The translations under genes were made by a program, and so were the position numbers. A DNA stretch of 64,000 nucleotides from Aminobacter sp. AP02 (GTDB lineage: Bacteria; Pseudomonadota; Alphaproteobacteria; Rhizobiales; Rhizobiaceae), in contig NZ_QGGX01000014.1 in NCBI RefSeq assembly GCF_003148805.1, positions 62,001 through 126,000 of the forward strand, written 5' to 3'. The stretch's first letter is position 1; each line of letters begins with the position of its first letter. Under the pieces are notes generated by a model. That model was not told where the DNA came from and made no database searches. It saw nothing but the letters and a program-made list of their open reading frames with translations. This document shows, one piece after another, positions 1-64,000 of this stretch.

Positions 1-948
1 GCCAGGGACAACCTCGCGCCACTCGGGCACGACGGCCTTGCACTTATCCATCGCAATAGGGCAGCGCGTGTGGAAGCGGCAGCCCGCTGGCGGAGCGAGC
101 GGGCTCGGCACGTCGCCCGTCAGGATCTGGCGCTGGCGCGTCTTCTCGAGCTCGGGGTCGGCCTCTGGCACGGCCGACAGCAGCGCCTTGGTGTAGGGAT
201 GCAGCGGGTTGGAAAACAGCTGCTCGCGGCTTGCAAGCTCGGCCATGCGGCCGAGATACATGACCCCGACCCGGGTGCTGATGTGGCGCACCACGGCAAG
301 GTCGTGGGCGATGAACAGATAGGTCAGCCCGTATTTCTCCTGCAGGTCGAGCAGAAGGTTGATGATCTGCGCCTGCACCGACACGTCGAGCGCCGAGATT
401 GCCTCGTCGCAGACGATGAATTTTGGCTCGCAGGCGAGTGCACGGGCGATTGCAACGCGCTGGCGCTGCCCGCCCGAAAGCTCATGCGGATAGCGCTGGG
501 CGAAGCGCGCCGGCAGGCCGACATCGGCGAGCAAGCGCGACACGCGTTCAGGCAGCTCGGCCTTGGTGGCGAGCTTGTGGAACAGGATCGGCTCGCCGAC
601 CACCTCGCCGATGGTCATGCGCGGGTTGAGCGTCGAGTAGGGATCCTGGAAAACGATCTGCAGCTCGCGGCGATAGGGCCGCATGCGCTTTTCGTCGAGC
701 GAAACGATGTTCTCGCCCTGGAAGAGGACCTTGCCCGATGTCGCCTTCTGCAGGTTGAGCAGGGTAAAGCCAGTCGTCGACTTGCCGCAGCCGGATTCTC
801 CGACCAGCGACAGCGTCTCGCCCGCGAAGATGTCGAAGTTTACGTCGTCGACGGCGTATACGGTGGCGCCGCGCTCACCGAAGGCGCCGAGGCGAACGAC
901 GAAATGCTTGACGAGGTTCTCGACCTTGATCAGCGGTTCGGCAGCCAT
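1..948 (-). CDS. dppF: Peptide ABC transporter ATP-binding protein (DppF/OppF type), 3' end outside window
   Basis: Second ATPase of a dipeptide/oligopeptide importer, powering uptake from the cytoplasmic face. The protein begins MAAEPLIKVENLV and shows Walker A GESGCGKST, Q-loop VFQDPYSTLNPR, signature LSGGQRQRVAIARALA, Walker B FIVCDEAISALD and a switch His in IAHD. Near the end the HPYTKALLSAVP stretch and the Cys pair in CRFHTRCPIAMDKC match the C-terminal oligopeptide-ATPase extension. The ATG overlaps the dppD stop (TGATG), so the two are translationally coupled. About 316 codons are present and the stop codon lies beyond base 1. The family call is firm; the substrate (peptide or related compound) is inferred. 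Confidence 0.93.
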   Translation of the reverse strand, partial: MAAEPLIKVENLVKHFVVRLGAFGERGATVYAVDDVNFDIFAGETLSLVGESGCGKSTTGFTLLNLQKATSGKVLFQGENIVSLDEKRMRPYRRELQIVFQDPYSTLNPRMTIGEVVGEPILFHKLATKAELPERVSRLLADVGLPARFAQRYPHELSGGQRQRVAIARALACEPKFIVCDEAISALDVSVQAQIINLLLDLQEKYGLTYLFIAHDLAVVRHISTRVGVMYLGRMAELASREQLFSNPLHPYTKALLSAVPEADPELEKTRQRQILTGDVPSPLAPPAGCRFHTRCPIAMDKCKAVVPEWREVVPG

Positions 949-1958
949 CACGCGGCCTCCATCATCTGGCGCTGGGCGACGAAGCAGGCGACGCGGTGGC
1001 CGGTCGAGCCCGCAACCGGCTCGAGCACCGGCACGCGCTCATGGCAGACGCTTTCCGCCAGCGCACAACGTGGCGCGAACGGGCAGCCCTTGGGGCGGCG
1101 CCCCGGTTCAGGCGGCGTGCCTCCGATGGAGGAGAGGCGGCTCGCGCGTTCGTCCGACAGCTTGGGGATCGAGGCCAAAAGGCCGCGCGTATAAGGATGC
1201 GTCGGGCGGGCGAAGAGCTCGTTGACGGGAGCGTCCTCGACCACGGTTCCGGCATAAAGCACGGCGACGCGGTCGACGAGACCGGCAATCAAAGCGAGGT
1301 CGTGGGTAATCCACACCACCGACATGTTGAGCTTCTTGCGCAGGTCCTTCACCAGGTCGACGATCTGCGCCTGGATGGTGACGTCGAGCGCAGTCGTCGG
1401 CTCGTCGGCGATCAGAAGCTCGGGGTCGCAGGCAAGACCGATGGCGATCATGACGCGCTGGCGCATTCCGCCCGAAAGCTCATGCGGATAGGCCTCTATG
1501 CGCTGCTCGGGGCCGGGGATGCCGACCAGGCGCAAAAGCTCGATCGCCCGCTCGCGAGCGTCGGCCTTGCTCATGTTGCGGTGGTAGATCAGCGGTTCGC
1601 ACAGCTGGTCGCCGATGCGCATGACCGGATTGAGCGAGGTCATCGGGTCCTGGAAGACGAAGCCGATCTTGCCACCGCGCACCTGGCGCAGCTCTGACTT
1701 TGACATCTTGAGCAGGTCTCGGCCGGCGAATTCGGCAGTGCCGGACTTGACCCTGATCTTGTTGGGCAGCAGCCGCACCAGCGACAGCATGGTCAGGCTC
1801 TTGCCGCAGCCGGATTCGCCGACGACGCCGACGGTCTCCCCTTTGCCGACGGTGAGGTTGATGCCGTCGACGATGACGGCAGGGCCGCGACGGGTGTCGA
1901 TCTCGATGGTGAGGCCGCGTACGTCGAGCAGTGGCTTGTTGTCTGCGGGAGCGGTCAT
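948..1958 (-). CDS. dppD: Peptide ABC transporter ATP-binding protein (DppD type)
   Basis: First ATPase of the peptide importer, 336 aa, usual length for DppD. The start is the ATG at 1958 (MTAPADNKPLLDV), because it overlaps the dppC stop as ATGA and everything upstream in this frame reads as dppC shadow. Visible motifs are Walker A GESGCGKSL, Q-loop VFQDPMTSLNP, signature LSGGMRQRVMIAIGLA, Walker B LLIADEPTTALD and HD in WITHDLALIAG. The C-terminus has CPFAPRCALAESVC, the Cys-rich oligopeptide-ATPase tail. It works with the neighbouring dppF product as a heterodimer on the DppBC permease. Confidence 0.95.
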   Translation of the reverse strand: MTAPADNKPLLDVRGLTIEIDTRRGPAVIVDGINLTVGKGETVGVVGESGCGKSLTMLSLVRLLPNKIRVKSGTAEFAGRDLLKMSKSELRQVRGGKIGFVFQDPMTSLNPVMRIGDQLCEPLIYHRNMSKADARERAIELLRLVGIPGPEQRIEAYPHELSGGMRQRVMIAIGLACDPELLIADEPTTALDVTIQAQIVDLVKDLRKKLNMSVVWITHDLALIAGLVDRVAVLYAGTVVEDAPVNELFARPTHPYTRGLLASIPKLSDERASRLSSIGGTPPEPGRRPKGCPFAPRCALAESVCHERVPVLEPVAGSTGHRVACFVAQRQMMEAA

Positions 1959-2920
1959 TTGCTGCCCCTCGGGTTGAGAGCGTCGTTGAGGCCGTCGCCG
2001 AGGAACGAGAAGGCGACGGTTGCGAGGCCGAGCACGGCGGCGGGAGCTGCCAGCAGGTGCGGATAGTGCTGCCAGACGCGCAGGCCGTCGGAGATCATGT
2101 TGCCCCAGCTTGGCGTGGGCGGATTGACGCCGACGCCGAGGAAGGAGAAGGCGCTTTCCAGCACCATTGCGGTGCCGAGACCGGCGCTGACCGAGACGAT
2201 CAGCGGGCCGATGGCGTTGGGCACGATGTAGCGCATCAGGATCAGGCGGTTGGTGAGGCCGAGCGCACGCGCTGCGGTAACATAGGGCCGGCCGCGGATC
2301 GACAGGACCTGGGCGCGGACGAGGCGGGCATAAGGCGGCCAGCTGATCAGCGCCATCGAGCCGAAGACCAGCAGGAAGTCGACCCAGATGGTCTCGCGGT
2401 AGAACGGGTTCAGTGTCGCCTGGTAGCGCGCCTCCATCCAGGCGGTGATCGGCGTCTTCAGCGAAGCGTTTATGACGACGACCAGCAGCAGGTTGGGCAC
2501 CGACATCGTCATGTCGGTGAACCACATGACGATGCGGTCGAACATTCCGCCAAAGAAGCCGGCCATTGCACCAAGTGCCACGCCGATGACAACGGCGATA
2601 GCGGTGACGACGATGGCGACGACGAAGGCAGTGCGGGTACCGTAGACCACGCGGGAAAAAACGTCGCGGCCGAGATCGTCGGTGCCGAACAGATGCGCCA
2701 GCGATGGCGCCTGGTTGCGGGCGTTAAGGTCCTGGGTCAGGAAGTCGTAGGGCGTAAGCCACGGGCCGAACACGGCGACGAAGGCGAGCAGGATGACCAC
2801 AGCCAGACCGGCGACCGCCAGCTTGTTGCGCAGCAGGCGGTGCCAGGCATCGCGCCACAAGCTGACGGGGGGCTCGTCGTCGGCCACTGTTGAGGAGAGA
2901 ATGACGGGTGTGATCGTCAT
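1955..2920 (-). CDS. dppC: Peptide ABC transporter permease (DppC type)
   Basis: Inner-membrane permease subunit, 321 aa. An N-terminal cytoplasmic segment is followed by a first membrane helix (LAVAGLAVVILLAFVAVFGP), the periplasmic DppC signature HLFGTDDLGRDVFSRVVYGTR, and four to five further helices. The EAA loop is recognisable as TAARALGLTNRLILMRYIVPN, where the ATPases dock. The stop overlaps the dppD start, and only one base separates it from the dppB stop, so the genes form one transcript. It pairs with DppB to form the channel. Confidence 0.95.
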   Translation of the reverse strand: MTITPVILSSTVADDEPPVSLWRDAWHRLLRNKLAVAGLAVVILLAFVAVFGPWLTPYDFLTQDLNARNQAPSLAHLFGTDDLGRDVFSRVVYGTRTAFVVAIVVTAIAVVIGVALGAMAGFFGGMFDRIVMWFTDMTMSVPNLLLVVVINASLKTPITAWMEARYQATLNPFYRETIWVDFLLVFGSMALISWPPYARLVRAQVLSIRGRPYVTAARALGLTNRLILMRYIVPNAIGPLIVSVSAGLGTAMVLESAFSFLGVGVNPPTPSWGNMISDGLRVWQHYPHLLAAPAAVLGLATVAFSFLGDGLNDALNPRGSK

Positions 2921-2921
2921 G

Positions 2922-3878
2922 TCAGCGGCTCCTCATCGTGTCGTTGGCGCGCGGATCCAGCAGTGGATAGAGCACGTCGACCAGAAGGTTCGACAGCATC
3001 ACCAGGAACGAGCCGATCAGCGTGATGGCGAGGATGACGGGATAGTCGGAATTGGTCAGCGCCGAGACGGTGAGGCGGCCGAGGCCCGGCAGGCCGAACA
3101 CCAGTTCGACGAAAATGGCACCGTTGACGATGGTGATCATGATCAGGCCAAGCTGAGTGACGACAGGCGTCAGCACGGGGCGGAGGATGTGGCGCAGCGC
3201 CACCACCAACTCGGGCACGCCCTTGGCGCGGGCGGTGCGGACGAAATCCTCGGACAGCACCTCGATCACGGCGGCACGGGTCTGGCGCACGATCAAGGCG
3301 ATCGGCTGGAACGAAAGCACCAGCAGCGGCAGCAGGATGCGTACGTCGAAGATGCCGCCCCAGCCATAGGGAACCTTGCCGCCGGGCAGGACGTAGATCA
3401 GCGCCACCATCAGCAACGGGCCGGCGACATAGGCCGGGATGGCCCACAGGAACAATGCCGAGCCGAGGATCGTGTAGTCGATCCTGGTGTTCTGGTTCAT
3501 CGCCGCGATCATGCCGAGCGGAACGGCAACGACCGCCGTCAGCACCACGGCACAGAGGCCGAGCTTGAACGACACAGGCGCCGCTGCCGAAACCATCGCC
3601 CAGACCGAGCGGCCAGAGGTCAGCGAGTTGCCGAAATTGCCCTGCAAGAGGTTGAGGATGTAGCTGCCGAACTGCACGAGGAACGGACGGTTAAGGCCGG
3701 CCGCATCGCGGATTGCCTCGATCTTTTCCGGATTGTAGGCAACGTCGCCGGGGGCGCGCAGGAAGATCAGCTTGATCGGGTCGCCGGCGCCGTAATAGGC
3801 CATGGCATAGACAGCCAGCATGACCAGCAGAACGGACGGGATCCACAGCAGCAGCCGTGTTGCAATATAACGCAGCAT
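2922..3878 (-). CDS. dppB: Peptide ABC transporter permease (DppB type)
   Basis: Inner-membrane permease subunit, 318 aa. I chose the ATG at 3878 (MLRYIATRLLLWIPS), since it begins with the typical DppB first helix and is preceded by GGGAGG; the frame stays open 38 codons further upstream without a good signal. The EAA-like loop VRTARAKGVPELVVALRHILRP and the ending LSNLLVDVLYPLLDPRA are family hallmarks. It is separated from the binding-protein gene by 82 bases holding a strong hairpin. Confidence 0.94.
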   Translation of the reverse strand: MLRYIATRLLLWIPSVLLVMLAVYAMAYYGAGDPIKLIFLRAPGDVAYNPEKIEAIRDAAGLNRPFLVQFGSYILNLLQGNFGNSLTSGRSVWAMVSAAAPVSFKLGLCAVVLTAVVAVPLGMIAAMNQNTRIDYTILGSALFLWAIPAYVAGPLLMVALIYVLPGGKVPYGWGGIFDVRILLPLLVLSFQPIALIVRQTRAAVIEVLSEDFVRTARAKGVPELVVALRHILRPVLTPVVTQLGLIMITIVNGAIFVELVFGLPGLGRLTVSALTNSDYPVILAITLIGSFLVMLSNLLVDVLYPLLDPRANDTMRSR

Positions 3879-3923
3879 GGCGGGCGGCCTCCCACCGCTC
3901 GGTTCGTTCTTAAGAGGAGCATA

Positions 3924-3946
3924 GCACGGGGGCTTTGCCCCCGTGC
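3924..3946 (-). promoter_or_regulatory. Intercistronic hairpin between binding-protein and permease genes
   Basis: Perfect 10-bp inverted repeat (GCACGGGGGC / GCCCCCGTGC) with a 3-base loop, lying in the 82-base gap after the dppA-like stop and before dppB. No T-run follows on the minus strand, so it is more likely a 3'-end-protecting or attenuating hairpin than a full terminator. Such structures are known after malE and other binding-protein genes, where they leave more binding protein than permease. Function here is inferred. Confidence 0.7.
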
Positions 3947-3960
3947 GCTTCACCTCGGCA

Positions 3961-5610
3961 TCAGCCGATGGTGATTTCCCAAGGCGCGACAACCTGCCAG
4001 TCGAGGTTCTTGTCGATGCCCTTCACGTCGGCATTGGCCCAACGCGACATCGCCTGCGCGTACCAGGGAATGAAGGTCCAGTCGTCGCGGAAGGCCTTCT
4101 GGGCCTCCTGGGCAAGGGCCACGCGCTGGGGATCGTCAGCGGCCTTGGTGGCGGCTTCGGCGAGCAGCTGGTCGACCTTGTCGTTCTTGTAGCCGCCCAG
4201 CTTGTTCTGGGCGTTGGAAGAGGTCGAGGCGATCGAGCCGGCGAGGTAGCTCGCGGCATCAGGCACACGGGTGCCAACGTCGTCGCGGAAGATCTGCACC
4301 GCGTTCTGGTCGGGGCCGGCATAGGCGTCCTGCTGCGGCTTCATGTCGACGGCGGTAATGCCGAGGTTCTGGCGCCACTGCTCGGCAATGAACTGGGCGG
4401 CTGCCTCGTTGGCCGGCGAAGAGATGCCGACGAACAGGATCTTGGGCAGGCGCTCGGGACCGCCATAGGTCGACTCGGCAAGCAGCTTCTTGGCGCCCTC
4501 CGGATCATAGGGGTAAGGCTCGAAGCCGGAATTGTCGGCGCCGGGCACCGAATTGAGAACCTGGTCGGTCTTCTTGTGCGGGCCATCGGGGAACGAAGCC
4601 TTCATCAGGCCGTCGCGGTCGACGGCCATGATCAGCGCCTGGCGCACCTTCGGGTCGTCCATCGGCGCCCGCTTTGAATTGAACCAGAAGTGCTGGCTGG
4701 TCGGGATCAGCGGTCCGGAAGCGAACTCTGCGCCCAGATCCTGCACGATGGTAGAGGTCACGAGCTCGGTGTGGGCGTTGAACTCGCCCGACTTGAGCAG
4801 CGAGGTGGCAGTGACGTTGTCCTCGATCGAGGTGATCTCGATGCGGGCGAGCTTGGGCTTCGGCCCGAAGAAGTTCTCGTTCGGCTCGAACACCAGCTTG
4901 CCGCCGTCGATATCGATGCTGGTCAGCTTGAACGGGCCGGAATAGACCGCGCCTGAGTCGGGCGTGAACCAGTCCTGGATCTCGTTGCCGTCCTCGCCGC
5001 GCGACTGCGAGGCCTTGGTGATCGGCACGATGTGGTTGGCAACCCGCATGAAGTAGATCGGGTCGGATTCGGTCAGCGTCACCACGACGGTGCCCTCGTC
5101 GGGGGTGGCGACGCCGGAGATGGTATTGGCGCTACCGCCGGTCACCTCGGCGAATCCCGCAACCTTGCCGAGCACCTGATCGGCGCGCTGGCTCTTGGTA
5201 CCCGGCATCGCCGCCACGTTCCACGAACCCGCGACATCTGCCGAGGTGATCTTGCTGCCGTCGGAGAAGGTCGCCTTGGGGTCGAGCTTGAAGGTCCAGG
5301 TCTTGGAGTCCGGCGAGCCCTCCCAGCTCGTGAAAACGTAAGGATGGATCTTGCCTTCGCTGTCGAAATACATCGGCGAGGCCCACCAGGCCGAATTCCA
5401 GCGATAGGGCACGCCGCCGCCGCGCAGCGGTGACCAGTCCTGGTTAAAGGCCGGATTGGCGACCTTCAGTACCTGTCCTTCCTGTGCAAAGACGATCTTG
5501 GCATTGAGGCCGAGCAGCGTGAAGCCCACAACGCTGCCCAGGCCGAGCCTGAGCGCGTCGCGGCGGGTCATCCCGGTGCGCGACGGAGTCTCGGTGTTCC
5601 GTTTCGACAT
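3961..5610 (-). CDS. dppA: Peptide ABC transporter substrate-binding protein (SBP family 5)
   Basis: Periplasmic binding protein, 549 aa. The ATG at 5610 is preceded by AGGGAGGAAA. The N-terminus carries a Tat-type signal (TRRDALRLGLGSVVGF, then a hydrophobic run ending AQEGQ), so it is probably exported folded. Extracellular SBP family 5 features include WTFKLDPKATFSDGSKITSADV and the later QALIMAVDRDGLMKASF. It is the first gene of the transporter operon and is divergent from the PdxA2 operon, suggesting co-regulation with that pathway and a substrate related to it, not necessarily a peptide. Confidence 0.93.
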   Translation of the reverse strand: MSKRNTETPSRTGMTRRDALRLGLGSVVGFTLLGLNAKIVFAQEGQVLKVANPAFNQDWSPLRGGGVPYRWNSAWWASPMYFDSEGKIHPYVFTSWEGSPDSKTWTFKLDPKATFSDGSKITSADVAGSWNVAAMPGTKSQRADQVLGKVAGFAEVTGGSANTISGVATPDEGTVVVTLTESDPIYFMRVANHIVPITKASQSRGEDGNEIQDWFTPDSGAVYSGPFKLTSIDIDGGKLVFEPNENFFGPKPKLARIEITSIEDNVTATSLLKSGEFNAHTELVTSTIVQDLGAEFASGPLIPTSQHFWFNSKRAPMDDPKVRQALIMAVDRDGLMKASFPDGPHKKTDQVLNSVPGADNSGFEPYPYDPEGAKKLLAESTYGGPERLPKILFVGISSPANEAAAQFIAEQWRQNLGITAVDMKPQQDAYAGPDQNAVQIFRDDVGTRVPDAASYLAGSIASTSSNAQNKLGGYKNDKVDQLLAEAATKAADDPQRVALAQEAQKAFRDDWTFIPWYAQAMSRWANADVKGIDKNLDWQVVAPWEITIG

Positions 5611-5994
5611 CACATTTCCTCCCTGAAACCCGTGAACGGCGATGCTCTGGTCAGTCAAAAGGCAACAGACACGGAAGCGGCGACCGTGGGCGAACAAATG
5701 GCGCCATATTGTAAAGATGTCAATTCATTTTTTCCTGGTTTGGGCTCATAAAATTAGGATGTCGTCAAACGACAGAAAATTTCTGATTATAAATCAATAT
5801 GATATGGCAATACTCGACACAAACGATAAGCCGATCACGGAAAAAGCAACTTGACAACTTGGCCGGTTCCGATCAGTTTTCGGGCACAGGCCAAGTGCAA
5901 CAGGTGCCCAACGGGTGCATGCGCTCGGGAGGATTCCAGAACGTGGGGGCACCGGGCGACCGGGGCAGCCTGCGGACAAGACGGACAGGGAGCG
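5611..5994. promoter_or_regulatory. Divergent promoter region with a perfect operator-like inverted repeat
   Basis: 384-base gap between the divergent dppA and pdxA2 operons, AT-rich at 5695-5850. At 5760-5774 there is a perfect palindrome TGTCGT-CAA-ACGACA, the size and symmetry of a GntR- or LacI-type operator. Both operons start from here, so a shared repressor site is plausible. No regulator gene is adjacent inside the window. The AGGGAG before 5995 sets the pdxA2 start. Confidence 0.55.
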
Positions 5995-6984
5995 ATGGCG
6001 AGTTCTAGCCGCACGATTGGCATCACCATGGGGGATCCCGCCGGGGTCGGCCCCGAGATCATCTGCAAGTCGCTGGCCGAGATGGGTGCCGCCGACCGCG
6101 CCACCATCCGCGTCTTCGGCAATCGCGACAGCCTCGAGGCGGCGGCGAAGATCGTCGGCGCACCGCTGAAATTCGCCGCGACTTCCGACGGCGCCGATAT
6201 TGTTGCCGTCGAGCATGTCGCCATCGACGGCGGCCCGATCGCCTTCGGTAAGATCGACACCCGCGCCGGCGACGCCTCGTTCCGCTTCATCTCACGCGCG
6301 GTGGAGGCTGCGACCGCTGGCGAGATCGGCTGCATCGTCACCGCCCCCATCAACAAGGAAGCGCTCAACCTCGCCGGCCACCACTATGACGGCCACACCG
6401 GCATGCTCGCGCATCTCACCGGGTCACGCTCGTCTTGGATGCTGCTCGCCGCAGAGCGCATGTCGGTCATCCACGTCTCGACCCATGTGTCGCTGAAGGA
6501 CGCCATTGCCAGGGTGAAGCCCGAGCGCATCCTCGAGACGATCCGCACCGGCTATCGCCATCTGCGCCGCATCGGCATCGAAAACCCGCGCATCGCGGTT
6601 GCCGGCCTCAACCCGCATTGCGGCGAGAACGGGTTGTTCGGCACAGAGGACGACGAATTCATCGCGCCCGCCGTGGCAGCAGCCAAGACAGAGGGCATCG
6701 ACGCCTACGGACCGGTACCGCCTGATACGGTTTTCCACCGCGCCTATTCGGGCGCCTTCGACCTCGTGGTCGCCCAGTATCACGACCAGGGCCATATCCC
6801 GATGAAGCTGGTGGCCTTCGACACCGGCGTCAACATCTCGCTCGGCCTGCCCATCGACCGCACCTCCGTCGACCACGGCACCGCCTTCGACATTGCCGGC
6901 ACCGGCAAGGCCAACCACGTCAACATGAACGCGGCGATTGCCTATGCGCGCAAGCTCGCCGGAACGCCTCGGGTGACCGCATGA
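5995..6984 (+). CDS. pdxA2: PdxA2-like 4-phospho-threonate/hydroxythreonine dehydrogenase
   Basis: Cytosolic NAD-dependent dehydrogenase/decarboxylase of the PdxA family, 329 aa, the usual length. The ATG at 5995 ([22 protein letters not shown]) follows AGGGAG and begins right at the conserved glycine-rich start. Metal- and substrate-binding motifs are present: [39 protein letters not shown] and [10 protein letters not shown]. True PdxA makes vitamin B6, but paralogues in catabolic operons oxidise 4-phospho-D-threonate or -erythronate and usually sit beside a DUF1537 kinase, which is absent here. The position ahead of a DapA-like lyase, a sialidase-like protein and an alcohol dehydrogenase favours a catabolic role. 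A diverged partial copy lies at 22809-22987. Confidence 0.88.
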
Positions 6985-7886
6985 CCAGTTTCGCAATCTC
7001 GGGCGTCTTTTCCGCTGCCGCCACGCCAATTAACGCCGATCTGTCGCCCGACCACGCCCTGCTGGCGAAGCATTGCCAGCGGTTGCTTGACGAGGGCTGT
7101 CACGGCGTTGCCCTGCTCGGCACAACGGGCGAGGCCAATTCGTTCTCGCTCGGCGAGCGCAAGGCGATGCTGGAAAGCGTCGTCAAGGCGGGCGTCGGCG
7201 CCGACAAGCTGATGCCGGGCACCGGTGTCGCAGCCATTCCCGAAACCATCGAACTGACCCGCCATGCCTTGTCCGTCGGCATCGATAAGGTCGTGATGCT
7301 GCCGCCCTTCTACTACAAGGGCGTGTCTGACGATGGCCTGTTCGACGCTTATGCGCGCATCCTAGAAGGCGTCGCCGACGACCGGCTGAAGGTCGTGCTC
7401 TACCACATCCCCCAGGTCTCGGGCATAGCGCTGTCGGTCGAGCTTGTCGGCCGCCTGATCGAGGCGTTCCCGAAAACGGTCGTCGGCATCAAGGAGTCCA
7501 AGGGCGACTTCGCCAATATGCAGGCACTGGTCAAAGCCTATCCCGCCTTTGCCGTGTTCCCAGGCGCTGATCCACTGATGCTGCCGCTGCTGCGCGAGGG
7601 CGGGGCGGGGTGCATCACCGCGACGTCCAACCTGATCGCGGATTCGCTGCGCACGGTGTTCGACAACCACGCCAATCCGGCGGCAGCGGCCAAGGTCGAG
7701 GCGGCGCAGGCGCGCATCAATGCCTGGCGCAACCTGTCCAACAGCTACGCCCAGATCCCGACCATCAAGGCGATGGTCGGCCTCAAGCATGGCGAGGCGG
7801 CCTGGCGGCGGGTGCGCCCGCCGTTGGTCGGTCTCAGCGACGGCGATATCGCCGAACTCAAGCCGCAACTCGAACAACTGCCATGA
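6981..7886 (+). CDS. Dihydrodipicolinate synthase family (DapA-like) aldolase/lyase
   Basis: 301-aa class I aldolase of the DapA/NAL superfamily. The ATG overlaps the pdxA2 stop as ATGA. Seen motifs are the carboxylate-binding [12 protein letters not shown], the catalytic-Tyr segment [12 protein letters not shown] and the Schiff-base lysine in [10 protein letters not shown]. The family includes dihydrodipicolinate synthase, N-acetylneuraminate lyase and sugar-acid dehydratases. The operon context points to cleavage or dehydration of a sugar-acid-like intermediate, not lysine synthesis. The following sialidase-like gene makes a neuraminate-lyase-like reaction tempting, but this is inference. 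Its 5' two thirds recur at 22984-23510. Confidence 0.88.
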
Positions 7887-9094
7887 GCAGGGAGATGGCC
7901 ATGGGCGCGGGACAAGCCGAAGCATCCGTCATGACCCACGCGGAAGTTGCCGCGCGGATGGACGGTAAGGTGAGGGTCGTCGCAGCCGGCCGATCGGATG
8001 CCTTCCTGCCGTCGCCAACAGTGCAGAACCACGCCGCCAACCTCACACTGCTGCCCGACGGTACGCTCGCTTGCGTCTGGTTCGGCGGCACCATGGAAGG
8101 CATGGGCGACATCTCGATCTACATGTCGCGCCTGGCGCCCGGCTCGGACGTCTGGTCTGCGCCCGAGACAATGTCGGACGACGCGCAAAAATCGGAACAG
8201 AATCCGCTGCTGTTCAACGCGCCCGACGGCAAGGTCTGGTTGCTCTACACCTCGCAAACCTCGGGCCATCAGGACGGAGCGGTCGTCAAATGCCGCATCT
8301 CCGACGACGGCGGCAAGACCTTCGGCGCAGTATCCGTGCTGTGTGACATGCCCGGCACCTTCGTACGTCAACCGATCATCGTGAACGGCCGCGGCGCGTG
8401 GCTTCTTCCGGTGTTCCGTTGCATCGGCGTATCAGGCACGCGCTGGAGCGGCGATGTCGACACCGCCGCCGTGCTTGTTTCCACCGATGCCGGTGCAAGC
8501 TGGACCATGCACGACGTGGCCGACAGCATCGGCGCCGTGCACATGAACATCATCCCGCTTGGCGGTGACGAGATGGTAGCGATTTTCCGCAACCGCTTCT
8601 CCGAGCAGGTGCTGCGCAACCGATCGTTTGACGGCGGCCTTAGTTGGAGCGCCCCTGAAGCGACCGACCTGCCCAACAACAACTCCTCGGTGCAGGCCGT
8701 GCGGCTGGCCGATGGCCGCATCGCCATCGTCTACAACCACGCCAATGCCTCGATGTCCGATGACCGGCGCCTATCGCTCTATGACGAGATCGATGGCGAC
8801 GAGCCTCAGGAAGCAGCGCCGCCAGCGGCATCGTCGGTCCGCAAGGCCGTCTGGGGCGTGCCGCGCGCGCCGCTCAGCCTCGCCTTCTCGTCCGGCGGCG
8901 GCGACAGCTTCGGCGGCCGCATCGATCTCGAGACCGGCGACGGCTTCTGCCTGACCAATAATTCCAAGGACGGGCTGAACCGCGAGTTCTCCTATCCGTC
9001 GATCCTTCAGACCCCTGACGGCGCGATCCACGTCGCCTTCACCTATTTCCGCCGCGCCATCAAATACGTCCGCCTGTCGCCGAGAAGTTTCTGA
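7883..9094 (+). CDS. Sialidase-like BNR/Asp-box propeller protein, cytosolic
   Basis: About 403 aa. Three Asp-box-like repeats are clear: SDDGGKTFGAV, STDAGASWTMH and SFDGGLSWSAP, with RQPIIVNGRG and a late SREFSYPSI-like stretch (NREFSYPSILQTPDGAIHV) as in bacterial and trypanosomal six-bladed sialidase folds. No signal peptide is visible, so it should be cytosolic, unusual for a true sialidase. The ATG at 7883 overlaps the upstream stop as ATGA; an alternative at 7901 has GGGAG at good spacing, so the start may be 18 bases later. It may hydrolyse or lyse a small imported glycoside or sugar-acid derivative; substrate unknown. Confidence 0.85.
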   Translation: MSREMAMGAGQAEASVMTHAEVAARMDGKVRVVAAGRSDAFLPSPTVQNHAANLTLLPDGTLACVWFGGTMEGMGDISIYMSRLAPGSDVWSAPETMSDDAQKSEQNPLLFNAPDGKVWLLYTSQTSGHQDGAVVKCRISDDGGKTFGAVSVLCDMPGTFVRQPIIVNGRGAWLLPVFRCIGVSGTRWSGDVDTAAVLVSTDAGASWTMHDVADSIGAVHMNIIPLGGDEMVAIFRNRFSEQVLRNRSFDGGLSWSAPEATDLPNNNSSVQAVRLADGRIAIVYNHANASMSDDRRLSLYDEIDGDEPQEAAPPAASSVRKAVWGVPRAPLSLAFSSGGGDSFGGRIDLETGDGFCLTNNSKDGLNREFSYPSILQTPDGAIHVAFTYFRRAIKYVRLSPRSF

Positions 9095-9129
9095 CGATGC
9101 GCGACCGCGGCCCAGCTGGAGCACTAACG

Positions 9130-10260
9130 ATGAACGGTCTCAACACGCCCATCACGATCGTTCGGCCGCCGGTCATCGAGTTCGGTCCCGGCGTGGTGTC
9201 GCGGCTCGCTGGCTGGGTCAAGGCGCGCAACGTCAAGAAAGCACTTGTCGTCGCCGACGCCTTCAACGCGACCCGCGTCGAGACACTAGGCCTCGGCGTC
9301 GAGACGATCGTCTTCGGTGAAGTGCGGCCCGAGCCTGACCTGCCCAACCTCGAAAAGGTGCTCGAACTCGCCGCCCGTTCCGAGGCCGACCTCATCGTCG
9401 GCTTCGGCGGCGGCAGCGCCATGGACTTGGCCAAGCTGGTCTCGGTCATGGCCGGCACCGGGCAGAGGCTGCAGGACATCGTCGGTGTCGGCAAGGCGGC
9501 CCGGCGCCGGGTCGCGCTCGCCCAGGTGCCGACGACCTCGGGCACCGGCAGCGAGGCCGGCATCCGCGCACTCGTCACCGACCCCAAGACTCAGGCCAAG
9601 CTCGCCGTCGAAAGCATCGAGATGCTAACCGACATCGCTGTCGTCGATCCCGCCCTGACCATGACAGTTCCACCAGCCGTCACCGCCGCCACCGGTGTCG
9701 ATGCCATGGCCCATTGCGTCGAGGCCTACACCAACAAGAAGGCGCATCCGATGATCGACCTCTACGCGCTGGAGGGCGTGAAGCTGGTCGGCCGTTATCT
9801 TGCGCGTGCGGTCAAGGACGGCAGCGATGTCGAGGCCCGCGCCGGCCTTTCTCTCGCCTCGCTCTATGGCGGCTTCTGCCTCGGCCCGGTCAACACCGCC
9901 GGCGGCCACGCGCTCGCCTATCCGCTCGGCACGCGCTGGCACGTCGCCCATGGTGCCGCCAACGCGCTGATATTCCCCCATGTGCTCGCTTTCAACCTGC
10001 CGGCGGCAGCGGAGAAGACCCGCCAAATCCTCTTGGCCCTCGGGCTGCCCGAGGGCCATACCGTGCAGGACGTGTTCGGCGCGACGCACGACTACTGCGC
10101 CTCGCTCGGCATCGAGATGCGCCTGTCGAAGCTCGGCGTGCCGGAGGACGACCTCGAGACCATGGCCGACGACGCCTTCGCCATCCGCCGCCTGCTCGAC
10201 AACAACCCGCGCGAGCTGACCCGACAGGATATTCTGTCGATCTACAACGCGGCCCTTTAG
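9130..10260 (+). CDS. Iron-containing alcohol dehydrogenase
   Basis: 376-aa group III NAD(P)-dependent alcohol dehydrogenase. The ATG at 9130 has GGAG nine bases upstream; a more distal in-frame ATG at 9097 lacks one. The nucleotide-binding FGGGSAMDLAKL, TTSGTGSEAG, and the metal-binding sequence DAMAHCVEAY with downstream GGHALAYPLGTRWHVAHG histidines are all present. It closes the operon, 35 bases after the sialidase-like gene, and probably reduces or oxidises a short-chain hydroxyacid or aldehyde released by the preceding enzymes. Confidence 0.92.
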   Translation: MNGLNTPITIVRPPVIEFGPGVVSRLAGWVKARNVKKALVVADAFNATRVETLGLGVETIVFGEVRPEPDLPNLEKVLELAARSEADLIVGFGGGSAMDLAKLVSVMAGTGQRLQDIVGVGKAARRRVALAQVPTTSGTGSEAGIRALVTDPKTQAKLAVESIEMLTDIAVVDPALTMTVPPAVTAATGVDAMAHCVEAYTNKKAHPMIDLYALEGVKLVGRYLARAVKDGSDVEARAGLSLASLYGGFCLGPVNTAGGHALAYPLGTRWHVAHGAANALIFPHVLAFNLPAAAEKTRQILLALGLPEGHTVQDVFGATHDYCASLGIEMRLSKLGVPEDDLETMADDAFAIRRLLDNNPRELTRQDILSIYNAAL

Positions 10261-10636
10261 GCCAGTAATGCCAATCGCCGAACCAATGCAGGGATAGTGA
10301 TGGCACGCCGAGACAGGCCTTCGACCCTAGCGAATTCCAAAACGAAACCGCCGCTATCCGGTTCGCCAAGCTGATCGAGGATCAGCATGAATGTGTCGGC
10401 GAACAACACTGCTTCGGTGGCAGAAACTATGTCTGTCCAGCCAATTTCCGGCGCGCAGGCGGTCCGACTGGCTTGATCAATCTAAGGCTAGCGGCCATAT
10501 TGCCCGGGCGCCTCTCAACGTTTCAAGAGGTCTGCGCATTGGGTGCCGCTCAATTGGGCATTTTGGCACCACCCACATCAGTCTGACGCTCGTGCTGTTT
10601 TCGTCGGCAAGGGCTGAATTCTAATTTGGAGGCAAA
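10261..10636. other. Intergenic stretch with an unassigned open frame
   Basis: 376 bases after the alcohol dehydrogenase. A frame on the plus strand stays open from about 10281 to 10587 and reads protein-like in its middle (FDPSEFQNETAAIRFAKL), but has no start codon in place and no family I recognise, so it may be a decayed gene. A GGAGG at about 10627 belongs to the next gene. I see no terminator or RNA gene here. Confidence 0.4.
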
Positions 10637-10900
10637 ATGGCTATTGCAACGCCTTTTGCGCTGCCAGAGGCAGTGCTAACTCAAATCGCAAACGGAATAT
10701 CTGCACTGCAAGCTTATCGGCAGTACGTGGGCTATTCGACCGACCACATCGCAATTGTCAGCGGCCTGACTGTCGAAGAAGTCGAAAACATTGAATCCGG
10801 GTACCGTTTCGACAAGGGATATCGGGACCGAGTGGCCCGGGCGCTTGGCCTCCCAGAAGGAATATTCGAGGAAGTATCAGGCGTCCCACACGCTGCCTGA
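10637..10900 (+). CDS. Small helix-turn-helix-like protein, unknown function
   Basis: 87 aa with a strong ribosome-binding site (TTGGAGGCAAAATGG). The central segment STDHIAIVSGLTVEEVENIESGYRFDKGYRDRVARALGLPEGIFEEV looks like an XRE/Cro-type helix-turn-helix: short helices ending in a VARALGLP segment. It may be a small DNA-binding regulator. The cuckoo-type hairpin array starts about 60 bases after its stop, so the RNA could be processed from its mRNA 3' end. Confidence 0.7.
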   Translation: MAIATPFALPEAVLTQIANGISALQAYRQYVGYSTDHIAIVSGLTVEEVENIESGYRFDKGYRDRVARALGLPEGIFEEVSGVPHAA

Positions 10901-10958
10901 CAATTTGATGCATGGGAGACCCTTGAAATCTCGTACATGTACGCCAATTTGCGCGTTG

Positions 10959-11073
10959 TTGGCGTTCATCCTCCTCCCAGAGCGCCAATGCACAAGCGGC
11001 CTTCTCCTCCTCCCGAAGGCCGCTGACTTATCAAGCCCGTCGCGATCTCCTCCCCGCGACGGGCTTTTTCTTT
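10959..11073 (+). ncRNA. Candidate cuckoo-type small RNA: three tandem CCTCC-loop hairpins
   Basis: Three successive stem-loops each expose an anti-Shine-Dalgarno loop. Hairpin 1 is 10959-10988: stem TTGGCGTTC/GAGCGCCAA (one G-U), loop ATCCTCCTCCCA. Hairpin 2 is 10996-11023: stem GCGGCCTTC/GAAGGCCGC, loop TCCTCCTCCC. Hairpin 3 is 11034-11065: stem AGCCCGTCGCG/CGCGACGGGCT, loop ATCTCCTCCC, followed by a T-run. This matches the cuckoo RNA/CcsR class of alphaproteobacterial stress sRNAs, defined by hairpins with CUCCUCCC loops and often made from the 3' end of a small ORF mRNA. The 5' end is unknown; promoter or processing from the 10637-10900 transcript are both possible. Confidence 0.8.
11034..11073 (+). 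terminator. Rho-independent terminator (third cuckoo hairpin)
   Basis: 11-bp perfect stem AGCCCGTCGCG/CGCGACGGGCT closed by a loop of ten bases and followed by TTTTTCTTT. It ends the small transcript(s) starting at or upstream of 10637 and also carries the third CTCCTCCC loop of the sRNA candidate. Confidence 0.9.
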
Positions 11074-11156
11074 GCCCCACAGCGGCGAGCCTCAGCTCCA
11101 GATGTCCGGAACCATACGGGCTTCGCAGACGTTCAAAGTGGCAAAGGAGACCCGCC

Positions 11157-11357
11157 ATGTTACGGACGATCGCACTTCTAGTTGTTGGCTATGCCTTCTA
11201 TCGAGCAGGCCGAGAGTTCATTGCAAGAGTTCCGTCGGACTTTGAGCCGATGCCTTTAGCCCCCGCGAAGCCCAAGAGGCGACCTGCTGCAGCCAAACGC
11301 CCCGCCACAGCCAAAATGCACAGCACTAAAGCTGCTGCGCCCACCACAACGCACTGA
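11157..11357 (+). CDS. Small membrane-anchored basic protein, unknown function
   Basis: 66 aa, ATG at 11157 with AAAGGAG eight bases before it. One N-terminal hydrophobic segment (LRTIALLVVGYAFYRAG) is followed by an Ala/Lys/Pro-rich tail (PAKPKRRPAAAKRP). Such tails occur in small rhizobial inner-membrane proteins and in DNA-compacting proteins. No function can be assigned. Confidence 0.6.
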   Translation: MLRTIALLVVGYAFYRAGREFIARVPSDFEPMPLAPAKPKRRPAAAKRPATAKMHSTKAAAPTTTH

Positions 11358-11552
11358 TGCACCTCGGCAAATGCCGACCGCCAAGACGGCATAACCTTTA
11401 ATCGAGCGGCACGAGTTGACCAGGCGGGAAACAGGCTAGGGCGCGATCAGATCGCGAGATCTTCGGCTACCTTCTGCTGCTGATGCGACGCATATCGACA
11501 ACGCGGCCATCGCTTTGTCTAACAGCAATCTCGAAGCGAGTGGTCCCTCGCC

Positions 11553-11789
11553 ATGCCCTATAGACAAAGAACCGACCGCGGCAGTCTACACGTCGCCGAT
11601 CCGGAAAACGCGATTGCGAAGCAGCCTTTCGCCCTGATTGCAGGTTATGCCCCGCCTCTGTTGAGATTGGTGCCTACAGTGATGCTGATATTTACATTGG
11701 TTTGGGCGCTTGCCTCTGGAGGGAGCGCTACCGGAGAGGCCAACAAGCCGAGGGCAAGTCCTAGCGACAAGAACGAATATCTAGTCTAA
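11553..11789 (+). CDS. Possible small membrane protein
   Basis: 78-aa frame with one clear membrane helix (LLRLVPTVMLIFTLVWALAS) and polar ends. There is no convincing ribosome-binding site before the ATG, and no neighbour supports it, so it may be spurious. The 195 bases before it (11358-11552) show no feature. Confidence 0.35.
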   Translation: MPYRQRTDRGSLHVADPENAIAKQPFALIAGYAPPLLRLVPTVMLIFTLVWALASGGSATGEANKPRASPSDKNEYLV

Positions 11790-11988
11790 TCGCTGCATTC
11801 TCGTGGTGCTTCAATCAAAGTAGGGTGCGCTAGTGCGCGCTCGCCACCACTTCAAAGCATCGCTTCCCTGTCGTACGGCTTGCATCCCGCACTTTCGCAC
11901 GAGGCGATGAACTTTTCAGAGAGAAATTCGTGCGCTTGAGGGGACATCCTCCAGTGGAGACTGGAATGACCGACTTGGCACACAGACC

Positions 11989-12618
11989 TTAGCGGCGACC
12001 GCCTGGACCCGTATTCATCTCCCGAAGCTCGGTTACAAACTGCTGAGGCCGCAGGTATTTCGAGGGAACCTTGTACCCCATGGAGCGGGCGATATCGCCG
12101 GTAAAGGCGTTGCAATTGTAAACCGAAGCCTGCCAGAGCCGCGTAGTATTCTGAAGCTCGCGTATGTGTGCAACGACGTCGCTGTATTCGGCTTGGCTCA
12201 GCATCACCCGCCAACTCGCGGACCTGTATTGTTCTTCCAAGTCACCGTCGCTCGCTCCGGTTTCGGCGGGCACAGGCACGAAATGACCGAGTACATAAGG
12301 AACTTCGCTGTTAGAAGCAGGGTGAAGGCCCGCAATTTCGAGATTGACGGCCCGCCCGGCTCCGTCGAGGCGCCCGAAAGCGACGTAGGTATGGCCGTAA
12401 CTTAGTGCATAGCGTGATCGGAATTCGACGAAGTATGGGTGGTCTTGGTATCGGGATGAATTGGTCGCTATTGCTGCGCGGCCGGTCACGGACGAAGCAA
12501 CAGAGGCCACGCCACTATGGCCGGTCGACACGTAGCCTGGCTGAGGGGGCAGGTCTTCCGACACGCATCCCGTCGCTGTCAGCGCAAACAGTACCAATAG
12601 CAGATGGTTGATTCTCAT
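11989..12618 (-). CDS. Predicted lipoprotein with a His/Cys papain-like pattern
   Basis: 209 aa from the ATG at 12618 (MRINHLLLVLFALTATGC). The signal peptide ends in a lipobox (LTATG-C), so a diacylglyceryl-Cys membrane anchor is expected. The mature part has SYGHTYVAFGRLDG and, about 90 residues later, SVYNCNAFTGDIARSMG. The paired His in a beta strand and Cys at a helix start recall NlpC/P60-like and LRAT-like folds in permuted order, but I cannot place it in a named family. The purine-rich GGGCGGG before the start is an acceptable ribosome-binding site. It stands alone. Confidence 0.7.
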   Translation of the reverse strand: MRINHLLLVLFALTATGCVSEDLPPQPGYVSTGHSGVASVASSVTGRAAIATNSSRYQDHPYFVEFRSRYALSYGHTYVAFGRLDGAGRAVNLEIAGLHPASNSEVPYVLGHFVPVPAETGASDGDLEEQYRSASWRVMLSQAEYSDVVAHIRELQNTTRLWQASVYNCNAFTGDIARSMGYKVPSKYLRPQQFVTELREMNTGPGGRR

Positions 12619-13161
12619 TTTTGCCCGCCCATTTGTCGTTTGTCTTTGTTCACATCTAGGGTGCAGGAAGAACCCGGCAAGTCGGGTGCATTTGGGATGA
12701 CCTCCGCCAAGCACCCTTGGCTCGAGTTTTCCGCTTTCGCACTCACTGGACAGCGCGGACGGAACCTGCAGATTCGGCTGATTTCAACTGCCCGGGCATT
12801 TCTCCTGGCACCCGCCGTATGGGCCAGTTTCAGGAAACTCCACTGCGAGTGTCATGCTAGCGCCTCGGCGTAGCTCGCCCGCTGGCTTGACAGGTTCGAT
12901 CCGGGCGGTGACCCTGAAACGGCGCTCCGCCGACATCTACTTTACCATCGGCATCATCCGATCGTGGGGCTCTCCGCCAAGAAGGTGATCCTGGTCGCGG
13001 AATGGCGGATCAAGCCTGCTCCAGGCATCGCCCAAACGATGAGCCTTGGCGCTCGCGCCACCGGGACCTTCTTGAGTGGCACACGATTTCGCCCAGACGA
13101 TGACAGGGGTCCGCCTATGCAGAAATGCAGCTGGGCAGTCGATGATCAAGGAATCGTAAGA
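12619..13161. other. Intergenic region without recognisable genes
   Basis: About 540 bases between the lipoprotein start and the urtE remnant. Short frames exist on both strands but none has a ribosome-binding site or a recognisable product. It may contain degraded sequence left by the same rearrangement that made the 13162-14049 scar. Confidence 0.4.
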
Positions 13162-13800
13162 TCACACCGTGAGAAGCCTACGAACTTCACTGCGCTCGAG
13201 GTCCTGAGCAGCGCCCACGTGAACGATCCGGCCGCGGTCCATTATGTACACGACATCTGCCAGGTCGCGGCAGAAGTCGAGATATTGCTCGACGAGCAGT
13301 ACGGCCATGCCGGCGGTATCGCGTAGATACCGGATGGCGCGGCCGATGTCCTTGATGATCGACGGCTGGATGCCTTCGGTCGGCTCGTCGAGCACCAAAA
13401 GCCGCGGCCGCATCACCAAAGCCCGGCCGATGGCCAGTTGCTGTTGCTGTCCGCCCGAGAGATCGCCGCCACGCCGTGACAGCATCTGTCGCAGCACCGG
13501 AAACAGCTCGAAGACATAGTCCGGTACTTGGCGCTCGGCCCGTTTGAGCGGGGCGTAGCCAGTCTCAAGGTTTTCCCTGACCGACAGTAGCGGGAAAACC
13601 TCCCGCCCCTGCGGCACGAATGCGATGCCCGACCGGGCGCGGTCATACGCCGCGCTCCGGTCGAGCGCCTTCCCCTCGAAGGCAACGGTGCCGGATGTCA
13701 GCCTGTGCTGGCCGACGATCGATCTCATCAGACTTGTCTTGCCGACCCCGTTGCGGCCGAGCACGCAGGTGATCCGCGCTGGCTGAACTGTCAGCGAGAC
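13162..13800 (-). pseudogene. urtE: urtE remnant (urea-type ABC ATPase lacking its N-terminus)
   Basis: Reads as a classical UrtE from the middle of its first strand to the end: VSLTVQPARITCVLGRNGVGKTSL (Walker A region), FVPQGREVFPLLSVRENL, LSGGQQQQLAIGRALV, LLVLDEPTEGIQPSI and LLVEQYLDFCR. The first about 20 residues that should contain the YG-S-ILGGV start are missing. The frame continues upstream only into antisense of the neighbouring remnant, giving a meaningless extension to about 14022. It is a third UrtE paralogue in this window, besides those at 39718 and 58713, and less like them than they are like typical UrtE. Probably inactive. Confidence 0.85.
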
Positions 13801-14049
13801 GCCGTCACCTACAACGCCTTCATCCAGGAACAGAGCCTCGGCATCCACTACAACAAGGCCAACGACCTCATCGACTACGCCAAAAACAAGGACGTATTCC
13901 GCTACGAGGACGGCTTCGTTGCCATTCCCGACGGCCCAGGCCTGGGCGTCGATGTCGACGAGGACTACGTGAGGGAACGCGCCAAGGAAGGCCACCGCTG
14001 GCGCAATCCCGTCTGGCGTCACGCCGACGGCTCCTTCGCCGAATGGTAG
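13793..14049 (+). pseudogene. C-terminal remnant of a galactonate-dehydratase-like enolase-superfamily gene
   Basis: The last about 85 residues of an enolase-superfamily sugar-acid dehydratase are intact: TYNAFIQEQSLGIHYNKAND, FRYEDGFVAIPDGPGLGVDV and the ending RWRNPVWRHADGSFAEW followed by a stop. This ending is characteristic of the DgoD/galactonate dehydratase-like group. The catalytic barrel is absent; homology begins within a few bases of where the urtE remnant starts on the other strand, so the two were fused tail-in by a deletion or inversion near 13795. Confidence 0.8.
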
Positions 14050-14404
14050 TCCGAACGACTTCTATCGTTTGTGGGGATCCTTTCGCGAACAGTTTGTAGC
14101 GTGGGGAAAGCCGATCCGCTCGACGTTCCCGGACAATAAAGCTCCGCGCCCGCTGGACCGCGTGAGCCAACAGTACAAGGCTTGCGCACCCGACAGTCTT
14201 TGGGTTCGGATCCTCCTACGTCGCCACCCGAAAGGGTTTCGCCCATGTGGCTTCATCATTGACGCCGTCACTCTCCGCAGCGCATGATGACCGATCGATC
14301 AAAGTGCCGGCCTATGAACATGAGATGCGCTCCGTAAATGGAGCCGTCTTAATGCAATCGGAGGCTTACTGGGAACTTTGCAACAGAACTATCGGCGGTC
14401 CAGT
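14050..14404. other. Intergenic region, no feature seen
   Basis: 355 bases between the dehydratase remnant and the convergent hydrolase gene. No convincing coding frame, RNA or terminator was found. Confidence 0.4.
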
Positions 14405-15720
14405 TCAATCCCATGGTTGGCTTGCCGGGCTCGCCGTCGACGCCTTCACATTGGTGGATTGCCTCTCGCGTTCGGGGGAGCGGAGTAGTTGTTCGACGTG
14501 ACGAGCGTAGTTTTGCCGGGTGTTCTGATCGACGATCGCCGCTGGGGCAGCCACGACGAGGCCCGCCGCGGTTCCCACCGTTTGAGCAGCCCCCGCAGTC
14601 GCGGCCACGATCGCGTCGCCAAGCCCCAGCCGGCTATGGTCAAGGGTTGGGCGGTCGACAGACGGCTGCCGATCAGTTGGACGATCTCGGGCGACTCCGC
14701 GAATTTGCTGTGGTGCAGGTCGTCGCCGGCCTTGACCTTGGTGAGATCGATGACCGCGATGTCGTTCGCGGCAAGTTCCTCCTTGTAGGGCGGCTGCGAG
14801 GGATCGACGGCGCCGAGACGGGCAACACCGCCCCATACGCGTCGGGAAGCGGCAAGCGCCCGATCGTCGCGCGATACGAACAGCGTGAAGCGAGGTCGCG
14901 TTTTCCCCATGTCGGCAATCTGCGAACGGAAGACGTCCACGTCCACGTCGGGCCCAGCCAGCATGACGTTCTTGAATTTGGCAGGCAGCCCGCCGTTGCG
15001 GATGGCCATCTGGCGCAAGGATTCGAGCGCCAGCCAATTGCCCATCGAATGGGCAAGGATCGAAACCTCTTTGATCTCTGGATCGCGCGCCAGATACTGG
15101 AACAGCTTTTCGACGGCATTGCGGGTGTAATTCGTGCTTTCACGGTCGTAGCCGTAGGCGAGCAGGCTTCCACGCGAGGGCCATGTGGCCAGCACCGGTA
15201 CGCTGCGGGCCCCTGAATCGTGGACGATTTGCGCGAAGCGGAAGACGGCGTCCTCGAACTGGTTGTTGAACCCGTGGATGAACACCAGAACGCTTCGGTC
15301 CGGGCTCCTGCGCACGGCCGCGTTCAGCCACTTCCTTGCGGCTTGCTGATCGATTTGCTCGGCTTTGACCGCTGCGAAATCCGTTGCCGGGTTCGGCGGG
15401 AGCTTGCGCGGCCACGCAACCTCACCAACCTCGCGCGCATCGGCCGGCGGGATCGATACGATGAGTTCCGCAAAGGCCGGCGCGGGGCCACGCTCGCCGC
15501 TGAACATTTCGCCCGGATTCTTGGAACGGTCGCGCATGGTCGTGACAAGCATGTCGACTTGGCTGGCCGACGGCGAAGCCGCCACGGGTTCAAGGACACC
15601 CGTCGGGCGGCTGGCACAGGCGGCGAGCGAGCCGACAGCCAGTGCTGCCATAGTCAGCGCACCGAAGACCCGTCGTCGGCCATGGTCTGTCATCGAACGG
15701 ACGATCGTTCCGCGCGTCAT
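14405..15720 (-). pseudogene. DUF900-type alpha/beta-hydrolase lipoprotein, frameshifted near its C-terminus
   Basis: Starts at the ATG at 15720 with AGGAAGG before it; a lipobox LGSLAAC-like segment (AVGSLAAC) follows a hydrophobic run. The hydrolase core is clear: VLVFIHGFNNQFEDAVFR (oxyanion region), LAHSMGNWLALE (nucleophile Ser), and a late D/H pair in LGAVDPSQPP and DDLHHSKFAES. After TIAGWGL the frame switches: the 14446-ending frame becomes low-complexity Arg/Ser, while the +1 frame continues sensibly as GDAIVAATAGAAQTVGTAAG to a stop at 14405. The shift lies in a CCCC run around 14623-14627. It could be a real mutation or a sequencing slip; catalytic residues precede it, so activity may survive. 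Confidence 0.75.
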
Positions 15721-15779
15721 GCAAAGCAGCCCTTCCTACGCTCACAGATTTCCGCCCAAGCCAAGCGGCAACGACTGTC

Positions 15780-16565
15780 TCAGAAGTTGATTGTCAATCC
15801 CGCGATCGGCCCCTGCTCGACGGCGTCGAACAGGAAACCGTCGCTGCTGTAGTTCACGCCCAGCGCCCGGTAGCCCAATGATGCCGAAAATCGTTCGTTG
15901 ATATTGTAGCCGAGTACGCCCGCGACATCCCAGTCGATATCCGCGCCGCCGGCGCCGACCAGGCCCCAGCCCGTTGCGTAGAACTTGGGAGTGAAGTGGT
16001 ATTTGCCACGAATACCGACCAGCCCGTCGACCCAGGTCGCTCCGTCGCTGCGCGTGACGCCGTCGAGGAATGCACCGCTGAACGAAATATCCGTGTTGAC
16101 CGACCATACCCGCATACCGGCAACGACGTCCAGCCGGCCGGCCGGGCCTTCCACCACCGAATAGCCCGCACCGAGCAGCCCGGCGAAAGTCGAAGCTTCC
16201 ACATTGACGCTGGTCGCCAGAACGCCGCGCGGCGCAGCACGGCCGGAAGAAAGCTTGGTATAGATCAGGTCGCCAAACAGGCTGTATCGCCCGTTACGCG
16301 CCTCTCCCATCAGCATCGCGGCAAAATCGAGATTGTCGATGATGTCGCTGAAGCTCGCATTCATGTCGACGACAGGCAAACCGAACTGGGATGCCTCGCC
16401 GGAGAGACCCGCCGCCCAGAAATACGGCGTGACCGAAAACGTCCATCGGCTTGCGGCAACGGGCGTCGCTTCGGGGGACGCCGCGGAGTCCACGTCAGCG
16501 CCAGCCGCCGGGATCACCCACAGAGATCCACAGACAAGGACGGCTTTTTTGAGATTCTTCAACAC
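15780..16565 (-). CDS. Outer-membrane beta-barrel protein
   Basis: 261 aa with a cleavable signal (KAVLVCGSLWVIPAAGADV). The body is built of alternating amphipathic strands: WTFSVTPYFWAAGLSG, YSLFGDLIYTKLSS, LDVVAGMRVWSV, YATGWGLVGAGG, FSASLGYRALGVNY. It ends in GLTINF, the C-terminal aromatic typical of BAM substrates. Rhizobial proteins of this type are annotated as outer membrane beta-barrel or hypothetical. It lies 59 bases downstream of the hydrolase start region on the same strand. Confidence 0.82.
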   Translation of the reverse strand: MLKNLKKAVLVCGSLWVIPAAGADVDSAASPEATPVAASRWTFSVTPYFWAAGLSGEASQFGLPVVDMNASFSDIIDNLDFAAMLMGEARNGRYSLFGDLIYTKLSSGRAAPRGVLATSVNVEASTFAGLLGAGYSVVEGPAGRLDVVAGMRVWSVNTDISFSGAFLDGVTRSDGATWVDGLVGIRGKYHFTPKFYATGWGLVGAGGADIDWDVAGVLGYNINERFSASLGYRALGVNYSSDGFLFDAVEQGPIAGLTINF

Positions 16566-16645
16566 AATCCCCTCTCAAGAAAATTCATGCACCACATCAG
16601 CGCCAGCTCGACTTCATGACTGACGCAATTTCATCCCGAACTCCG

Positions 16646-17103
16646 TCACTGCCCACCGACAGCGTGATGATCATAGTCGTTGAGCGCTATCCTGACTTCG
16701 CGTCCGAGTGTGATGAGCGCGACCGAAAGCAGAACCAGGGAAAAGCGTGAACAGCGCGCCTGCCCCGAAAACGTGCTGTCGCCCGAAGAAGGCACTGGCA
16801 AATGAGAAGATGACCAGGAGCGCCGCAACGATGCCGCTTGCGACAGCGTAGAGCATCGCGTTGTTGACCAGCCGCGCCCGGTGTTGCAGCCGAGGCAAGT
16901 CATCCCTAGAGATGGCTCATGGGATGGACCTTCTCGGGCAGCGCATTGAGGTCGCGGATACGATCGAGAATGTTGGTCAGCCGCGTAAACAGCATTGAGA
17001 CGAAACTCGCGACCACTCCAAGCAGGAAGGATGGAGCGATCGCGTGTGAGATCACCTGGGAAATCTGATCGGGAGACGGAGCATTGAACAGGTCATTCAG
17101 CAC
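16646..17103 (-). pseudogene. DUF2721 membrane protein, broken by two frameshifts
   Basis: A DUF2721 protein can be reconstructed across three frames. Part 1 (GTG at 17103) reads VISHAIAPSFLLGVVASFVS and LTNILDRIRDLNALPE, then stops at 16906. Part 2, in another frame, reads DLPRLQHRARLVNNAMLYAV and LLVIFSFASAFFGRQHVFGA to about 16750. Part 3, in the third frame, ends SVALITLGREVRIALNDYDH before a stop at 16646. The shifts lie near 16910 and near 16745. The order and spacing match an intact DUF2721 protein, so this is a decayed gene unless both shifts are sequence errors. Confidence 0.8.
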
Positions 17104-17173
17104 GGCGAGTGAGCACTTCCGTTAGAACTGCACCTTTCCGCCCTTCCCACCGCACTTTCCCCCAAGATGAGGC

Positions 17174-17845
17174 TCAATAGCACGGTGGATATGGATAGTA
17201 GCCGCACGCCGGGCGCATATAGGGATGGTAGTAGGGGTGATAATCGTAGGGAGCCGCCACCGCAGCGGCGCCCGCCGCTGCACCCGCATACCACGCGCCG
17301 CGATAGGCCGCCCGCCGTGCCGCACCCGCGAAGGAAAGCGGCGTGAACGGCATGCCGATGATGTCTATGAAGGTCGAAGCGGGACCGTCGGCGCCGTCGA
17401 TGCTGCCCTCAAGGACGTCGACGTCGAAGGTCAGCGTGTCCCCCTCGAATTTCGGGGTTTTCAGAGTCACGACCACATCGAGGACGGAAGCGCCGTCCTT
17501 GCCAAGAACCGACACGGTCGCATTGGGCGGATCCTTGGCGAAGCTGTCGCTCCCCTCGGCCCACTCTTCGAGGAGGTGCGCCGTAAGGACATGGCCTGCG
17601 GCGCGCACCGGACGGTCGGCGAACATGATGGAGTTCGGCGATATGCCCGAGAGAACGAGCTTGCCGCCGGCGAGACTTGCACCCTTGGAGTTGAGCACGA
17701 TCAGCGCAGGCTCGATCCTGGGTTTGCCGGCGCCGATCGACTTCGTCGCGGGGGCAGAGATCGCGTCCTGCGCGAGCGCGGCACCGCCTGACAAGATGAG
17801 CCCGGCGGATGCCGTCAAGGCGAGCATGATGGTTCTGAAAGCCAC
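17174..17845 (-). CDS. Exported protein of unknown function
   Basis: 223 aa starting at a GTG (17845) with AAGGAG eight bases upstream. The signal peptide (MLALTASAGLILSGGAALAQ) ends in an AXA-like site. The mature part is a beta-rich domain (LVLSGISPNSIMFADRPVRA, VSVLGKDGASVLDVVVTLKT, LTFDVDVLEGSI), followed by an Ala/Gly and Tyr/Pro/His-rich tail (YHPYYHPYMRP). Proteins like this lie next to DUF1254/DUF1214 genes in rhizobia, as here. The function is unknown; the tail may bind metal or wall polymer. Confidence 0.8.
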   Translation of the reverse strand: MAFRTIMLALTASAGLILSGGAALAQDAISAPATKSIGAGKPRIEPALIVLNSKGASLAGGKLVLSGISPNSIMFADRPVRAAGHVLTAHLLEEWAEGSDSFAKDPPNATVSVLGKDGASVLDVVVTLKTPKFEGDTLTFDVDVLEGSIDGADGPASTFIDIIGMPFTPLSFAGAARRAAYRGAWYAGAAAGAAAVAAPYDYHPYYHPYMRPACGYYPYPPCY

Positions 17846-17945
17846 GGTATGTTCTCCTTCAATTGAATGAGCGACTGCCTTGGACGAGGGCTTCGCGCGT
17901 TTGATCCTCGCGCGAAACCCTCAAAGTCCGGCATCCATGCCGGGG

Positions 17946-19379
17946 TCAGTCGGCTGCCATGGCCGGTGGGAGTGTCCAGGTCCCGTCGAGGATCGAGGGA
18001 TCGTTCTCGTTCGGCCAATACAGTCTCATCATAAGGATGAACTTGCCCGCCGGCGCAGGCAGCCAGTTCGACTCCTTGTCAGCGCCGGGAGACGAACTCT
18101 GCAGGTAGAGGTCGAGCGATCCGTCGGCGTTGTATTTCAGATCCTGACGGGGGCTGATCGAAAAACGGTTGATGGGGTTCGCGACGAAGAAGAAGTTCTC
18201 GTCATACATCGTGATGGACCAGAAGCCCGAGATCGGCGGCGTCTGGCCCTTCGGGAAATGGATGACGTAGTTCTTCCGGCCATCATAAGAGCGGCGATGG
18301 GTATCCTTCTCCGACGTCGGATAGACCGCATCCTGAGGCCGGTTGGCGCCGAGCCCGATGGCGGTGATCAGGGCCCGCATGAGATAATCGGTGCCGTAGA
18401 GCCCGGTCTTCGTCGTGAAGGCCCAGCCGTTGATATCCTTCACCGCGCTGTTGACCTTGAACTGCAGCATGATCCGGTCGAAGCCGATAACCGGTATCTT
18501 TTTGTGGAAGTCTGCCCTCAGCTTGCTGGCATCGAAATCCTTGCCGGAAACAAGCCCGATCCGTGCAAAGCGCTCCAGCGCGGGTGCGTCCGCGTCGGAT
18601 GGCGGATTCGACTTCATCAATTCGGCGAGCAGCGTAAAATACTCTACCGCGTCCATTCGATTGACTTGGTCGCGCACGGCAGTCTTCATGTCGATGGACG
18701 GATCGACCTTGCCCGGCGGAGGCGTGTAGTCCTAGCCGTAGCCGCTGAGTGGCACCAGCTTGAACTCATCCTGAAGGGCGTGCACCGCCGCGTAGTCTTC
18801 CGGCGTTCCCGTGCAGTAGATGCGGCCCAGCAGCCAGACAATGTTGGTTGGGGATTCGTAGTGGGCCACGCCGTCGGGGAGCGTTCCGGTCCAACCCGGC
18901 CCCGTGATGACATAGGTCTGGGGCCCCGTTCCCGTCGTGCGCTTGCCCGGCACCTGAAAGACGTTCGTCCATCCGTCGAGCATGGGCAGCAGAAAATACC
19001 GCCCCTTCATGTCTGGGACGCTGAGCACATAAGGCTCCTTGCCGACATCGAAGAAGGCGGTCGTGTAGAGCGTGTCGGCATTCGGCGCCGTGACATCCCT
19101 GAACGACGCGTCCGGATATTCGCGCAACTTGATGATGTGCCCCATCGGGGCGCGGGTCCCCTTCGCGTCGGAGACATTCGTCATGATGCGACGGGTCATT
19201 TCCATCGTCACCAGCGGATAGCCGTAGACATAGGCGTCGGTGGCAACCCAGAACTCTTCCAGGTCCTCGCCGATATGCAGAGCCCCATCACCCAGCTCTG
19301 CCCGCGCGAGGGATATTGCCGACGCGCTGGCAAGCAAACTGAGGCCAGCAAGAGTTAAGGCACGACGGGTGATGTTCAT
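17946..19379 (-). pseudogene. DUF1254/DUF1214 exported protein split by an in-frame amber codon
   Basis: Both halves are in the same frame. The upstream half (start 19379, MNITRRALTLAGLSLLAS, Tat-like signal) holds DUF1254: AYVYGYPLVTMEMTRR, REYPDASFRDVTAPNADTLY, GRYFLLPMLDGWTNVF. After LVPLSGYG a TAG (18732-18734) interrupts; the downstream sequence continues at once with DYTPPPGKVDPSIDMK and the DUF1214 domain (INGWAFTTKTGLYGTDYLMR, FWSITMYDENFFFV) to a stop at 17946. A single base change, for example AAG to TAG, would explain it. An internal ATG at 18689 could allow a separate DUF1214 product, but without its own clear ribosome-binding site. Confidence 0.88.
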
Positions 19380-19803
19380 CTCAATCTCCAGTAGCGGAAC
19401 ACGGTTGGGACTGTGCTGCGGCGGAGATCGTCTGGGGAGGTATCTTACCGTACGTTACACGGAATAAGGGTGCCTCGATACGGGCCTCGCGCTGCCAATG
19501 ACCGCGCGGGCGGCGCAGGCTCCCGGGGACGGGATAATTCGTCGACCGACGCCGTCAATGCGCCGCGAGCAATCGCACCTCTACGACCACAGGCAGCAGC
19601 CAGCGTCAGGCATGGGATTGCCCTGCCGTACTCGCGCGCCTTGTCTCGAAAGACCCGACGCGCAGATTTGGGAGCGCCGGCGGCCTTCGAATGTAGGAGT
19701 GTCAATGCATCCCGATGTCGCCAGGGCGCTAAACACCCATGCGCGAGGGTAGGCACGCGGTTGCGAGGTGCCACGACCTCGCCCAGACCGGCACTTGATC
19801 GGG
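19380..19803. other. Intergenic region, no feature seen
   Basis: 424 bases holding only overlapping short frames on both strands with no consistent coding signal. The promoter of the DUF1254 gene is expected near 19390-19450. Confidence 0.4.
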
Positions 19804-20106
19804 TCATCGAGGGGACGGCGGAATGATATGCGATCGGGCGATCGTCTGCTTCTCCTGCAGTGCGGCAAGAATTTCGCGCGCCAACCGCTCCACGAGATCC
19901 CCCCACTCGGCCTTCCGAATTGCACAGATGTGCAACGGCAATTGGTCGACCCTCGAAAGCGCGGCTTCAGCCTCGGCCAGTTCGTCGCACATGTCTCGGA
20001 AGTTCTGATCAGTCGCGATCAACTGACGGATTGTCAACTCAAGGCTGGGAAACCGGCGAAGTGCCGCCGACAAAGCTGCCCGCATGCTTTCCGGTACACT
20101 ATTCAT
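19804..20106 (-). CDS. Small conserved-looking protein, unknown function
   Basis: 100 aa, mostly alpha-helical and charged: RRFPSLELTIRQLIATDQNF, CDELAEAEAALSRV and EWGDLVERLAREILAALQEK. The composition is that of a real protein, and rhizobial genomes hold many such short proteins. It is divergent from the TPR gene at 20241. No domain is recognised. Confidence 0.6.
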   Translation of the reverse strand: MNSVPESMRAALSAALRRFPSLELTIRQLIATDQNFRDMCDELAEAEAALSRVDQLPLHICAIRKAEWGDLVERLAREILAALQEKQTIARSHIIPPSPR

Positions 20107-20173
20107 ATCTCAATCCGTGGATCACTCATTAAAGGCACGGTGTCTTGTGAAGGCCAGTAACGGCATGTAATTT

Positions 20174-20196
20174 ACCGGTACGATCATGTAACCGGT
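20174..20196. promoter_or_regulatory. Paired ACCGGT sites upstream of the TPR gene
   Basis: Two copies of the palindrome ACCGGT, at 20174-20179 and 20191-20196, each with a TAA-type flank and 17 bases apart start to start, lie about 45-67 bases before the ATG at 20241. They could be a two-site operator for the divergent genes. Weak evidence. Confidence 0.25.
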
Positions 20197-20240
20197 GAAG
20201 AAATGTGACTTAGGTCCGGGCACAGGCAGCTGAGGGAAGT

Positions 20241-21974
20241 ATGGTGATCGGTGCAGAAACTGCCCCCGGCGGGAAAAACGACTTGCCTGTCGAGGACTGT
20301 CGTGCCCAGCTTGCGCGCATCCTGAACAGCACGGAATTTGACGCGACCGATCGGGAGCGACGGTTCCTCGGTTACGTCGTTGATGAGACACTGGCTGGGC
20401 GCAGCAATCGCATCAAGGCCTATTCGATTGCCGTCGAGGTGTTCGGGCGAGATGCATCTTTCGACCCGCAATCCGACCCGATCGTTCGTATCGAAGCCGG
20501 ACACCTCCGCCGGGCGATCGAACGATATTGCCTGACTGCTGGCCAGACCGATCCGATACTGATCACCATTCCAAAGGGCGGCTACGTTCCCAATTTTTCC
20601 CTGCGTCCGATGCCTTCCCATCCGGTCAAGGAAATGCCGGCAGCCGCGCCTGCCCCCGCGCCATCGCAGCCACGGCGACGAAACTATGTCCATCTTGCCG
20701 CGGCGGTCGTGGTGATAGCTGCCGCAGCCATAGCACTGAGCTGGTGGGGATACTGGTCCCGGTCCGCTTCGAACAAGCCGGAGGTGCCACGTTTGCTGGT
20801 GGAGTGGTTCGACGACCTGTCCGGCAAGAGCGAATCCTCCGCCCTTGCCCGCGGGCTCACCCAGGAGATCATCAGCCAACTCTCCAAGTTCAAGGACATC
20901 GTCGTCGTTCAGGCGCGAGACCCATCTGATCCACCTCACACACGGTATGTACTTGCAGGAAGCGTGGATCTGTCGGCCGAAAAATTCCGTTTTCGAGTCC
21001 GCATGCTGAACAGGGCAGACGGCTCGGTGCTTTGGGCGCAGAGCTACGACAACGCAACGACGGTGCCGGATCTTCTCAAGGTGCAGGTCGACGTCGCCCA
21101 GAACGTGGCGACGAGCCTGGCCCAGGCCTATGGGGTGATCTTTCAGGCAGACGCACAACTGGCCGTGCCCAACCCTCCAGATGACTGGACCGCATATTCC
21201 TGTACGCTTTCCTACTATTCCTATCGTGCCAGCTTCGATGCAGCGGCGCGTCCGGCGGTACGCTCGTGCCTGGAAAAAGCCGTCGAACGCTTTCCCAACT
21301 ACGCGACGGGCTGGGCGCTTCTTTCGCAGACCTACATCGATGATGCCCGGTTCCAGTATCCGTTCGATCCCAACTGGTCTCCGCGGCTGCTGGATCGCGC
21401 CCTCGCAACAGCAAGGCGGGCCGTGGAGTTGGAACCATTCAACATCAGGGGGCTGCAGGCACAGATGTTCGCCCTCTATTTCAAGAAGGAGTTCGATGCC
21501 GCGGGCAACGTCGGCAGGCAAGCTCTGGCCCTCAATCCAAACGACACCGAACTCATGGGTGAGTACGGATATAGGTTGGCATTGTCAGGACATTGGAGCG
21601 AGGGGTGTCCGCTGGTCGCGGCAGCGCGTGAACGCAGTCCTGGTCCGCTCGCTTATTATGAGGCGGCATTGTCCCTGTGCTCCTATTTCAGAGGCGACTA
21701 TCAGCAGGCTGCCATGTGGATCAGGAAAGCAAACGTTCCAGAAAATGCGCTCTACCAGGTGATGGCAGCCGCGGTGTTTGCCGAGGGAGGTCTCAAGGCC
21801 GACGCCGAACGCTCACGTGCCTGGCTCGTAGAGCACGAACCCGATCTGGTGAAAAACATTCCTGAAGAGGTAGCGCTGAGGTTCGGCCGTCCCGAGGATG
21901 TCGATCTTTTCCTTGAGTCGCTGAAGAAAGCAGGTCTCGAATTCCCTGACCAACACATCGCAATCGCGCACTAA
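20241..21974 (+). CDS. Membrane-anchored TPR protein with N-terminal winged-helix-like and TolB/FlgO-like domains
   Basis: 577 aa. Residues 15-118 (CRAQLARILNSTEFDATDRE to ITIPKGGYVPNF) form the domain found at the start of many rhizobial adenylate-cyclase-like TPR proteins; the end resembles winged-helix output domains of CadC type. One membrane helix lies near 149-168 (LAAAVVVIAAAAIALSWWGY). Then comes a TolB/FlgO-like segment (LVEWFDDLSGKSESSALARG) and about 300 residues of TPR-like repeats (FPNYATGWALLSQTYID, EPFNIRGLQAQMFALYFKKE, ALNPNDTELMGEYGYRLALS). The predicted topology is a cytosolic DNA-binding-like head and a periplasmic TPR domain, a one-component sensor layout. No cyclase domain is present. 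Confidence 0.8.
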   Translation: MVIGAETAPGGKNDLPVEDCRAQLARILNSTEFDATDRERRFLGYVVDETLAGRSNRIKAYSIAVEVFGRDASFDPQSDPIVRIEAGHLRRAIERYCLTAGQTDPILITIPKGGYVPNFSLRPMPSHPVKEMPAAAPAPAPSQPRRRNYVHLAAAVVVIAAAAIALSWWGYWSRSASNKPEVPRLLVEWFDDLSGKSESSALARGLTQEIISQLSKFKDIVVVQARDPSDPPHTRYVLAGSVDLSAEKFRFRVRMLNRADGSVLWAQSYDNATTVPDLLKVQVDVAQNVATSLAQAYGVIFQADAQLAVPNPPDDWTAYSCTLSYYSYRASFDAAARPAVRSCLEKAVERFPNYATGWALLSQTYIDDARFQYPFDPNWSPRLLDRALATARRAVELEPFNIRGLQAQMFALYFKKEFDAAGNVGRQALALNPNDTELMGEYGYRLALSGHWSEGCPLVAAARERSPGPLAYYEAALSLCSYFRGDYQQAAMWIRKANVPENALYQVMAAAVFAEGGLKADAERSRAWLVEHEPDLVKNIPEEVALRFGRPEDVDLFLESLKKAGLEFPDQHIAIAH

Positions 21975-22010
21975 AGCCACGCCGATTGCTCAATGGGCTA
22001 CAGTTATTTA

Positions 22011-22808
22011 GGTGCTGTCACGTTGTTCGCAAGATGACCGCGGCGCCGTGCTTTTCAGGCAGGTTGTGCGCTTACGGCAGCCCAATCGGCCATGGCCTGA
22101 CGTCGATGATTTCGAATTTGTGCTGCGGAGCGGTTGGTCTGGGATGGAACGAAGAGGTTTCGGACGGCGGAGAAGATCGACACGAAATGCTGCAGTGAGC
22201 CGACCGACCGGAAGCCTTGGCGTGTTCCCTCCCGCTTTCGAAACGGCAAGTGCGAATTTTCGGCCCGGTTATTCAGGCCCTTATGGGAGCGGTGCTCGAC
22301 TTCTGGCATGACCTGGCGTCTTGCGGCACCGTAGGAGCGCAATTTGTCAGTGATCATGGGCTTCGGCGCCATGCCCTGTTTCTTCAACAGCCGGATCAGC
22401 AATCGCTTGGCGGCCTTGGTGTTGCGGCGGGCCTGGACGATTTCGTCGAGCACGTAACCGTCCTGGTCAACCGCTCGCCAAAGCAAGCATTTGCGTCCAT
22501 TGATACGAACAACAAGCTCGTCGAGGTGCCAGATGTCCGTGGGTAAGGGAGACTTGCGGCGCACACGGCGCGCATAATCGGCACCGTGTGTCCGACACCA
22601 CCGGCGGATCGTCTCATGGGAGACGGCGACACCGCGATAGAGCATCATTTCCTCGACCTCGCGCAGGCTCACGTTGAACCGGAGGTAAAGCCAGACGGCC
22701 CGCGCAACAATCTCGATCGGAAAGCGATGATTTTTTAAGCCGGCATCGTGCTGTTCATGCCACCCAACTACCGCAAGTCCATTGACGAAAAATCAATGGG
22801 ACAGCACC
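22011..22808 (-). mobile_element. IS6-family insertion sequence, 798 bp
   Basis: Imperfect terminal inverted repeats begin GGTGCTGTCACGTTG at 22011 and, on the opposite strand, GGTGCTGTCCCATTG ending at 22808. The 798-bp size and single transposase are typical of IS6. No 8-bp target duplication is found: the flanks are GTTATTTA on the left and AGCTGGTG on the right. The right flank is instead the exact start of a 702-bp copy of sequence from 6806, so the element lies at a recombination junction. Confidence 0.88.
22055..22758 (-). pseudogene. IS6-family DDE transposase with a frameshift near its start
   Basis: The long frame ends at 22055 and reads RFPIEIVARAVWLYLRFNVS, LREVEEMMLYRGVAVSHETI, then the DDE core: TDIWHLDELVVRINGRKCLL (first D), PKPMITDKLRSYGAA (second D) and GLNNRAENSHLPFRKREGTR (E). 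The expected start is ATG at 22758 (MNSTMPA), but that frame meets TAA within a T/A run at 22731-22737; losing one base of an expected TAC-AAA explains it. An in-frame fallback start is at 22672 (GTG), which would drop the N-terminal HTH. Activity is doubtful. Confidence 0.8.
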
Positions 22809-22987
22809 AGCTGGTGGCCTTCGACACCGGCGTCAACATCTCGCTCGGCCTGCCCATCGACCGCACCTCCGTCGACCACGGCACCGCCTTCGACATTGCC
22901 GGAACCGGCAAGGCCAACCACGTCAACATGAACGCGGCGATTGCCTATGCGCGCAAGCTCGCCGGAACGCCTCGGGTGACCGCATGA
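22809..22987 (+). pseudogene. pdxA2: pdxA2 C-terminal fragment
   Basis: Encodes only the last about 59 residues ([20 protein letters not shown] through LAGTPRVTA) of a PdxA2-like protein, nearly identical to the end of the 5995-6984 gene. The catalytic metal site is lost. An ATG at 22748 inside the IS reads into it, giving a 79-aa chimera of no expected function. Confidence 0.88.
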
Positions 22988-23510
22988 CCAAATTCGCAAT
23001 CACGGGCGTCTTTTCCGCTGCCGCCACGCCCATCAACGCCGACCTGTCTCCCGACCACGCCCTGCTGGCGAAGCATTGCCAGCGGTTGCTTGACGAGGGC
23101 TGTCACGGCGTTGCCCTGCTCGGCACAACGGGCGAGGCCAATTCGTTCTCGCTCGGCGAGCGCAAGGCGATGCTGGAAAGCGTCGTCAAGGCAGGCGTTG
23201 CCGCCAACAAGCTGATGCCGGGTACCGGCGTCGCCGCAATCCCCGAAACCATCGAGCTGACCCGCCATGCGCTCTCCGTCGGTATCGACAAGGTCGTCAT
23301 GCTGCCGCCCTTCTACTACAAGGGCGTCTCCGACGACGGCCTGTTCGACACTTATGCGTGCATCCTCGAAGGCATCGCCGACGACCGGCTGAAGGTCGTA
23401 CTCTACCACATCCCCCAGGTGTCGGGCATCGCGCTGTCGGTCGAGCTTGTCGGGCGCCTTGTCGAGGCGTTCCCGAAAACCGTCGTCGGTATCAAGGAAT
23501 CCAAGGGCGA
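22809..23510 (+). repeat. 702-bp diverged copy of the pdxA2-dapA junction at 6806-7507
   Basis: The segment aligns without gaps at a constant offset of 16003 bases to 6806-7507 and carries scattered substitutions, for example in the first codons of the dapA-like gene and many silent third positions. Homology starts at the base after the IS6 terminal repeat and stops at GGGCGA (23510). The divergence argues for a paralogous operon copy or mosaic ancestry, not for a very recent duplication. Confidence 0.92.
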
Positions 23511-23595
23511 AAGTCGCGCGTCCACGAGACGCCAACTGTTCGAAACAAGGCATCGCAATATTAGCAAAGACAAAATTTACCCACTTTTAACGTGA
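22984..23595 (+). pseudogene. DapA-like gene, 3'-truncated copy
   Basis: ATG overlaps the pdxA2 fragment stop as in the intact operon. Residues 1-176 match the 6981-7886 protein with a few changes (for example GVGADK to GVAANK, YARI to YACI), ending just after the Schiff-base motif GIKESKGE. The remaining 27 codons are unrelated, to a stop at 23595. The barrel lacks its last strands, so it should not fold. Confidence 0.88.
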
Positions 23596-23708
23596 CAGCG
23601 GAGTTTCCACGTGCTTGGCGAAATGGGCTGTGGAGTTTTCCGCGAGGGATTTGTAAGCGCTATAGCCGCTGTGTTAGGTTTCTTACGTAGCGTCAGGAGT
23701 TGCAGATT

Positions 23709-25433
23709 TTGCACCGCTTTTGGAGTACGTTGGGGTTTCCGAAAAGCGGGGTGGGGGCCACGGACAACACGTTGACCGGGAGTAACACTTTCCCGGAACT
23801 GCTCGCCAATTCTGGCGAGCTGATAACTTTTTATGATCGCAATTACAGGCTTACGCATTCCACAGCGCGGTTCAAGGCTTTGCGCGGACCAACGGTGACA
23901 GAGGGTGCCAGCCTGTTCGACCTATATCCCGGTCTTGCGGCGGGTGAGGCGCGGGTAGCGCTTGAACAAGTGCTGGTTGACGGGCAGTCCAATGCTATCA
24001 ACGTAACCTCCGGCAGCAATCGTGAGGGGATGGTCCTCGTATTTGTGACAGCCGCCGGACTGGGACTCGTAGAATTGACCGACGGTATCGCAATAACCGC
24101 GGCTACCAAGGCGGAGCACAGTAAACTGCTTCATCAGGCAACGCATGACGTGCTCACGGGTCTGCAGAACCGGCAGCGTTTCAGCGAGCGGCTTAATGAA
24201 ATCCTGGCAACGAATGATAACGTGCGTGAACGCTCCGCCTTGCTGCAGATCGATCTTGATGACTTCAAGTCAGTCAACGACACGCTGGGCCACGCTACCG
24301 GCGACGCGTTGCTGAAGCTCGCCGCCAATCGGATAAGAAGTGTCTTGCAGGATGGCGATTCGGCCTTTCGCTACGCCGGGGACGAATTCGCGATCGTCCA
24401 ATATGGAAAGGACGCAAGCGACGCTGAGATCGTGGCGCAAGCGCTCGTTGAATCCTTCAAGGCGCCCTTCATCATAAACGACATGCCGCTCTTTGTCGGT
24501 GCCAGTGTCGGCATTGCCTACGGCCCGCAACATGGTGCCGAAAGCAGCGAACTGATGAAGGCAGCCGATATTGCACTCTATGCCGCCAAGCGTGACGGCC
24601 GGGGTTGCGTCCGTGTCTTCAACCGTTCGATGCTCTTGCTGCTTGAGCAGAGGGAAAATCTTCGGCGCAACCTGCGTCTTGCATTGGAGCGCAAAGAACT
24701 CGACCTTGAGTATCAGCCGCTGGTCCATGCATCAGGCCAAATCGTGGGCTTTGAGGCTCTGGTTCGATGGAACCACTCCGAAATTGGGCTGATTCCGCCC
24801 AACGTGTTCATTCCGATTGCCGAAGCCGACGGCCTTATGGACGACATTGGCCGCTGGGTGCTCGAAGAAGCTTGCCGGCAGGCGAAGACCTGGCCGGACA
24901 CGCTGAGTGTCGCCGTAAACCTTTCTCCCGCACAATTTCTAGGCGGCTCGCTCACCGACACCGTGGCACAAGTAATCGACAGCAGCGGCATACGGGCCGA
25001 CAGGCTTGAGCTTGAAATCACTGAATCCGTCCTGCTTGAGCAGACTGTCGATAATTTGGACACGCTGAACACGCTCAACGTGCTTGGAATCCGCATTTCC
25101 CTCGATGATTTCGGCACTCACTACTCGTCGCTGAGCTACCTCAAGAATTTCCCCTTTGATTCCCTGAAGATAGACCAGTACTTCATTAAGGATCTCGATA
25201 TAGACGGGAAAAGTCAGACCATTGTCCGGGCAATCATCGGGCTGGCGCACGGCCTCGATATGATGGTAACCGCCGAAGGCGTGGAAACTGCCCGTCAGGC
25301 CGAGTGGTTGATCAAGGAAGGTTGCGACTTGCTGCAGGGACATCACCTCGGCAGAGCGATGAGTGCCGAACGGGCGCGGGTTTTCGCCTCTAAAGCGGGA
25401 GCATCTCTCAACTTCCGCCAACGTATCAGATGA
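23709..25433 (+). CDS. GGDEF-EAL cyclic-di-GMP protein with PAS-like N-terminus
   Basis: About 574 aa; TTG at 23709 has AGGAG nine bases upstream, while the first possible TTG (23700) abuts it. A PAS-like N-terminus (FPELLANSGELITFYDRNYR) leads to GGDEF near residue 160 and EAL near 330. The cyclase motif is YAGDEF, with Ala for the first Gly, and the product-inhibition RxxD is QDGD. The phosphodiesterase looks complete: FEALVRW, VAVNLSPAQF, ELEITES, SLDDFG, LKIDQYF, TAEGVET. So it is most likely an active EAL phosphodiesterase with a weak, non-inhibited or regulatory GGDEF. No membrane helices. It opens the 23709-30456 signalling block, 43 bases before the next gene. Confidence 0.93.
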   Translation: MHRFWSTLGFPKSGVGATDNTLTGSNTFPELLANSGELITFYDRNYRLTHSTARFKALRGPTVTEGASLFDLYPGLAAGEARVALEQVLVDGQSNAINVTSGSNREGMVLVFVTAAGLGLVELTDGIAITAATKAEHSKLLHQATHDVLTGLQNRQRFSERLNEILATNDNVRERSALLQIDLDDFKSVNDTLGHATGDALLKLAANRIRSVLQDGDSAFRYAGDEFAIVQYGKDASDAEIVAQALVESFKAPFIINDMPLFVGASVGIAYGPQHGAESSELMKAADIALYAAKRDGRGCVRVFNRSMLLLLEQRENLRRNLRLALERKELDLEYQPLVHASGQIVGFEALVRWNHSEIGLIPPNVFIPIAEADGLMDDIGRWVLEEACRQAKTWPDTLSVAVNLSPAQFLGGSLTDTVAQVIDSSGIRADRLELEITESVLLEQTVDNLDTLNTLNVLGIRISLDDFGTHYSSLSYLKNFPFDSLKIDQYFIKDLDIDGKSQTIVRAIIGLAHGLDMMVTAEGVETARQAEWLIKEGCDLLQGHHLGRAMSAERARVFASKAGASLNFRQRIR

Positions 25434-25476
25434 GTCGGTAGCCTATCCGCAGGGCAGCGCAGAAGTAGAGAGTGAC

Positions 25477-26013
25477 ATGCCGCCGAAAACCGCGCACAAC
25501 AACTTAGCGGAGCTCGACTTCCGCATGATGGTCCAGATCGACATGGAGATGACTACATTTAACTCTAACTGGACCCATTGCGACTACATCTCCACTTATC
25601 TCGCGCGCACTGTCAGTCATAACCGTCCTGATTCGGTGTTGTTTGCAAATCTGCTCTCATCCGCGCTAAACGAATTGCTTGAGATCACCTTCAGGACCCG
25701 CCACTCGGGTGGGACCTTCGGATGTAGCGTTTCGCGCCGGAACCACGTTGACAGGATCGAACTCACTTTCACGTGCGGCGAGGATGAACGGCGCTCCTTC
25801 GAGCATGCGGTGACAAGAATTCAAGCCGGCGCGGTCGAGGCTGGCGCGGTCGAGGCCGACTACATTAGTTCATTGTCACGCGAGGTCGGTCCCGGTCGAG
25901 ACATGCTGCTGCTCGAACTCGTAGTTAGCTACAAGGCACAAGTGCGCTTTGATACATACGACGACTCGGTCAAGCTCGTGGTCGACCTCCCCCTTGGGGG
26001 CCTGACACATTGA
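25477..26013 (+). CDS. Degenerate GHKL-like (slr1658/SiaB-type) regulatory protein
   Basis: 178 aa, ATG at 25477 (MPPKTAHNNL), weak purine-rich site before it. The segment SVLFANLLSSALNELLEITF resembles the N-box helix of anti-sigma/SiaB-type GHKL proteins, and LLLELVVSYKAQVRFDTYDD could be the last strands, but no ATP-lid glycine box is visible. The 29541-30101 gene product is a more canonical relative, so this could be a pseudokinase partner. Its end overlaps the next gene by four bases. A 15-bp tandem duplication (25828-25857) inserts GAVEA twice. Confidence 0.65.
   Translation: MPPKTAHNNLAELDFRMMVQIDMEMTTFNSNWTHCDYISTYLARTVSHNRPDSVLFANLLSSALNELLEITFRTRHSGGTFGCSVSRRNHVDRIELTFTCGEDERRSFEHAVTRIQAGAVEAGAVEADYISSLSREVGPGRDMLLLELVVSYKAQVRFDTYDDSVKLVVDLPLGGLTH
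25828..25857 (+). repeat. 15-bp tandem repeat, two copies, in coding sequence
   Basis: The unit GGCGCGGTCGAGGCT occurs at 25828-25842 and again, with one mismatch, at 25843-25857. It adds an in-frame GAVEA pair to the GHKL-like protein and may vary in length between strains. Confidence 0.7.
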
Positions 26014-27194
26014 CCGCAGTTCCTTTCACCAACAGTCCACCTTTCAAAGTGCAGTTCGATTCGAGCAACCAGGAGTTTGCGATTTCCGGCTCGGTACGTC
26101 CGAGGTCGGTCGATGAGATTGTACCTAGCCTAACCTTGCTCAGAGAAGCCATCGATAGCGTCAGCGGCGTGTTCTACCTCAATGTTCGCCGCCTTTCGCA
26201 GATGAACAACACGGCCTTCCATGCCTTCACGCACCTGCTGGTGGACGCCTGCCAGGCGAGGCCAGATATGAGCTTCGTGGTCATAACCTCAAGCGTTGTC
26301 GGCTGGACGACCCAGAAATTCGGCCGGCTGAGCCGGATCGAACCGGCCATTAGGGTCGAGGAATACGACGCCGACTTCTACCCTGGCCAGAGCTTCCTCG
26401 AAGAGGGTGGGTTCATCCCCGTTCTACGCACTCAGACCAAGATGACGTGGCGCCATGAGTGCAACATTCTTCCACGCCACGGCATGCGTGAAGGCATCAC
26501 CATGGCGGACATATGTTGCGGCATTGGCGATTTTGCGGCCCTCGTTCAGAAAGAATTCAAGCCGGCTCGGATCGTCGCCCTTGATCATTCGCGCTCCAGC
26601 CTAGCCTATGCCCGGCAGGTGGCAGCCGATTTCAACATCAGGGGCGTTGAATACATCTATGGCGACGCGTCGGAAATGATGTTCGAAGACAACCAGTTCG
26701 ATCTCGTCACCTGCCGTCACTCACTGCAGATCTTCGACCGGCCAACGCTAATCCTTAGGGAAATGTATAGGATATGCAAGCCCGGCGGACGCGTCTACAT
26801 CACCAACGAGAAGATCTCACAATGCCTGGGCGAGCCGCACGGGGAATCGATAGAGTGGACATATGACGAGCTCGCGAAGCTGTTTGCCCATTTCAAGATG
26901 GACCTGGAAATGGGGCCGAAGAACCGCCACTATCTAATGGATGCCGGTTTCGATGACGTGCGCGCCGAGTCTTTCATGGTCACCAACCTCGACGGCGATC
27001 CACAAGATTTTGCAGATGTCATCCAAGCCTGGGAAGACACATTCGCCGGAGAGATGTCCAACAAGCGCGGCGACAGCCCAGAATTTGTGGAACGTTTCCG
27101 CAGGGGATTTCAGGACCATATCTTTGCTGCCTTGCATCCCAAAGGCTACGCTGGCTGGCCGGTCTGGGTTGCGTCAGGGCGCAAGCCGTTATGA
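26010..27194 (+). CDS. STAS-like (slr1659-type) domain fused to a class I SAM methyltransferase
   Basis: 394 aa, probably from the TTG at 26010, which overlaps the preceding stop (TTGA) and has GGGGG upstream. Residues about 10-120 resemble the slr1659-type STAS-like domain: SVSGVFYLNVRRLSQMNNTAF and FVVITSSVVGWTTQKFGRLS. Where the stand-alone relative at 30106 has LNSSG, this one has MNNTA, so a phosphoacceptor Ser is lacking. Residues about 150-390 are a Rossmann methyltransferase: motif I MADICCGIGDFAAL, acidic IVALDHS, YGDASEMMFEDNQFDLVTCR and MYRICKPGGRVYI, of UbiE/Methyltransf_11 type. The stop overlaps the phosphatase start as ATGA. The substrate is unknown; the fusion suggests methylation controlled by partner switching. 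Confidence 0.85.
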   Translation: MTAVPFTNSPPFKVQFDSSNQEFAISGSVRPRSVDEIVPSLTLLREAIDSVSGVFYLNVRRLSQMNNTAFHAFTHLLVDACQARPDMSFVVITSSVVGWTTQKFGRLSRIEPAIRVEEYDADFYPGQSFLEEGGFIPVLRTQTKMTWRHECNILPRHGMREGITMADICCGIGDFAALVQKEFKPARIVALDHSRSSLAYARQVAADFNIRGVEYIYGDASEMMFEDNQFDLVTCRHSLQIFDRPTLILREMYRICKPGGRVYITNEKISQCLGEPHGESIEWTYDELAKLFAHFKMDLEMGPKNRHYLMDAGFDDVRAESFMVTNLDGDPQDFADVIQAWEDTFAGEMSNKRGDSPEFVERFRRGFQDHIFAALHPKGYAGWPVWVASGRKPL

Positions 27195-29536
27195 GCACAG
27201 TGGATAACGGCACGTCACGCTTTGGGCTTCGCTCCTTTCGAGCGAAGTTCGTTCTGGTTGTCGGCGGCGCGGTGCTGGTGGACCTGCTGATTAGCGGCGG
27301 TCTGGCACTGTGGAACGTCAACCGCCTGTCGAGGGACGCCACCCAGCAGGTCGGTCTGGGCTTGACCAAGGCGACCGGCGAATATCTAAACAATTACATT
27401 GAGACGACAGCGGAGCGGACCGATCTGCTGATCGATCGTGTCCACACTGAAGTCGACATTCTGGCTGGCTCAACGCAGGCGTTGATAGACCATCCCCAAG
27501 TTCAGTCGGCGGTGGGCGAAGCGATCAAGCGCGATCAGTCTTTCACGACCCGGCTTACCTACAATCCATCCAGTGACTGGTGGCAGAACGAAGCCGGCGA
27601 GTCTTCAGCCGTCACCGTCTGGGGGTATCTGCTCAATGCGACTCGAAACCTTCCGCCTGACGTCGAGAGGATAGTCCGTGATAGCACGGCATTTAACATC
27701 TTCGGCCCCGCCGTTCAGAGTACCGGAACCCGCAAACTGCAGGTCTATTTCATCGGGCCCAAGAGCGCGCCGATCCTGCGCTCGACGCCATACACCAACC
27801 AGGGTGTTACGTTCGACCGCGTTTATCCCGGCCACAATGACACCAACTGGTGGGACTTTTTCTTCCCACAGCTATACGAGGATTGGCAGGCTTGGCTGAA
27901 GGATCCCGGCAGCAAGCCAGTCGACGAGGAGATCACAACGCTTTCGCCGTATAAGGATGGCGTCACGGGCAAGATAATCGTCAGTTTCTTTCGGCCGGTC
28001 TGGAACAAGGAGCGGACCGACCTCGCCGGCGTCGTAGGCGCCGATCTGACGCTCGACCAGATGGCAGACATCGTCCAGAGCGTAAGGATCGCCGAAACTG
28101 GCTTTGCCTTCCTCTCCATGTCCAATGGCAATGTCCTTGCTGTCACCCCGGAGGGCGAGAAGACACTCGGCATTGGTAATTCGAGTCCGTCGGTGTTCGA
28201 CCGATCCCTTAGAAGAAGCACACAGTCAGCCATCTCTGCGCTTCCGCTCGATCAAAACGATGACGGCGTCATCCAGACCATTTCGCTCGACAACAATGGG
28301 GAGAAATTGAACTACATCGTCGTGCTGAAAAAGCTGCGGCCAACAAACATGTGGAGTGCGGGGCCGATCATCAAGGAGACGATGACCGTCGGTATCGTGG
28401 TTCCCGAGAGCGAAATCTATGCAACGTTGATTGCCGCTCAGGAGAGCATCTCTCAGGCAACTAACCGCATTTTGCTCTATCAGCTGGCAGCGATCGGTGT
28501 TGCGCTGATGATCGTCTTTGCTGCAGTGTTCGGCCTATCTAAGCGCATCACGGCGGGCCTCAGTGCACTGGCCGCCGCTGCGCGCAAGCTGCAATCCAAG
28601 GACTATACTGTCCGTGTCGACATTCCCACAAAAGATGAGGTCGGCGAGCTCGGGGTGGCCTTCAACCGCATGGCGGAGGAGATCAGCTACCATACTGAAA
28701 ACCTAGAGCAACTCGTTGAGGACCGCACCCAAGATCTCGAAAACGCCAACCAGAAGATCTCGTCGCTCAACGAAAAGCTGCGCAGCGAGAACGTCCGCCT
28801 CGGCGCCGAACTGGACGTTGCGCGCCAGATTCAACTGATGGTCTTGCCCAAGGATCGCGAATTGGCGACAATCCCAGGCGTCGAGATCGCAGCCTACATG
28901 CGGCCTGCCGACGAGGTCGGCGGTGACTATTACGATGTGCTGCTCGACGGGCAAAAGCTCAAGGTCGGCATCGGTGACGTCACCGGTCACGGCTTGGAAA
29001 GCGGCGTTTTGATGCTGATGGTCCAATCGGTAGCCCGTGCGCTGCAGGAAACAGGCGAGGACGATCCCCTGCAGTTTCTCGATCGGCTTAACCGAGCGAT
29101 CTTCAAGAACCTAGAGCGCACTAATTCCGACAAGCACCTTTCGCTCGCCTTCCTCGACTATGAAAACGGGAAGCTGACACTTTCTGGTCAGCACGAGGAG
29201 GTCGTGGTGGTGCGCGCCGAAGGCGTCGAGCGCATCGACACGATCGACCTTGGATTTCCAATCGGGTTGGAAAAGGACATCTCGCCTTTTGTCGCGACTC
29301 GCAACGTAGCTTTTGCGACCGGCGATGTGGTGGTGCTCCATACCGACGGCGTGACTGAGGCGGAAGGCGCAAAGGGCGACCTTTTTGGCCTGGATCGCCT
29401 TGTCGAAAGCGCTCGCCAGCGCCATGGAGCGAGTGCTGAAGAGATAAAGGACGGAATTGTGGCGGATCTGATGGCTCATATTGGCACTAGCAAGATCCAC
29501 GATGACATCACACTCGTAGTCATGAGGCACAGGTAA
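27191..29536 (+). CDS. Cache-HAMP-SpoIIE/PP2C phosphatase (SiaA/RsbU-like)
   Basis: 781 aa. A first membrane helix near residues 15-40 (KFVLVVGGAVLVDLLISGGL) and a second near 432-455 (LLYQLAAIGVALMIVFAAVF) bracket a periplasmic double-Cache sensor (TGFAFLSMSNGNVLAVTPEG). HAMP follows (LSALAAAARKLQSKDYTVRV, DEVGELGVAFNRMAEEI), then a coiled coil (LEQLVEDRTQDLENANQKIS) and the PP2C/SpoIIE domain with metal-binding PADEVGGDYYDV, VGIGDVTGHGLESGVL and HTDGVTEAEGAKGDLFG. It should dephosphorylate the STAS-like antagonist(s) when a periplasmic ligand binds, by analogy to SiaA-SiaC and RsbU-RsbV. Four-base overlap with the methyltransferase gene. Confidence 0.93.
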   Translation: MSTVDNGTSRFGLRSFRAKFVLVVGGAVLVDLLISGGLALWNVNRLSRDATQQVGLGLTKATGEYLNNYIETTAERTDLLIDRVHTEVDILAGSTQALIDHPQVQSAVGEAIKRDQSFTTRLTYNPSSDWWQNEAGESSAVTVWGYLLNATRNLPPDVERIVRDSTAFNIFGPAVQSTGTRKLQVYFIGPKSAPILRSTPYTNQGVTFDRVYPGHNDTNWWDFFFPQLYEDWQAWLKDPGSKPVDEEITTLSPYKDGVTGKIIVSFFRPVWNKERTDLAGVVGADLTLDQMADIVQSVRIAETGFAFLSMSNGNVLAVTPEGEKTLGIGNSSPSVFDRSLRRSTQSAISALPLDQNDDGVIQTISLDNNGEKLNYIVVLKKLRPTNMWSAGPIIKETMTVGIVVPESEIYATLIAAQESISQATNRILLYQLAAIGVALMIVFAAVFGLSKRITAGLSALAAAARKLQSKDYTVRVDIPTKDEVGELGVAFNRMAEEISYHTENLEQLVEDRTQDLENANQKISSLNEKLRSENVRLGAELDVARQIQLMVLPKDRELATIPGVEIAAYMRPADEVGGDYYDVLLDGQKLKVGIGDVTGHGLESGVLMLMVQSVARALQETGEDDPLQFLDRLNRAIFKNLERTNSDKHLSLAFLDYENGKLTLSGQHEEVVVVRAEGVERIDTIDLGFPIGLEKDISPFVATRNVAFATGDVVVLHTDGVTEAEGAKGDLFGLDRLVESARQRHGASAEEIKDGIVADLMAHIGTSKIHDDITLVVMRHR

Positions 29537-29540
29537 CGTC

Positions 29541-30101
29541 ATGGTCTCGCTATATGGTCCGACCGAGATTACCATCGGCATGAACAAAAGCGTCAGCCGC
29601 GTGAAGCTGTTCGATGGCCCGCTCGATCTGAGATGGCATCACTGCGCCACGACCTCGGACTTCATTGCAGATCTGTTCGCGCTGCCGTTCAATGTTTCCC
29701 GCAGCGATTATCGCGAGGTACGACATAGCATCGGCTATCTCGTCAATGAGCTGATCGAAAATGCCATTAAATTCCGCGAGCCAGGCGAGATTCTGGTCGA
29801 AGCGGCGATGGATAGTGATAACTTTAGGGTTAAGGTGGCCAACGTGATCAGCACCGAGGCCGCTGCCAAATTCCAAGCTCTGCTCACCGAGATCACCGTA
29901 GGCGATCCTGGCGACCTGCTTATCCAGCGCATCGAGGTCAACGCCGCCGACCCGGAAGCCTCCGGGTCTGGCCTTGGATTGCTGACGTTGATGAGCGACT
30001 ATGGTGCCCGCTTGGCTTGGAAATTTAGTCCGGTCGACGACGGCAGGCGCGTGCATGTCGAGACCTTCGCCACACTTCCTGTCAAACAGTCGCAGCAGTG
30101 A
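29541..30101 (+). CDS. GHKL kinase-like switch protein (slr1658/SiaB-type)
   Basis: 186 aa, four bases after the phosphatase stop. The N-box is clear in [20 protein letters not shown], and a glycine box in [19 protein letters not shown], with a final strand block [10 protein letters not shown]. This is the ATP-binding fold of SpoIIAB/RsbW and SiaB serine kinases. It is expected to phosphorylate the STAS-like protein encoded next (30106-30456). The start codon may be this ATG or the internal one at 29581 (MNKSVSR). Confidence 0.85.
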
Positions 30102-30105
30102 GAGA

Positions 30106-30456
30106 ATGAGCCAAATTAGCGAAATCAAGACGGACGAATACCGGGTTTGGGCCGAGGCCAGCTTGATCCATTTCGACGGCACGATGCGGCTGTCAGGCAC
30201 CGATGCCTACGCGCCGATCATGGCTCTGATGAACGGAGTTTTGGCGGGATCTCCTGAAACTATCACGATCGAACTTACCGATCTCGAATTCCTCAACTCC
30301 TCGGGCATCAACCTGCTGGCGAAGTTTACCATTGAGGTGCGAAAGCATCCGAACGTCGCGCTTGTCGTACGTGGTAGTTCCCAGATCCCGTGGCAGAACA
30401 AATCCCTGCCGAATCTTAGGAAACTGCATCCAGCTATCTCTCTGCAGATCGACTGA
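30106..30456 (+). CDS. STAS-like (slr1659/SiaC-type) switch protein
   Basis: 116 aa, ATG at 30106, four bases after the kinase-like stop, with GAGAG before it. The line [20 protein letters not shown] is the phosphorylatable helix start of STAS-like antagonists (compare DSSG in SpoIIAA), followed by [20 protein letters not shown]. It should be the shared target of the GHKL-like kinase and the PP2C phosphatase. Its output could be the GGDEF-EAL protein or the methyltransferase; neither is shown by sequence alone. Confidence 0.85.
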
Positions 30457-31144
30457 TGCGTGCAGCCGAATGAGGAACATTTCCGCTGCACTTCGTTGAA
30501 CCTGAGGATGGCGCAGTGCTCATCCGGTTGCTGAATCTCGGTCCCGGCGCTGTTCGATGGAGGCGGCGAGGAAGGGCGCGAGGCGTGTGCCTTTGCGGTC
30601 GCAACGCGGAACGGAAAGTGTGAACAGCCGGAATGGGCGCATTCCTCTTTTATTTTGAGGCTTGAAGGCCATCAGCGTATAGGTGTGAGCCAGCCTTCGC
30701 TCTATACAATGCAAACTCTACGGCCCGAGCGACACGGATCAGGCAGCCGGCGGCCTTACAGCCAAACCTAACCAGGCCCGATCCGGCTCTATCGCTCGTG
30801 CTGTTGCCACCCTGCTGCCGCCGTTCGGAAAATCCGGATCCCGCTGGATGGCTTCCTTCCGTCCCCGATTCTCTGCCAGTCAGGCCATGTCACGTTGTTT
30901 CACCGGAGCCAAACGAGGCGTTTGCCAGTTAACTTACCCAATTGCACCAGGCACGGCTTGCATGTTGCATCGCTCATTGATTCGATAGTGCGAACTGTGC
31001 AGTACATTCACTTGACGTAAGATGGTTCACGGTTCACGTGTTTGGATCATGAAGTAACCGGAACATAGTCGGGCGCTGGCGCTGCCAGGGGTGCTTTCCA
31101 TCCGTCCCGAAGACGGGTTTGCGACAGAACCCGTGACAGCACGA
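30457..31144. other. Intergenic region without convincing genes
   Basis: 688 bases between the signalling operon and the convergent AraC gene. A 64-codon minus-strand frame at 30520-30714 is Arg-rich and has no ribosome-binding site. I see no clear terminator or RNA. Confidence 0.4.
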
Positions 31145-32245
31145 TCAAATCTGCAACTGTTGCAAGATTTCCCCCAGATGATTGACCTGGTTCATCACCG
31201 ACAATGCCGTTCGCGTCGGGGCGAGCATGCCAGCGGCGGCAGCAGCCCTGACGTCGCTCGGCGAGCATCCGAACTCGTTGCGGAACGCCCGACTGAAGGT
31301 GGCGGCCTCCGAAAAGCATAGCCGGTCGGCGATCTGCTCAATGCTGCGCGCCAGAGCCGGATCAGCTAGTTCCTTGTAGGCGGCGAGCAGCCGCTGGCGT
31401 TGGATGTACCGGGTCACGCCGTGCATTGGTTCGAACAGGGCGTAGAGTCTGGAGCGCGACACCCCCAACCACCGACAGATCGTTTCAGGCCCGAGATTCG
31501 GCGAGCAGAGTTGCCGATGGATCAACTGCCGCGCCTTTTCGAGCATCGTCGCCTCGATTTGCCGCTGCGCCTCGGCGATACGATCGGATGTTGGCGCGAG
31601 ACAGGCGGTGACCATCGCCCGCATTGCCTCGACGTAATTGGGCACATCGTCTTCCGAGATGGTCAACAGCCGCCGTTCGAACGAAATCAGGAAGTCGGCA
31701 AGCAGGCCGCCCATGCCCGTCGGCCCCACGGTGCCAGAGTGCGCATCAAGCACGCCCGCAATCGGGCGCAACAGGTCACGAGGGATATAGACCGTCGACA
31801 CACTGGAATCGGTCGCCGCCCCAACATAGGGGCGGTCCAGGGAGCGGAAGTGCACCTGGCGCGGTAGTGCGCCTGGGCCTTGCGATGCATGCATGGCACT
31901 TTCGGGCAGCACTAGACACCAGTGGTCGAGCGGATCTTTGCGGATGTGCCTCCACGTGCGTGGCACCGGCCTCCCCGGCATGCGTGCCGACGTGAAAGCC
32001 AGGCTGCCGAGGCTCCACACCTTCTGTTCAAAGACGAAACCCTGCCCCGCTTCTGCGCTTGGCGAGGTATCGATCACTGAGGAGTGAAACGTACGCCAGG
32101 CTTCGAACTGATCTTGGGTTGGCAAATCTCGGGTGTCGAAACGCAAGATTGGAACAAGCCCCGGTGTAACCTCATCACGAACGTGGCCGTGGTCGCAATC
32201 GGCGACCGATGTGTCATCGAATTCTCGATCGGCCGCTCTCTTCAA
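31145..32245 (-). CDS. AraC-family transcriptional regulator
   Basis: Up to 366 aa. The N-terminal part (ILRFDTRDLPTQDQFEAWRT, LRPIAGVLDAHSG) matches the AraC-binding-like sensor domain of the PchR/FeaR type. The C-terminus is a double HTH: PETICRWLGVSRSRLYALFE then YIQRQRLLAAYKELADPALA, IEQIADRLCFSEAATFSRAF and FRNEFGCSPSDVRA. The true start is unclear: the longest frame begins with TTG at 32245 and no ATG lies ahead of the conserved region. No adjacent target operon; it may act on distant genes. Confidence 0.88.
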   Translation of the reverse strand: MKRAADREFDDTSVADCDHGHVRDEVTPGLVPILRFDTRDLPTQDQFEAWRTFHSSVIDTSPSAEAGQGFVFEQKVWSLGSLAFTSARMPGRPVPRTWRHIRKDPLDHWCLVLPESAMHASQGPGALPRQVHFRSLDRPYVGAATDSSVSTVYIPRDLLRPIAGVLDAHSGTVGPTGMGGLLADFLISFERRLLTISEDDVPNYVEAMRAMVTACLAPTSDRIAEAQRQIEATMLEKARQLIHRQLCSPNLGPETICRWLGVSRSRLYALFEPMHGVTRYIQRQRLLAAYKELADPALARSIEQIADRLCFSEAATFSRAFRNEFGCSPSDVRAAAAAGMLAPTRTALSVMNQVNHLGEILQQLQI

Positions 32246-32554
32246 CTCTGGCTTGCCCCCGTAGCCAGAACAGTCGTCCCCGCCAGCGGCGGTGAGCTAC
32301 GAAGTCCTGCCTCATTGCATCTCCTGTCAGTTTCCCGCCAAGATTGCAACATTCGGTGCTGTTACGTTTTTCAATGGACTGGTTATAGTTGGCGTACGTG
32401 AGCAGCTACCCCAGCCTACAGCAACCGCCGCCTTTCGTTCGAGACGATGAGCCGCGCGATATGGCTCTTCTTTGGTGCGATCTCAGTTGCCGTTATGCAG
32501 CGAAAATTGTGCTTGAGCGGGGTGTACCCTCTGAGAAAATCCGCCGGCGGTGCA

Positions 32555-32967
32555 GCAGGTTCTGTTGCAACGGCCGGATGAGGACGCAGAGAGGTCCGAT
32601 ACGAGGATAATCACGCGGCAAGAATTCCGAAATGCTCGGCCAGGGATGGATTCGGATTGAAGGCGTATCTCGCCTGCCGCTTGCGCATCATGTGGATCAT
32701 TTCGATGCCGTCGGTTGAAACGCTCCAGCAATAGCGGTGCGAAACGAACGGTCCAGCGGTGAATGGTCGTGTGGTCGACGGCAATGCCCCGCTCGGCCAT
32801 CATCTCTTCAAGATCACGCAGGCTGAGATTGTAGGCCAGGTACCAGCGCACGCAAAGCAGGATCACTGATTGGTCGAACTGGCGGCCTTGAACATCTTGC
32901 CCGCCGAAAAAATGTCGAAGGGGTCTTGCCATAGCGCCGGCAAGCAAAACGTTGCAACAGAACCTGC
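32555..32967 (-). mobile_element. IS6-family element with internal deletion (MITE-like, 413 bp)
   Basis: Perfect 17-bp terminal inverted repeats GCAGGTTCTGTTGCAAC are at 32555-32571 and 32951-32967. Inside, on the minus strand, the transposase N-terminus is intact (GRQFDQSVILLCVRWYLAYN, LSLRDLEEMMAERGIAVDHT, HRWTVRFAPLLLERFNRR) and then jumps, out of frame, to the C-terminus (MIHMMRKRQARYAFNPNPSL to a stop). About half of the usual gene, including the DDE residues, is gone. Because both ends survive it could still be moved in trans. It is a different IS6 lineage from the 22011 element. The flanks 32246-32554 and 32968-33152 hold nothing else I can assign. Confidence 0.85.
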
Positions 32968-33152
32968 AAGACCTTCTTGAAGACGGAGACAAGAAGGGAT
33001 GATTAGATCGCCCAGCGCATCGGGCGCGCCGACACCATCGGCTCGGTCCTGCAAGGTTTCGCCAAACCGGCAAAGACCTTCCCGTGGCACTGTAGAGGAC
33101 ACCTTCCACATGATCGCGGTAACGGTGGTGCAGGCGCAGGCTCGCTAAGCCT

Positions 33153-33896
33153 TCACTCCTCTCCGCCCTGAGGATATGAAATGATCGACAGGAACCGGAT
33201 CGGCAGCTTTGCCAGTTGCTCGGGGCCGTGTGGCGTGTCGGCTTCGAAGAACAGGCTGTCGCCAGGCGCCATGTGATAGAGAGTCGAGCCGTGGCGATAG
33301 GTGATCTCGCCCTCAAGCAGATAGAGAAACTCCATTCCCGCGTGCTGGAATAACGGGAATGTGTCGGTATGGCTGGTCAGGGTGATGAGGTAGGGCTCGA
33401 CCGAGACCGTGCTGGATGACGAACCGATGTAGCCGAGAAGGTTGTAGTGATGACCGGCGCGCGTGCCGCGCCGCTCGACCTCGACACCCGTTCCCGCCCG
33501 AACGAAGACCGCGCTGCGCTCTTCTTCGAAGCTTCTGAGCAGGGCGGTCATTGGTACTCCGAGCGCCTGGGACAAAGCCTGCAACGTGGTCAGCGATGCT
33601 GAGATGACACCGTTTTCGATCTTCGACATCATCCCGACCGAGATGTTTGCGGCACCAGCAAGCTCGGTTGCGGTCATGCCGTGACGCTTGCGGCAAGCTC
33701 GTACCTCGCGCCCGATAGCAGCTTGCAGTTCGTTCTCGCCGGGCGCCCGGACTGCGTGCGGATCCTGTTGCAAGGCAACCGGCGCGGCCGTCCTGGCGAG
33801 CGCCGCTCCTCCTCGCGCCGGCAAGCCTGCGGCGCAAGCTGGACGCATGAGAACTGGACTGCTCATCCTGGCACCTCGTTGCTGTTGAGCTTGCAT
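33153..33896 (-). CDS. XRE-family regulator with C-terminal cupin
   Basis: 247 aa (or 237 from ATG at 33866, which has its own GAGG; the 33896 ATG has AGGGGG). An N-terminal Ala/Arg-rich linker leads to a Cro-type HTH (IGREVRACRKRHGMTATELA, NISVGMMSKIENGVISASLT, LQALSQALGVPMTALL) and a cupin (HAGMEFLYLLEGEITYRHGS, YHMAPGDSLFFEADTPHGPE). XRE-cupin proteins commonly control amine, amino-acid or nitrogen-compound catabolism. It lies downstream of the urease genes on the same strand, 37 bases after hupE/ureJ, and may be co-transcribed and regulate nitrogen use. Confidence 0.9.
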   Translation of the reverse strand: MQAQQQRGARMSSPVLMRPACAAGLPARGGAALARTAAPVALQQDPHAVRAPGENELQAAIGREVRACRKRHGMTATELAGAANISVGMMSKIENGVISASLTTLQALSQALGVPMTALLRSFEEERSAVFVRAGTGVEVERRGTRAGHHYNLLGYIGSSSSTVSVEPYLITLTSHTDTFPLFQHAGMEFLYLLEGEITYRHGSTLYHMAPGDSLFFEADTPHGPEQLAKLPIRFLSIISYPQGGEE

Positions 33897-33933
33897 CAGT
33901 TGCCCCCTGGGTGGGTCGTTGAAAATGCCGGCC

Positions 33934-34536
33934 TCAAACGAGGCCAGTCACCACGCCTATGCCGGTGATCGCGGCCAGCGCACCCAGCGAGCGCACAGCC
34001 ACTGCCCCGCGTGCGCCGGCCTTGCCGTCGAGAGCCAGGCCGAAGCCAAGTCCGGCCGCATGCAACATCGCCGTCGCCAGCACAAAACCGGCCCCATAGG
34101 CCAGACCGCTGGCGCTCTCGGGCATCTCGGCACCGTGGGCATAACCATGGAAGATCGCAAAGAAGCCGACCAGCGCCATGGCAGCGGCCGCCCCGGCCCG
34201 CAGATTGAAAGCGACAACGCCGCCGAAAACGACGATCGACAAGCCGATGCCGAGTTCGACGAAAGGTAGGGCGATGCCGGCAAGGCCGAGCGCGCCACCC
34301 AGGACCATGACGGACACGAAACTTGCCGGGACCAGCCAGCGGGCCCGGCCGCCAAGCTGGGCGGCGAAGAGGCCGACCATCACCATGGCGAGCACATGGT
34401 CGAGGCCGCCGAGCGGGTGGGCAAATCCGTGGGTGAAGCCTTCGACGTGACCGAGGCCGGTATGCGCGCTGGCGAGTCCGGGCACCAGTGCGAAGGCTGC
34501 CAGCGCTGCTGTTCTTGCGAGAAATCTGGTGTTCAT
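33934..34536 (-). CDS. ureJ: HupE/UreJ-family nickel permease
   Basis: 200 aa with a signal-like first helix (ARTAALAAFALVPGLASAHT) and five to six more helices. The metal-binding signature HPLGGLDHVLAMVMVG (HPxxGxDH) and later IFHGYAHGAEMP are diagnostic for HupE/UreJ. Nickel import fits a gene ending a urease cluster. It follows ureD by 42 bases on the same strand. Confidence 0.93.
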   Translation of the reverse strand: MNTRFLARTAALAAFALVPGLASAHTGLGHVEGFTHGFAHPLGGLDHVLAMVMVGLFAAQLGGRARWLVPASFVSVMVLGGALGLAGIALPFVELGIGLSIVVFGGVVAFNLRAGAAAAMALVGFFAIFHGYAHGAEMPESASGLAYGAGFVLATAMLHAAGLGFGLALDGKAGARGAVAVRSLGALAAITGIGVVTGLV

Positions 34537-34578
34537 GGTCTGCTTCCTTTCATCGGCTATGAGTCAGATATCGGGCTG

Positions 34579-35457
34579 TCATTTGCGCCTTAGGGCGGGT
34601 TGCTGGCCGAAGGCTGCTGCAACGGCGAGTATGAACAGGCTTTCGGCGATACCGCGCGCGGCGATCGCGTCTGCTGCCAGGCAACGCACGCCCCAGCCGG
34701 CGCCATTGGGGAGCGCCGTGATGCCGGTAACCTGGCGGCCAGGCCCACCAAGGCTTGCAAGCTCATCTATCGTCGGGAGCCGGTTAGGCGCGCCCACGAG
34801 CAAATAGCTGGACACGACCTTCCAAATACCGATGGGCGAAGCGGGGCCCGCAAGGTCCGCTCCAGTGATGTCGAGATTGTCGCGCACCAGCAGCCGCTCG
34901 TTGGCGTCGCGAATGTCGACTTTCGCCTTCAGGCACTCGAACGGCCGGCCGCGACCTTCGGGGTCGTGCAAGGCGAAGGCGTCGGACAACAGCAGCACCG
35001 CGCCTGGCGCGAGCCTGGCTTGAGTGATGTTCGAGCATGCGGCGCCGGGAAACAGCACCAGCGGATCGGGGGTCAATGCCAGGAACGCTCCCTCCTGCAG
35101 AACGATCTCGGTCGTCTGGTGAGCCGGCTGGCCATGGCAGTCGTGAACGACAGTGGCCGCCTGGGTGGTGACGTGGCCGGCAGCGCCCTCCCCCACGTCG
35201 AAGCGGCTCGAGAGCCGGTCGTCGCGATAGAGCCCGCCTGATGAAGACTGCTGGTAGACGGTGAGCAAGGACGAGATGGCGGCATCGAGTGCAAACGGCC
35301 GCGTCATATGAAACGGGTAGGAGACGTATTGGCGCCCGATATGCGTGCGCGCGCCGTGACGGGACAGCGCCAATTCGAAGCGGCCGCTTCGCGCCCCGGT
35401 CTGGCGCGTCTGTACCGGAGCGCGAAATACCGGCGGTTGGGGCCAATGGCTCGTCAT
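34579..35457 (-). CDS. ureD: Urease accessory protein UreD (UreH)
   Basis: 292 aa. UreD scaffolds the apo-urease-UreF-UreG complex for nickel delivery. Recognisable stretches are [49 protein letters not shown] and [15 protein letters not shown]. The ATG overlaps the ureG stop as ATGA. UreD lies last among the accessory genes here, whereas many clusters place it first. Confidence 0.92.
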
Positions 35458-36101
35458 CTGAACAACACGTCCGAGACGATGCGGTCAGCGATCGCGTCGA
35501 CCCCTTCATTGCTGCGGCAATTGGTGAGGGCCATCGGCCGACCGGCGCGCGCGGTGGCGGCCTGCGCTGCCATCGCCGCGAGATCGACACCGACGTAAGG
35601 TGCGAGGTCGGTCTTGTTGACGACCAGCAGGTCGCATTTGAGCACGCCTGGGCCATTCTTGCGCGGAATGTCGTCGCCGCCGGCGACGTCGATGACGAAC
35701 ATCCACCAGTCGACGAGATCGAGCGAAAAGGTCGAGGCGAGGTTGTCGCCGCCGCTCTCGATCAGGATCAACTCGACATCCGGAAACAACGCCTCGAGAT
35801 CGTCGGCGGCGGCGATGTTGAGGGTGGGATCCTCGCGAATGACGGTGTGCGGGCAAGCACCCGCCTCAACGGCGGCGACGCGCGCCGGATCGATCAGCCC
35901 CGAGCGGCGGATGCGCTCTGCATCCTCTGCGGTGACGAGGTCGTTGGTGACGATCGCCAGCGACACGCCGCGCGCCGCAAAGGCCGGGATCAGCCGTTCG
36001 ATCAACGCGGTCTTGCCGGAGCCGACGGGACCGCCGATGCCGATGCGAGCGGCGCCGACACGCGACGGCGAAGGAGAATGGGTAGACGTCCTGGTGTCCA
36101 T
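35454..36101 (-). CDS. ureG: Urease accessory GTPase UreG
   Basis: 215 aa SIMIBI GTPase that binds nickel and drives its insertion. P-loop [18 protein letters not shown], the Cys-Pro-His metal site in [19 protein letters not shown], switch region [16 protein letters not shown] and the NKTD specificity motif in [14 protein letters not shown] are present. Four bases separate its start from the ureC stop. Confidence 0.97.
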
Positions 36102-36105
36102 AGTG

Positions 36106-37818
36106 TCACCTCAGCATGTAGCGTTGGGTCAGCGGCAGTTCGTAAGCCGGCTCGCAGGTGGCAAGTTCGCCGTCGACGAAGACGTCGAAGGTCTGCGGAT
36201 CGACCCGAATGTTGGGACAGGCATCGTTGTGCAGCATGTCCTTCTTCGACAGCGCGCGATTGCCGCGCGACGGCAGCAAGGCCTTCTTGAGATCAAGCGT
36301 GCCGGCAAGGCCGCGGTCGATCGCCAGCGGATTGACGAAGCAGGCCGAAAGCGCCTGCTTGGCCCGGCCGAAAGCTCCCCATTGCGGGCGCAGGAGCAGC
36401 GGCTCGCAGGTCATCAGCGAAGCGGCACTGTCGCCCATCGCACCCCAGGCGATGAAGCCGCCCTTGATCACCAGTTCCGGCTTGATACCGAAGAAGGCGG
36501 GCCGCCAGATGACGATGTCGGCCATCTTGCCGTCCTCGAGCGAACCAACGTGTTCGGCAATGCCAAACGTGCGCGCAGCGTTGATGGTGTATTTGGCGAC
36601 GTAGCGCTTGATGCGCTCATTGTCGCCGAAGCGCGTCGTCTCCTCCGGCAGGCGTCCGCGCTGCTTCTTCATCTTGTCGGCCAACTGCCAGGTGCGGCAG
36701 ATCACCTCGTTGATGCGGCCCATGCCCTGGCTGTCGGAGCCGAGCATCGAGATCGCGCCGATGTCATGCAGGATGTCCTCGGCCGCGATGGTCTGGGCGC
36801 GGATGCGGCTTTCGGCAAAAGCGACGTCCTCGGGGATCGCCGGGTTGAGATGGTGGCACACCATCGTCATGTCGAGATGTTCGTCGAAGGTGTTGATCGT
36901 GTAGGGATTGGTGGGGTTGGTCGAGGACGGCAGGCACCACGGCACGCCGGCGACGCTGATGATGTCGGGCGCGTGACCGCCGCCGGCACCCTCGGTATGG
37001 TACATGTGGATGGTGCGGCCGTTGATGGCGGCGAGCGTATCCTCAAGAAAGCCGGACTCGTTCAGCGTGTCGGTATGGATCTGGACCGGAAAATCGAGCT
37101 CATCGGCCACGGTCAGGCATGTGTCGATCGAGGCCGGCATCGTGCCCCAATCCTCGTGCAGCTTGAGGCCGAGGCAGCCCGTCTCGATCTGCTCCACGAG
37201 CGAAGCAGGGCGGTGCGAGTTGCCGCGGCCGAGAAAACCGAAGTTGATCGGCCAGTGCTCGGCCGCCTGCAGCATCTTGCCGACATTGAACGGCCCGCCG
37301 CAGTCGATGCCGACGGTGATCGGGCCCAGCGAGCCGCCGAGCATGGTGGTGATGCCGGAGGCGATGGCATGATCGCAGAGTTGTGCGCTGTCGAAGTGAA
37401 CGTGCACGTCGAGCGCTCCAGCAGTTGCGATCAGTCCCTCGCAGTCGCGCACGGTGGTCGCCGCAGAGACGATGAGGCGCGGATCGACGCCGTCCATGGT
37501 GGCCGGATTGCCGGCCTTGCCGATACCAACGATCTTGCCGTCGCGGATGCCGAGATCGCCCTTGACGATGCCTATGACGGCATCGATCACGGTGACGTTG
37601 CAGAGCAGGAAGTCGAGCGCGCCCTCGACGCTGGTGACGCCGGCAGCGAGGCCTGCGCCATCGCGCAGCGTCTTGCCGCCGCCATGCAGGCATTCGTCGC
37701 CATAGACAGCGAAATCCTTCTCGACGACGGCAACCAGCGAGGTGTCGCCGAGACGGAAGCCGTCACCGGTGGTCGGGCCGTACATTGCCGCATAGTCGCG
37801 GCGTGACAGGGTTGCCAT
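36106..37818 (-). CDS. ureC: Urease alpha subunit
   Basis: 570 aa, full length. The ATG at 37818 ([19 protein letters not shown]) follows GAGGGAGG; the longer frame upstream is ureB tail in another frame. Nickel site residues are visible: [15 protein letters not shown], the carbamylated Lys in [29 protein letters not shown], and the flap [20 protein letters not shown]. It hydrolyses urea to ammonia and carbamate in the cytosol. Confidence 0.98.
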
Positions 37819-37831
37819 GGTCGTTCCTCCC

Positions 37832-38527
37832 TCAGGCGCCGCGGAAGCCGCGGGCGCGGGCGTTTTCAAGTGCAGCGGCCTTGGCCGCCGGATCATCGGC
37901 CGAGCCGTTCGACAGTCCGTTGAGGCCGGACAGCTGCTGCTGTCCTCCAAAGGTGGTCAGCGGCACGTCCTTTTCCTGCCCCGGTTCGAAGCGAACGGCG
38001 GTGCCGGCGGCGATGTCGAGACGCATGCCGAAGGCTGCCGCCCGGTCGAAGTCGAGCGCCTTGTTGACCTCGAAGAAATGATAATGGCTGCCTATCTGCA
38101 CCGGCCGGTCGCCGGTGTTGACGACCTTCAGCGTCAGCTTTCGGCGTCCGGCATTGAGCTCGATGTCGCCTTCCTCGGCGACGATTGCCCCGGGTTCGAG
38201 ATCGTCGGCGGCAGCGCCGGCAGCCGGGCGTAGCGGCTCGTGCACGGTGACCAGCTTGGTGCCATCGCGGAACGTCGCCTCCACCTGCAGCATCGGCAGC
38301 ATTGCCGCGATCCCTGGCATCACGTCGGCCTGGGTCAGGATGGCCGAGCCGATCGACATCATCTCGGCAACGGAACGCCCTTCCCTGGCACCTTCCAGGA
38401 TCTCGTCGGTGATGATCGCCACAGCCTCGGGATAGTTGAGCAGAAGCCCCTTGGCCCGGCGTTTGCGCGCCAGTTCGGCCGCCGTGTAGATCGTCAGGCG
38501 TTCAAGTTCGGTCGGGGTCAACAACAT
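37832..38527 (-). CDS. ureAB: Fused urease gamma-beta subunit (UreAB)
   Basis: 231 aa. Residues 1-100 are UreA (gamma): [59 protein letters not shown]. Residues about 118-225 are UreB (beta): [55 protein letters not shown] short Pro/Ala/Gly linker joins them ([12 protein letters not shown]). Most bacterial ureases keep these separate; fusion is the Helicobacter-type arrangement and occurs in some alphaproteobacterial second ureases. It lies 13 bases upstream of ureC. Confidence 0.96.
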
Positions 38528-38539
38528 CGTGGCTACTCC

Positions 38540-39223
38540 TCAATTCGAAAACAGGCGCTGGCCCGAAGCGCCATGCATGGCGACCGCGATCTCGCAGAGC
38601 GGCGTGAACGATCGCAGCGGCTGATCGTCGCCGGTCGGAACACGGGCCGCGGCCTCGATGGCAGGCAGGGCGCGCGCGACGACTTTCTGCGCGTCGATGG
38701 CGCCGACCACGCCAAGCCGCACCGCAGCCGTCGCCAGCGAGGCCACCATCTGGTAGCCGCCGATCGCAACCGCACTCGCCTCGTCGAGGTCGAGCGCTTG
38801 CCAGGCGAGACCCTGGACGACTGGCAGGTGGCCGCAGGCATCGCCCTTGCGGACCATCGCTCGATAGGCGGCAGCGCCGCAGGTTCCGATCCGCTCATGC
38901 GTGGTCAACAGCGCCATGCCGTTGCGGCGCGAGCCCGATCGCAGCCCCTCGACGAAGGTTGAGGCCTCGACCTCGCGGTCGAGTTCAGCCAGCGCCTCGA
39001 GATCGCCGGCGAGCCGGTGGGCGCGCACCAGCGCGATGCGGTCGGCATCGGCCCAGCGATGACGGATCTGGATGTCGACGAAAGCGGCGAAGTCGAAGGT
39101 TCCAAGCCTTCCGGCAAGAGAGGACGACGCCTCGAGGCCTTGCGAGAAGGCAAAGCCGCCCGAGGGGAACTGCCCGTCGGCATGCTGCAGGGCAACGAGC
39201 AACGGTGCCGATGGACCGTTCAT
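38540..39223 (-). CDS. ureF: Urease accessory protein UreF
   Basis: 227 aa from the ATG at 39223, which overlaps the ureE stop as ATGA. UreF gates GTP hydrolysis by UreG. Conserved HADGQFPSGGFAFSQGLEAS and the ending DAQKVVARALPAIEAAARV are typical, and the C-terminus GQRLFSN matches the UreF tail that docks UreG. It precedes ureAB by 12 bases. Confidence 0.95.
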   Translation of the reverse strand: MNGPSAPLLVALQHADGQFPSGGFAFSQGLEASSSLAGRLGTFDFAAFVDIQIRHRWADADRIALVRAHRLAGDLEALAELDREVEASTFVEGLRSGSRRNGMALLTTHERIGTCGAAAYRAMVRKGDACGHLPVVQGLAWQALDLDEASAVAIGGYQMVASLATAAVRLGVVGAIDAQKVVARALPAIEAAARVPTGDDQPLRSFTPLCEIAVAMHGASGQRLFSN

Positions 39224-39672
39224 TCGGCCTCCTCGCTCATCTCGACACGGCCGCCCGAGATCAGCTGTTCGATGCGTGCGGCATAGGCCGAGGCCTGACC
39301 ATCCTGGGCAACAAGCAGGTCCTCCCCGTCGAAGCGCACCCGCCAATGCAGGTTTCCGGCGTGGTAGCCGAGCTCCAGTGCGTCGCTGGCCGAACGCGGG
39401 GTAAATCGCAGCCAGCGCTGCTCGCCGGCGCGCACGATCACCGCGCGATGATGGTCAAGCACCAGCACCGCACCGTCATGCAGCTTCTGGTCACGCGGTA
39501 GGGTGATCGCCACCTCCTCGCCCTTGTCGGTCCGCGCCATCAGACGCCGGCGGTCGAGATCGCCGACGGCCACCGTCACGAATTCCACGGCGTGATGGTG
39601 TTCGAGATGGTGGATGGCCTCATGCATTGCCGGATCGCTTCGGCTGCCAAGCACGCTTTCAATTCGGAGCAT
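39220..39672 (-). CDS. ureE: Urease accessory protein UreE (nickel chaperone)
   Basis: 150 aa. The UreE N-terminal domain (LMARTDKGEEVAITLPRDQK, LHDGAVLVLDHHRAVIVRAG) and C-terminal metal-binding domain (LELGYHAGNLHWRVRFDGED with the conserved His) are present. There is no His-rich C-terminal tail, so nickel storage is unlikely. Its nearest relative in this window is the UreE at 58200. It begins 46 bases after the urtE stop. Confidence 0.95.
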   Translation of the reverse strand: MLRIESVLGSRSDPAMHEAIHHLEHHHAVEFVTVAVGDLDRRRLMARTDKGEEVAITLPRDQKLHDGAVLVLDHHRAVIVRAGEQRWLRFTPRSASDALELGYHAGNLHWRVRFDGEDLLVAQDGQASAYAARIEQLISGGRVEMSEEAE

Positions 39673-39717
39673 CTCAAAAATCCTTTCTGCGCTTGACGTT
39701 CGGGCGTGAGGCAGCTG

Positions 39718-40413
39718 CTACAGGCCCATATGCTTGTGGATCAGCTCGTTGCTGAGATCGGCGGTGTCGCCGGCTGCCGCGATCTGCCCCTTCTCCAGGA
39801 TGGCGAAGCGGTGCGCTGCGCTGCGGGCGAAGCGGATCTTCTGCTCGACGAGGATGATGGTCAGGCCATGGTCCCGGTTCAGTGACATGATCGCCTGTTC
39901 GATGTGCTCGACGATGTTGGGCTGGATGCCCTCGGTCGGCTCGTCGAGAACCAGTATGCTCGGGTCGGTGGCGAGCGCACGGGCGATCGCAAGTTGCTGC
40001 TGCTGTCCGCCCGAGAGATTGGTGCCGCGCCGGTGAAGGTGGTCCTTCAGGAAGGGAAACAGCGTCCAGACCAGCGGCGGCACCGATGTCTGGCCATCCG
40101 CCCGGGCGTTGCACCCCAGCAGGATGTTGTCGAGCACGCTGAGTCCGGGCACGATCTCGCGGCCTTGCGGCACGTAGCCGATGCCGCGCCGCGCTCGCTG
40201 GTAGGTGAGGTCGCGGCTGATCTCGGTCCCTTCGAACTCTATGGCACCTTTCGTCTGCACGCTGATGCCGAGCAGGCTGCGCAGCAGCGTCGTCTTGCCG
40301 ACGCCGTTGCGCCCCATGATGCAAAACACCTCGCCCTTGCGGATTTCGAGGTTGAGATCGTGAATGATGTGGCTGGTTCCGTAGAACGCATTGAGGTCTT
40401 TGAACTTAAGCAT
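39718..40413 (-). CDS. urtE: Urea ABC transporter ATP-binding protein UrtE
   Basis: 231 aa from ATG at 40413 (MLKFKDLNAFYG), which overlaps the urtD end by eight bases. Walker A MGRNGVGKTTLLRSL, FVPQGRE-like YVPQGREIVPGLSV, signature LSGGQQQQLAIARALA, Walker B LVLDEPTEGIQP and ILVEQKIRFAR are all UrtE-like. Couples ATP hydrolysis to uptake of urea or short amides. Confidence 0.95.
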   Translation of the reverse strand: MLKFKDLNAFYGTSHIIHDLNLEIRKGEVFCIMGRNGVGKTTLLRSLLGISVQTKGAIEFEGTEISRDLTYQRARRGIGYVPQGREIVPGLSVLDNILLGCNARADGQTSVPPLVWTLFPFLKDHLHRRGTNLSGGQQQQLAIARALATDPSILVLDEPTEGIQPNIVEHIEQAIMSLNRDHGLTIILVEQKIRFARSAAHRFAILEKGQIAAAGDTADLSNELIHKHMGL

Positions 40414-41200
40414 GGCTGAGCGTCGCCGATCCAAGATAAGCTTCGATCACTGCGGGGTTGCCTTCGATCTCCTCCGCCGTTCCCTCGGCAAGGACTGCCC
40501 CCTGGTGCATGACGGTGATGGTCTTGCAAATGCGACGAACGAAGGCCATGTCGTGCTCGATCACCAGAACCGTGTGGCTGCCGGCAAGGTCGAGCAGCAG
40601 TTCCGCTGTCTTGTCGGTCTCGGCTGCCGTCATGCCTGCGGCGGGCTCGTCGAGCAGAATGATCTTTGGATCCTGGCTCAGCACCATCGCCAATTCTAGC
40701 CATTGCAGCTGCCCATGTGACAGTTCCGATGCCTTGCGCTTCAGCGAGCCGAGAAGGCCGGTTCGTTCGGCAACCGCGACCTCTTTGTCGTTCGGGCCTG
40801 ATTTCACCCGGTCGAACAGGTTCTGGAAAACGCGGACACGCCGGTTGCTTGCCACCTGCAGGTTCTCCAGCACCGTCATGTCCTTGAACACCGTTGGCGT
40901 TTGGAACTTGCGGCCGACGCCGCTTCGGGCGATCGCGGCTTCGCCGATGCCGGTGATGTTGCGGTCGCGCAGCCAGATCTCGCCCTCCGAAGGCAGCGTC
41001 TTGCCGCACAGAAGGTCGAGCAGGGTCGACTTGCCGGCACCGTTGGCACCGATGATCACCCTGAGCTCGCCGTCGGCGATCGACAGGTCGACATCGCGCA
41101 CCGCCGGAAATTCGTCGAACCGCACCGTCAATTTCTGTGTCCGCAGGATCGGCACTGCCGACACGGTCTCCGCCTTCGATGGCCTATGAACGGCATTCAT
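40406..41200 (-). CDS. urtD: Urea ABC transporter ATP-binding protein UrtD
   Basis: 264 aa. The N-terminal about 25 residues precede the ATPase core: LTVRFDEFPAVRDVDLSI, Walker A GANGAGKSTLLDLLCGK, VGRKFQTPTVFKDMTVLEN (LivG/UrtD Q-loop), LSHGQLQWLELAMVLSQDPK (the SHGQxQWLE form characteristic of UrtD) and LLDEPAAGMTAAETDKTAEL. Follows urtC by three bases. Confidence 0.95.
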   Translation of the reverse strand: MNAVHRPSKAETVSAVPILRTQKLTVRFDEFPAVRDVDLSIADGELRVIIGANGAGKSTLLDLLCGKTLPSEGEIWLRDRNITGIGEAAIARSGVGRKFQTPTVFKDMTVLENLQVASNRRVRVFQNLFDRVKSGPNDKEVAVAERTGLLGSLKRKASELSHGQLQWLELAMVLSQDPKIILLDEPAAGMTAAETDKTAELLLDLAGSHTVLVIEHDMAFVRRICKTITVMHQGAVLAEGTAEEIEGNPAVIEAYLGSATLSHA

Positions 41201-41203
41201 CGG

Positions 41204-42373
41204 TCACGCCTCCCTTGCGGTCAGTTCGGTCTGGACGCGCTCGGACTTGTCGGCGCGCTCGGTCTTGCCGGAGGGCCTTGCCTCGCCGAGCCGCTCGGTC
41301 CTGCCGCTGCGTTCGATGAAGGCCTTGAAAATCCCAGCGATGCCGTTCGGCATGAACAGCACGACGAAGACGAAGAGCAGCCCCAGGATGATAGGCCACA
41401 CCGGCTGGAAAGTCGCGCTTTCGCTGGCCAGCGAGCCGACGAAGTTGACGATCAGCGCACCGACGCAGGCCCCGAGCAGCGACGCCCGACCGCCGGTGGC
41501 CGCCCAGATCACCATAGAGATGCTGAGCGACGTCGCCATCAGCGACGGCGTCGCGAATTCGGAAGTGATGGTGAACAGCATCCCCGCCAGGCCAGCGACA
41601 CCGGCCGAAACGCAGAAGATGAAGACCTTGAAGTTCTCGACGTCATAGCCGAGGTAACGGGCGCGCGCCTCGTCCTCGCGGATGGCCTTGAGTACCTGGC
41701 CGATCCGCCCGGTCAGCATGTAGCGGGCGAGCAGGATCACCGCGATCAGCGTCAGCGCGACTGCGTAGTAGGCGCTCGGGCCGTAGGGGTCGAATTCGAA
41801 GCCGCCGATTTCCAGCAGCGCCAGGTCGGCCAAGCCGTTGAAACCGCCGGTCAGCGGCTGGTTGTTGATGATGAGCAATTGCCCAATGAGCGCGAAGGCC
41901 AGCGTGATGATGCTGACATAGACGCCTGTCGTGCGCCGCTTGAACATGACGTAGCCGATGCCGGCGGCGAGGATACACGGCACGACGATCCCAGCGATCA
42001 TGCCGACCGCTATCGACCGGAACGGAATCCATAGGAACGAGCCCGTGGTGACGCAGCACAGGTCGCGAACCGCATTCGGCTCCATGTTGAGGAGCATGAG
42101 CTGCGGCACCGGGTTGTTCTCCGGCACTGCGAGGGTCAGCGACATCGCCAGCATGTAGGCGCCCATGCCGAAAAACAGGCCCTGGCCGAGGCTGAGTATG
42201 CCGGCATAACCCCACGACATGCTGATGCCGATCGCGCAGATCGAATAGACCAGATAGATCGCGACGCGATTGGTCCAGAAGCTGTTGAGCACTAGCGGAA
42301 GCGCGAGCACAACGGCGAAGAAGGCTATGTAGGCGATGATGGAAGCGGTGCGGTAAGTCATACGCTTGTCCAT
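41204..42373 (-). CDS. urtC: Urea ABC transporter permease UrtC
   Basis: 389 aa, eight to ten membrane helices of the LivM type, for example SICAIGISMSWGYAGILSLG, VMFKRRTTGVYVSIITLAFA and RYMLTGRIGQVLKAIREDEA (ATPase-docking loop). A charged C-terminal tail from about residue 350 (ERSGRTERLGEARPSGKTER) repeats TER/SER motifs and is not usual for UrtC. Thirteen bases separate its start from urtB. Confidence 0.94.
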   Translation of the reverse strand: MDKRMTYRTASIIAYIAFFAVVLALPLVLNSFWTNRVAIYLVYSICAIGISMSWGYAGILSLGQGLFFGMGAYMLAMSLTLAVPENNPVPQLMLLNMEPNAVRDLCCVTTGSFLWIPFRSIAVGMIAGIVVPCILAAGIGYVMFKRRTTGVYVSIITLAFALIGQLLIINNQPLTGGFNGLADLALLEIGGFEFDPYGPSAYYAVALTLIAVILLARYMLTGRIGQVLKAIREDEARARYLGYDVENFKVFIFCVSAGVAGLAGMLFTITSEFATPSLMATSLSISMVIWAATGGRASLLGACVGALIVNFVGSLASESATFQPVWPIILGLLFVFVVLFMPNGIAGIFKAFIERSGRTERLGEARPSGKTERADKSERVQTELTAREA

Positions 42374-42386
42374 GTTTCAGCCAAGC

Positions 42387-43277
42387 TCAACGGCTCTTGG
42401 TGACGAAGAGGCCCTGAGGCTTGAAGAGGAGAATGAAGATGACGACGGCGAACAATACCGTCCGTCCGTAGACGTCGTTCGCCCAGGTGGCGACGAAGCT
42501 CTGGACCTCGCCGAGAATGCCTGCCGAAGCCAAAGTGCCGAGCAGATGGCCAACGCCGCCGGCGACGACGACCAGGAAAGCGTCGACGACATAGGGCGTG
42601 CCCATGTCGGGCGACACAGTCTTGAAGCCGGACACCAGAACGCCCGCGATGCCGGCGAGGCCGGAGCCGTAAGCGAAGGCCAGCATGTTGACCCGCTTGT
42701 CGTTGATGCCGCAGGCCGCGGCCGTGTTGCGGGCGACCGAAACGGCCCGCAACTGGCTGCCGAAGCGCGTCCTGTACATGACAAGCCAGGTGATCGCGCC
42801 AAGCGCCAGCGCGGTGACGAAGACGAAGGCCCGGTAGACCGGGATGTTGGCGCCGAACAGTTGAATGGCCTGCTGCAGCTCGGCGGGAACCGGAACGTTC
42901 TGCAGGTCGGAGCCCAGACCGTCGATCTCGATGCCGAACAGGCCAAGTCCGAAGTGGATCCGGATCAGTTGCTGCAGGATGAGCGCGATGCCCCATGTCG
43001 CCAGCAAGGTGTCGAGCAGCCGACCGTAGAGCCTTCGCACGACGGTGCGCTCGATGATCAGCCCGAATGTCGCCGTCACCAGGAAGGCCAGCGGCAGGCA
43101 GAGATAGATGTTGAAACCGAGATGCTTGGTGGCCAGCACCGTGGTGTAGGCCCCGATCATCACCATCTCGCCATGGGCGAGGTTGATGACGTTCATGGTG
43201 CCGTAGATGATCGCCAGGCCGAGGGCGACCATGAACAATATCGATGCGATGCTGAGGCCAATGACAAAAGTTTCCAT
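42387..43277 (-). CDS. urtB: Urea ABC transporter permease UrtB
   Basis: 296 aa LivH-type permease. It opens METFVIGLSIASILFMVALG and has the conserved INLAHGEMVMIGAYTTV, a docking loop FGSQLRAVSVARNTAAACGI and a final helix YGRTVLFAVVIFILLFKPQG. It pairs with UrtC. A strong hairpin lies between it and urtA. Confidence 0.95.
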   Translation of the reverse strand: METFVIGLSIASILFMVALGLAIIYGTMNVINLAHGEMVMIGAYTTVLATKHLGFNIYLCLPLAFLVTATFGLIIERTVVRRLYGRLLDTLLATWGIALILQQLIRIHFGLGLFGIEIDGLGSDLQNVPVPAELQQAIQLFGANIPVYRAFVFVTALALGAITWLVMYRTRFGSQLRAVSVARNTAAACGINDKRVNMLAFAYGSGLAGIAGVLVSGFKTVSPDMGTPYVVDAFLVVVAGGVGHLLGTLASAGILGEVQSFVATWANDVYGRTVLFAVVIFILLFKPQGLFVTKSR

Positions 43278-43305
43278 GCCGCTTCCATCCGCGTTGGTCG
43301 GGGGC

Positions 43306-43332
43306 GTGCCGGCGCGGAACCCGCGCCGGCAC
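43306..43332 (-). promoter_or_regulatory. Intercistronic hairpin between urtA and urtB
   Basis: Perfect 12-bp stem GTGCCGGCGCGG/CCGCGCCGGCAC with loop AAC, in the 70-base urtA-urtB gap. No U-run follows, so probably an mRNA-stabilising or partial-termination element that raises urtA over urtB. Confidence 0.72.
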
Positions 43333-43347
43333 AGCTGGCAATCAGGA

Positions 43348-44595
43348 CTAGAGCGTTGCGCCGCTCGTCATGCAGACCCGCTTGTCGGCCGTCTCGCCGA
43401 CGCTTGAGTAAGGCAGCGGCACAAGCGGCTCGGCGTACTGGTCAACGATGTCGAGCAGCCCGTCAGCGCGGGTCTTGCCAATGCGCGGCGTCAGGTAGCT
43501 GTGCAGGTTGTCGGGGTCGATGGTAACCTTGCCCTGCGGCGCGTCGAAGGACAGGCCGCCGGCATTGGCAACGATCGCGTCTGGCGCGAGATCGCCGGCC
43601 TTTTCCGCGGCCATCGCCCACATGTTGACGCCGATATAGACCGCCTCCATCGCGGCGTGGGTCACGGCATCAGCGCCAGCATAGGCCTTGAACGCCTCGA
43701 CGAAGACCTTATTCTGCGGCGTATCGACGGTCTGGAAATAGGGTAGCGAAACATAGCTGCCGAGCGCGTATTCCGGGCCCATCGCCTTGATCTCGACCTC
43801 TGTCGTCGTCGAGGCGCAGAGCGGCAGCTTGTCGAAGTCGTAGCCCTGGTTGCGCAGCTCCCTGTAGAAGGCGACGATCGAGTCACCCACCACATTGGAG
43901 AATATCACGTCGGCGCCGCTCGAGCCGATCTTGGAGACCATCGAGGCCCATTCGGTATGCCCGAGCGGCAGGTATTCGTCGCCGACCACCTGCATGCCGA
44001 TCTTTTCGCAGATCGTCTTCGATGTCTTGGCCATGCCCCGCGGGAACGCATAGTCGGAGCCGACGATAAACACCTTGTTCTTGCCCAGGCTCTTCTGCAG
44101 CCACGGCAGCGAATTTTCCAGCTGCTGGTTGGGCACCGCTGAACCGGCATAAAGCACATTCTTGGAGCACTCCTCGCCTTCATACCAGGTCGGCCAGACG
44201 AGCAGGCCCTTGCGCCGCTCGACGACCGGCAGCACCGCCTTGCGGCTGGCGGTGGTATAGCAACCGAAGATCACGGGGACCTGGTCCTCGATCGTAAGCT
44301 TGCGGGCCTTTTCGCTGTAGATACGGGGTTCGGACGCCGGGTCTTCGATGATCGCCCGCAATTTGCGGCCAAGGACGCCGCCCTTGGCATTGATTTGGTC
44401 GATCGCCATCTGGGCGCACTGGTTCATTGATTTCTCGACAATCGCCGTGGTGCCGGTCAGCGAATACATGATGCCGACAGGAATCTCGTCGGCTGCCCAG
44501 GCCTTGCCGCCGAGACGCAGGATCGAAGGAGCGGCCAATCCGACAGCCGCAAGACCCGATGCCTTCAGAAACGTACGCCGATTATGGTTCTTCAT
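43348..44595 (-). CDS. urtA: Urea/short-amide ABC transporter substrate-binding protein UrtA
   Basis: 415 aa from ATG at 44595 with AGGAGG seven bases upstream. A Tat signal (NHNRRTFLKASGLAAVGLAA) ends near AWAAD. The body is the UrtA/FmdD/AmiC-type fold: PVGIMYSLTGTTAIVEKSMN, VIFGCYTTASRKAVLPVVER, LVWPTWYEGEECSKNVLYAG, SDYAFPRGM and HAAMEAVYIGVNMWA. It binds urea or a small amide in the periplasm. First gene of the urt-ure transcript, downstream of an ANTAR gene and terminator. Confidence 0.95.
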   Translation of the reverse strand: MKNHNRRTFLKASGLAAVGLAAPSILRLGGKAWAADEIPVGIMYSLTGTTAIVEKSMNQCAQMAIDQINAKGGVLGRKLRAIIEDPASEPRIYSEKARKLTIEDQVPVIFGCYTTASRKAVLPVVERRKGLLVWPTWYEGEECSKNVLYAGSAVPNQQLENSLPWLQKSLGKNKVFIVGSDYAFPRGMAKTSKTICEKIGMQVVGDEYLPLGHTEWASMVSKIGSSGADVIFSNVVGDSIVAFYRELRNQGYDFDKLPLCASTTTEVEIKAMGPEYALGSYVSLPYFQTVDTPQNKVFVEAFKAYAGADAVTHAAMEAVYIGVNMWAMAAEKAGDLAPDAIVANAGGLSFDAPQGKVTIDPDNLHSYLTPRIGKTRADGLLDIVDQYAEPLVPLPYSSVGETADKRVCMTSGATL

Positions 44596-44954
44596 ATGTC
44601 CTCCTGTTCGCATCGTTGTGCGCTTGATTTCTTGTGAGGCCGCCCCATTCGCGGCCATCCGCACGCTTTATTAGAAATCAATAATAGTCAATGCATATTC
44701 TAGTGTATTTTCTATTTTAAATTTGCATTGCTATAACGAATTCATCCTCCGCATTGGTAACATGCAGAAATATACTTGCCTTTATGCGAGCGTTATTATT
44801 TGTTGAATTTTTACTTACTGAAAAACTCCTTTCACGAAGACGAAACGACGTATCCCAACGCCGGACGTAACGATGCCGCGCACGCGTTCGCACGCGCTGC
44901 CCAAAGAGCGTCAAGAAGTGCTGTAGATCGAACCAACGGCCTTGTCGGAAGCCG

Positions 44955-44997
44955 AAAACAAAAAAGCCCGCCAACTCCGACAAGGAGCTTGCGGGCT
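44955..44997 (-). terminator. Rho-independent terminator between the ANTAR gene and urtA
   Basis: On the minus strand the stem AGCCCGC/GCGGGCT (44991-44997 and 44965-44971) with an inner CTCC/GGAG pair is followed by six T, G, then TTTT. It sits 81 bases past the amiR-like stop and 360 bases before urtA. It may simply end amiCR, or act as the attenuator that the ANTAR protein overrides. The stretch 44596-44954 is AT-rich near 44665-44850, where a separate urtA promoter is likely. Confidence 0.85.
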
Positions 44998-45077
44998 ACA
45001 TAGCCACTCGGCGGGGACCACATTGTCTCACACCGTATCGACATCCGAGGTTCACCCGGCGTCAATTATGTTTCATA

Positions 45078-45686
45078 TTAGTCACGCATGTCCTTGAACG
45101 TCAAGAGCTCATGCGCGTTGATGATCGCACTCGCTAGATCATCCATCGGAACGCGCTTGGCCATCGCCTGGCGGCGAATGTTCTCATACGCGTCGTGTTC
45201 GCTAAGCCCTTGCGTTTCCATCAGAATGTTCTTCGCGCGCAGGATACGGTTGTTGCCTGCCAGCTTCCGCTCGAGCTTGCGGATGCGCTTGCTGGTATTC
45301 TGCCGCTCGAGCCAGAGTGCGCGCGCTATGGTCAGATTGGTCAACAGGCCGAACGGCCGGATCGGCCGCTCGATGACTGCCAGCGCCCCGCACTCCAGCA
45401 CGACCTGCAGCGTGCTCGGATCCTCATAGGTGACGACCGCAATCAGGGCAGGATCGGATGGCTCCACGGGCCGGAACAGGCTCAGTATCTTGTCGCGGTT
45501 CTCCTGCTCGATCGAAACCAGTACCACCACGGCAGAGGGGCTGACGGCGTCAGGCAAGGGCCAGGTCGTTTCGCAGCTGCAGCCGATGCGCCTGAGGTGC
45601 TGGACAAGGGCCATCCCCGCCTGGTCCGGCGGGTGGATTACTTGGACAGGCAAGCCCTTCAGGTCCTGGAGTATGCTGGTTGGCAC
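45078..45686 (-). CDS. amiR: AmiR-type ANTAR antiterminator
   Basis: 202 aa. Residues 1-120 form a degenerate receiver-like domain (GLPVQVIHPPDQAGMALVQH, ALIAVVTYEDPSTLQVVLEC) without the phospho-Asp pattern, as in AmiR. A coiled coil (RIRKLERKLAGNNRILRAKN) leads to ANTAR (LMETQGLSEHDAYENIRRQA MAKRVPMDDL, around 150-190). ANTAR proteins bind paired hexaloop hairpins in leader RNA and prevent termination. Twelve bases after amiC; likely controlled by it and acting on the urtA leader. Confidence 0.92.
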   Translation of the reverse strand: MPTSILQDLKGLPVQVIHPPDQAGMALVQHLRRIGCSCETTWPLPDAVSPSAVVVLVSIEQENRDKILSLFRPVEPSDPALIAVVTYEDPSTLQVVLECGALAVIERPIRPFGLLTNLTIARALWLERQNTSKRIRKLERKLAGNNRILRAKNILMETQGLSEHDAYENIRRQAMAKRVPMDDLASAIINAHELLTFKDMRD

Positions 45687-45698
45687 CGAAACGATCCG

Positions 45699-46853
45699 CT
45701 AAGCCTTGCGTTTCATCTGATGGGGTTTGCTCATCCAATCATCGAATGACGCCGTGACGAAATAGGGATCCGGCCTGACCCTCGTTTCGGACTGCCAGAT
45801 GATGTCGAACTTGCCCTCGGCGTTGATCCGTCCAATACGTGACCACAGTTCGGTATGATGGTTGTCCGGGTCGATGCGTATCCGCCCTTGCGGCGCTTCG
45901 AACTCCAGGCCGGCGAGATGCCTGGCCAGCGCTTCCGGCTCGTCCGTGCCTGCCAGCTGCAGCGCCTTGGCATAGAGGTGGACCTGGAAGTAGGCGGCCT
46001 CGGCGCCGGCTGTAACAGGTGCATCGGCACCGAACCGCTGCTTGTAGGCGGAAACGAACCGGCGCGCCTGCGGCGTGTCGAGCGTCTCGAAGAACGACGC
46101 TGAGGTCAGGTGCCCTGCCGCAATGTCAGGCGACATCTCCGCGACTTCCGCTTCGGTGGTCGTCAGGCTGGCGATCGGCATCGTTGCGACGTCGAAGCCA
46201 GCCTCCTTGTAGGCCTCGTAGAGCATGACAGCACCCGTACCGACGACCGTTGAGACGACGATGTCGGGCTTCAGCTTGCCAATCTGCTTGATGACACGAT
46301 TGAAATCCTTCCGTACCGGTTCGACCGGCACATAGAGCTCGTCGAGAATGGTGCCCTTTGCCCTTGTGACCAGGTCCATGACGACGCGGTTGTATTCATA
46401 GGGAAACACGTAGTTCGAGCCGACCAGCAGGAAACGTGTGCCGTAATTCTCGATCAGGTAGCGCGCGAGCTGGACGGCGTTCTGGTTCGACGAAGAACCC
46501 GTATAGATGCAACGCGTCGAATACTCGAACCCTTCGTAGAAGGTCGGGTAGAACAGCATGCCGCGATAGGCTTCGATTTCCGGCAGGACGGCTTTTCGCG
46601 CTGATGACATATAGCATCCGAAGATAATCTTGATGCCGTCCTCGGCGAGCAGGCGGACGGCAAGCTCCTGGTACTTCTTGGCCGAACATTCCGGATCGTA
46701 GAAGGTGGCGCTAATCCCGCGCCCGCGAACGCCGCCGGCTGCGTTGATTTCCTCGATCGCAAGGCGCGTCGCGTTCGCTTCAGCCGTTTCGGCCGCCGCG
46801 GTCACTCCGCTGTTGGAAAACAGCACGCCAATCCGCCAGTCACCAGTCGCCAT
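45699..46853 (-). CDS. amiC: AmiC-type amide/urea sensor protein
   Basis: 384 aa from ATG at 46853 (MATGDWRIGVLFSNSG); AGGTGG precedes it, and the longer frame starts only with TTG. No signal peptide, so it is cytosolic, as AmiC is. The binding-protein fold is clear: FGCYMSSARKAVLPEIEAYR, LFYPTFYEGFEYSTRCIYTG, SNYVFPYEYNRVVMDLVTRA, HLTSASFFETLDTPQA. In Pseudomonas AmiC sequesters AmiR until an amide binds. It heads amiCR upstream of the urt-ure cluster. The 46854-47122 gap shows no other gene. Confidence 0.93.
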   Translation of the reverse strand: MATGDWRIGVLFSNSGVTAAAETAEANATRLAIEEINAAGGVRGRGISATFYDPECSAKKYQELAVRLLAEDGIKIIFGCYMSSARKAVLPEIEAYRGMLFYPTFYEGFEYSTRCIYTGSSSNQNAVQLARYLIENYGTRFLLVGSNYVFPYEYNRVVMDLVTRAKGTILDELYVPVEPVRKDFNRVIKQIGKLKPDIVVSTVVGTGAVMLYEAYKEAGFDVATMPIASLTTTEAEVAEMSPDIAAGHLTSASFFETLDTPQARRFVSAYKQRFGADAPVTAGAEAAYFQVHLYAKALQLAGTDEPEALARHLAGLEFEAPQGRIRIDPDNHHTELWSRIGRINAEGKFDIIWQSETRVRPDPYFVTASFDDWMSKPHQMKRKA

Positions 46854-47122
46854 GCGATACAAGCCACCTATTGAGCAGGTCGATATGATACTACCCGGTC
46901 ATCGGCGCGAGCCGGGCGGAGTCTGCTTTGGGAGATTTGGGAAACGCCACTGTTTCCAGTCCCATAGAGATATCCTGACAGCTCGGGAAAGGCAACGCGG
47001 CTCTGCGATTCTGCCGCGCCAGCGAAGAGTGCCCGTGGCAGCAGCATCCCAGCCGCAGCCGGCTGGAATGGCGGAATGTGCCCGGCCTTTTGTCTTGTTC
47101 GAACGCTCCGCGCGATTGACCG

Positions 47123-48385
47123 TCAGACGTTGCCGGTGAGCATATCGTACAGAGCCAGCGTCACCACATTGGTCGCCAGCACGAGATCGTCGATCTTGAG
47201 CTTCTCGTCTGCGCGGTGCGCGTTGGCTTCGAGCATCGTGCGCGGGCCGGCGCCGTAAAGCACGGTCGGGATACCGGCGTTGCTGTAGTGCCGCGCGTCG
47301 GTATAGAGCGGCACCCCATGTGTCGAGACGGGCTCGCCGGTTAGTTCCGAAGCATACCTCTGCAAGGCGCCGGCCAGGCGCTCCTGCCCGTCGAGGGGCT
47401 TCAGCGGATTGGCCAGCATCAGCTGGCGGACATGGCACTCGACGCCAGGCATTTCCCGCGCGGTCGCCTCAATGAAGGCAATCAGTTCACGCGCCACGTC
47501 AGGACCATTCTCTTCCGGGATCATCCGGCGGTCGACGCGCATCACGATCTTGTCGGGAACGACATTGGTGTTGATGCCGCCCGAGATGAGCCCCACCACC
47601 AGCGACGGCGTTGTGATGCCTTCGACCGACGAGCGCTGCTCCGAAAAGCCCGAGCGCAGCGAATAGAGCCGGCTTAGGATATGTGTTGCGGCCTCGAGCG
47701 CATCGATGCCCGTCTCGGGCCGCGCCGCGTGGGCGGATTTTCCGCGCACGTCGATGTCGAGATGCAGGCAGCCATTGTGGGCGGTGACGACACCATAGGA
47801 AAGGCCGGCGCATATCGCGTAATCCGGCTTGGTCAGTCCCTGCTGCAGCAGGTAGAGCGGGCCGATGTCACCGCCGACCTCCTCGTCATAGGTCAGGTGG
47901 ATCTCGATCGTGCCCGACAGCTTTTCGCCAAGCGCGCGCAGCGCCAGCAGCGCATAGGCATAGGTGACGAAGTCGGACTTCGAGGTTGCTACGCCACGGC
48001 CGTACATCCAGCCGTCCTTGATCACCGCGCCATAGGGATCAACCGTCCAGCCTTCGCCAGGAGCCACGACGTCGCCATGCGCATTGAGCGCGATCGTCGG
48101 ACCTGGACCGAATGTGTGCCGGATAATCAGGTTGGTGGCGCTGATCATGCCTACACTGGCGACCAGCGCGTCTGGCACCTTGTGTCGCTCGACGGTGAAG
48201 CCAAGGCCTTCGTACAGCTGGGCAGCGCGGTCGGCATGCGCCGCGCAGTCGCCGGGCGGGTTGTCTGACGGCACCTTGACCAGTTCCGCCAGCATGCGCG
48301 CCTGGTCGTCGCGATGCGCACGGATGTACGATAGCAGACGCTCTGAACCCAGGCCGGGGCTTTTTGCGATGGGGTTCGGTTCCAT
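47123..48385 (-). CDS. M20-family amidohydrolase (ArgE/DapE-like)
   Basis: 420 aa zinc-type hydrolase. Seen: LNAHGDVVAPGEGWTVDPYG (first ligand His, catalytic Asp), IHLTYDEEVGGDIGPL (Glu-Glu pair), LHLDIDVRGKSAHAARPETG (lid-domain His) and the late TDARHYSNAGIPTVLYGAGP, NAHRADEKLKI. At the place where M20 enzymes have a bridging Asp (GRGxxDxKG) this protein reads GRGVATSKSD. Its start overlaps the AllC-like stop (TAATG), so it belongs to the ureide operon; possible roles are hydrolysis of an N-carbamoyl or ureido intermediate. Confidence 0.85.
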   Translation of the reverse strand: MEPNPIAKSPGLGSERLLSYIRAHRDDQARMLAELVKVPSDNPPGDCAAHADRAAQLYEGLGFTVERHKVPDALVASVGMISATNLIIRHTFGPGPTIALNAHGDVVAPGEGWTVDPYGAVIKDGWMYGRGVATSKSDFVTYAYALLALRALGEKLSGTIEIHLTYDEEVGGDIGPLYLLQQGLTKPDYAICAGLSYGVVTAHNGCLHLDIDVRGKSAHAARPETGIDALEAATHILSRLYSLRSGFSEQRSSVEGITTPSLVVGLISGGINTNVVPDKIVMRVDRRMIPEENGPDVARELIAFIEATAREMPGVECHVRQLMLANPLKPLDGQERLAGALQRYASELTGEPVSTHGVPLYTDARHYSNAGIPTVLYGAGPRTMLEANAHRADEKLKIDDLVLATNVVTLALYDMLTGNV

Positions 48386-49632
48386 TACGGTCTTCCCTGA
48401 AAATTCTCGATGAAATGCAGGAGCGCTGACGCCCCCGTTGCGACGTCGGCGGCCGTGACCGACTCCTCCGGCGAATGGCTGATGCCGTCTTTACAGCGTA
48501 CGAAGATCATGCCGATGTCGGTCATCGCGCTCATCGCCATGCCGTCATGGCCGGCGCCGCTGGGAAGGTGCAGCGGCCTTACCCCCGTGCTTTCGACCGA
48601 CGCCGTCATCTGGCTGACGAACCCGGGCGCGCACGGACACGACTTGAGATCGAGGATCGTGTTGATGTCGATGCCTACCCCTCGGAGGGCCGCGATCGCC
48701 CGGGCAGCGATGTCAAGTTCGCGGAAGGCGGAGTGGCGGTTGTCGTCGGCCTGCGAGCGCAGGTCGACAGTCAGCGAGACCTCGCCGGGGATTACATTGA
48801 TCGACCCGGGCTCGGCCTTGATGAACCCGACGGTGCCGACCGTGTCTGGATAGGCTGAGGCGACGCGCTCGACCGCAAGCGCAATCTCGGCAGCCGCCAG
48901 TAGCGGGTCTTTGCGCATTCCCATCGGCACCGTGCCGGCATGGTTGGCCGCGCCCTTGAGCTTGATGACGGCACGCGTCTGGCCGCTGATCGCGGTCACC
49001 ACGCCGATCGGCAGGTCCGCCGCTTGCAACACCGGCCCCTGCTCGATGTGGAGTTCGACGTACCCGATCAGCTCATCGGGGCGATGGGAAGCCTTGCCGA
49101 CAGCGTCGGGATCAAGCCCAAATTCCATCATCGCCTCGCGGACGCTGAGGCCGTCACCGTCCTTCGCATTGAAGAGGTCCTCACCGAATTGCCCGGTGAT
49201 GGCGCGGCTTCCGGCGAGCGTCGTCCGGAAGCGCGTGCCCTCCTCGTCGGCGAATGCCACGACCTCGACGCCAAAAGGCAGGCGCCGGCCACGGCCATGA
49301 AGCACCGCGACGCAGTCGAGCGAGGTCAGCACGCCAAGCGGACCGTCATAGCAGCCGGCATGAACCACGCTGTCCATATGCGAGCCGGTGAGGAGATACG
49401 GGCCGCCACCGCTGTCGGAATGATAGCGGCCAACGACGTTGCCGGCCTCGTCGATGCGCGCGTCCATGCCGGCATCGCGCATCCACCCGGCAATGGTTTC
49501 GGCCGCCATACGATGCTGCGGCGACAGGTAGAGCCGCGTCACACCGGCACCCGGCTCGGTGATGCTGCCCAGTTCGTCGCAGCGTTGCATGATGCGCCGC
49601 CCGGCGTCGGTTTCGTTGAGGTAGGTCGACAT
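48385..49632 (-). CDS. allC: Allantoate amidohydrolase / N-carbamoyl-amino-acid hydrolase family
   Basis: 415 aa from ATG at 49632 with AGGAG about 12 bases before it. Zinc-ligand motifs of the M20C/HyuC-AllC group are complete: LTGSHMDSVVHAGCYDGPLG, VVAFADEEGTRFRTTLAGSR, YVELHIEQGPVLQAADLPIG, LPSGAGHDGMAMSAMTDIGM, and KDGISHSPEESV. AllC hydrolyses allantoate to ureidoglycine/ureidoglycolate, CO2 and ammonia; HyuC relatives open N-carbamoyl amino acids. Neighbouring PuuE and racemase genes favour the allantoin pathway. Confidence 0.9.
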   Translation of the reverse strand: MSTYLNETDAGRRIMQRCDELGSITEPGAGVTRLYLSPQHRMAAETIAGWMRDAGMDARIDEAGNVVGRYHSDSGGGPYLLTGSHMDSVVHAGCYDGPLGVLTSLDCVAVLHGRGRRLPFGVEVVAFADEEGTRFRTTLAGSRAITGQFGEDLFNAKDGDGLSVREAMMEFGLDPDAVGKASHRPDELIGYVELHIEQGPVLQAADLPIGVVTAISGQTRAVIKLKGAANHAGTVPMGMRKDPLLAAAEIALAVERVASAYPDTVGTVGFIKAEPGSINVIPGEVSLTVDLRSQADDNRHSAFRELDIAARAIAALRGVGIDINTILDLKSCPCAPGFVSQMTASVESTGVRPLHLPSGAGHDGMAMSAMTDIGMIFVRCKDGISHSPEESVTAADVATGASALLHFIENFQGRP

Positions 49633-49657
49633 GATCTGTTCTCGGACTCCTACGCCG

Positions 49658-50566
49658 CTACTGCCGCTCAGGTGCATGGTGCTTGTGCCAGTGGCGGGCG
49701 ATCTCATCACGCCGGCAGATCCAGACGCCCTCGTGCTTCTGGACATAGTCGAGGAAGCGGAGGAACGACGCCCAGCGCCCAGGACGGCCAACAATGCGCA
49801 GATGCAGCCCGGTCGACATCATCCGCGGTGTCCTGTCACTCTCGCGGTAGAGCACGTCGAACGTGTCCTTGAGATAAGTGAAATACTGGTCGCCGGAGTT
49901 GAAGCCGGCGGTCGCCACGAAACGCATGTCGTTGGCTTCGAGCGTGTAGGGAATGCGCAGGTGCTGCTTGCCGTTGACGTTTTCCCAGTAAGGCAGGTCA
50001 TCGGCATAGGTGTCGGAATCGTAGAGGAAACCGCCCTCCTCGACTACGAGCTTGAGCGTGTTGGGGCTGCAGCGGCCGGTGTACCAGCCGACCGGCCGCT
50101 CGCCCGTCACCCGCGTGATGGTGTCGATGGCCAGCTTCATCTGGGCGCGTTCGGTGTCCTCGCCCATCCACTGGTGGTCGATCCACTTCCAGCCGTGGCT
50201 GGCGATCTCGTGGCCGAGGGAGTGCATGATCTTGCCTGCCTCGGGGTAGTGGTGCAGCGCCAGGCCGTTCGCCAGCACCGTGGTGGTGATGCCGCGCTGC
50301 TTGAACTCGTCGAAAACCCGCCAGAACGCCACGCGCGTTCCGTACTCGTAGAGCGACTCCATGTTCATGTTGCGCACGCCAAATAACTGCGGCGCGCCGA
50401 TGATGTCGGAGATGAAGTTCTCCGAATGGGCATCACCATGCAGGACGCAGTTCTCCGAGCCCTCCTCGAAGGCGACGATGAACTGCAGCGCGAGCTTGGC
50501 ACCGTTCGGCCAGTTGGCCATCGGGGGGCGCCTGCCGTAGCCGACCATATCGCGGGGGTATGACAT
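49658..50566 (-). CDS. puuE: PuuE-type allantoinase (polysaccharide-deacetylase fold)
   Basis: 302 aa, the usual length for cofactor-independent allantoinase PuuE. Signatures are MSYPRDMVGYGRRPPMANWP, FIVAFEEGSENCVLHGD, VFDEFKQRGITTTVLANGLA, GHEIASHGWKWIDHQWMGED (deacetylase NodB-like His pair), GWYTGRCSPNTLKLVVEEGG and MSTGLHLRIVGRPGRWASF. It opens allantoin to allantoate. 25 bases separate it from the AllC-like gene. Confidence 0.92.
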   Translation of the reverse strand: MSYPRDMVGYGRRPPMANWPNGAKLALQFIVAFEEGSENCVLHGDAHSENFISDIIGAPQLFGVRNMNMESLYEYGTRVAFWRVFDEFKQRGITTTVLANGLALHHYPEAGKIMHSLGHEIASHGWKWIDHQWMGEDTERAQMKLAIDTITRVTGERPVGWYTGRCSPNTLKLVVEEGGFLYDSDTYADDLPYWENVNGKQHLRIPYTLEANDMRFVATAGFNSGDQYFTYLKDTFDVLYRESDRTPRMMSTGLHLRIVGRPGRWASFLRFLDYVQKHEGVWICRRDEIARHWHKHHAPERQ

Positions 50567-50604
50567 TGTTCGATCCTTTCTACCTGTTCCGGACAGACAC
50601 TGGC

Positions 50605-51348
50605 CTAGTCGCGCGGTGCGATTTCAAGATGCTTGACCGACCCGCTCAGCCGCTTGGGCAGCGGATAAGCGAGGTCGCCGAACTTGCTTGTGCCGAGCCT
50701 CAGGGCGACGATGCCCTCGACAAGCTTGGTTGCTGCGGTGACGCCTTCAATGACCGGAACGCCGATCTGTTCCTGGATATGCGCGGCCAGGTCGGCCATG
50801 CCGGCACAACCGAGCACGATGGCCCCGATGTCGTCCTCGGCGACCGCGCGACGGCATTCCACGACGATGTCGCGGCATGCCTCCATACCGGTCTCCTCGA
50901 GTTCGAGAACCTCGAGCCCGCAGGCCCTGACCTTCCGGCACTGGTGTTCGAAACCATGGATCTGCAGCAGGTGCTCGCAGATGATCTTGGTGCGGGCGAG
51001 CGTGGTGACCACCGTGAACCGGGTCGCGACGATGCTGGCCACATGGAAGGCCGCCTCGGCGATGCCGATGACCGGCCCCCATGCGATCTCGCGAGCGGCG
51101 AGATAGCCCGGATCGCCGAAGCAGGCGATGACGTAGCCGTCAACGCCGGTGCCCTCACCTTCCCGGATTTGTTCGAGGATGCCGATCGTGCTCAACGCCT
51201 CGTCATAATGGCTTTCGATAGACGGCGGGCCGCTCTCGACCGAGACTGACAGGATCTCGGTGCCTGGCGAAGCGACGCCTTGTGCCGCCGCCAGGTTCTT
51301 CTTGGCGAAGGCGGCGGTGGTCGTCGGATTGATGATCTCGATCTTCAT
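50605..51348 (-). CDS. Asp/Glu/hydantoin racemase family, likely allantoin racemase
   Basis: 247 aa. Two catalytic Cys are in YVIACFGDPGYLAARE (first) and AIVLGCAGMADLAAHIQEQI (second), spaced as in hydantoin and allantoin racemases (HpxA). It starts with MKIEIINPTT, the family opening. It would interconvert allantoin enantiomers so that the stereospecific allantoinase can use both. Between puuE and the transporter ATPase genes on the same strand. Confidence 0.9.
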   Translation of the reverse strand: MKIEIINPTTTAAFAKKNLAAAQGVASPGTEILSVSVESGPPSIESHYDEALSTIGILEQIREGEGTGVDGYVIACFGDPGYLAAREIAWGPVIGIAEAAFHVASIVATRFTVVTTLARTKIICEHLLQIHGFEHQCRKVRACGLEVLELEETGMEACRDIVVECRRAVAEDDIGAIVLGCAGMADLAAHIQEQIGVPVIEGVTAATKLVEGIVALRLGTSKFGDLAYPLPKRLSGSVKHLEIAPRD

Positions 51349-51357
51349 TGTCTGCCC

Positions 51358-52074
51358 CTAGCCGCCGAGATAGGCGCGGCGAACGTCGTCGTTCTCGGCC
51401 AACTCGTGCGACGGCCCCGACAAGGCAATCTTGCCGGTTTCGAGCACGTAGGAGTGGCTCGAGAGCTTGAGCGCCATGCGCGAGTTCTGCTCGACGAGGA
51501 TGACGCTGACGCCATTGTCCCGGTTGATGCTGGTAATGAAACGGGCGATCTCGCGAACGATGATCGGTGCGATGCCGAGCGAAGGCTCGTCGAGCAGCAA
51601 AAGCCGTGGCTTGGACATCAGCGCCCGGCCGATCGCCACCATTTGCTGCTCGCCGCCGGACAGGCTGCCGGCCTGCTGGCCGATGCGTTCGCGCAGACGA
51701 GGGAACCGCGTCAGGATACCCTCGAGATCGGCGGCGATGCCCGCATTGTCCTTGCGGCGGTAGGCTCCCATCAGCAGGTTGTCGCGCACGCTCATGAACG
51801 GGAAGATACGCCGCCCTTCCGGCACCATTGCCACACCGCGCGCCACGATCTGGTCGGGGCCCTTGCCATCTATGCGCTCGCCGTCGAACCAGATCTCGCC
51901 GCTTTCGGGCGCGGTCAGGCCTGTGATTGCGCGAAGGATAGAAGACTTGCCGGCGCCATTGGCGCCGATGAGGGAAATGATCTGCCCCTCGCCCGCGGTC
52001 AGTGACACGCCTTTGACGGCGCGAACCCTGCCGTAGGACACGGCCAGGTCGCGGATCGAGAACTGCGCGCTCAT
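51358..52074 (-). CDS. livF: Branched-chain-type ABC transporter ATPase (LivF)
   Basis: 238 aa. DLAVSYGRVRAVKGVSLTAG, Walker A GANGAGKSSILRAIT, MVPEGRRIFPFMSVRDNL, signature LSGGEQQMVAIGRALM, Walker B LLLDEPSLGIAP and VEQNSRMALKLS are LivF hallmarks. The start overlaps the livG stop by four bases. Second ATPase of the putative ureide importer. Confidence 0.95.
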   Translation of the reverse strand: MSAQFSIRDLAVSYGRVRAVKGVSLTAGEGQIISLIGANGAGKSSILRAITGLTAPESGEIWFDGERIDGKGPDQIVARGVAMVPEGRRIFPFMSVRDNLLMGAYRRKDNAGIAADLEGILTRFPRLRERIGQQAGSLSGGEQQMVAIGRALMSKPRLLLLDEPSLGIAPIIVREIARFITSINRDNGVSVILVEQNSRMALKLSSHSYVLETGKIALSGPSHELAENDDVRRAYLGG

Positions 52075-52841
52075 AGGCCGATCTCCGTGTCTTCTGCGCC
52101 GAGATAGGCTTCGATGACTTTCTCGTTCTGCTGGATCTCCGCAGGCGTTCCCTCGGCGATCTTGCTGCCGAAACTGACGACCACGATGCGCTCGCTCACC
52201 GACATCACCGCAGCCATGTCGTGCTCGACTAGGATAGGCGTGACACCCTCGTCGCGGATCTTGCGGATCAGCTCGACGCCGCGCTTGGTCTCGTCCGAGT
52301 TCAGCCCGGCGAACGGCTCGTCCAGCAGGATGAGCTTCGGCTTGGCTGCAAGCGCCACCGCGATGCCGAGATTGCGCAGCATGCCGTGCGGCAAGGCAGC
52401 CGAAACCGTATTGGCAAGGTGTGTCATGCCGAGCAGGTCGAGCACGTGGTCGGCATAGTCGCCGGCCGCCCGTTCGTCTTTGCGAGCGCGTGGCGACCGG
52501 AAAATCATGCCGGCCAGCGAAGCCTTGCAGTCCTTGTGGTAGCCGAGCAGTACAGTTTCGCGCACGGTCATGTCCTGGAAGCTGGTGTTTTCCTGGAACG
52601 TCCTGACGATGCCGTGGCGAGCCACCGCATGCGGTCCGATGCCGGTAATGTCCTTGCCGTTGAAACGGACGGTACCGCTCGTCGGGTTGAGGAAGGAGGC
52701 GATAAGCTTGAAGCAGGTGCTCTTGCCGGCGCCGTTGGGGCCGATGATGGAAAGGATCTCTCCGGTACCAAGCGTGAAGTTGAGATCGTTTACCGCCGTC
52801 AGGCCACCGAAGATCTTGGTCAGTCCGCGAACTTCAAGCAT
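52071..52841 (-). CDS. livG: Branched-chain-type ABC transporter ATPase (LivG)
   Basis: 256 aa from ATG at 52841 with GGAGG six bases before it, overlapping livM by eight bases. LivG motifs: GPNGAGKSTCFKLIASFLNP, GIVRTFQENTSFQDMTVRET, LPHGMLRNLGIAVALAAKPK (a LPHGxLRxLGIA variant of the usual LSYGQQRRLEIA), LLDEPFAGLNSDETKRGVEL, LVEHDMAAVMSVSERIVV. Confidence 0.94.
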   Translation of the reverse strand: MLEVRGLTKIFGGLTAVNDLNFTLGTGEILSIIGPNGAGKSTCFKLIASFLNPTSGTVRFNGKDITGIGPHAVARHGIVRTFQENTSFQDMTVRETVLLGYHKDCKASLAGMIFRSPRARKDERAAGDYADHVLDLLGMTHLANTVSAALPHGMLRNLGIAVALAAKPKLILLDEPFAGLNSDETKRGVELIRKIRDEGVTPILVEHDMAAVMSVSERIVVVSFGSKIAEGTPAEIQQNEKVIEAYLGAEDTEIGL

Positions 52842-53871
52842 TGGGCGCCTCCTCCGACTTGCCGGAGCGCCGCTTGATGACACTCAGGATTCCGTTTGGC
52901 ATGAGCAGGATGCAAAGGATCATCAGACCAGAGAAGATGACGGTCTGATAACGGTGGAAATCATGCAGCAGTTCGAAGCTGCTCATCATGACGACCGCTC
53001 CAACCAGCGGGCCAACGACGAATTCGAGGCCGCCGACAAAGCAGTAGACCATGAAGTAGACGCTATCGAGCACCTGGAAGGTGGTGGGGTAGACGTTCTG
53101 CTGCAGGGTGGCGAAGAAGGCTCCGCCGGCGCCGGCGTAGAAGCAGCTCACCATAAACGCGACGACGCGATACTTGGCGACATTGATGCCAAGGCTCGAC
53201 GCCAGGTCCTCGTTCTGCCTCAGCGAGCGGAACACCGCGCCGACACGGCTGGTATCGAGCAGCCACATGAACCACAGCCCGAGCAGCATCATCGTGCCGG
53301 CCAGGTAGAAGAACGGCAGCCGTGCGCCCTTTTCGAAAGCTGGAATGATCGTCAGCCCGAACAGCGACAGCTCTCCCGGCAGTGGCAAATCTACGATGCC
53401 CTGCGCTCCGTTGGTCAGGGCCGGAAAACTCAAAGCGGTCAGCCGGCATGCCTCGGTAATGCAGAGCGTGATCATGGCGAAGTAGACGCCCTTGAGCCGC
53501 AGCACCGGCCAACCGATCAGTCCACCCAGAAGAGCCGCAACTGCTCCCGACAACGGAAGGCAGATCCAGAACGAGATGCCCAGACGCGACACCAGTATGG
53601 CGGTGACGTAAGCGCCGATCAGTGCAAATCCTGCCTGGGCGAGATTGATGCGGCCGATGGCGAAGGTCAGCCAGACGCCGAAGCTGATGAAGCTGACGGC
53701 GGCCATGGTGGTGAACACGTTGAGCAGGTAGCCATTGGCGCCGAAGACCAACGGAATGGCGACGAAATAGGCGGCAGCGATCAGCAGCCCCAGCCCGACG
53801 GGCTTCAGCGAGGAGCTTCGCTGCTCGCCTTGAGACAGGTTCACGTTTGGCATGGAGATGGTCTTTTGCAT
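52834..53871 (-). CDS. livM: Branched-chain-type ABC transporter permease (LivM)
   Basis: 345 aa with about nine helices. FGVWLTFAIGRINLAQAGFA is the conserved LivM opening, VLRLKGVYFAMITLCITEAC the second signature and VFRSLRQNEDLASSLGINVA the docking loop. Seven bases after livH. Confidence 0.94.
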   Translation of the reverse strand: MQKTISMPNVNLSQGEQRSSSLKPVGLGLLIAAAYFVAIPLVFGANGYLLNVFTTMAAVSFISFGVWLTFAIGRINLAQAGFALIGAYVTAILVSRLGISFWICLPLSGAVAALLGGLIGWPVLRLKGVYFAMITLCITEACRLTALSFPALTNGAQGIVDLPLPGELSLFGLTIIPAFEKGARLPFFYLAGTMMLLGLWFMWLLDTSRVGAVFRSLRQNEDLASSLGINVAKYRVVAFMVSCFYAGAGGAFFATLQQNVYPTTFQVLDSVYFMVYCFVGGLEFVVGPLVGAVVMMSSFELLHDFHRYQTVIFSGLMILCILLMPNGILSVIKRRSGKSEEAPNA

Positions 53872-53878
53872 GGTCGTC

Positions 53879-54739
53879 TCAGCCCCAGGGCTTACCCATG
53901 ATCCCGTTCGGCCTCACGATGAGGAAGCAGATCACGATCAGGAAGATGATGAGAAAGGTCAGCGATCCGGGCAAAAGCGCGTAGCCGACGGATTCAAGGA
54001 AACCCAAGACGAAGCCGCCGAGGATGGCTCCGGAGAGCACGCCCGCGCCGCCGATCATGATCATCAGGAATGCCTTGATCGAAATGGCGGTACCGGCGCC
54101 GGTGTGAACGGCGAAGATCGCCACGAGCAGGCCGCCGGACAGGCCGGCAAGGCCGGTGCCGAGGCCGAAGCCCATGGCAGAGAGCCATTTGAGATTGACG
54201 CCCTGGAGGGCCGTCGCTTCGCGGTCCTGGGCCATGGCCCTGAGTGCCCGGCCGGTCTTGGTGTAGCCGATGAAGGCCATCAGGGCCGCGATCAGCATTG
54301 CTGCGACGACGATGACGACGATGCGTCCGGTGGGCAGCCTGGCGCCGAAAAGGTCGACGACGCCGGTAGCGATCGGAGGAACGCCGCGCTGCTTTTCGCC
54401 GAAGACGATCAGCGCGAGGCTTTCGAGGAACACTGCCGTGCCCATGGCAAGCAGCATCGTCACCTCCTCGCGTTTGACGCGCAGCATCACCGGCCGGAAC
54501 AGGAACAGTTCCATGGCCACGCCGAGCAGGCCAACGATGACGAAGGACATGACGAGGCCGAACCAGAACGGCAGCCCGAACACTACATTGAAGTAGTAAA
54601 CGACGAACCCGCCGATCATGTAGAGCTGACCATGGGCGAAATTTACCACCTTCATGATGCTGAAGATGATGGTGATGCCGAGCGCGATCAGCGCGTAGGT
54701 CGTTCCGACGACAAGTGCATTGAGCATAACCTGCGTCAT
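53879..54739 (-). CDS. livH: Branched-chain-type ABC transporter permease (LivH)
   Basis: 286 aa; ATG with AGGAG seven bases before it. MLNALVVGTTYALIALGITI, VVNFAHGQLYMIGGFVVYYF and GRALRAMAQDREATALQGVN are typical of LivH. It forms the channel with LivM. A strong hairpin lies between it and the binding-protein gene. Confidence 0.95.
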   Translation of the reverse strand: MTQVMLNALVVGTTYALIALGITIIFSIMKVVNFAHGQLYMIGGFVVYYFNVVFGLPFWFGLVMSFVIVGLLGVAMELFLFRPVMLRVKREEVTMLLAMGTAVFLESLALIVFGEKQRGVPPIATGVVDLFGARLPTGRIVVIVVAAMLIAALMAFIGYTKTGRALRAMAQDREATALQGVNLKWLSAMGFGLGTGLAGLSGGLLVAIFAVHTGAGTAISIKAFLMIMIGGAGVLSGAILGGFVLGFLESVGYALLPGSLTFLIIFLIVICFLIVRPNGIMGKPWG

Positions 54740-54817
54740 GCGAAAGTCTCCTGTGCGAAGACGAGCAATAGGCTCATCCGTGGCCGGCGAGATGCGGACC
54801 CAATGCGAGAGAAAGAC

Positions 54818-54849
54818 GGGCGGCGATCAATAGGGGCGGATCGCCGCCC
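54818..54849 (-). promoter_or_regulatory. Intercistronic hairpin between binding-protein gene and livH
   Basis: Perfect 11-bp stem GGGCGGCGATC/GATCGCCGCCC with a 10-base loop, beginning nine bases after the binding-protein stop. No U-run, so again a likely stabiliser or partial terminator. Confidence 0.72.
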
Positions 54850-54857
54850 GGGGTTCG

Positions 54858-56066
54858 TCAGTCTGGGAGTTTTCCGACGAACAGCGGCTTGTATTCGCCG
54901 TTTTCGACTTGTTGCACGACGATCGGCACGGAAACCTGGCGCGGCTGGCCATAGTCGGTGCGGCCAACATATTTCAGTTCGCCGCCATCCTTAAGGAACG
55001 GGTTCTTGCCGACGAAGCCATCTAGGGCGGCCTTGAAAGCCTCGGTGTCATCAAGGGCCTTCGGCCCGACGCTCTGTAGCGTCTGGATCATGATCTCGGG
55101 GCCATAGACATAGAGGCCGGCGACGTCGTTCCACTCGCCCCAGTCCTTGGTGTAGCGTTCAATGAACTTGACCATGAAGTCGCTGCGGATGGAATCCGTG
55201 CTGGCACCGCCGGCGGCGATGAAGCCGTTCGACGCGTCGCCCGCCACTTCATAGATCGCTTTCGGGTCTTGTCCGGTCTCGGTACTCATCGTGCCGGTGA
55301 AGCCCAGTTCACGCGCCGCCTTGATCAGTGGGCCGACATCCGAAGGTGACACGCCAGACAGGACGATATGATCCGGCGAGGTACCGATCACCTTGGTCAA
55401 GATCGGAAAGAAGTCGGTGGTGCCGGACTCGTATGTCTCCTGGTCGGAGACGACCTCCAGGCCAAGCGCCTTGGCGCCCACCGAACCTTCGTCGCGCTGC
55501 TTGATCGGATCGGCGTTATTTTCGGAGACGAAGGCGATCTTCTTCACGCCCTTGTTTTCCATCAGCCATTTGTAGATGACCGGGCCGACCTGGTAGGACG
55601 CGACCATGCCGAGGATCGACTGCGATGCAGGCGCCTTGTACAGCGACTTGGAGAAGGCGTAGGGCATATTGATTGTGCCGTTGGCTTCCATCACGGTCTT
55701 GGCGCTTTCGGCGGTGGAGTCCGTGTTCGGCCCCTGGATGTATTTTACGCCTTCCGAAACCAGCTTTTCCGCGCCGGTCTGAGCGCCCTTGGGGTCGCCC
55801 TTGTCGTCGACACAGACGACCTCGATCTTGTAGGTCTTGTCGCCGATCGCGATGCCGCCATCGTCGTTCCACATCCCCGCCCGTGACTTGAAGGTCTGGC
55901 ACATGACCCCGCCCCAGCCGGCGAAGGGTCCGCTCATCACGCCCAGCGCACCGATCTTCAGCGTCTCCTCGGCTTGAGCTGCAGTCCCAAGAACAATAGC
56001 GCCGAAGGCGGCGCTAAGTAAAAGTGCCCGGTTGCGGGCCACGTGTCTTTGCCTTTGCGAAATCAT
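54858..56066 (-). CDS. Leu/Ile/Val-type substrate-binding protein, probably for a ureide
   Basis: 402 aa from ATG at 56066, which has GGAGGAG immediately upstream; upstream in-frame ATGs lack it. A Sec-type signal (ALLLSAAFGAIVLGTAAQAEE) precedes a family-6 peripheral-binding fold: LKIGALGVMSGPFAGWGGVM, VVCVDDKGDPKGAQTGAEKL, FVSENNADPIKQRDEG, FFPILTKVIGTSPDHIVLSG. It is first in the operon with allantoin-catabolic genes, so allantoin or another ureide is the likely ligand; this is context, not binding-site evidence. Confidence 0.92.
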   Translation of the reverse strand: MISQRQRHVARNRALLLSAAFGAIVLGTAAQAEETLKIGALGVMSGPFAGWGGVMCQTFKSRAGMWNDDGGIAIGDKTYKIEVVCVDDKGDPKGAQTGAEKLVSEGVKYIQGPNTDSTAESAKTVMEANGTINMPYAFSKSLYKAPASQSILGMVASYQVGPVIYKWLMENKGVKKIAFVSENNADPIKQRDEGSVGAKALGLEVVSDQETYESGTTDFFPILTKVIGTSPDHIVLSGVSPSDVGPLIKAARELGFTGTMSTETGQDPKAIYEVAGDASNGFIAAGGASTDSIRSDFMVKFIERYTKDWGEWNDVAGLYVYGPEIMIQTLQSVGPKALDDTEAFKAALDGFVGKNPFLKDGGELKYVGRTDYGQPRQVSVPIVVQQVENGEYKPLFVGKLPD

Positions 56067-56197
56067 CTTCTCCTCCATTGTGAAACTCGGACTTCTTCTG
56101 CAATTGAACCCATTCAAATAGGTTCAATATGCCCAGATTTCTTTGTCATGTTCCCTTGTTTTAGTTATCTTTTGAGCGTATGTCTGACGCCATAGGG

Positions 56198-56226
56198 TGT
56201 CAATTAATTCATTGACATGGTGTCAA
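56198..56226. promoter_or_regulatory. MocR-type operator candidate in divergent promoter
   Basis: A perfect inverted repeat TGTCAATTAATTCATTGACA (56198-56217) is followed at once by a third half-site TGTCAA (56221-56226). GGTGTCAA occurs as a direct repeat at 56196 and 56219, 23 bases apart, a layout like the direct/inverted repeats bound by MocR regulators. It ends 14 bases before the MocR start and lies within the promoter region of the divergent transporter operon. Confidence 0.6.
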
Positions 56227-56240
56227 AGTAGCGAGGCCAC

Positions 56241-57650
56241 ATGAACTGGAAGCCGGAAATCAGGAAGGGAACCGGCCCCATCTACGTGGCAATCTGCGAC
56301 GCGCTCGAGCGCGGCATCGCCGAGGGCCAATTGCTGCCGGGAGAAAAGCTGCCGCCGCATCGCGACCTTGCCTATCGGCTCGGAGTGACCGTTGGCACGA
56401 TTGCGCGGGCCTATGCGGAGGCTGCAACCAGGGGGCTCGTCGTCGGCGAGGTAGGGCGCGGCACCTTCATCAACGACTTCGACAATCATCGCGACGATAT
56501 CACCCGTCTCGTGGTGCCAGAGAAGCTTCAGCCGGAGGTAATAGACCTCGGGCTAAACCTTTCTGCCATCGGCGAAGCCGACGAGATCCTCAGATCGACC
56601 CTGAAGGACCTGTCCCGTTCAGGGTCTCTGAACGCGCTTCTCACCTATCAGCCCAGCGCAGGCATCATGTCCCACCGTGCGGTGGCAGCGCACTGGCTGG
56701 AGGGCATCGGCATAAGAGTGCATCCGGACAATGTGATCATCTGCAATGGCGGCCAACACGGCCTTCTGATCAGCATGATGGCGCTGGCTGGCCATGGCGA
56801 TTCCGTTGCCACGGAACAACTCACCTATCCGGGCGCGAGGGCCATCGCCCATCAACTGGGCATCAATCTCGCTGCCATTCAAACGGACGAAGAGGGCCTG
56901 GACCCTGCAGCCCTACGCGAACTATGCGAGACCAAAAGGCCGAAGGCGCTCTATTGCATGCCCGTGCTCCAGAACCCGACGACCATCACCATGTCCGAGC
57001 AGCGCATACGGGAGATTGCAGCAATCGTCGAGGAGTTCGGCCTCTGGATCATCGAAGACGACGTCTACGGTTTCCTGGCAGAAAACAGGCCGCGGCCCTT
57101 CGCGTCCATCATTCCGGAGCGGACCATCTATCTCACCAGCGCTTCCAAGAGCATGGCACCTGGCCTGCGCATCGGCTTCCTGGCCGTGCCGGCCAAGCTG
57201 AGCCGTAGCGTCCAGGAAATCGTCACCATGAGCAACTGGATGTCACCACCGTTCATGGCGGCGATCGTGACCAACTGGATGGCGGACGGCTATGCTGACA
57301 AGCTGATCGCATGGCACCGCATTCAAGCACATGAACGTCAGGAGGTTGCTCACCGGATCCTCGGTCCTTATGCGGAAGGCGCCTCGAAGTCGTGCTATCA
57401 TTTGTGGCTGAACCTGCCCGAGCCTTGGCGCATGGATTCGTTCTCCGCGACGGCCCTGCGCGAAGGTGTTAGGGTGATCACTGCCGACGCCTTTGCGGTG
57501 AAACGCGATCACGCACCGCATGCAGTGAGGCTTTGCCTAGGAGCCGCGCACTCCCTGCCACAGATCGCGCTAGGCTTGAACCGGCTGATGGGCCTGCTCA
57601 ATTCGCAGCCCAAGCCACACATGGACCTGCAATCGATAGGCTATCTCTAG
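56241..57650 (+). CDS. MocR-type regulator (GntR HTH + aminotransferase-like domain)
   Basis: 469 aa. N-terminal GntR winged helix (residues 1-80): YVAICDALERGIAEGQLLPG, LPPHRDLAYRLGVTVGTIAR, LVVGEVGRGTFINDF. The rest is a fold-type-I PLP domain: NVIICNGGQHGLLISMMALA, YCMPVLQNPTTITMSEQRIR, WIIEDDVYGFLAEN and the PLP-Lys in IYLTSASKSMAPGLRIGFLA. It starts after GAGG, divergent from the ureide transporter, and presumably senses PLP with an amino compound of this pathway. A CCGGCA/TGCCGG hairpin (57651-57666) follows the stop without a T-run. Confidence 0.93.
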   Translation: MNWKPEIRKGTGPIYVAICDALERGIAEGQLLPGEKLPPHRDLAYRLGVTVGTIARAYAEAATRGLVVGEVGRGTFINDFDNHRDDITRLVVPEKLQPEVIDLGLNLSAIGEADEILRSTLKDLSRSGSLNALLTYQPSAGIMSHRAVAAHWLEGIGIRVHPDNVIICNGGQHGLLISMMALAGHGDSVATEQLTYPGARAIAHQLGINLAAIQTDEEGLDPAALRELCETKRPKALYCMPVLQNPTTITMSEQRIREIAAIVEEFGLWIIEDDVYGFLAENRPRPFASIIPERTIYLTSASKSMAPGLRIGFLAVPAKLSRSVQEIVTMSNWMSPPFMAAIVTNWMADGYADKLIAWHRIQAHERQEVAHRILGPYAEGASKSCYHLWLNLPEPWRMDSFSATALREGVRVITADAFAVKRDHAPHAVRLCLGAAHSLPQIALGLNRLMGLLNSQPKPHMDLQSIGYL

Positions 57651-57782
57651 CCGGCAAAAATGCCGGAAAGTACGTCCGGACGCGGAGCTAATGCCCTAGC
57701 TGCCTTTTGCAGGCCGCGCCCATTGAACACTCAACCTTCGGCCTGGCCTTGCACGCCTCGGCAGAACCACATCGCGATCGAG

Positions 57783-57968
57783 TTACGGCAACTGGGGTGC
57801 CAGCTTGTCCCAGACCCAACGCGCAACGTTCTCGAGAGAAGGCACTTCCAGCCCTTCGATCTCGTTGAGATATGTATGATCGACCGCCTTGCGGACGACC
57901 TCTATCTGCTGCTCCAGCTCATAAAGATTGGCATGGCCAGCCAAAGACTGGATCGGGGTCGCCGACAA
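57783..57968 (-). pseudogene. QueD-like 6-pyruvoyl/6-carboxy-tetrahydropterin synthase fragment
   Basis: 61-codon frame containing LEQQIEVVRKAVDHTYLNEI and EGLEVPSLENVARWVWDKLA, the catalytic-Asp/His (DHxxLNE) and SLENxAxWxW region of QueD/PTPS enzymes. It ends at QLP before the last strands (usually LSRV...), and the N-terminal metal-binding His domain is absent. The piece is therefore a remnant of a queuosine- or pterin-type gene. 57969-58199 shows nothing else. Confidence 0.7.
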
Positions 57969-58199
57969 GACGGACGCTGACCGGACGAATGACCATGGTT
58001 GGTTCGAACAAGGCTGCAGTTGGTGAGCTGCCTCGAGAATGCCGACCCGGCACTTTACCGCACCAATAGCGACGGCGGTGGCAGCATCAGTTTTATGCGC
58101 GGGAGATGGACGACCGGCTCAACGCGCCAAGCTTACGCTGGCGTAGCAGGCACCGACGGCTCGTCGCAACGGGCGGATCAGCGCACCGTTTCGTGACAT

Positions 58200-58652
58200 T
58201 CACTTGTCTTCGCCGAGGAAAACGACAGCACCCTGATCCAGTACGTGCTGGAGCCGGTCGAGAACGTGACCGGATCCAAGTTCGCCGACGACGTAAAGAT
58301 GGTCGCCTTCGAAGCGAACCGGCCAATGCATGTTGCCAGCGCAGTATCCCAGCTCGATTCCCGCAGCCGCGTCGGCCGCCTTGAAGACCAGCCACCGTTC
58401 CGGCTCGGCGCGGACGACAATGGCGCGCTTGTCTTCAAGCAACAGGACGGCGCCATCGACGAGCCGCTGCGTACGCGGCAATGAGATGGCGCAGCGTGTG
58501 CCGCGGTCTGTTCTCGCCGTGAGGCGCCGTCTGGCGATTTCGGCTGTGTCGAGCATGATGAACTCGACACGACCTTCGTGGTCCAGCAAATGAAGCCGAA
58601 CGCTCAGCTGCTGGTCGGCAGCCAACCCTACGATGGACGTCAGCTTCAACAT
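58200..58652 (-). CDS. ureE: Second UreE-like nickel chaperone
   Basis: 150 aa, the same length as the UreE at 39220. LTARTDRGTRCAISLPRTQR and LVDGAVLLLEDKRAIVVRAE match the UreE N-domain; LGYCAGNMHWPVRFEGDHLY has the conserved metal His, with Cys replacing His in the usual GYHAGN. No His-rich tail. It is the last gene of the second urt operon, 60 bases after its urtE, with no other urease gene near. Whether it serves the 36-40 kb urease or another nickel enzyme is open. Confidence 0.88.
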   Translation of the reverse strand: MLKLTSIVGLAADQQLSVRLHLLDHEGRVEFIMLDTAEIARRRLTARTDRGTRCAISLPRTQRLVDGAVLLLEDKRAIVVRAEPERWLVFKAADAAAGIELGYCAGNMHWPVRFEGDHLYVVGELGSGHVLDRLQHVLDQGAVVFLGEDK

Positions 58653-58712
58653 TCAACGCTCCCTGAAGCGGCTGGCCGCTGGGTTTCAAGGCAACATGCA
58701 GCTGTTTCCGAG

Positions 58713-59405
58713 TCAGATCCCGAGGTGCGCGTCGACGACTTCCCGGTCGTACAGCTGATCTGGCGAGATCTCGGCGACGAACGCGCCCTTCTGGATTATC
58801 AGCACACGGTCGGCCAGCTGGCGAATGAAGCGGATGTCCTGTTCGACGAGGATGATGCCCAGGCCGAGCGTGACTTTCAGTTCGCCAAGCTTCTCGGCGA
58901 TGAGGTCGACGATTGAGGGCTGGATGCCTTCAGTCGGCTCGTCGAGAAGGATCAGCTTCGGGCGCCCGGCAAGGCAGCGGGCGAGCGCCAGGATCTGCTG
59001 CTGTCCACCCGACAGCCCTCGACCGGGCCGCTCGAGCAGGTCCTTCAGCACCGGGAAATGGCCGAGCATCTCGGGTACAGCACTTTCGCCGCCGCGCATG
59101 ATCTCGCCCATCTTCAGGTTCTCCATGACCGATAGCAGCGGGAAGATGTCGCGGCCTTGCGGCACGTAACCGATGCCTGCGCGGGCACGTTCGGACGGGC
59201 TGGCAAAGGTGACGTCGCGGCCGTCGAACTCGATCCGCCCTTGCGTCGTCTTGATCTGGCCGACGAGAGTACGCAACAGCGTGGTCTTGCCCATGCCGTT
59301 GTGGCCGAGGATGCCAACGACCTCGCCCTGCTTCATGGTGAAGCTGATGCCGTGCAGGATCGGGATCCGGCCGTAGCCGGAGTGCAAGTTCTTGACCTCA
59401 ATCAT
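58713..59405 (-). CDS. urtE: UrtE-type ABC transporter ATPase (second cluster)
   Basis: 230 aa. LHSGYGRIPILHGISFTMKQ, Walker A GHNGMGKTTLLRTLVG, YVPQGRDIFPLLSVMENL, signature LSGGQQQILALARCLA, Walker B LILLDEPTEGIQPSI, ILVEQDIRFIRQLA. Its ATG overlaps the urtD stop by eight bases, the same overlap as in the first cluster. Confidence 0.94.
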   Translation of the reverse strand: MIEVKNLHSGYGRIPILHGISFTMKQGEVVGILGHNGMGKTTLLRTLVGQIKTTQGRIEFDGRDVTFASPSERARAGIGYVPQGRDIFPLLSVMENLKMGEIMRGGESAVPEMLGHFPVLKDLLERPGRGLSGGQQQILALARCLAGRPKLILLDEPTEGIQPSIVDLIAEKLGELKVTLGLGIILVEQDIRFIRQLADRVLIIQKGAFVAEISPDQLYDREVVDAHLGI

Positions 59406-60126
59406 CTTCGGATTTCCCCAGATAGACTTCGCGGACCAGCTCGTTGCCCTGAACCTTGTCCATCGTGTCCTCGATCAACACGCGCCCCTGGTGGAACACC
59501 GTCACCGTCTGCGCGATCTGTTTGATGAACTGCATGTCGTGCTCGACAACGACGATGGCTGCGGACTTGTTGACCTCGCGAATGAGCTCCGCGGTCTTGT
59601 TGGTCTCATCCGCCGTCATTCCGGCGGCCGGCTCGTCCAGCAGGATCAGCTTGGGCTCGAGCGCCACGACCATGGCAAGCTCGACCCATTGACGCTGGCC
59701 ATGCGCAAGTTCGCCAACTAGCCTGCCGGCCAGTGCAGTCAGCCCCAGCCGCTCCATGACGTCCTTGCCCTTGGCAACGGCACGCGCCTTGCCATCACGT
59801 GATTTAGCCGCAACGGAGACGTTTTCCGCCACCGTCAGGTTGTTGAACACATCGGGCACCTGGTTCTTGATGCCGATGCCCAGCCGGCTGACCTGATGCG
59901 GCTGGGCCCGCGTGATGTCGACGCCATCGAACAGGATCTGGCCGGTTGTCGGCTTGAGCTGCGCCGTCAGCATCTTGAAGAACGTGCTTTTGCCAGCCCC
60001 ATTGGGACCGATGAGACAGCGCAGCTCGCGCTGCTTCAGGTTAAAGTCGACACTGGCGATGGCAACGACGCCGCCAAAGCGCTTTTCGAGCCCCCTGGTC
60101 TCGAGGATGCAATCGGACGTGGTCAT
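59398..60126 (-). CDS. urtD: UrtD-type ABC transporter ATPase (second cluster)
   Basis: 242 aa from ATG at 60126, overlapping the urtC stop as ATGA; upstream frame is urtC shadow. LEKRFGGVVAIASVDFNLKQ, Walker A GPNGAGKSTFFKMLT, GIGIKNQVPDVFNNLTVAEN, LAHGQRQWVELAMVVALEPK, LLDEPAAGMTADETNKTAEL. The AHGQRQWVE signature is UrtD-like. Confidence 0.94.
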   Translation of the reverse strand: MTTSDCILETRGLEKRFGGVVAIASVDFNLKQRELRCLIGPNGAGKSTFFKMLTAQLKPTTGQILFDGVDITRAQPHQVSRLGIGIKNQVPDVFNNLTVAENVSVAAKSRDGKARAVAKGKDVMERLGLTALAGRLVGELAHGQRQWVELAMVVALEPKLILLDEPAAGMTADETNKTAELIREVNKSAAIVVVEHDMQFIKQIAQTVTVFHQGRVLIEDTMDKVQGNELVREVYLGKSEDD

Positions 60127-61154
60127 GGCACCCTCCTTTGCTCGACCAGCGGCGCGACATAGGGACGGAACTTCAGTCGCCGAAAGGCATCGCCGATGGT
60201 CGGCACAACGCCTTTGGGGACCAGCAGGACAAAGCCGATCAGGATGGTGCCAAGCACCAGGTTGGCATTGAGCACCTGCTGGGCGCCAAGCTTGGTGGCG
60301 ATCCACTGGATCGCGAAGCAGCCGACGATGGGGCCTAGCAGCGTGCCGGTGCCGCCGACGATCACCCAGATGATCACCTGTGCCGACTGCGCAAGTCCGA
60401 AGACATCGGGGCTGATGAACATGCCCCAGTTGGCGAACAGGCAGCCAGCCAGGCCGGCGATGGCGCCACCTATGGTAAAGGTCGCCAGCTTGTAGAAACG
60501 CGCGTCATATCCGAGCAACTCGGCGCGACGTTCGTTTTCGCGGATGGCAACGACGACTTGGCCGAACCGGCTCTTCAGCATCAGCCGCAAACCGACATAG
60601 ATCGCCAGCAATGTAAGACCGGACAGATAGAACAGGCCGTCAAACGACAGTGCCGCATCGGGTCTGCCCGGAAAATTCAACGGCGGAACGGCCGGAATGC
60701 CATTGTAGCCGCCGATGGCGGCGGTCCCGATGACATATTGCGACCCTGAAGTCGCGCCCATCACCTTGTACAGGATCAGCGTCACCGTCAGCGTGATGAC
60801 GCCGAAATAGACGTCGGTAATGCGGGCATAGAACAGGAAGTAGCCGAGCAATGCCGCAAACAGACCGGGCACGATGATCGACAGCAGCAGTGGAATGGTG
60901 CTGTCGCCGAAATTGATGACGGCGATGGCATAGGCATAAGCGCCGATGCCGAAGAATGCCGACTGGCCGAAGCACAAGATACCGCCATAGCCCCAGATCA
61001 GGCCGAGGCTGAGCGCCAGTATCGCCATGATCACATAAGACGTCAGCTCGATCATCATGACCGGATCGACAACTTGCGGCAGCGCCAACAACAACACCAA
61101 CCCCAACGCCGTGGCGGCAACCAGTCCGCCGTTTCCTTGCCAATGCGCGATCAT
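60123..61154 (-). CDS. urtC: UrtC-type ABC transporter permease (second cluster)
   Basis: 343 aa, LivM/UrtC family. YVIMAILALSLGLIWGYGGI, LFYARITDVYFGVITLTVTL, LKSRFGQVVVAIRENERRAE (docking loop) and VQVIIWVIVGGTGTLLGPIV-like closing helices. Shorter than the 389-aa UrtC of the first cluster because it lacks that protein's charged tail. ATGA overlap with urtB. Confidence 0.93.
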   Translation of the reverse strand: MIAHWQGNGGLVAATALGLVLLLALPQVVDPVMMIELTSYVIMAILALSLGLIWGYGGILCFGQSAFFGIGAYAYAIAVINFGDSTIPLLLSIIVPGLFAALLGYFLFYARITDVYFGVITLTVTLILYKVMGATSGSQYVIGTAAIGGYNGIPAVPPLNFPGRPDAALSFDGLFYLSGLTLLAIYVGLRLMLKSRFGQVVVAIRENERRAELLGYDARFYKLATFTIGGAIAGLAGCLFANWGMFISPDVFGLAQSAQVIIWVIVGGTGTLLGPIVGCFAIQWIATKLGAQQVLNANLVLGTILIGFVLLVPKGVVPTIGDAFRRLKFRPYVAPLVEQRRVP

Positions 61155-62017
61155 GCCGCCCTCCTGAAGAAGCGTCCGGTGATGCCTTGCGGCATGAACC
61201 GCAGCAGCACAACGGCAGCAGCCAGCAGGGCCACCTCGCCGATAACCGGGGTAGAGAGATATGTGATGATCTGGTCAATCGCCCCGAACATGACGGAGGC
61301 AGACACAGTACCCGCCAGGATCGCCGGGCCGCCGCCGATGACGGTGATGAAGGCCTTGGCGACATAGGCCGCGCCGATTGTCGGCACGATGCCGGTGATT
61401 GGAGCCATAACGCCGCCGGCCAAGCCAGCGAGACCGGCGCCAACGCCGAAGGTGACGGCGTACACGCGCGATGGATTGACACCAAGTGCCGCGGCCATGT
61501 CGGCGTTCTGCATCGTGCTGCGGGCGATCAGCCCGTAGCGGGTGAAGCGGAAGACGGCCCAGATCGCTGCGAAGACGGCGACTGCTATGACGATGATGAT
61601 CAGCGAATAGGCGGCGATGCGGTAGTCGCCGATCTGCAGCGAGCCCGCCGGTGCCGAAATGCCCTCGGTAGTGTTGCCGAACACCGTCGTCGCCAAACCG
61701 ACAAGCAGCAGGCTCAGCCCCCAGGTCGCAAGCATCGTGTCGCGCGGCCGCCCATAGAGGAAGCGGATAATCGTCCGCTCGATGACCACGCCGATCACCC
61801 CTACGACGATGGGGCTGATCAGCAGCGTGGCGACCCAGATGTTTATGCCAGCCTTGGTCGCGACGATCGCGGCATAGCCGCCGAGCATGAGGAACTCGCC
61901 ATGCGCAAGGTTGATCACCCGCATCATGCCGAAAATGATGGACAGTCCGACACTGATCAGCGCCAGGCTGGCAACGGCTTTGAGAGCCTCGAAAGAAAGT
62001 ACTACAAGCAGGTCCAT
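61151..62017 (-). CDS. urtB: UrtB-type ABC transporter permease (second cluster)
   Basis: 288 aa from ATG at 62017 (MDLLVVLSFEALKAVASLAL); the frame is open 14 codons further but without a better site. VINLAHGEFLMLGGYAAIVA, RPRDTMLATWGLSLLLVGLA and YGLIARSTMQNADMAAALGV are UrtB-type signatures. A strong hairpin separates it from the binding-protein gene. Confidence 0.93.
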   Translation of the reverse strand: MDLLVVLSFEALKAVASLALISVGLSIIFGMMRVINLAHGEFLMLGGYAAIVATKAGINIWVATLLISPIVVGVIGVVIERTIIRFLYGRPRDTMLATWGLSLLLVGLATTVFGNTTEGISAPAGSLQIGDYRIAAYSLIIIVIAVAVFAAIWAVFRFTRYGLIARSTMQNADMAAALGVNPSRVYAVTFGVGAGLAGLAGGVMAPITGIVPTIGAAYVAKAFITVIGGGPAILAGTVSASVMFGAIDQIITYLSTPVIGEVALLAAAVVLLRFMPQGITGRFFRRAA

Positions 62018-62041
62018 ATTGAGCACAGCCTCTTGGATCGC

Positions 62042-62078
62042 TGCGGGTCGTTCGCTCAAATACGACGAACGACCCGCA
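62042..62078 (-). promoter_or_regulatory. Intercistronic hairpin between second urtA and urtB
   Basis: Perfect 13-bp stem TGCGGGTCGTTCG/CGAACGACCCGCA with an 11-base loop in the 75-base gap after the binding-protein stop. Fourth example of this arrangement in the window. No terminator U-run. Confidence 0.72.
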
Positions 62079-62092
62079 CGCTTTCGGATCGT

Positions 62093-63340
62093 TCAGACCT
62101 TGATGACGTACATCGAGTTGTCGTCAGGGTTCTTCTTGAGATCGCAGACGCCTGAAGTGTCGAGTGGCTGCTGCTGCGAGAAGCTCTCCAGGATGTTGAT
62201 CTTGCGGTCCTGGATCTGGCCGATGTTGATGTCCATGACACAGTGATGCGTCTGCGGATCGATCGAGAACTTGCCGCTCGGCAGGTCGAGACTGATGCCG
62301 GATTCGAGCGCCTCGATCACCGGCATGCGCTCGGCGGTGCCTGCCTTCTTGACCCCTTCCGCCCACAGATAGACGGACTGATAGGTCGCCATGGCGAGTT
62401 CGGTCACATAGGGGTACTCGGCGCCGAAGCGCTTGTGGAAACGATCGAGGAAGGCCTTGTTGGCCGGCGTGTCGAGCGCCTCGAAATAGTTGAAGCACAA
62501 CAGGATGCCATTGGTTTCCTCTGGCGACAGCACCATCTGCTCGCCGCCGATGGTCATCGTCGTCGAAGCCATCGGGATCTGCTTGTTCATGCCGGCGGCC
62601 GCCCACTGGCGGTAGAACGACTGGTGCGCGCCGCCGACCAGCACCAGGTAAAGGAAGTCCGGCTTTGCCTCCTGGATCTTCTGGATCGTCGAGCCGAAAT
62701 TGGTGACGTCGAGCGGGAAGAAATCCTCGCCGACGATCTGCCCGCCATTCTCGGTGCAGTATTTGCGCGTCCAGGCAGCGGTGATCTGGCCGTAATTATA
62801 GTCCGCTGCCAAGGTGTAGATTTTCTTGCCCCATTTGTTCATGGCATAGGGCACGTGCTTGGACTGCTTCTGCGCCGGCGTGATGCCGGTACAGAAGATG
62901 TTGCGGTCGCAGACGCCGCCTTCGTATTGCGTGTTGTAGAAGTAGAGCGTGTTGAGACGCCGAAGCACCGGTCGCATCACCTCGCGTGAGGCGGACGTGA
63001 TGCCGCCGAACAAGGCAGACACCTTGTCCTTCAGCGCTGCCTGCTGCGAGTACTGCGGATAAAGCCGCATGTCGGTCTGGGTATCGTAGGTGATCAGGCT
63101 GATCTGCTTCCCCAGCAGCCCGCCGGCCTGGTTAATCTCCTCGACGGCGAAGGTGATGGCGTCCTGCATCGGCTTTCCGGCCGCGTCGAGACCGCCGGAA
63201 AGATCGAGCAGGCTGGCGATCCTGATGGCGTCTTCCTGCGCGAAAGCGCGGCCACCGATGCTGGCCAGGCCAAGGCCCGCTGCGGCACCAGCGCCGGTCT
63301 TGAGAAGTGTGCGGCGATTGACGTGTGAATTCATTATCAT
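62093..63340 (-). CDS. urtA: UrtA-like substrate-binding protein (second cluster)
   Basis: 415 aa from ATG at 63340 with AGGGGAAC before it. A Tat signal (VNRRTLLKTGAGAAAGLGLA) ends at AFAQE. The fold is UrtA-like but the ligand-pocket stretches differ: FGGITSASREVMRPVLRRLN, LYFYNTQYEGGVCDRNIFCT, AADYNYGQITAAWTRKYCTE, where the first cluster has GCYTTASRKAVLP and WPTWYEGEECSK. So the ligand may be an amide or urea analogue, not urea itself. Confidence 0.92.
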   Translation of the reverse strand: MIMNSHVNRRTLLKTGAGAAAGLGLASIGGRAFAQEDAIRIASLLDLSGGLDAAGKPMQDAITFAVEEINQAGGLLGKQISLITYDTQTDMRLYPQYSQQAALKDKVSALFGGITSASREVMRPVLRRLNTLYFYNTQYEGGVCDRNIFCTGITPAQKQSKHVPYAMNKWGKKIYTLAADYNYGQITAAWTRKYCTENGGQIVGEDFFPLDVTNFGSTIQKIQEAKPDFLYLVLVGGAHQSFYRQWAAAGMNKQIPMASTTMTIGGEQMVLSPEETNGILLCFNYFEALDTPANKAFLDRFHKRFGAEYPYVTELAMATYQSVYLWAEGVKKAGTAERMPVIEALESGISLDLPSGKFSIDPQTHHCVMDINIGQIQDRKINILESFSQQQPLDTSGVCDLKKNPDDNSMYVIKV

Positions 63341-63426
63341 TTTGTTCCCCTGTTTCTTGCGGCCGACGCCAATGCATCGGCCGGCTAGGTTCATGCTTGA
63401 AAATCACATCGCGAGTTGCTGCCTCG

Positions 63427-64000
63427 TCAGGCGCCCAGAAGCTCCCGCCAGGCCTCATCGAGAAACTTCACATCCGCCTTCCTGAGGCCGGACCCGCCGG
63501 CGAAATGCCCGTGGCTCGAGCGGAACGGACGCAGTTCCGCATTCGGCATGTGCTCGACCTCGAACGCGCTGTCTTCGGGAGGGAAATAGAGGTCGCAATC
63601 GCCCGGCATGACGATCGCCTTGGCCTTGATGGCGCCGAGGGCCTTGCGAAAATCGCCGTTGTAGAGCTCGTTGTCGCTGATGTCCCCGGACTGCCAGGTG
63701 CGGATCATCGCCACCATGTTGTTGGCGTCGCGCAGGTTGAACCACTGTTCCCAGTAGCCGACGATGAAGTCCTCGACCGAGGCGTAGCCGAGCTCGAGAT
63801 ACTCCTCCTTGCGAAAGAATTCCTGCGAGAAGCCCCAGCCGGCATAGACACGGCCCATGGCACGCAGGCCTTTGAAGGGCTGCTCGTCATACCAGCCCTC
63901 CTTGAAGGCATCGTCGGCAGTCAGCGCGGCTTTCACGCCTTCGAGCATCACGTGGTTGTGCTTCGCCGTCTTCGCCGAACCCGCTGTCGGGCAGATCGTC
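63427..64000 (-). CDS. Alpha/beta hydrolase (homoserine-acetyltransferase-like), 5' part outside window
   Basis: At least 190 residues, open to the window edge, so the N-terminus and nucleophile elbow are missing. The visible part has AKHNHVMLEGVKAALTADDA, WSQ-like AGWGFSQEFFRKEEY, VMPGDCDLYFPPEDSAFEVE (catalytic Asp) and LRPFRSSHGHFAGGSGLRKA (catalytic His), the MetX-like layout. It is upstream of the second urtA by 86 bases on the same strand and may process the transported compound. Confidence 0.78.
   Translation of the reverse strand, partial: TICPTAGSAKTAKHNHVMLEGVKAALTADDAFKEGWYDEQPFKGLRAMGRVYAGWGFSQEFFRKEEYLELGYASVEDFIVGYWEQWFNLRDANNMVAMIRTWQSGDISDNELYNGDFRKALGAIKAKAIVMPGDCDLYFPPEDSAFEVEHMPNAELRPFRSSHGHFAGGSGLRKADVKFLDEAWRELLGA

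Follow-up and report, generated by a model that had tools for sequence, protein, structure and literature searches.

The stretch of DNA analysed here, hereafter the window, comprises 64,000 nt of Aminobacter sp. AP02 (assembly GCF_003148805.1, contig NZ_QGGX01000014.1, positions 62,001 to 126,000) and carries at 23709-30456 the six-gene cluster that an initial annotation had placed there on the same strand. Genes 1-6 encode, in order, proteins P0001-P0006, and are listed below with one neighbour that lies outside the operon.

23709..25433, + strand: gene 1, P0001, GGDEF-EAL protein with a weak N-terminal PAS match (Pfam); accessory gene
25477..26013, + strand: gene 2, P0002 (sw1), degenerate GHKL protein of the slr1658 superfamily; longest frame from GTG 25363
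26010..27194, + strand: gene 3, P0003, fusion of a degenerate slr1659-type STAS domain to a class I SAM methyltransferase
27191..29536, + strand: gene 4, P0004, membrane receptor phosphatase, TM - dCache - TM - HAMP - PP2C (SpoIIE type)
29541..30101, + strand: gene 5, P0005 (sw2), intact GHKL kinase of the slr1658 superfamily (NCBIfam NF047703)
30106..30456, + strand: gene 6, P0006, intact slr1659-superfamily STAS protein (NF047705); predicted phosphosite Ser65 in LNSSG
31145..32245, - strand: non-operon, convergent AraC-family regulator related to CuxR

Gene 3 overlaps genes 2 and 4 by 4 nt each in the window. An AGGAG lies directly 5' of the gene 1 start, TTG 23709, and the frame is also open from TTG 23700. 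For gene 2, ATG 25477 (residue 39 in the longer reading frame) is a likelier start than GTG 25363, because in 81 of 93 loci homology does not begin before residue 30. Scans for promoters and terminators gave no excess over shuffled sequence. Immediately upstream of the operon lie a transposase of IS type and a truncated gene for DHDPS. Searches with Pfam and NCBIfam profiles bore out the domains first assigned to the six products: GGDEF, EAL, SpoIIE PP2C and HAMP exceeded their Pfam cut-offs, while dCache_1 (37.6 versus 45 bits) and the STAS domain of P0006 (19.0 versus 22.6) fell below theirs.

P0005 and P0006 are members of the slr1658 and slr1659 superfamilies, scoring 184.6 bits against slr1658_superfam and 140.6 bits against slr1659_superfam, each with a cut-off of 100. 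The intact kinase retains the N-box Asn, Glu, Glu and Asn in 92/92 loci and the glycines of the GLG box in 91-92 of 92, with GxG in 92/92, and both NSSG in the free STAS protein and the PP2C metal motifs of gene 4 are intact in 92/92. A re-run of the kinase alignment omitted L136 and four other rows. Hydrophobic stretches of the gene 4 product lie around aa 15-40 and 427-450, and chemoreceptors are found among the solved relatives of its receptor. Its closest solved structure is 6k4e (E 1e-17), which we take to be SiaA-PP2C, and the SpoIIE PP2C family has a single match in the source genome. The STAS profile matched anti-sigma factor antagonists in the PDB weakly (best E 0.0024), and PDB searches with P0005, the kinase profile and the gene 2 profile returned nothing useful. 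Genes 4-6 together supply the parts by which a partner switch is recognised: a PP2C with intact metal motifs, a GHKL kinase with N- and G-boxes, and a STAS protein with a phosphorylatable Ser. The same parts, with a phosphorylated Ser in the STAS substrate, make up SpoIIAA/SpoIIAB/SpoIIE and RsbV/RsbW/RsbU; unlike in those systems, no sigma factor is encoded among the six genes, and the operon's effector is presumably an enzyme.

Genes 2 and 3 encode a second, divergent pair. P0002 scored 30.0 bits (E 2e-7) against slr1658_superfam and the N-terminus of P0003 35.1 bits against slr1659_superfam (fused domains, 35-39 bits), all below the cut-off of 100. These weak matches are nevertheless real, because 39/39 P0002 homologues match slr1658_superfam and 20/20 fused STAS domains match slr1659_superfam, and because hhalign gave 96.2% for gene 2 against the intact kinase and 96.6% for the fused against the intact STAS, compared with 4.9% and 0.4% in crossed controls. 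The intact copies and the degenerate ones fall into separate clades (100/100), in each of which the window copies stand beside those of Labrys.

Residues were counted over 93 loci, after L139, L143 and L147 had been dropped as repeats of L062, L019 and L075; L058 and L082, two loci of one genome, both count, and L099 and L100 are excluded from the residue counts. Gene 2 is without the Mg-site Asn of the N-box in 93/93 loci and without GxG in 85/93, and so falls short of the N- and G-boxes of a partner-switch kinase. Judged by these residues its product is probably a pseudokinase; that it has lost the use of ATP is less sure, since Asn103, Glu104 and Glu107 of the N-box are retained in 93/93 and GxG is present in 8/93, including L137, whose GPGLGLLEL is close to the intact G-box. 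In the fused STAS domain the phosphosite is Asn in 88 of the 93 loci, with Ser at the first site in 2/93 and Thr at the second in 51/93, and most copies lack the phosphorylatable residue of a switch substrate. The doubling of switch parts noted at the outset therefore stands, but the second GHKL/STAS pair, being degenerate, probably does not act as a further phospho-switch.

P0003 has 394 aa, with STAS at aa ~11-117 and methyltransferase matches within aa ~138-355. D167, CCGIGDF and D192 are invariant in 45/45 aligned sequences, so that motif I is present with its GxG and the acidic residue after it, which identifies the domain as a class I SAM methyltransferase; it matches Methyltransf_11 (Pfam, E 2.5e-20) and most resembles UbiE and small-molecule types. 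This domain may be the output of the system. An anti-phage role was considered and rejected, as only the methyltransferase part matched a PADLOC model (mad2), which we took for the general fold.

The arrangement is strongly conserved. A contig scan retained the best 80 of 188 relatives, so that the resulting set of 82 loci is skewed to 68% identity or more; as it was found with the fusion protein as query, it contains the fusion by construction. Within this set the full six-gene order and orientation are kept in 77/82 loci, so the clustering is not a matter of chance, and genes 2-6 occur in order in 81/82, the exception (L064) being truncated at a contig end. The five-gene core is also present in 16/16 loci found with slr1659 as query, 13 of them new. 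Co-occurrence in other genomes had been named beforehand as the test on which the proposed association would stand or fall, and it was borne out: among sampled genomes of the source order (Rhizobiales), the fusion accompanies the intact slr1659 gene in 46/46, where sub-cut-off slr1659 matches (in 28, 4 and 1 genomes in three draws) were not scored as intact genes. The operon spans many genera and is common to a number of rhizobia and their soil-dwelling relatives, including Sinorhizobium meliloti 1021, where it lies on pSymB, presumably as SMb20447-20452. Selection on it is purifying: in the pairs of loci tested, each of the six genes had a dN/dS far below 1 (over six pairs, gene 2 ranged from 0.04-0.14 and gene 3 from 0.02-0.10).

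P0001 matches EAL (E 3e-73) and GGDEF (E 1.5e-42) in Pfam, with PAS_4 below cut-off. The EAL, DDFG, K, EGVE and QG residues and those of D.D/N.D/AGDEF are kept in 78-79 of 79 copies, so that neither domain looks inactive, and in the window protein the GGDEF half, counted by eye, fits the functional-cyclase pattern DX7NX8DX21RX[G/S/A]GDEF given in the accessible text of PMC8546604. The enzyme may therefore be bifunctional, and the suggestion that a phosphodiesterase stands here in place of a cyclase found no support. The gene is present in 79/93 loci, in one of them inverted, and can be called accessory because it is missing from the other 14.

Of the 93 loci, 47 are flanked by a CuxR homologue of at least 46% identity, which is upstream and co-directional in 20, upstream and inverted at 7.3 kb in one, and downstream and convergent in 26 (22 within 300 bp). 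Aminobacter CuxR-like neighbours at 28-31% identity (L025, L029, L037) were excluded from this count. GGDEF-EAL is present in all 47 CuxR-flanked loci and CuxR at none of the 14 loci that lack GGDEF-EAL (Fisher p 1.6e-5, uncorrected for phylogeny). The AraC-family neighbour in the window is a divergent paralogue rather than a clear CuxR orthologue: it is 38-41% identical to S. meliloti CuxR and the best match in its own genome, where a second paralogue scores nearly equally, and it is without the RRRWPR-type stretch found at the N-terminus of S. meliloti CuxR. Its closest solved structure is 5nla (E 4e-63), and it adjoins urease rather than polysaccharide genes.

The likeness to SiaABCD and slr1658/slr1659 that was first proposed holds. 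Like SiaABCD of Pseudomonas aeruginosa, the operon joins a receptor-type PP2C, a kinase, a small target and a c-di-GMP enzyme, and the predicted phosphosite occupies the equal place in the STAS-like loop, an equivalence drawn from hhalign and from the position of SiaC T68 within LLYLNTSSIK (accessible text of PMC7647112). Against the Sia profiles, however, P0004 reached 143.8 bits over its C-terminal half only (SiaA equivalog NF038263, cut-off 700), P0005 28.7 bits (SiaB family kinase NF038262, cut-off 85) and P0001 107.1 bits over its GGDEF part only (SiaD cyclase NF038266, cut-off 290). Beyond the SiaABCD parts, the operon adds the degenerate kinase/STAS pair and the methyltransferase, and its c-di-GMP gene is a dispensable GGDEF-EAL. 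In Kovacikia (L134) and in genome G117 (L133), slr1658/slr1659 genes of the same families are adjacent and in the same order as the operon's intact pair; each locus has a single intact pair and no methyltransferase fusion, the former between apparent SulP transporters and the latter with a PstS-like protein and a PP2C. The CuxR-uxs1 locus for an arabinose-containing polysaccharide of S. meliloti is found close to the cassette in many loci of Sinorhizobium, Rhizobium, Neorhizobium and Mesorhizobium. It encodes a c-di-GMP-dependent regulator and biosynthesis and not the switch; the accessible part of PMC7902896 does not mention the operon.

The reading we favour, at slightly less than an even chance, is that of a partner-switching operon in which the live PP2C/kinase/STAS set would control the methyltransferase via the degenerate pair, with GGDEF-EAL as a second output. 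The dCache receptor would sense a putative extracytoplasmic ligand and so set the PP2C activity of the 27191-29536 product. The intact kinase (29541-30101) would add phosphate to Ser65 of the small STAS (30106-30456) and the PP2C would remove it, and STAS without phosphate would change partners. The degenerate pair would form the effector end: because the gene 2 protein probably cannot use ATP and the fused STAS is without the usual phosphosite, the two may hold the methyltransferase in a complex proof against phosphorylation. Free STAS, by competing for or remodelling this complex, would control methylation of a presumed substrate. In most sampled loci GGDEF-EAL would set the c-di-GMP level, which nearby CuxR and polysaccharide genes, where present, would read.

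It is also conceivable, at roughly one chance in five, that the switch is SiaABCD-like and has the GGDEF-EAL enzyme as its true output, leaving the methyltransferase as feedback or a side branch. The SiaD cyclase is activated by SiaC binding (PMC7647112, accessible text), GGDEF-EAL occurs in 79/93 loci and CuxR accompanies only such loci, and in the outlying G117 locus a GGDEF homologue directly precedes the slr1658/slr1659/PP2C set; yet GGDEF-EAL is the gene that is lost or inverted, whereas the STAS-methyltransferase is in every core locus, though the 82 were found with the fusion protein and only the others with slr1659. About as likely, we judge, is sequestration by a single kinase, in which the intact kinase would hold the unphosphorylatable STAS-methyltransferase, the small STAS would titrate that kinase, and the degenerate GHKL would only stabilise or heterodimerise. 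Lasting kinase complexes are conceivable for non-phosphorylatable STAS domains, and the two GHKL proteins are homologous, but the degenerate GHKL gene lies directly 5' of the fusion gene in 82/82 and 16/16 loci and is itself under purifying selection; this adjacency, with the overlap in the window, points to the gene 2 product and the fusion as physical partners.

An adaptation loop, in which the methyltransferase would methylate the receptor phosphatase, or some other protein of the switch, in the way that CheR acts on chemoreceptors, is improbable: the dCache-HAMP architecture and the chemoreceptors among its solved relatives would suit it, but the CheR match is poor (16.6 bits, cut-off 27) beside those to UbiE and small-molecule types, and no CheB-like gene is among the six. 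A chance cluster or decaying genes can hardly be credited, since the transposase and truncated DHDPS upstream and the stops in five tblastn segments of other loci (GGDEF-EAL 2/79, gene 2 2/93, kinase 1/92) are outweighed by conservation across many genera and by the low dN/dS of all six genes.

Within the favoured partner-switching reading, a more specific version, which we hold more tentatively, is that the second kinase/STAS pair lost catalysis and became an effector: pseudokinase and pseudo-STAS would clamp the methyltransferase, the live pair would release it, and in parallel GGDEF-EAL would feed CuxR. Counting against the c-di-GMP/CuxR branch, only half of the loci have CuxR nearby, and the window neighbour is the divergent paralogue described above.

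In the portions available, literature searches returned papers on SiaABCD, on c-di-GMP and on unrelated subjects and none on the operon, in keeping with the first impression that no system of this composition had been described; searches under the S. meliloti tags that we assume for it returned no papers. The operon is apparently unstudied, and it is found in S. meliloti 1021, the reference legume symbiont, and in many other rhizobia. In it a partner switch seems to have an enzyme, a methyltransferase, as its output, and a kinase/substrate pair has degenerated and yet been kept under selection. It is also a candidate for the signal acting upstream of a polysaccharide activated by c-di-GMP: if the clamp and GGDEF-EAL/CuxR reading is true, it would supply a signal input that has been missing for the arabinose polysaccharide which S. 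meliloti and its relatives make in dependence on c-di-GMP.

The operon at 23709-30456 comprises six genes, all in the same direction, with 4-nt overlaps at junctions 2/3 and 3/4 and 4-nt gaps at 4/5 and 5/6. It is listed here with its surroundings.

22055-22672, minus strand: IS240-type DDE transposase, directly upstream of the operon
22984-23595, plus strand: truncated DHDPS gene, likewise just ahead of the operon
Gene 1: GGDEF-EAL protein
Gene 2, preferred start 25477: degenerate GHKL protein, a below-cut-off match to slr1658_superfam
Gene 3: weak slr1659-type STAS domain and class I methyltransferase, fused
Gene 4: PP2C receptor, TM-dCache-TM-HAMP-PP2C
Gene 5: intact kinase, above the slr1658_superfam cut-off
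Gene 6: free STAS protein, above the slr1659_superfam cut-off
31145-32245, minus strand: AraC-family CuxR paralogue (38-41% identity), convergent to the operon
33934-46862, minus strand: downstream genes for HupE/UreJ, urease subunits, UreF and an ABC transporter with substrate-binding proteins, its substrate probably urea

The gene 3 product (the fusion protein) has an intact methyltransferase SAM motif; the solved structures related to it by sequence are generic methyltransferases, with the matches falling inside aa 138-355. The whole genome (5.6 Mb in total) holds a single match to the SpoIIE PP2C family. At two compared loci (L100 14489-15004, L102 10759-11277) the degenerate GHKL protein is entered in public records as 'ubiquinone biosynthesis methyltransferase UbiE', a name for which the protein's sequence gives no support.

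The fusion protein, as an alignment, was searched against one genome per species; this species scan yielded 188 relatives. The best 80 of them were retained, and these come mostly from Mesorhizobium, Sinorhizobium/Ensifer, Rhizobium, Aminobacter, Phyllobacterium, Neorhizobium and Labrys. When two plasmid loci were added, all six genes were complete with order and orientation kept in 77 of 82 loci; among the other five, GGDEF-EAL is absent in three and inverted in one, and the last (L064) is incomplete, with a contig end inside PP2C and no GGDEF-EAL upstream. The grouping of homologues proposed in the initial annotation recurs elsewhere: a second locus set, from genomes of the order, retains genes 2-6 in 16/16 loci, 13 of them new, GGDEF-EAL being absent in ten. 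The slr1659 model was also run on whole genomes in three overlapping draws, where most sampled genomes lack a match above cut-off (found in 7/398 for the phylum, 21/397 for the order and 31/297 for the family). Pooled, these draws gave 46 distinct genomes of the order above cut-off, and the fusion protein is present in 46/46: 20 from earlier comparisons, the window genome included, and 26/26 from a further search, in which 25 carry it in one piece at 63-76% identity and one copy (G879) is split by a contig break. In 44 of these genomes the paired slr1659 matches share a contig, at a distance of about 4.1 kb; in G839 and G879 they fall on different contigs. The sole locus-level exception is A. 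carboxidus (G007), which has the full cassette and a solitary extra slr1659-type STAS gene (L151 7583-7933) with LNSQG replacing LNSSG; another GGDEF-EAL gene is about 4 kb away from it. In three of the nine same-genus relatives (G005, G006, G009) nothing closely matches the fusion protein. Among 72,556 plasmid records, 120 match it over at least 80% of its length; the copy on S. meliloti 1021 pSymB is NC_003078.1:458877-465600. The operon is a real, widespread variant of a partner-switching system. It is apparently undescribed so far: as the initial annotation had supposed, no account of such a composition was found in searches of open-access papers.

Profile-profile comparison shows that the operon holds two homologous pairs, the fused STAS matching the free STAS (96.6%, E 6e-10) and gene 2 matching gene 5 (96.2%, E 2e-9); the two crossed controls reached 4.9% and 0.4%. 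Trees were built from 54 sequences each, a stop character having been removed from one row. In both, the intact copies separate from the degenerate ones with 100/100 support, the GHKL-tree bootstrap being unsettled, and the window copies stand beside Labrys in both groups. Residues were compared across 93 loci (repeats removed). The free STAS has N-S-S-G in every locus (92-93 loci), and the fused STAS shows N-N-x-A at the corresponding site. At the first-Ser position, 88 fused domains have Asn, two have Ser, two Ala and one Met; at the second, 51/93 have Thr and the others Ala, Val, Leu, Ile or Met. The phosphosite of SiaC, the small phosphorylated target of Pseudomonas SiaABCD, is given in an excerpt of PMC7647112 as T68 within LLYLNTSSIK, to which, on that excerpt, the first Ser corresponds. 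The intact kinase keeps N-box and GxG in 92/92. In gene 2 the Mg-site Asn of the N-box is gone in 93/93 (replaced by Val, Thr, Ile, Met, Leu or Ala) and GxG is absent in 85/93, but Asn103, Glu104 and Glu107 are retained in 93/93, and one protein (L137 7063-7569), a possible intermediate in loss of kinase function, has a near-intact G-box, GPGLGLLEL; gene 2 is therefore probably a pseudokinase. Purifying selection acts on the degenerate copies: across six pairs of loci, dN/dS is 0.04-0.14 in gene 2 and 0.02-0.10 in gene 3.

Of the 93 loci, 79 have GGDEF-EAL, and the residues checked in its two domains are conserved; the pattern of functional cyclases was taken from an excerpt of PMC8546604. On an annotated S. 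meliloti pSymB, a regulator 3.3 kb from the cassette precedes an epimerase gene, a galE-type gene and one for a glycosyltransferase. This regulator is identical to PDB 5nla, which we take to be CuxR. Excerpts of two papers describe CuxR as activating the uxs1-uxe-apsS polysaccharide operon in response to c-di-GMP (PMC7902896, PMC10519070). We found a homologue (at least 46% identity) in the flanks of 47/93 loci: upstream in the same direction in 20 (13 within 364 bp), upstream inverted in one, at 7.3 kb, and downstream convergent in 26 (22 within 300 bp). GGDEF-EAL is present in each of the 47, and CuxR was found in the flanks of none of the 14 loci without it; a further 32 of the 93 have GGDEF-EAL and no CuxR within the flanking DNA examined. 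The p value of this association (1.6e-5) overstates independence because the GGDEF-lacking loci come from few lineages. Genes like uxs1, uxe and apsS occur at 22, 20 and 18 of 96 loci, respectively. One genome (G1019) appears to have lost the module and retained the polysaccharide locus, as only a STAS-gene fragment is left (L152 9151-9332); it lies 8 kb away from cuxR, whose set cuxR-uxs1-uxe-apsS is intact. In the window, the 31145-32245 protein is the best CuxR match in its own genome, with a close second on contig 9, and its sequence lacks the N-terminal RRRWPR-type stretch. Its gene occupies the position held by CuxR in many Sinorhizobium loci.

Among the best 80 of 188 relatives, the window's fusion protein is closest to that of Labrys okinawensis (79%; PP2C 86%), compared with 74-76% (PP2C 67-69%) in other Aminobacter; a fragment from the same genus (G008) is closer than Labrys, at 96% over aa 273-394 (PP2C 89%). 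The Labrys-like identity, the GC content (55-59% in the module vs 56-67% around it) and the upstream transposase and truncated DHDPS gene are consistent with lateral transfer as a possible origin of the window copy.

Outside the order, a genome of another class (G117) has the intact pair and PP2C, without the fusion, in the order slr1658-slr1659-PstS-like-PP2C (L133 4485-8193), with a GGDEF homologue directly upstream; this set is a possible simpler relative of the operon. In the cyanobacterium Kovacikia, an slr1658/slr1659 pair (L134 8920-10000) is flanked on both sides by apparent SulP transporters. Ten loci (L064, L084, L085, L095, L135, L136, L140, L142, L145, L146), all lacking GGDEF-EAL, have, close to the module, a soluble SpoIIE-type PP2C distinct from gene 4; Pfam confirms it only in L145, and L140, L142, L145 and L146 were assigned by eye. 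Visual inspection also suggests RsbW- and STAS-like genes in several of the ten and, in L136, genes resembling type VI secretion parts.

We propose a mechanism whose contacts, directions, ligand and substrate we infer. Genes 4, 5 and 6 have the features of a partner switch, in which the extracytoplasmic sensor part of gene 4 would be the signal input of the phosphatase. The degenerate pair, which occurs wherever the core of genes 2-6 occurs, is best interpreted as the effector clamp that would hold the methyltransferase, the putative output. GGDEF-EAL is best read as an optional second branch, which would act through c-di-GMP on CuxR.
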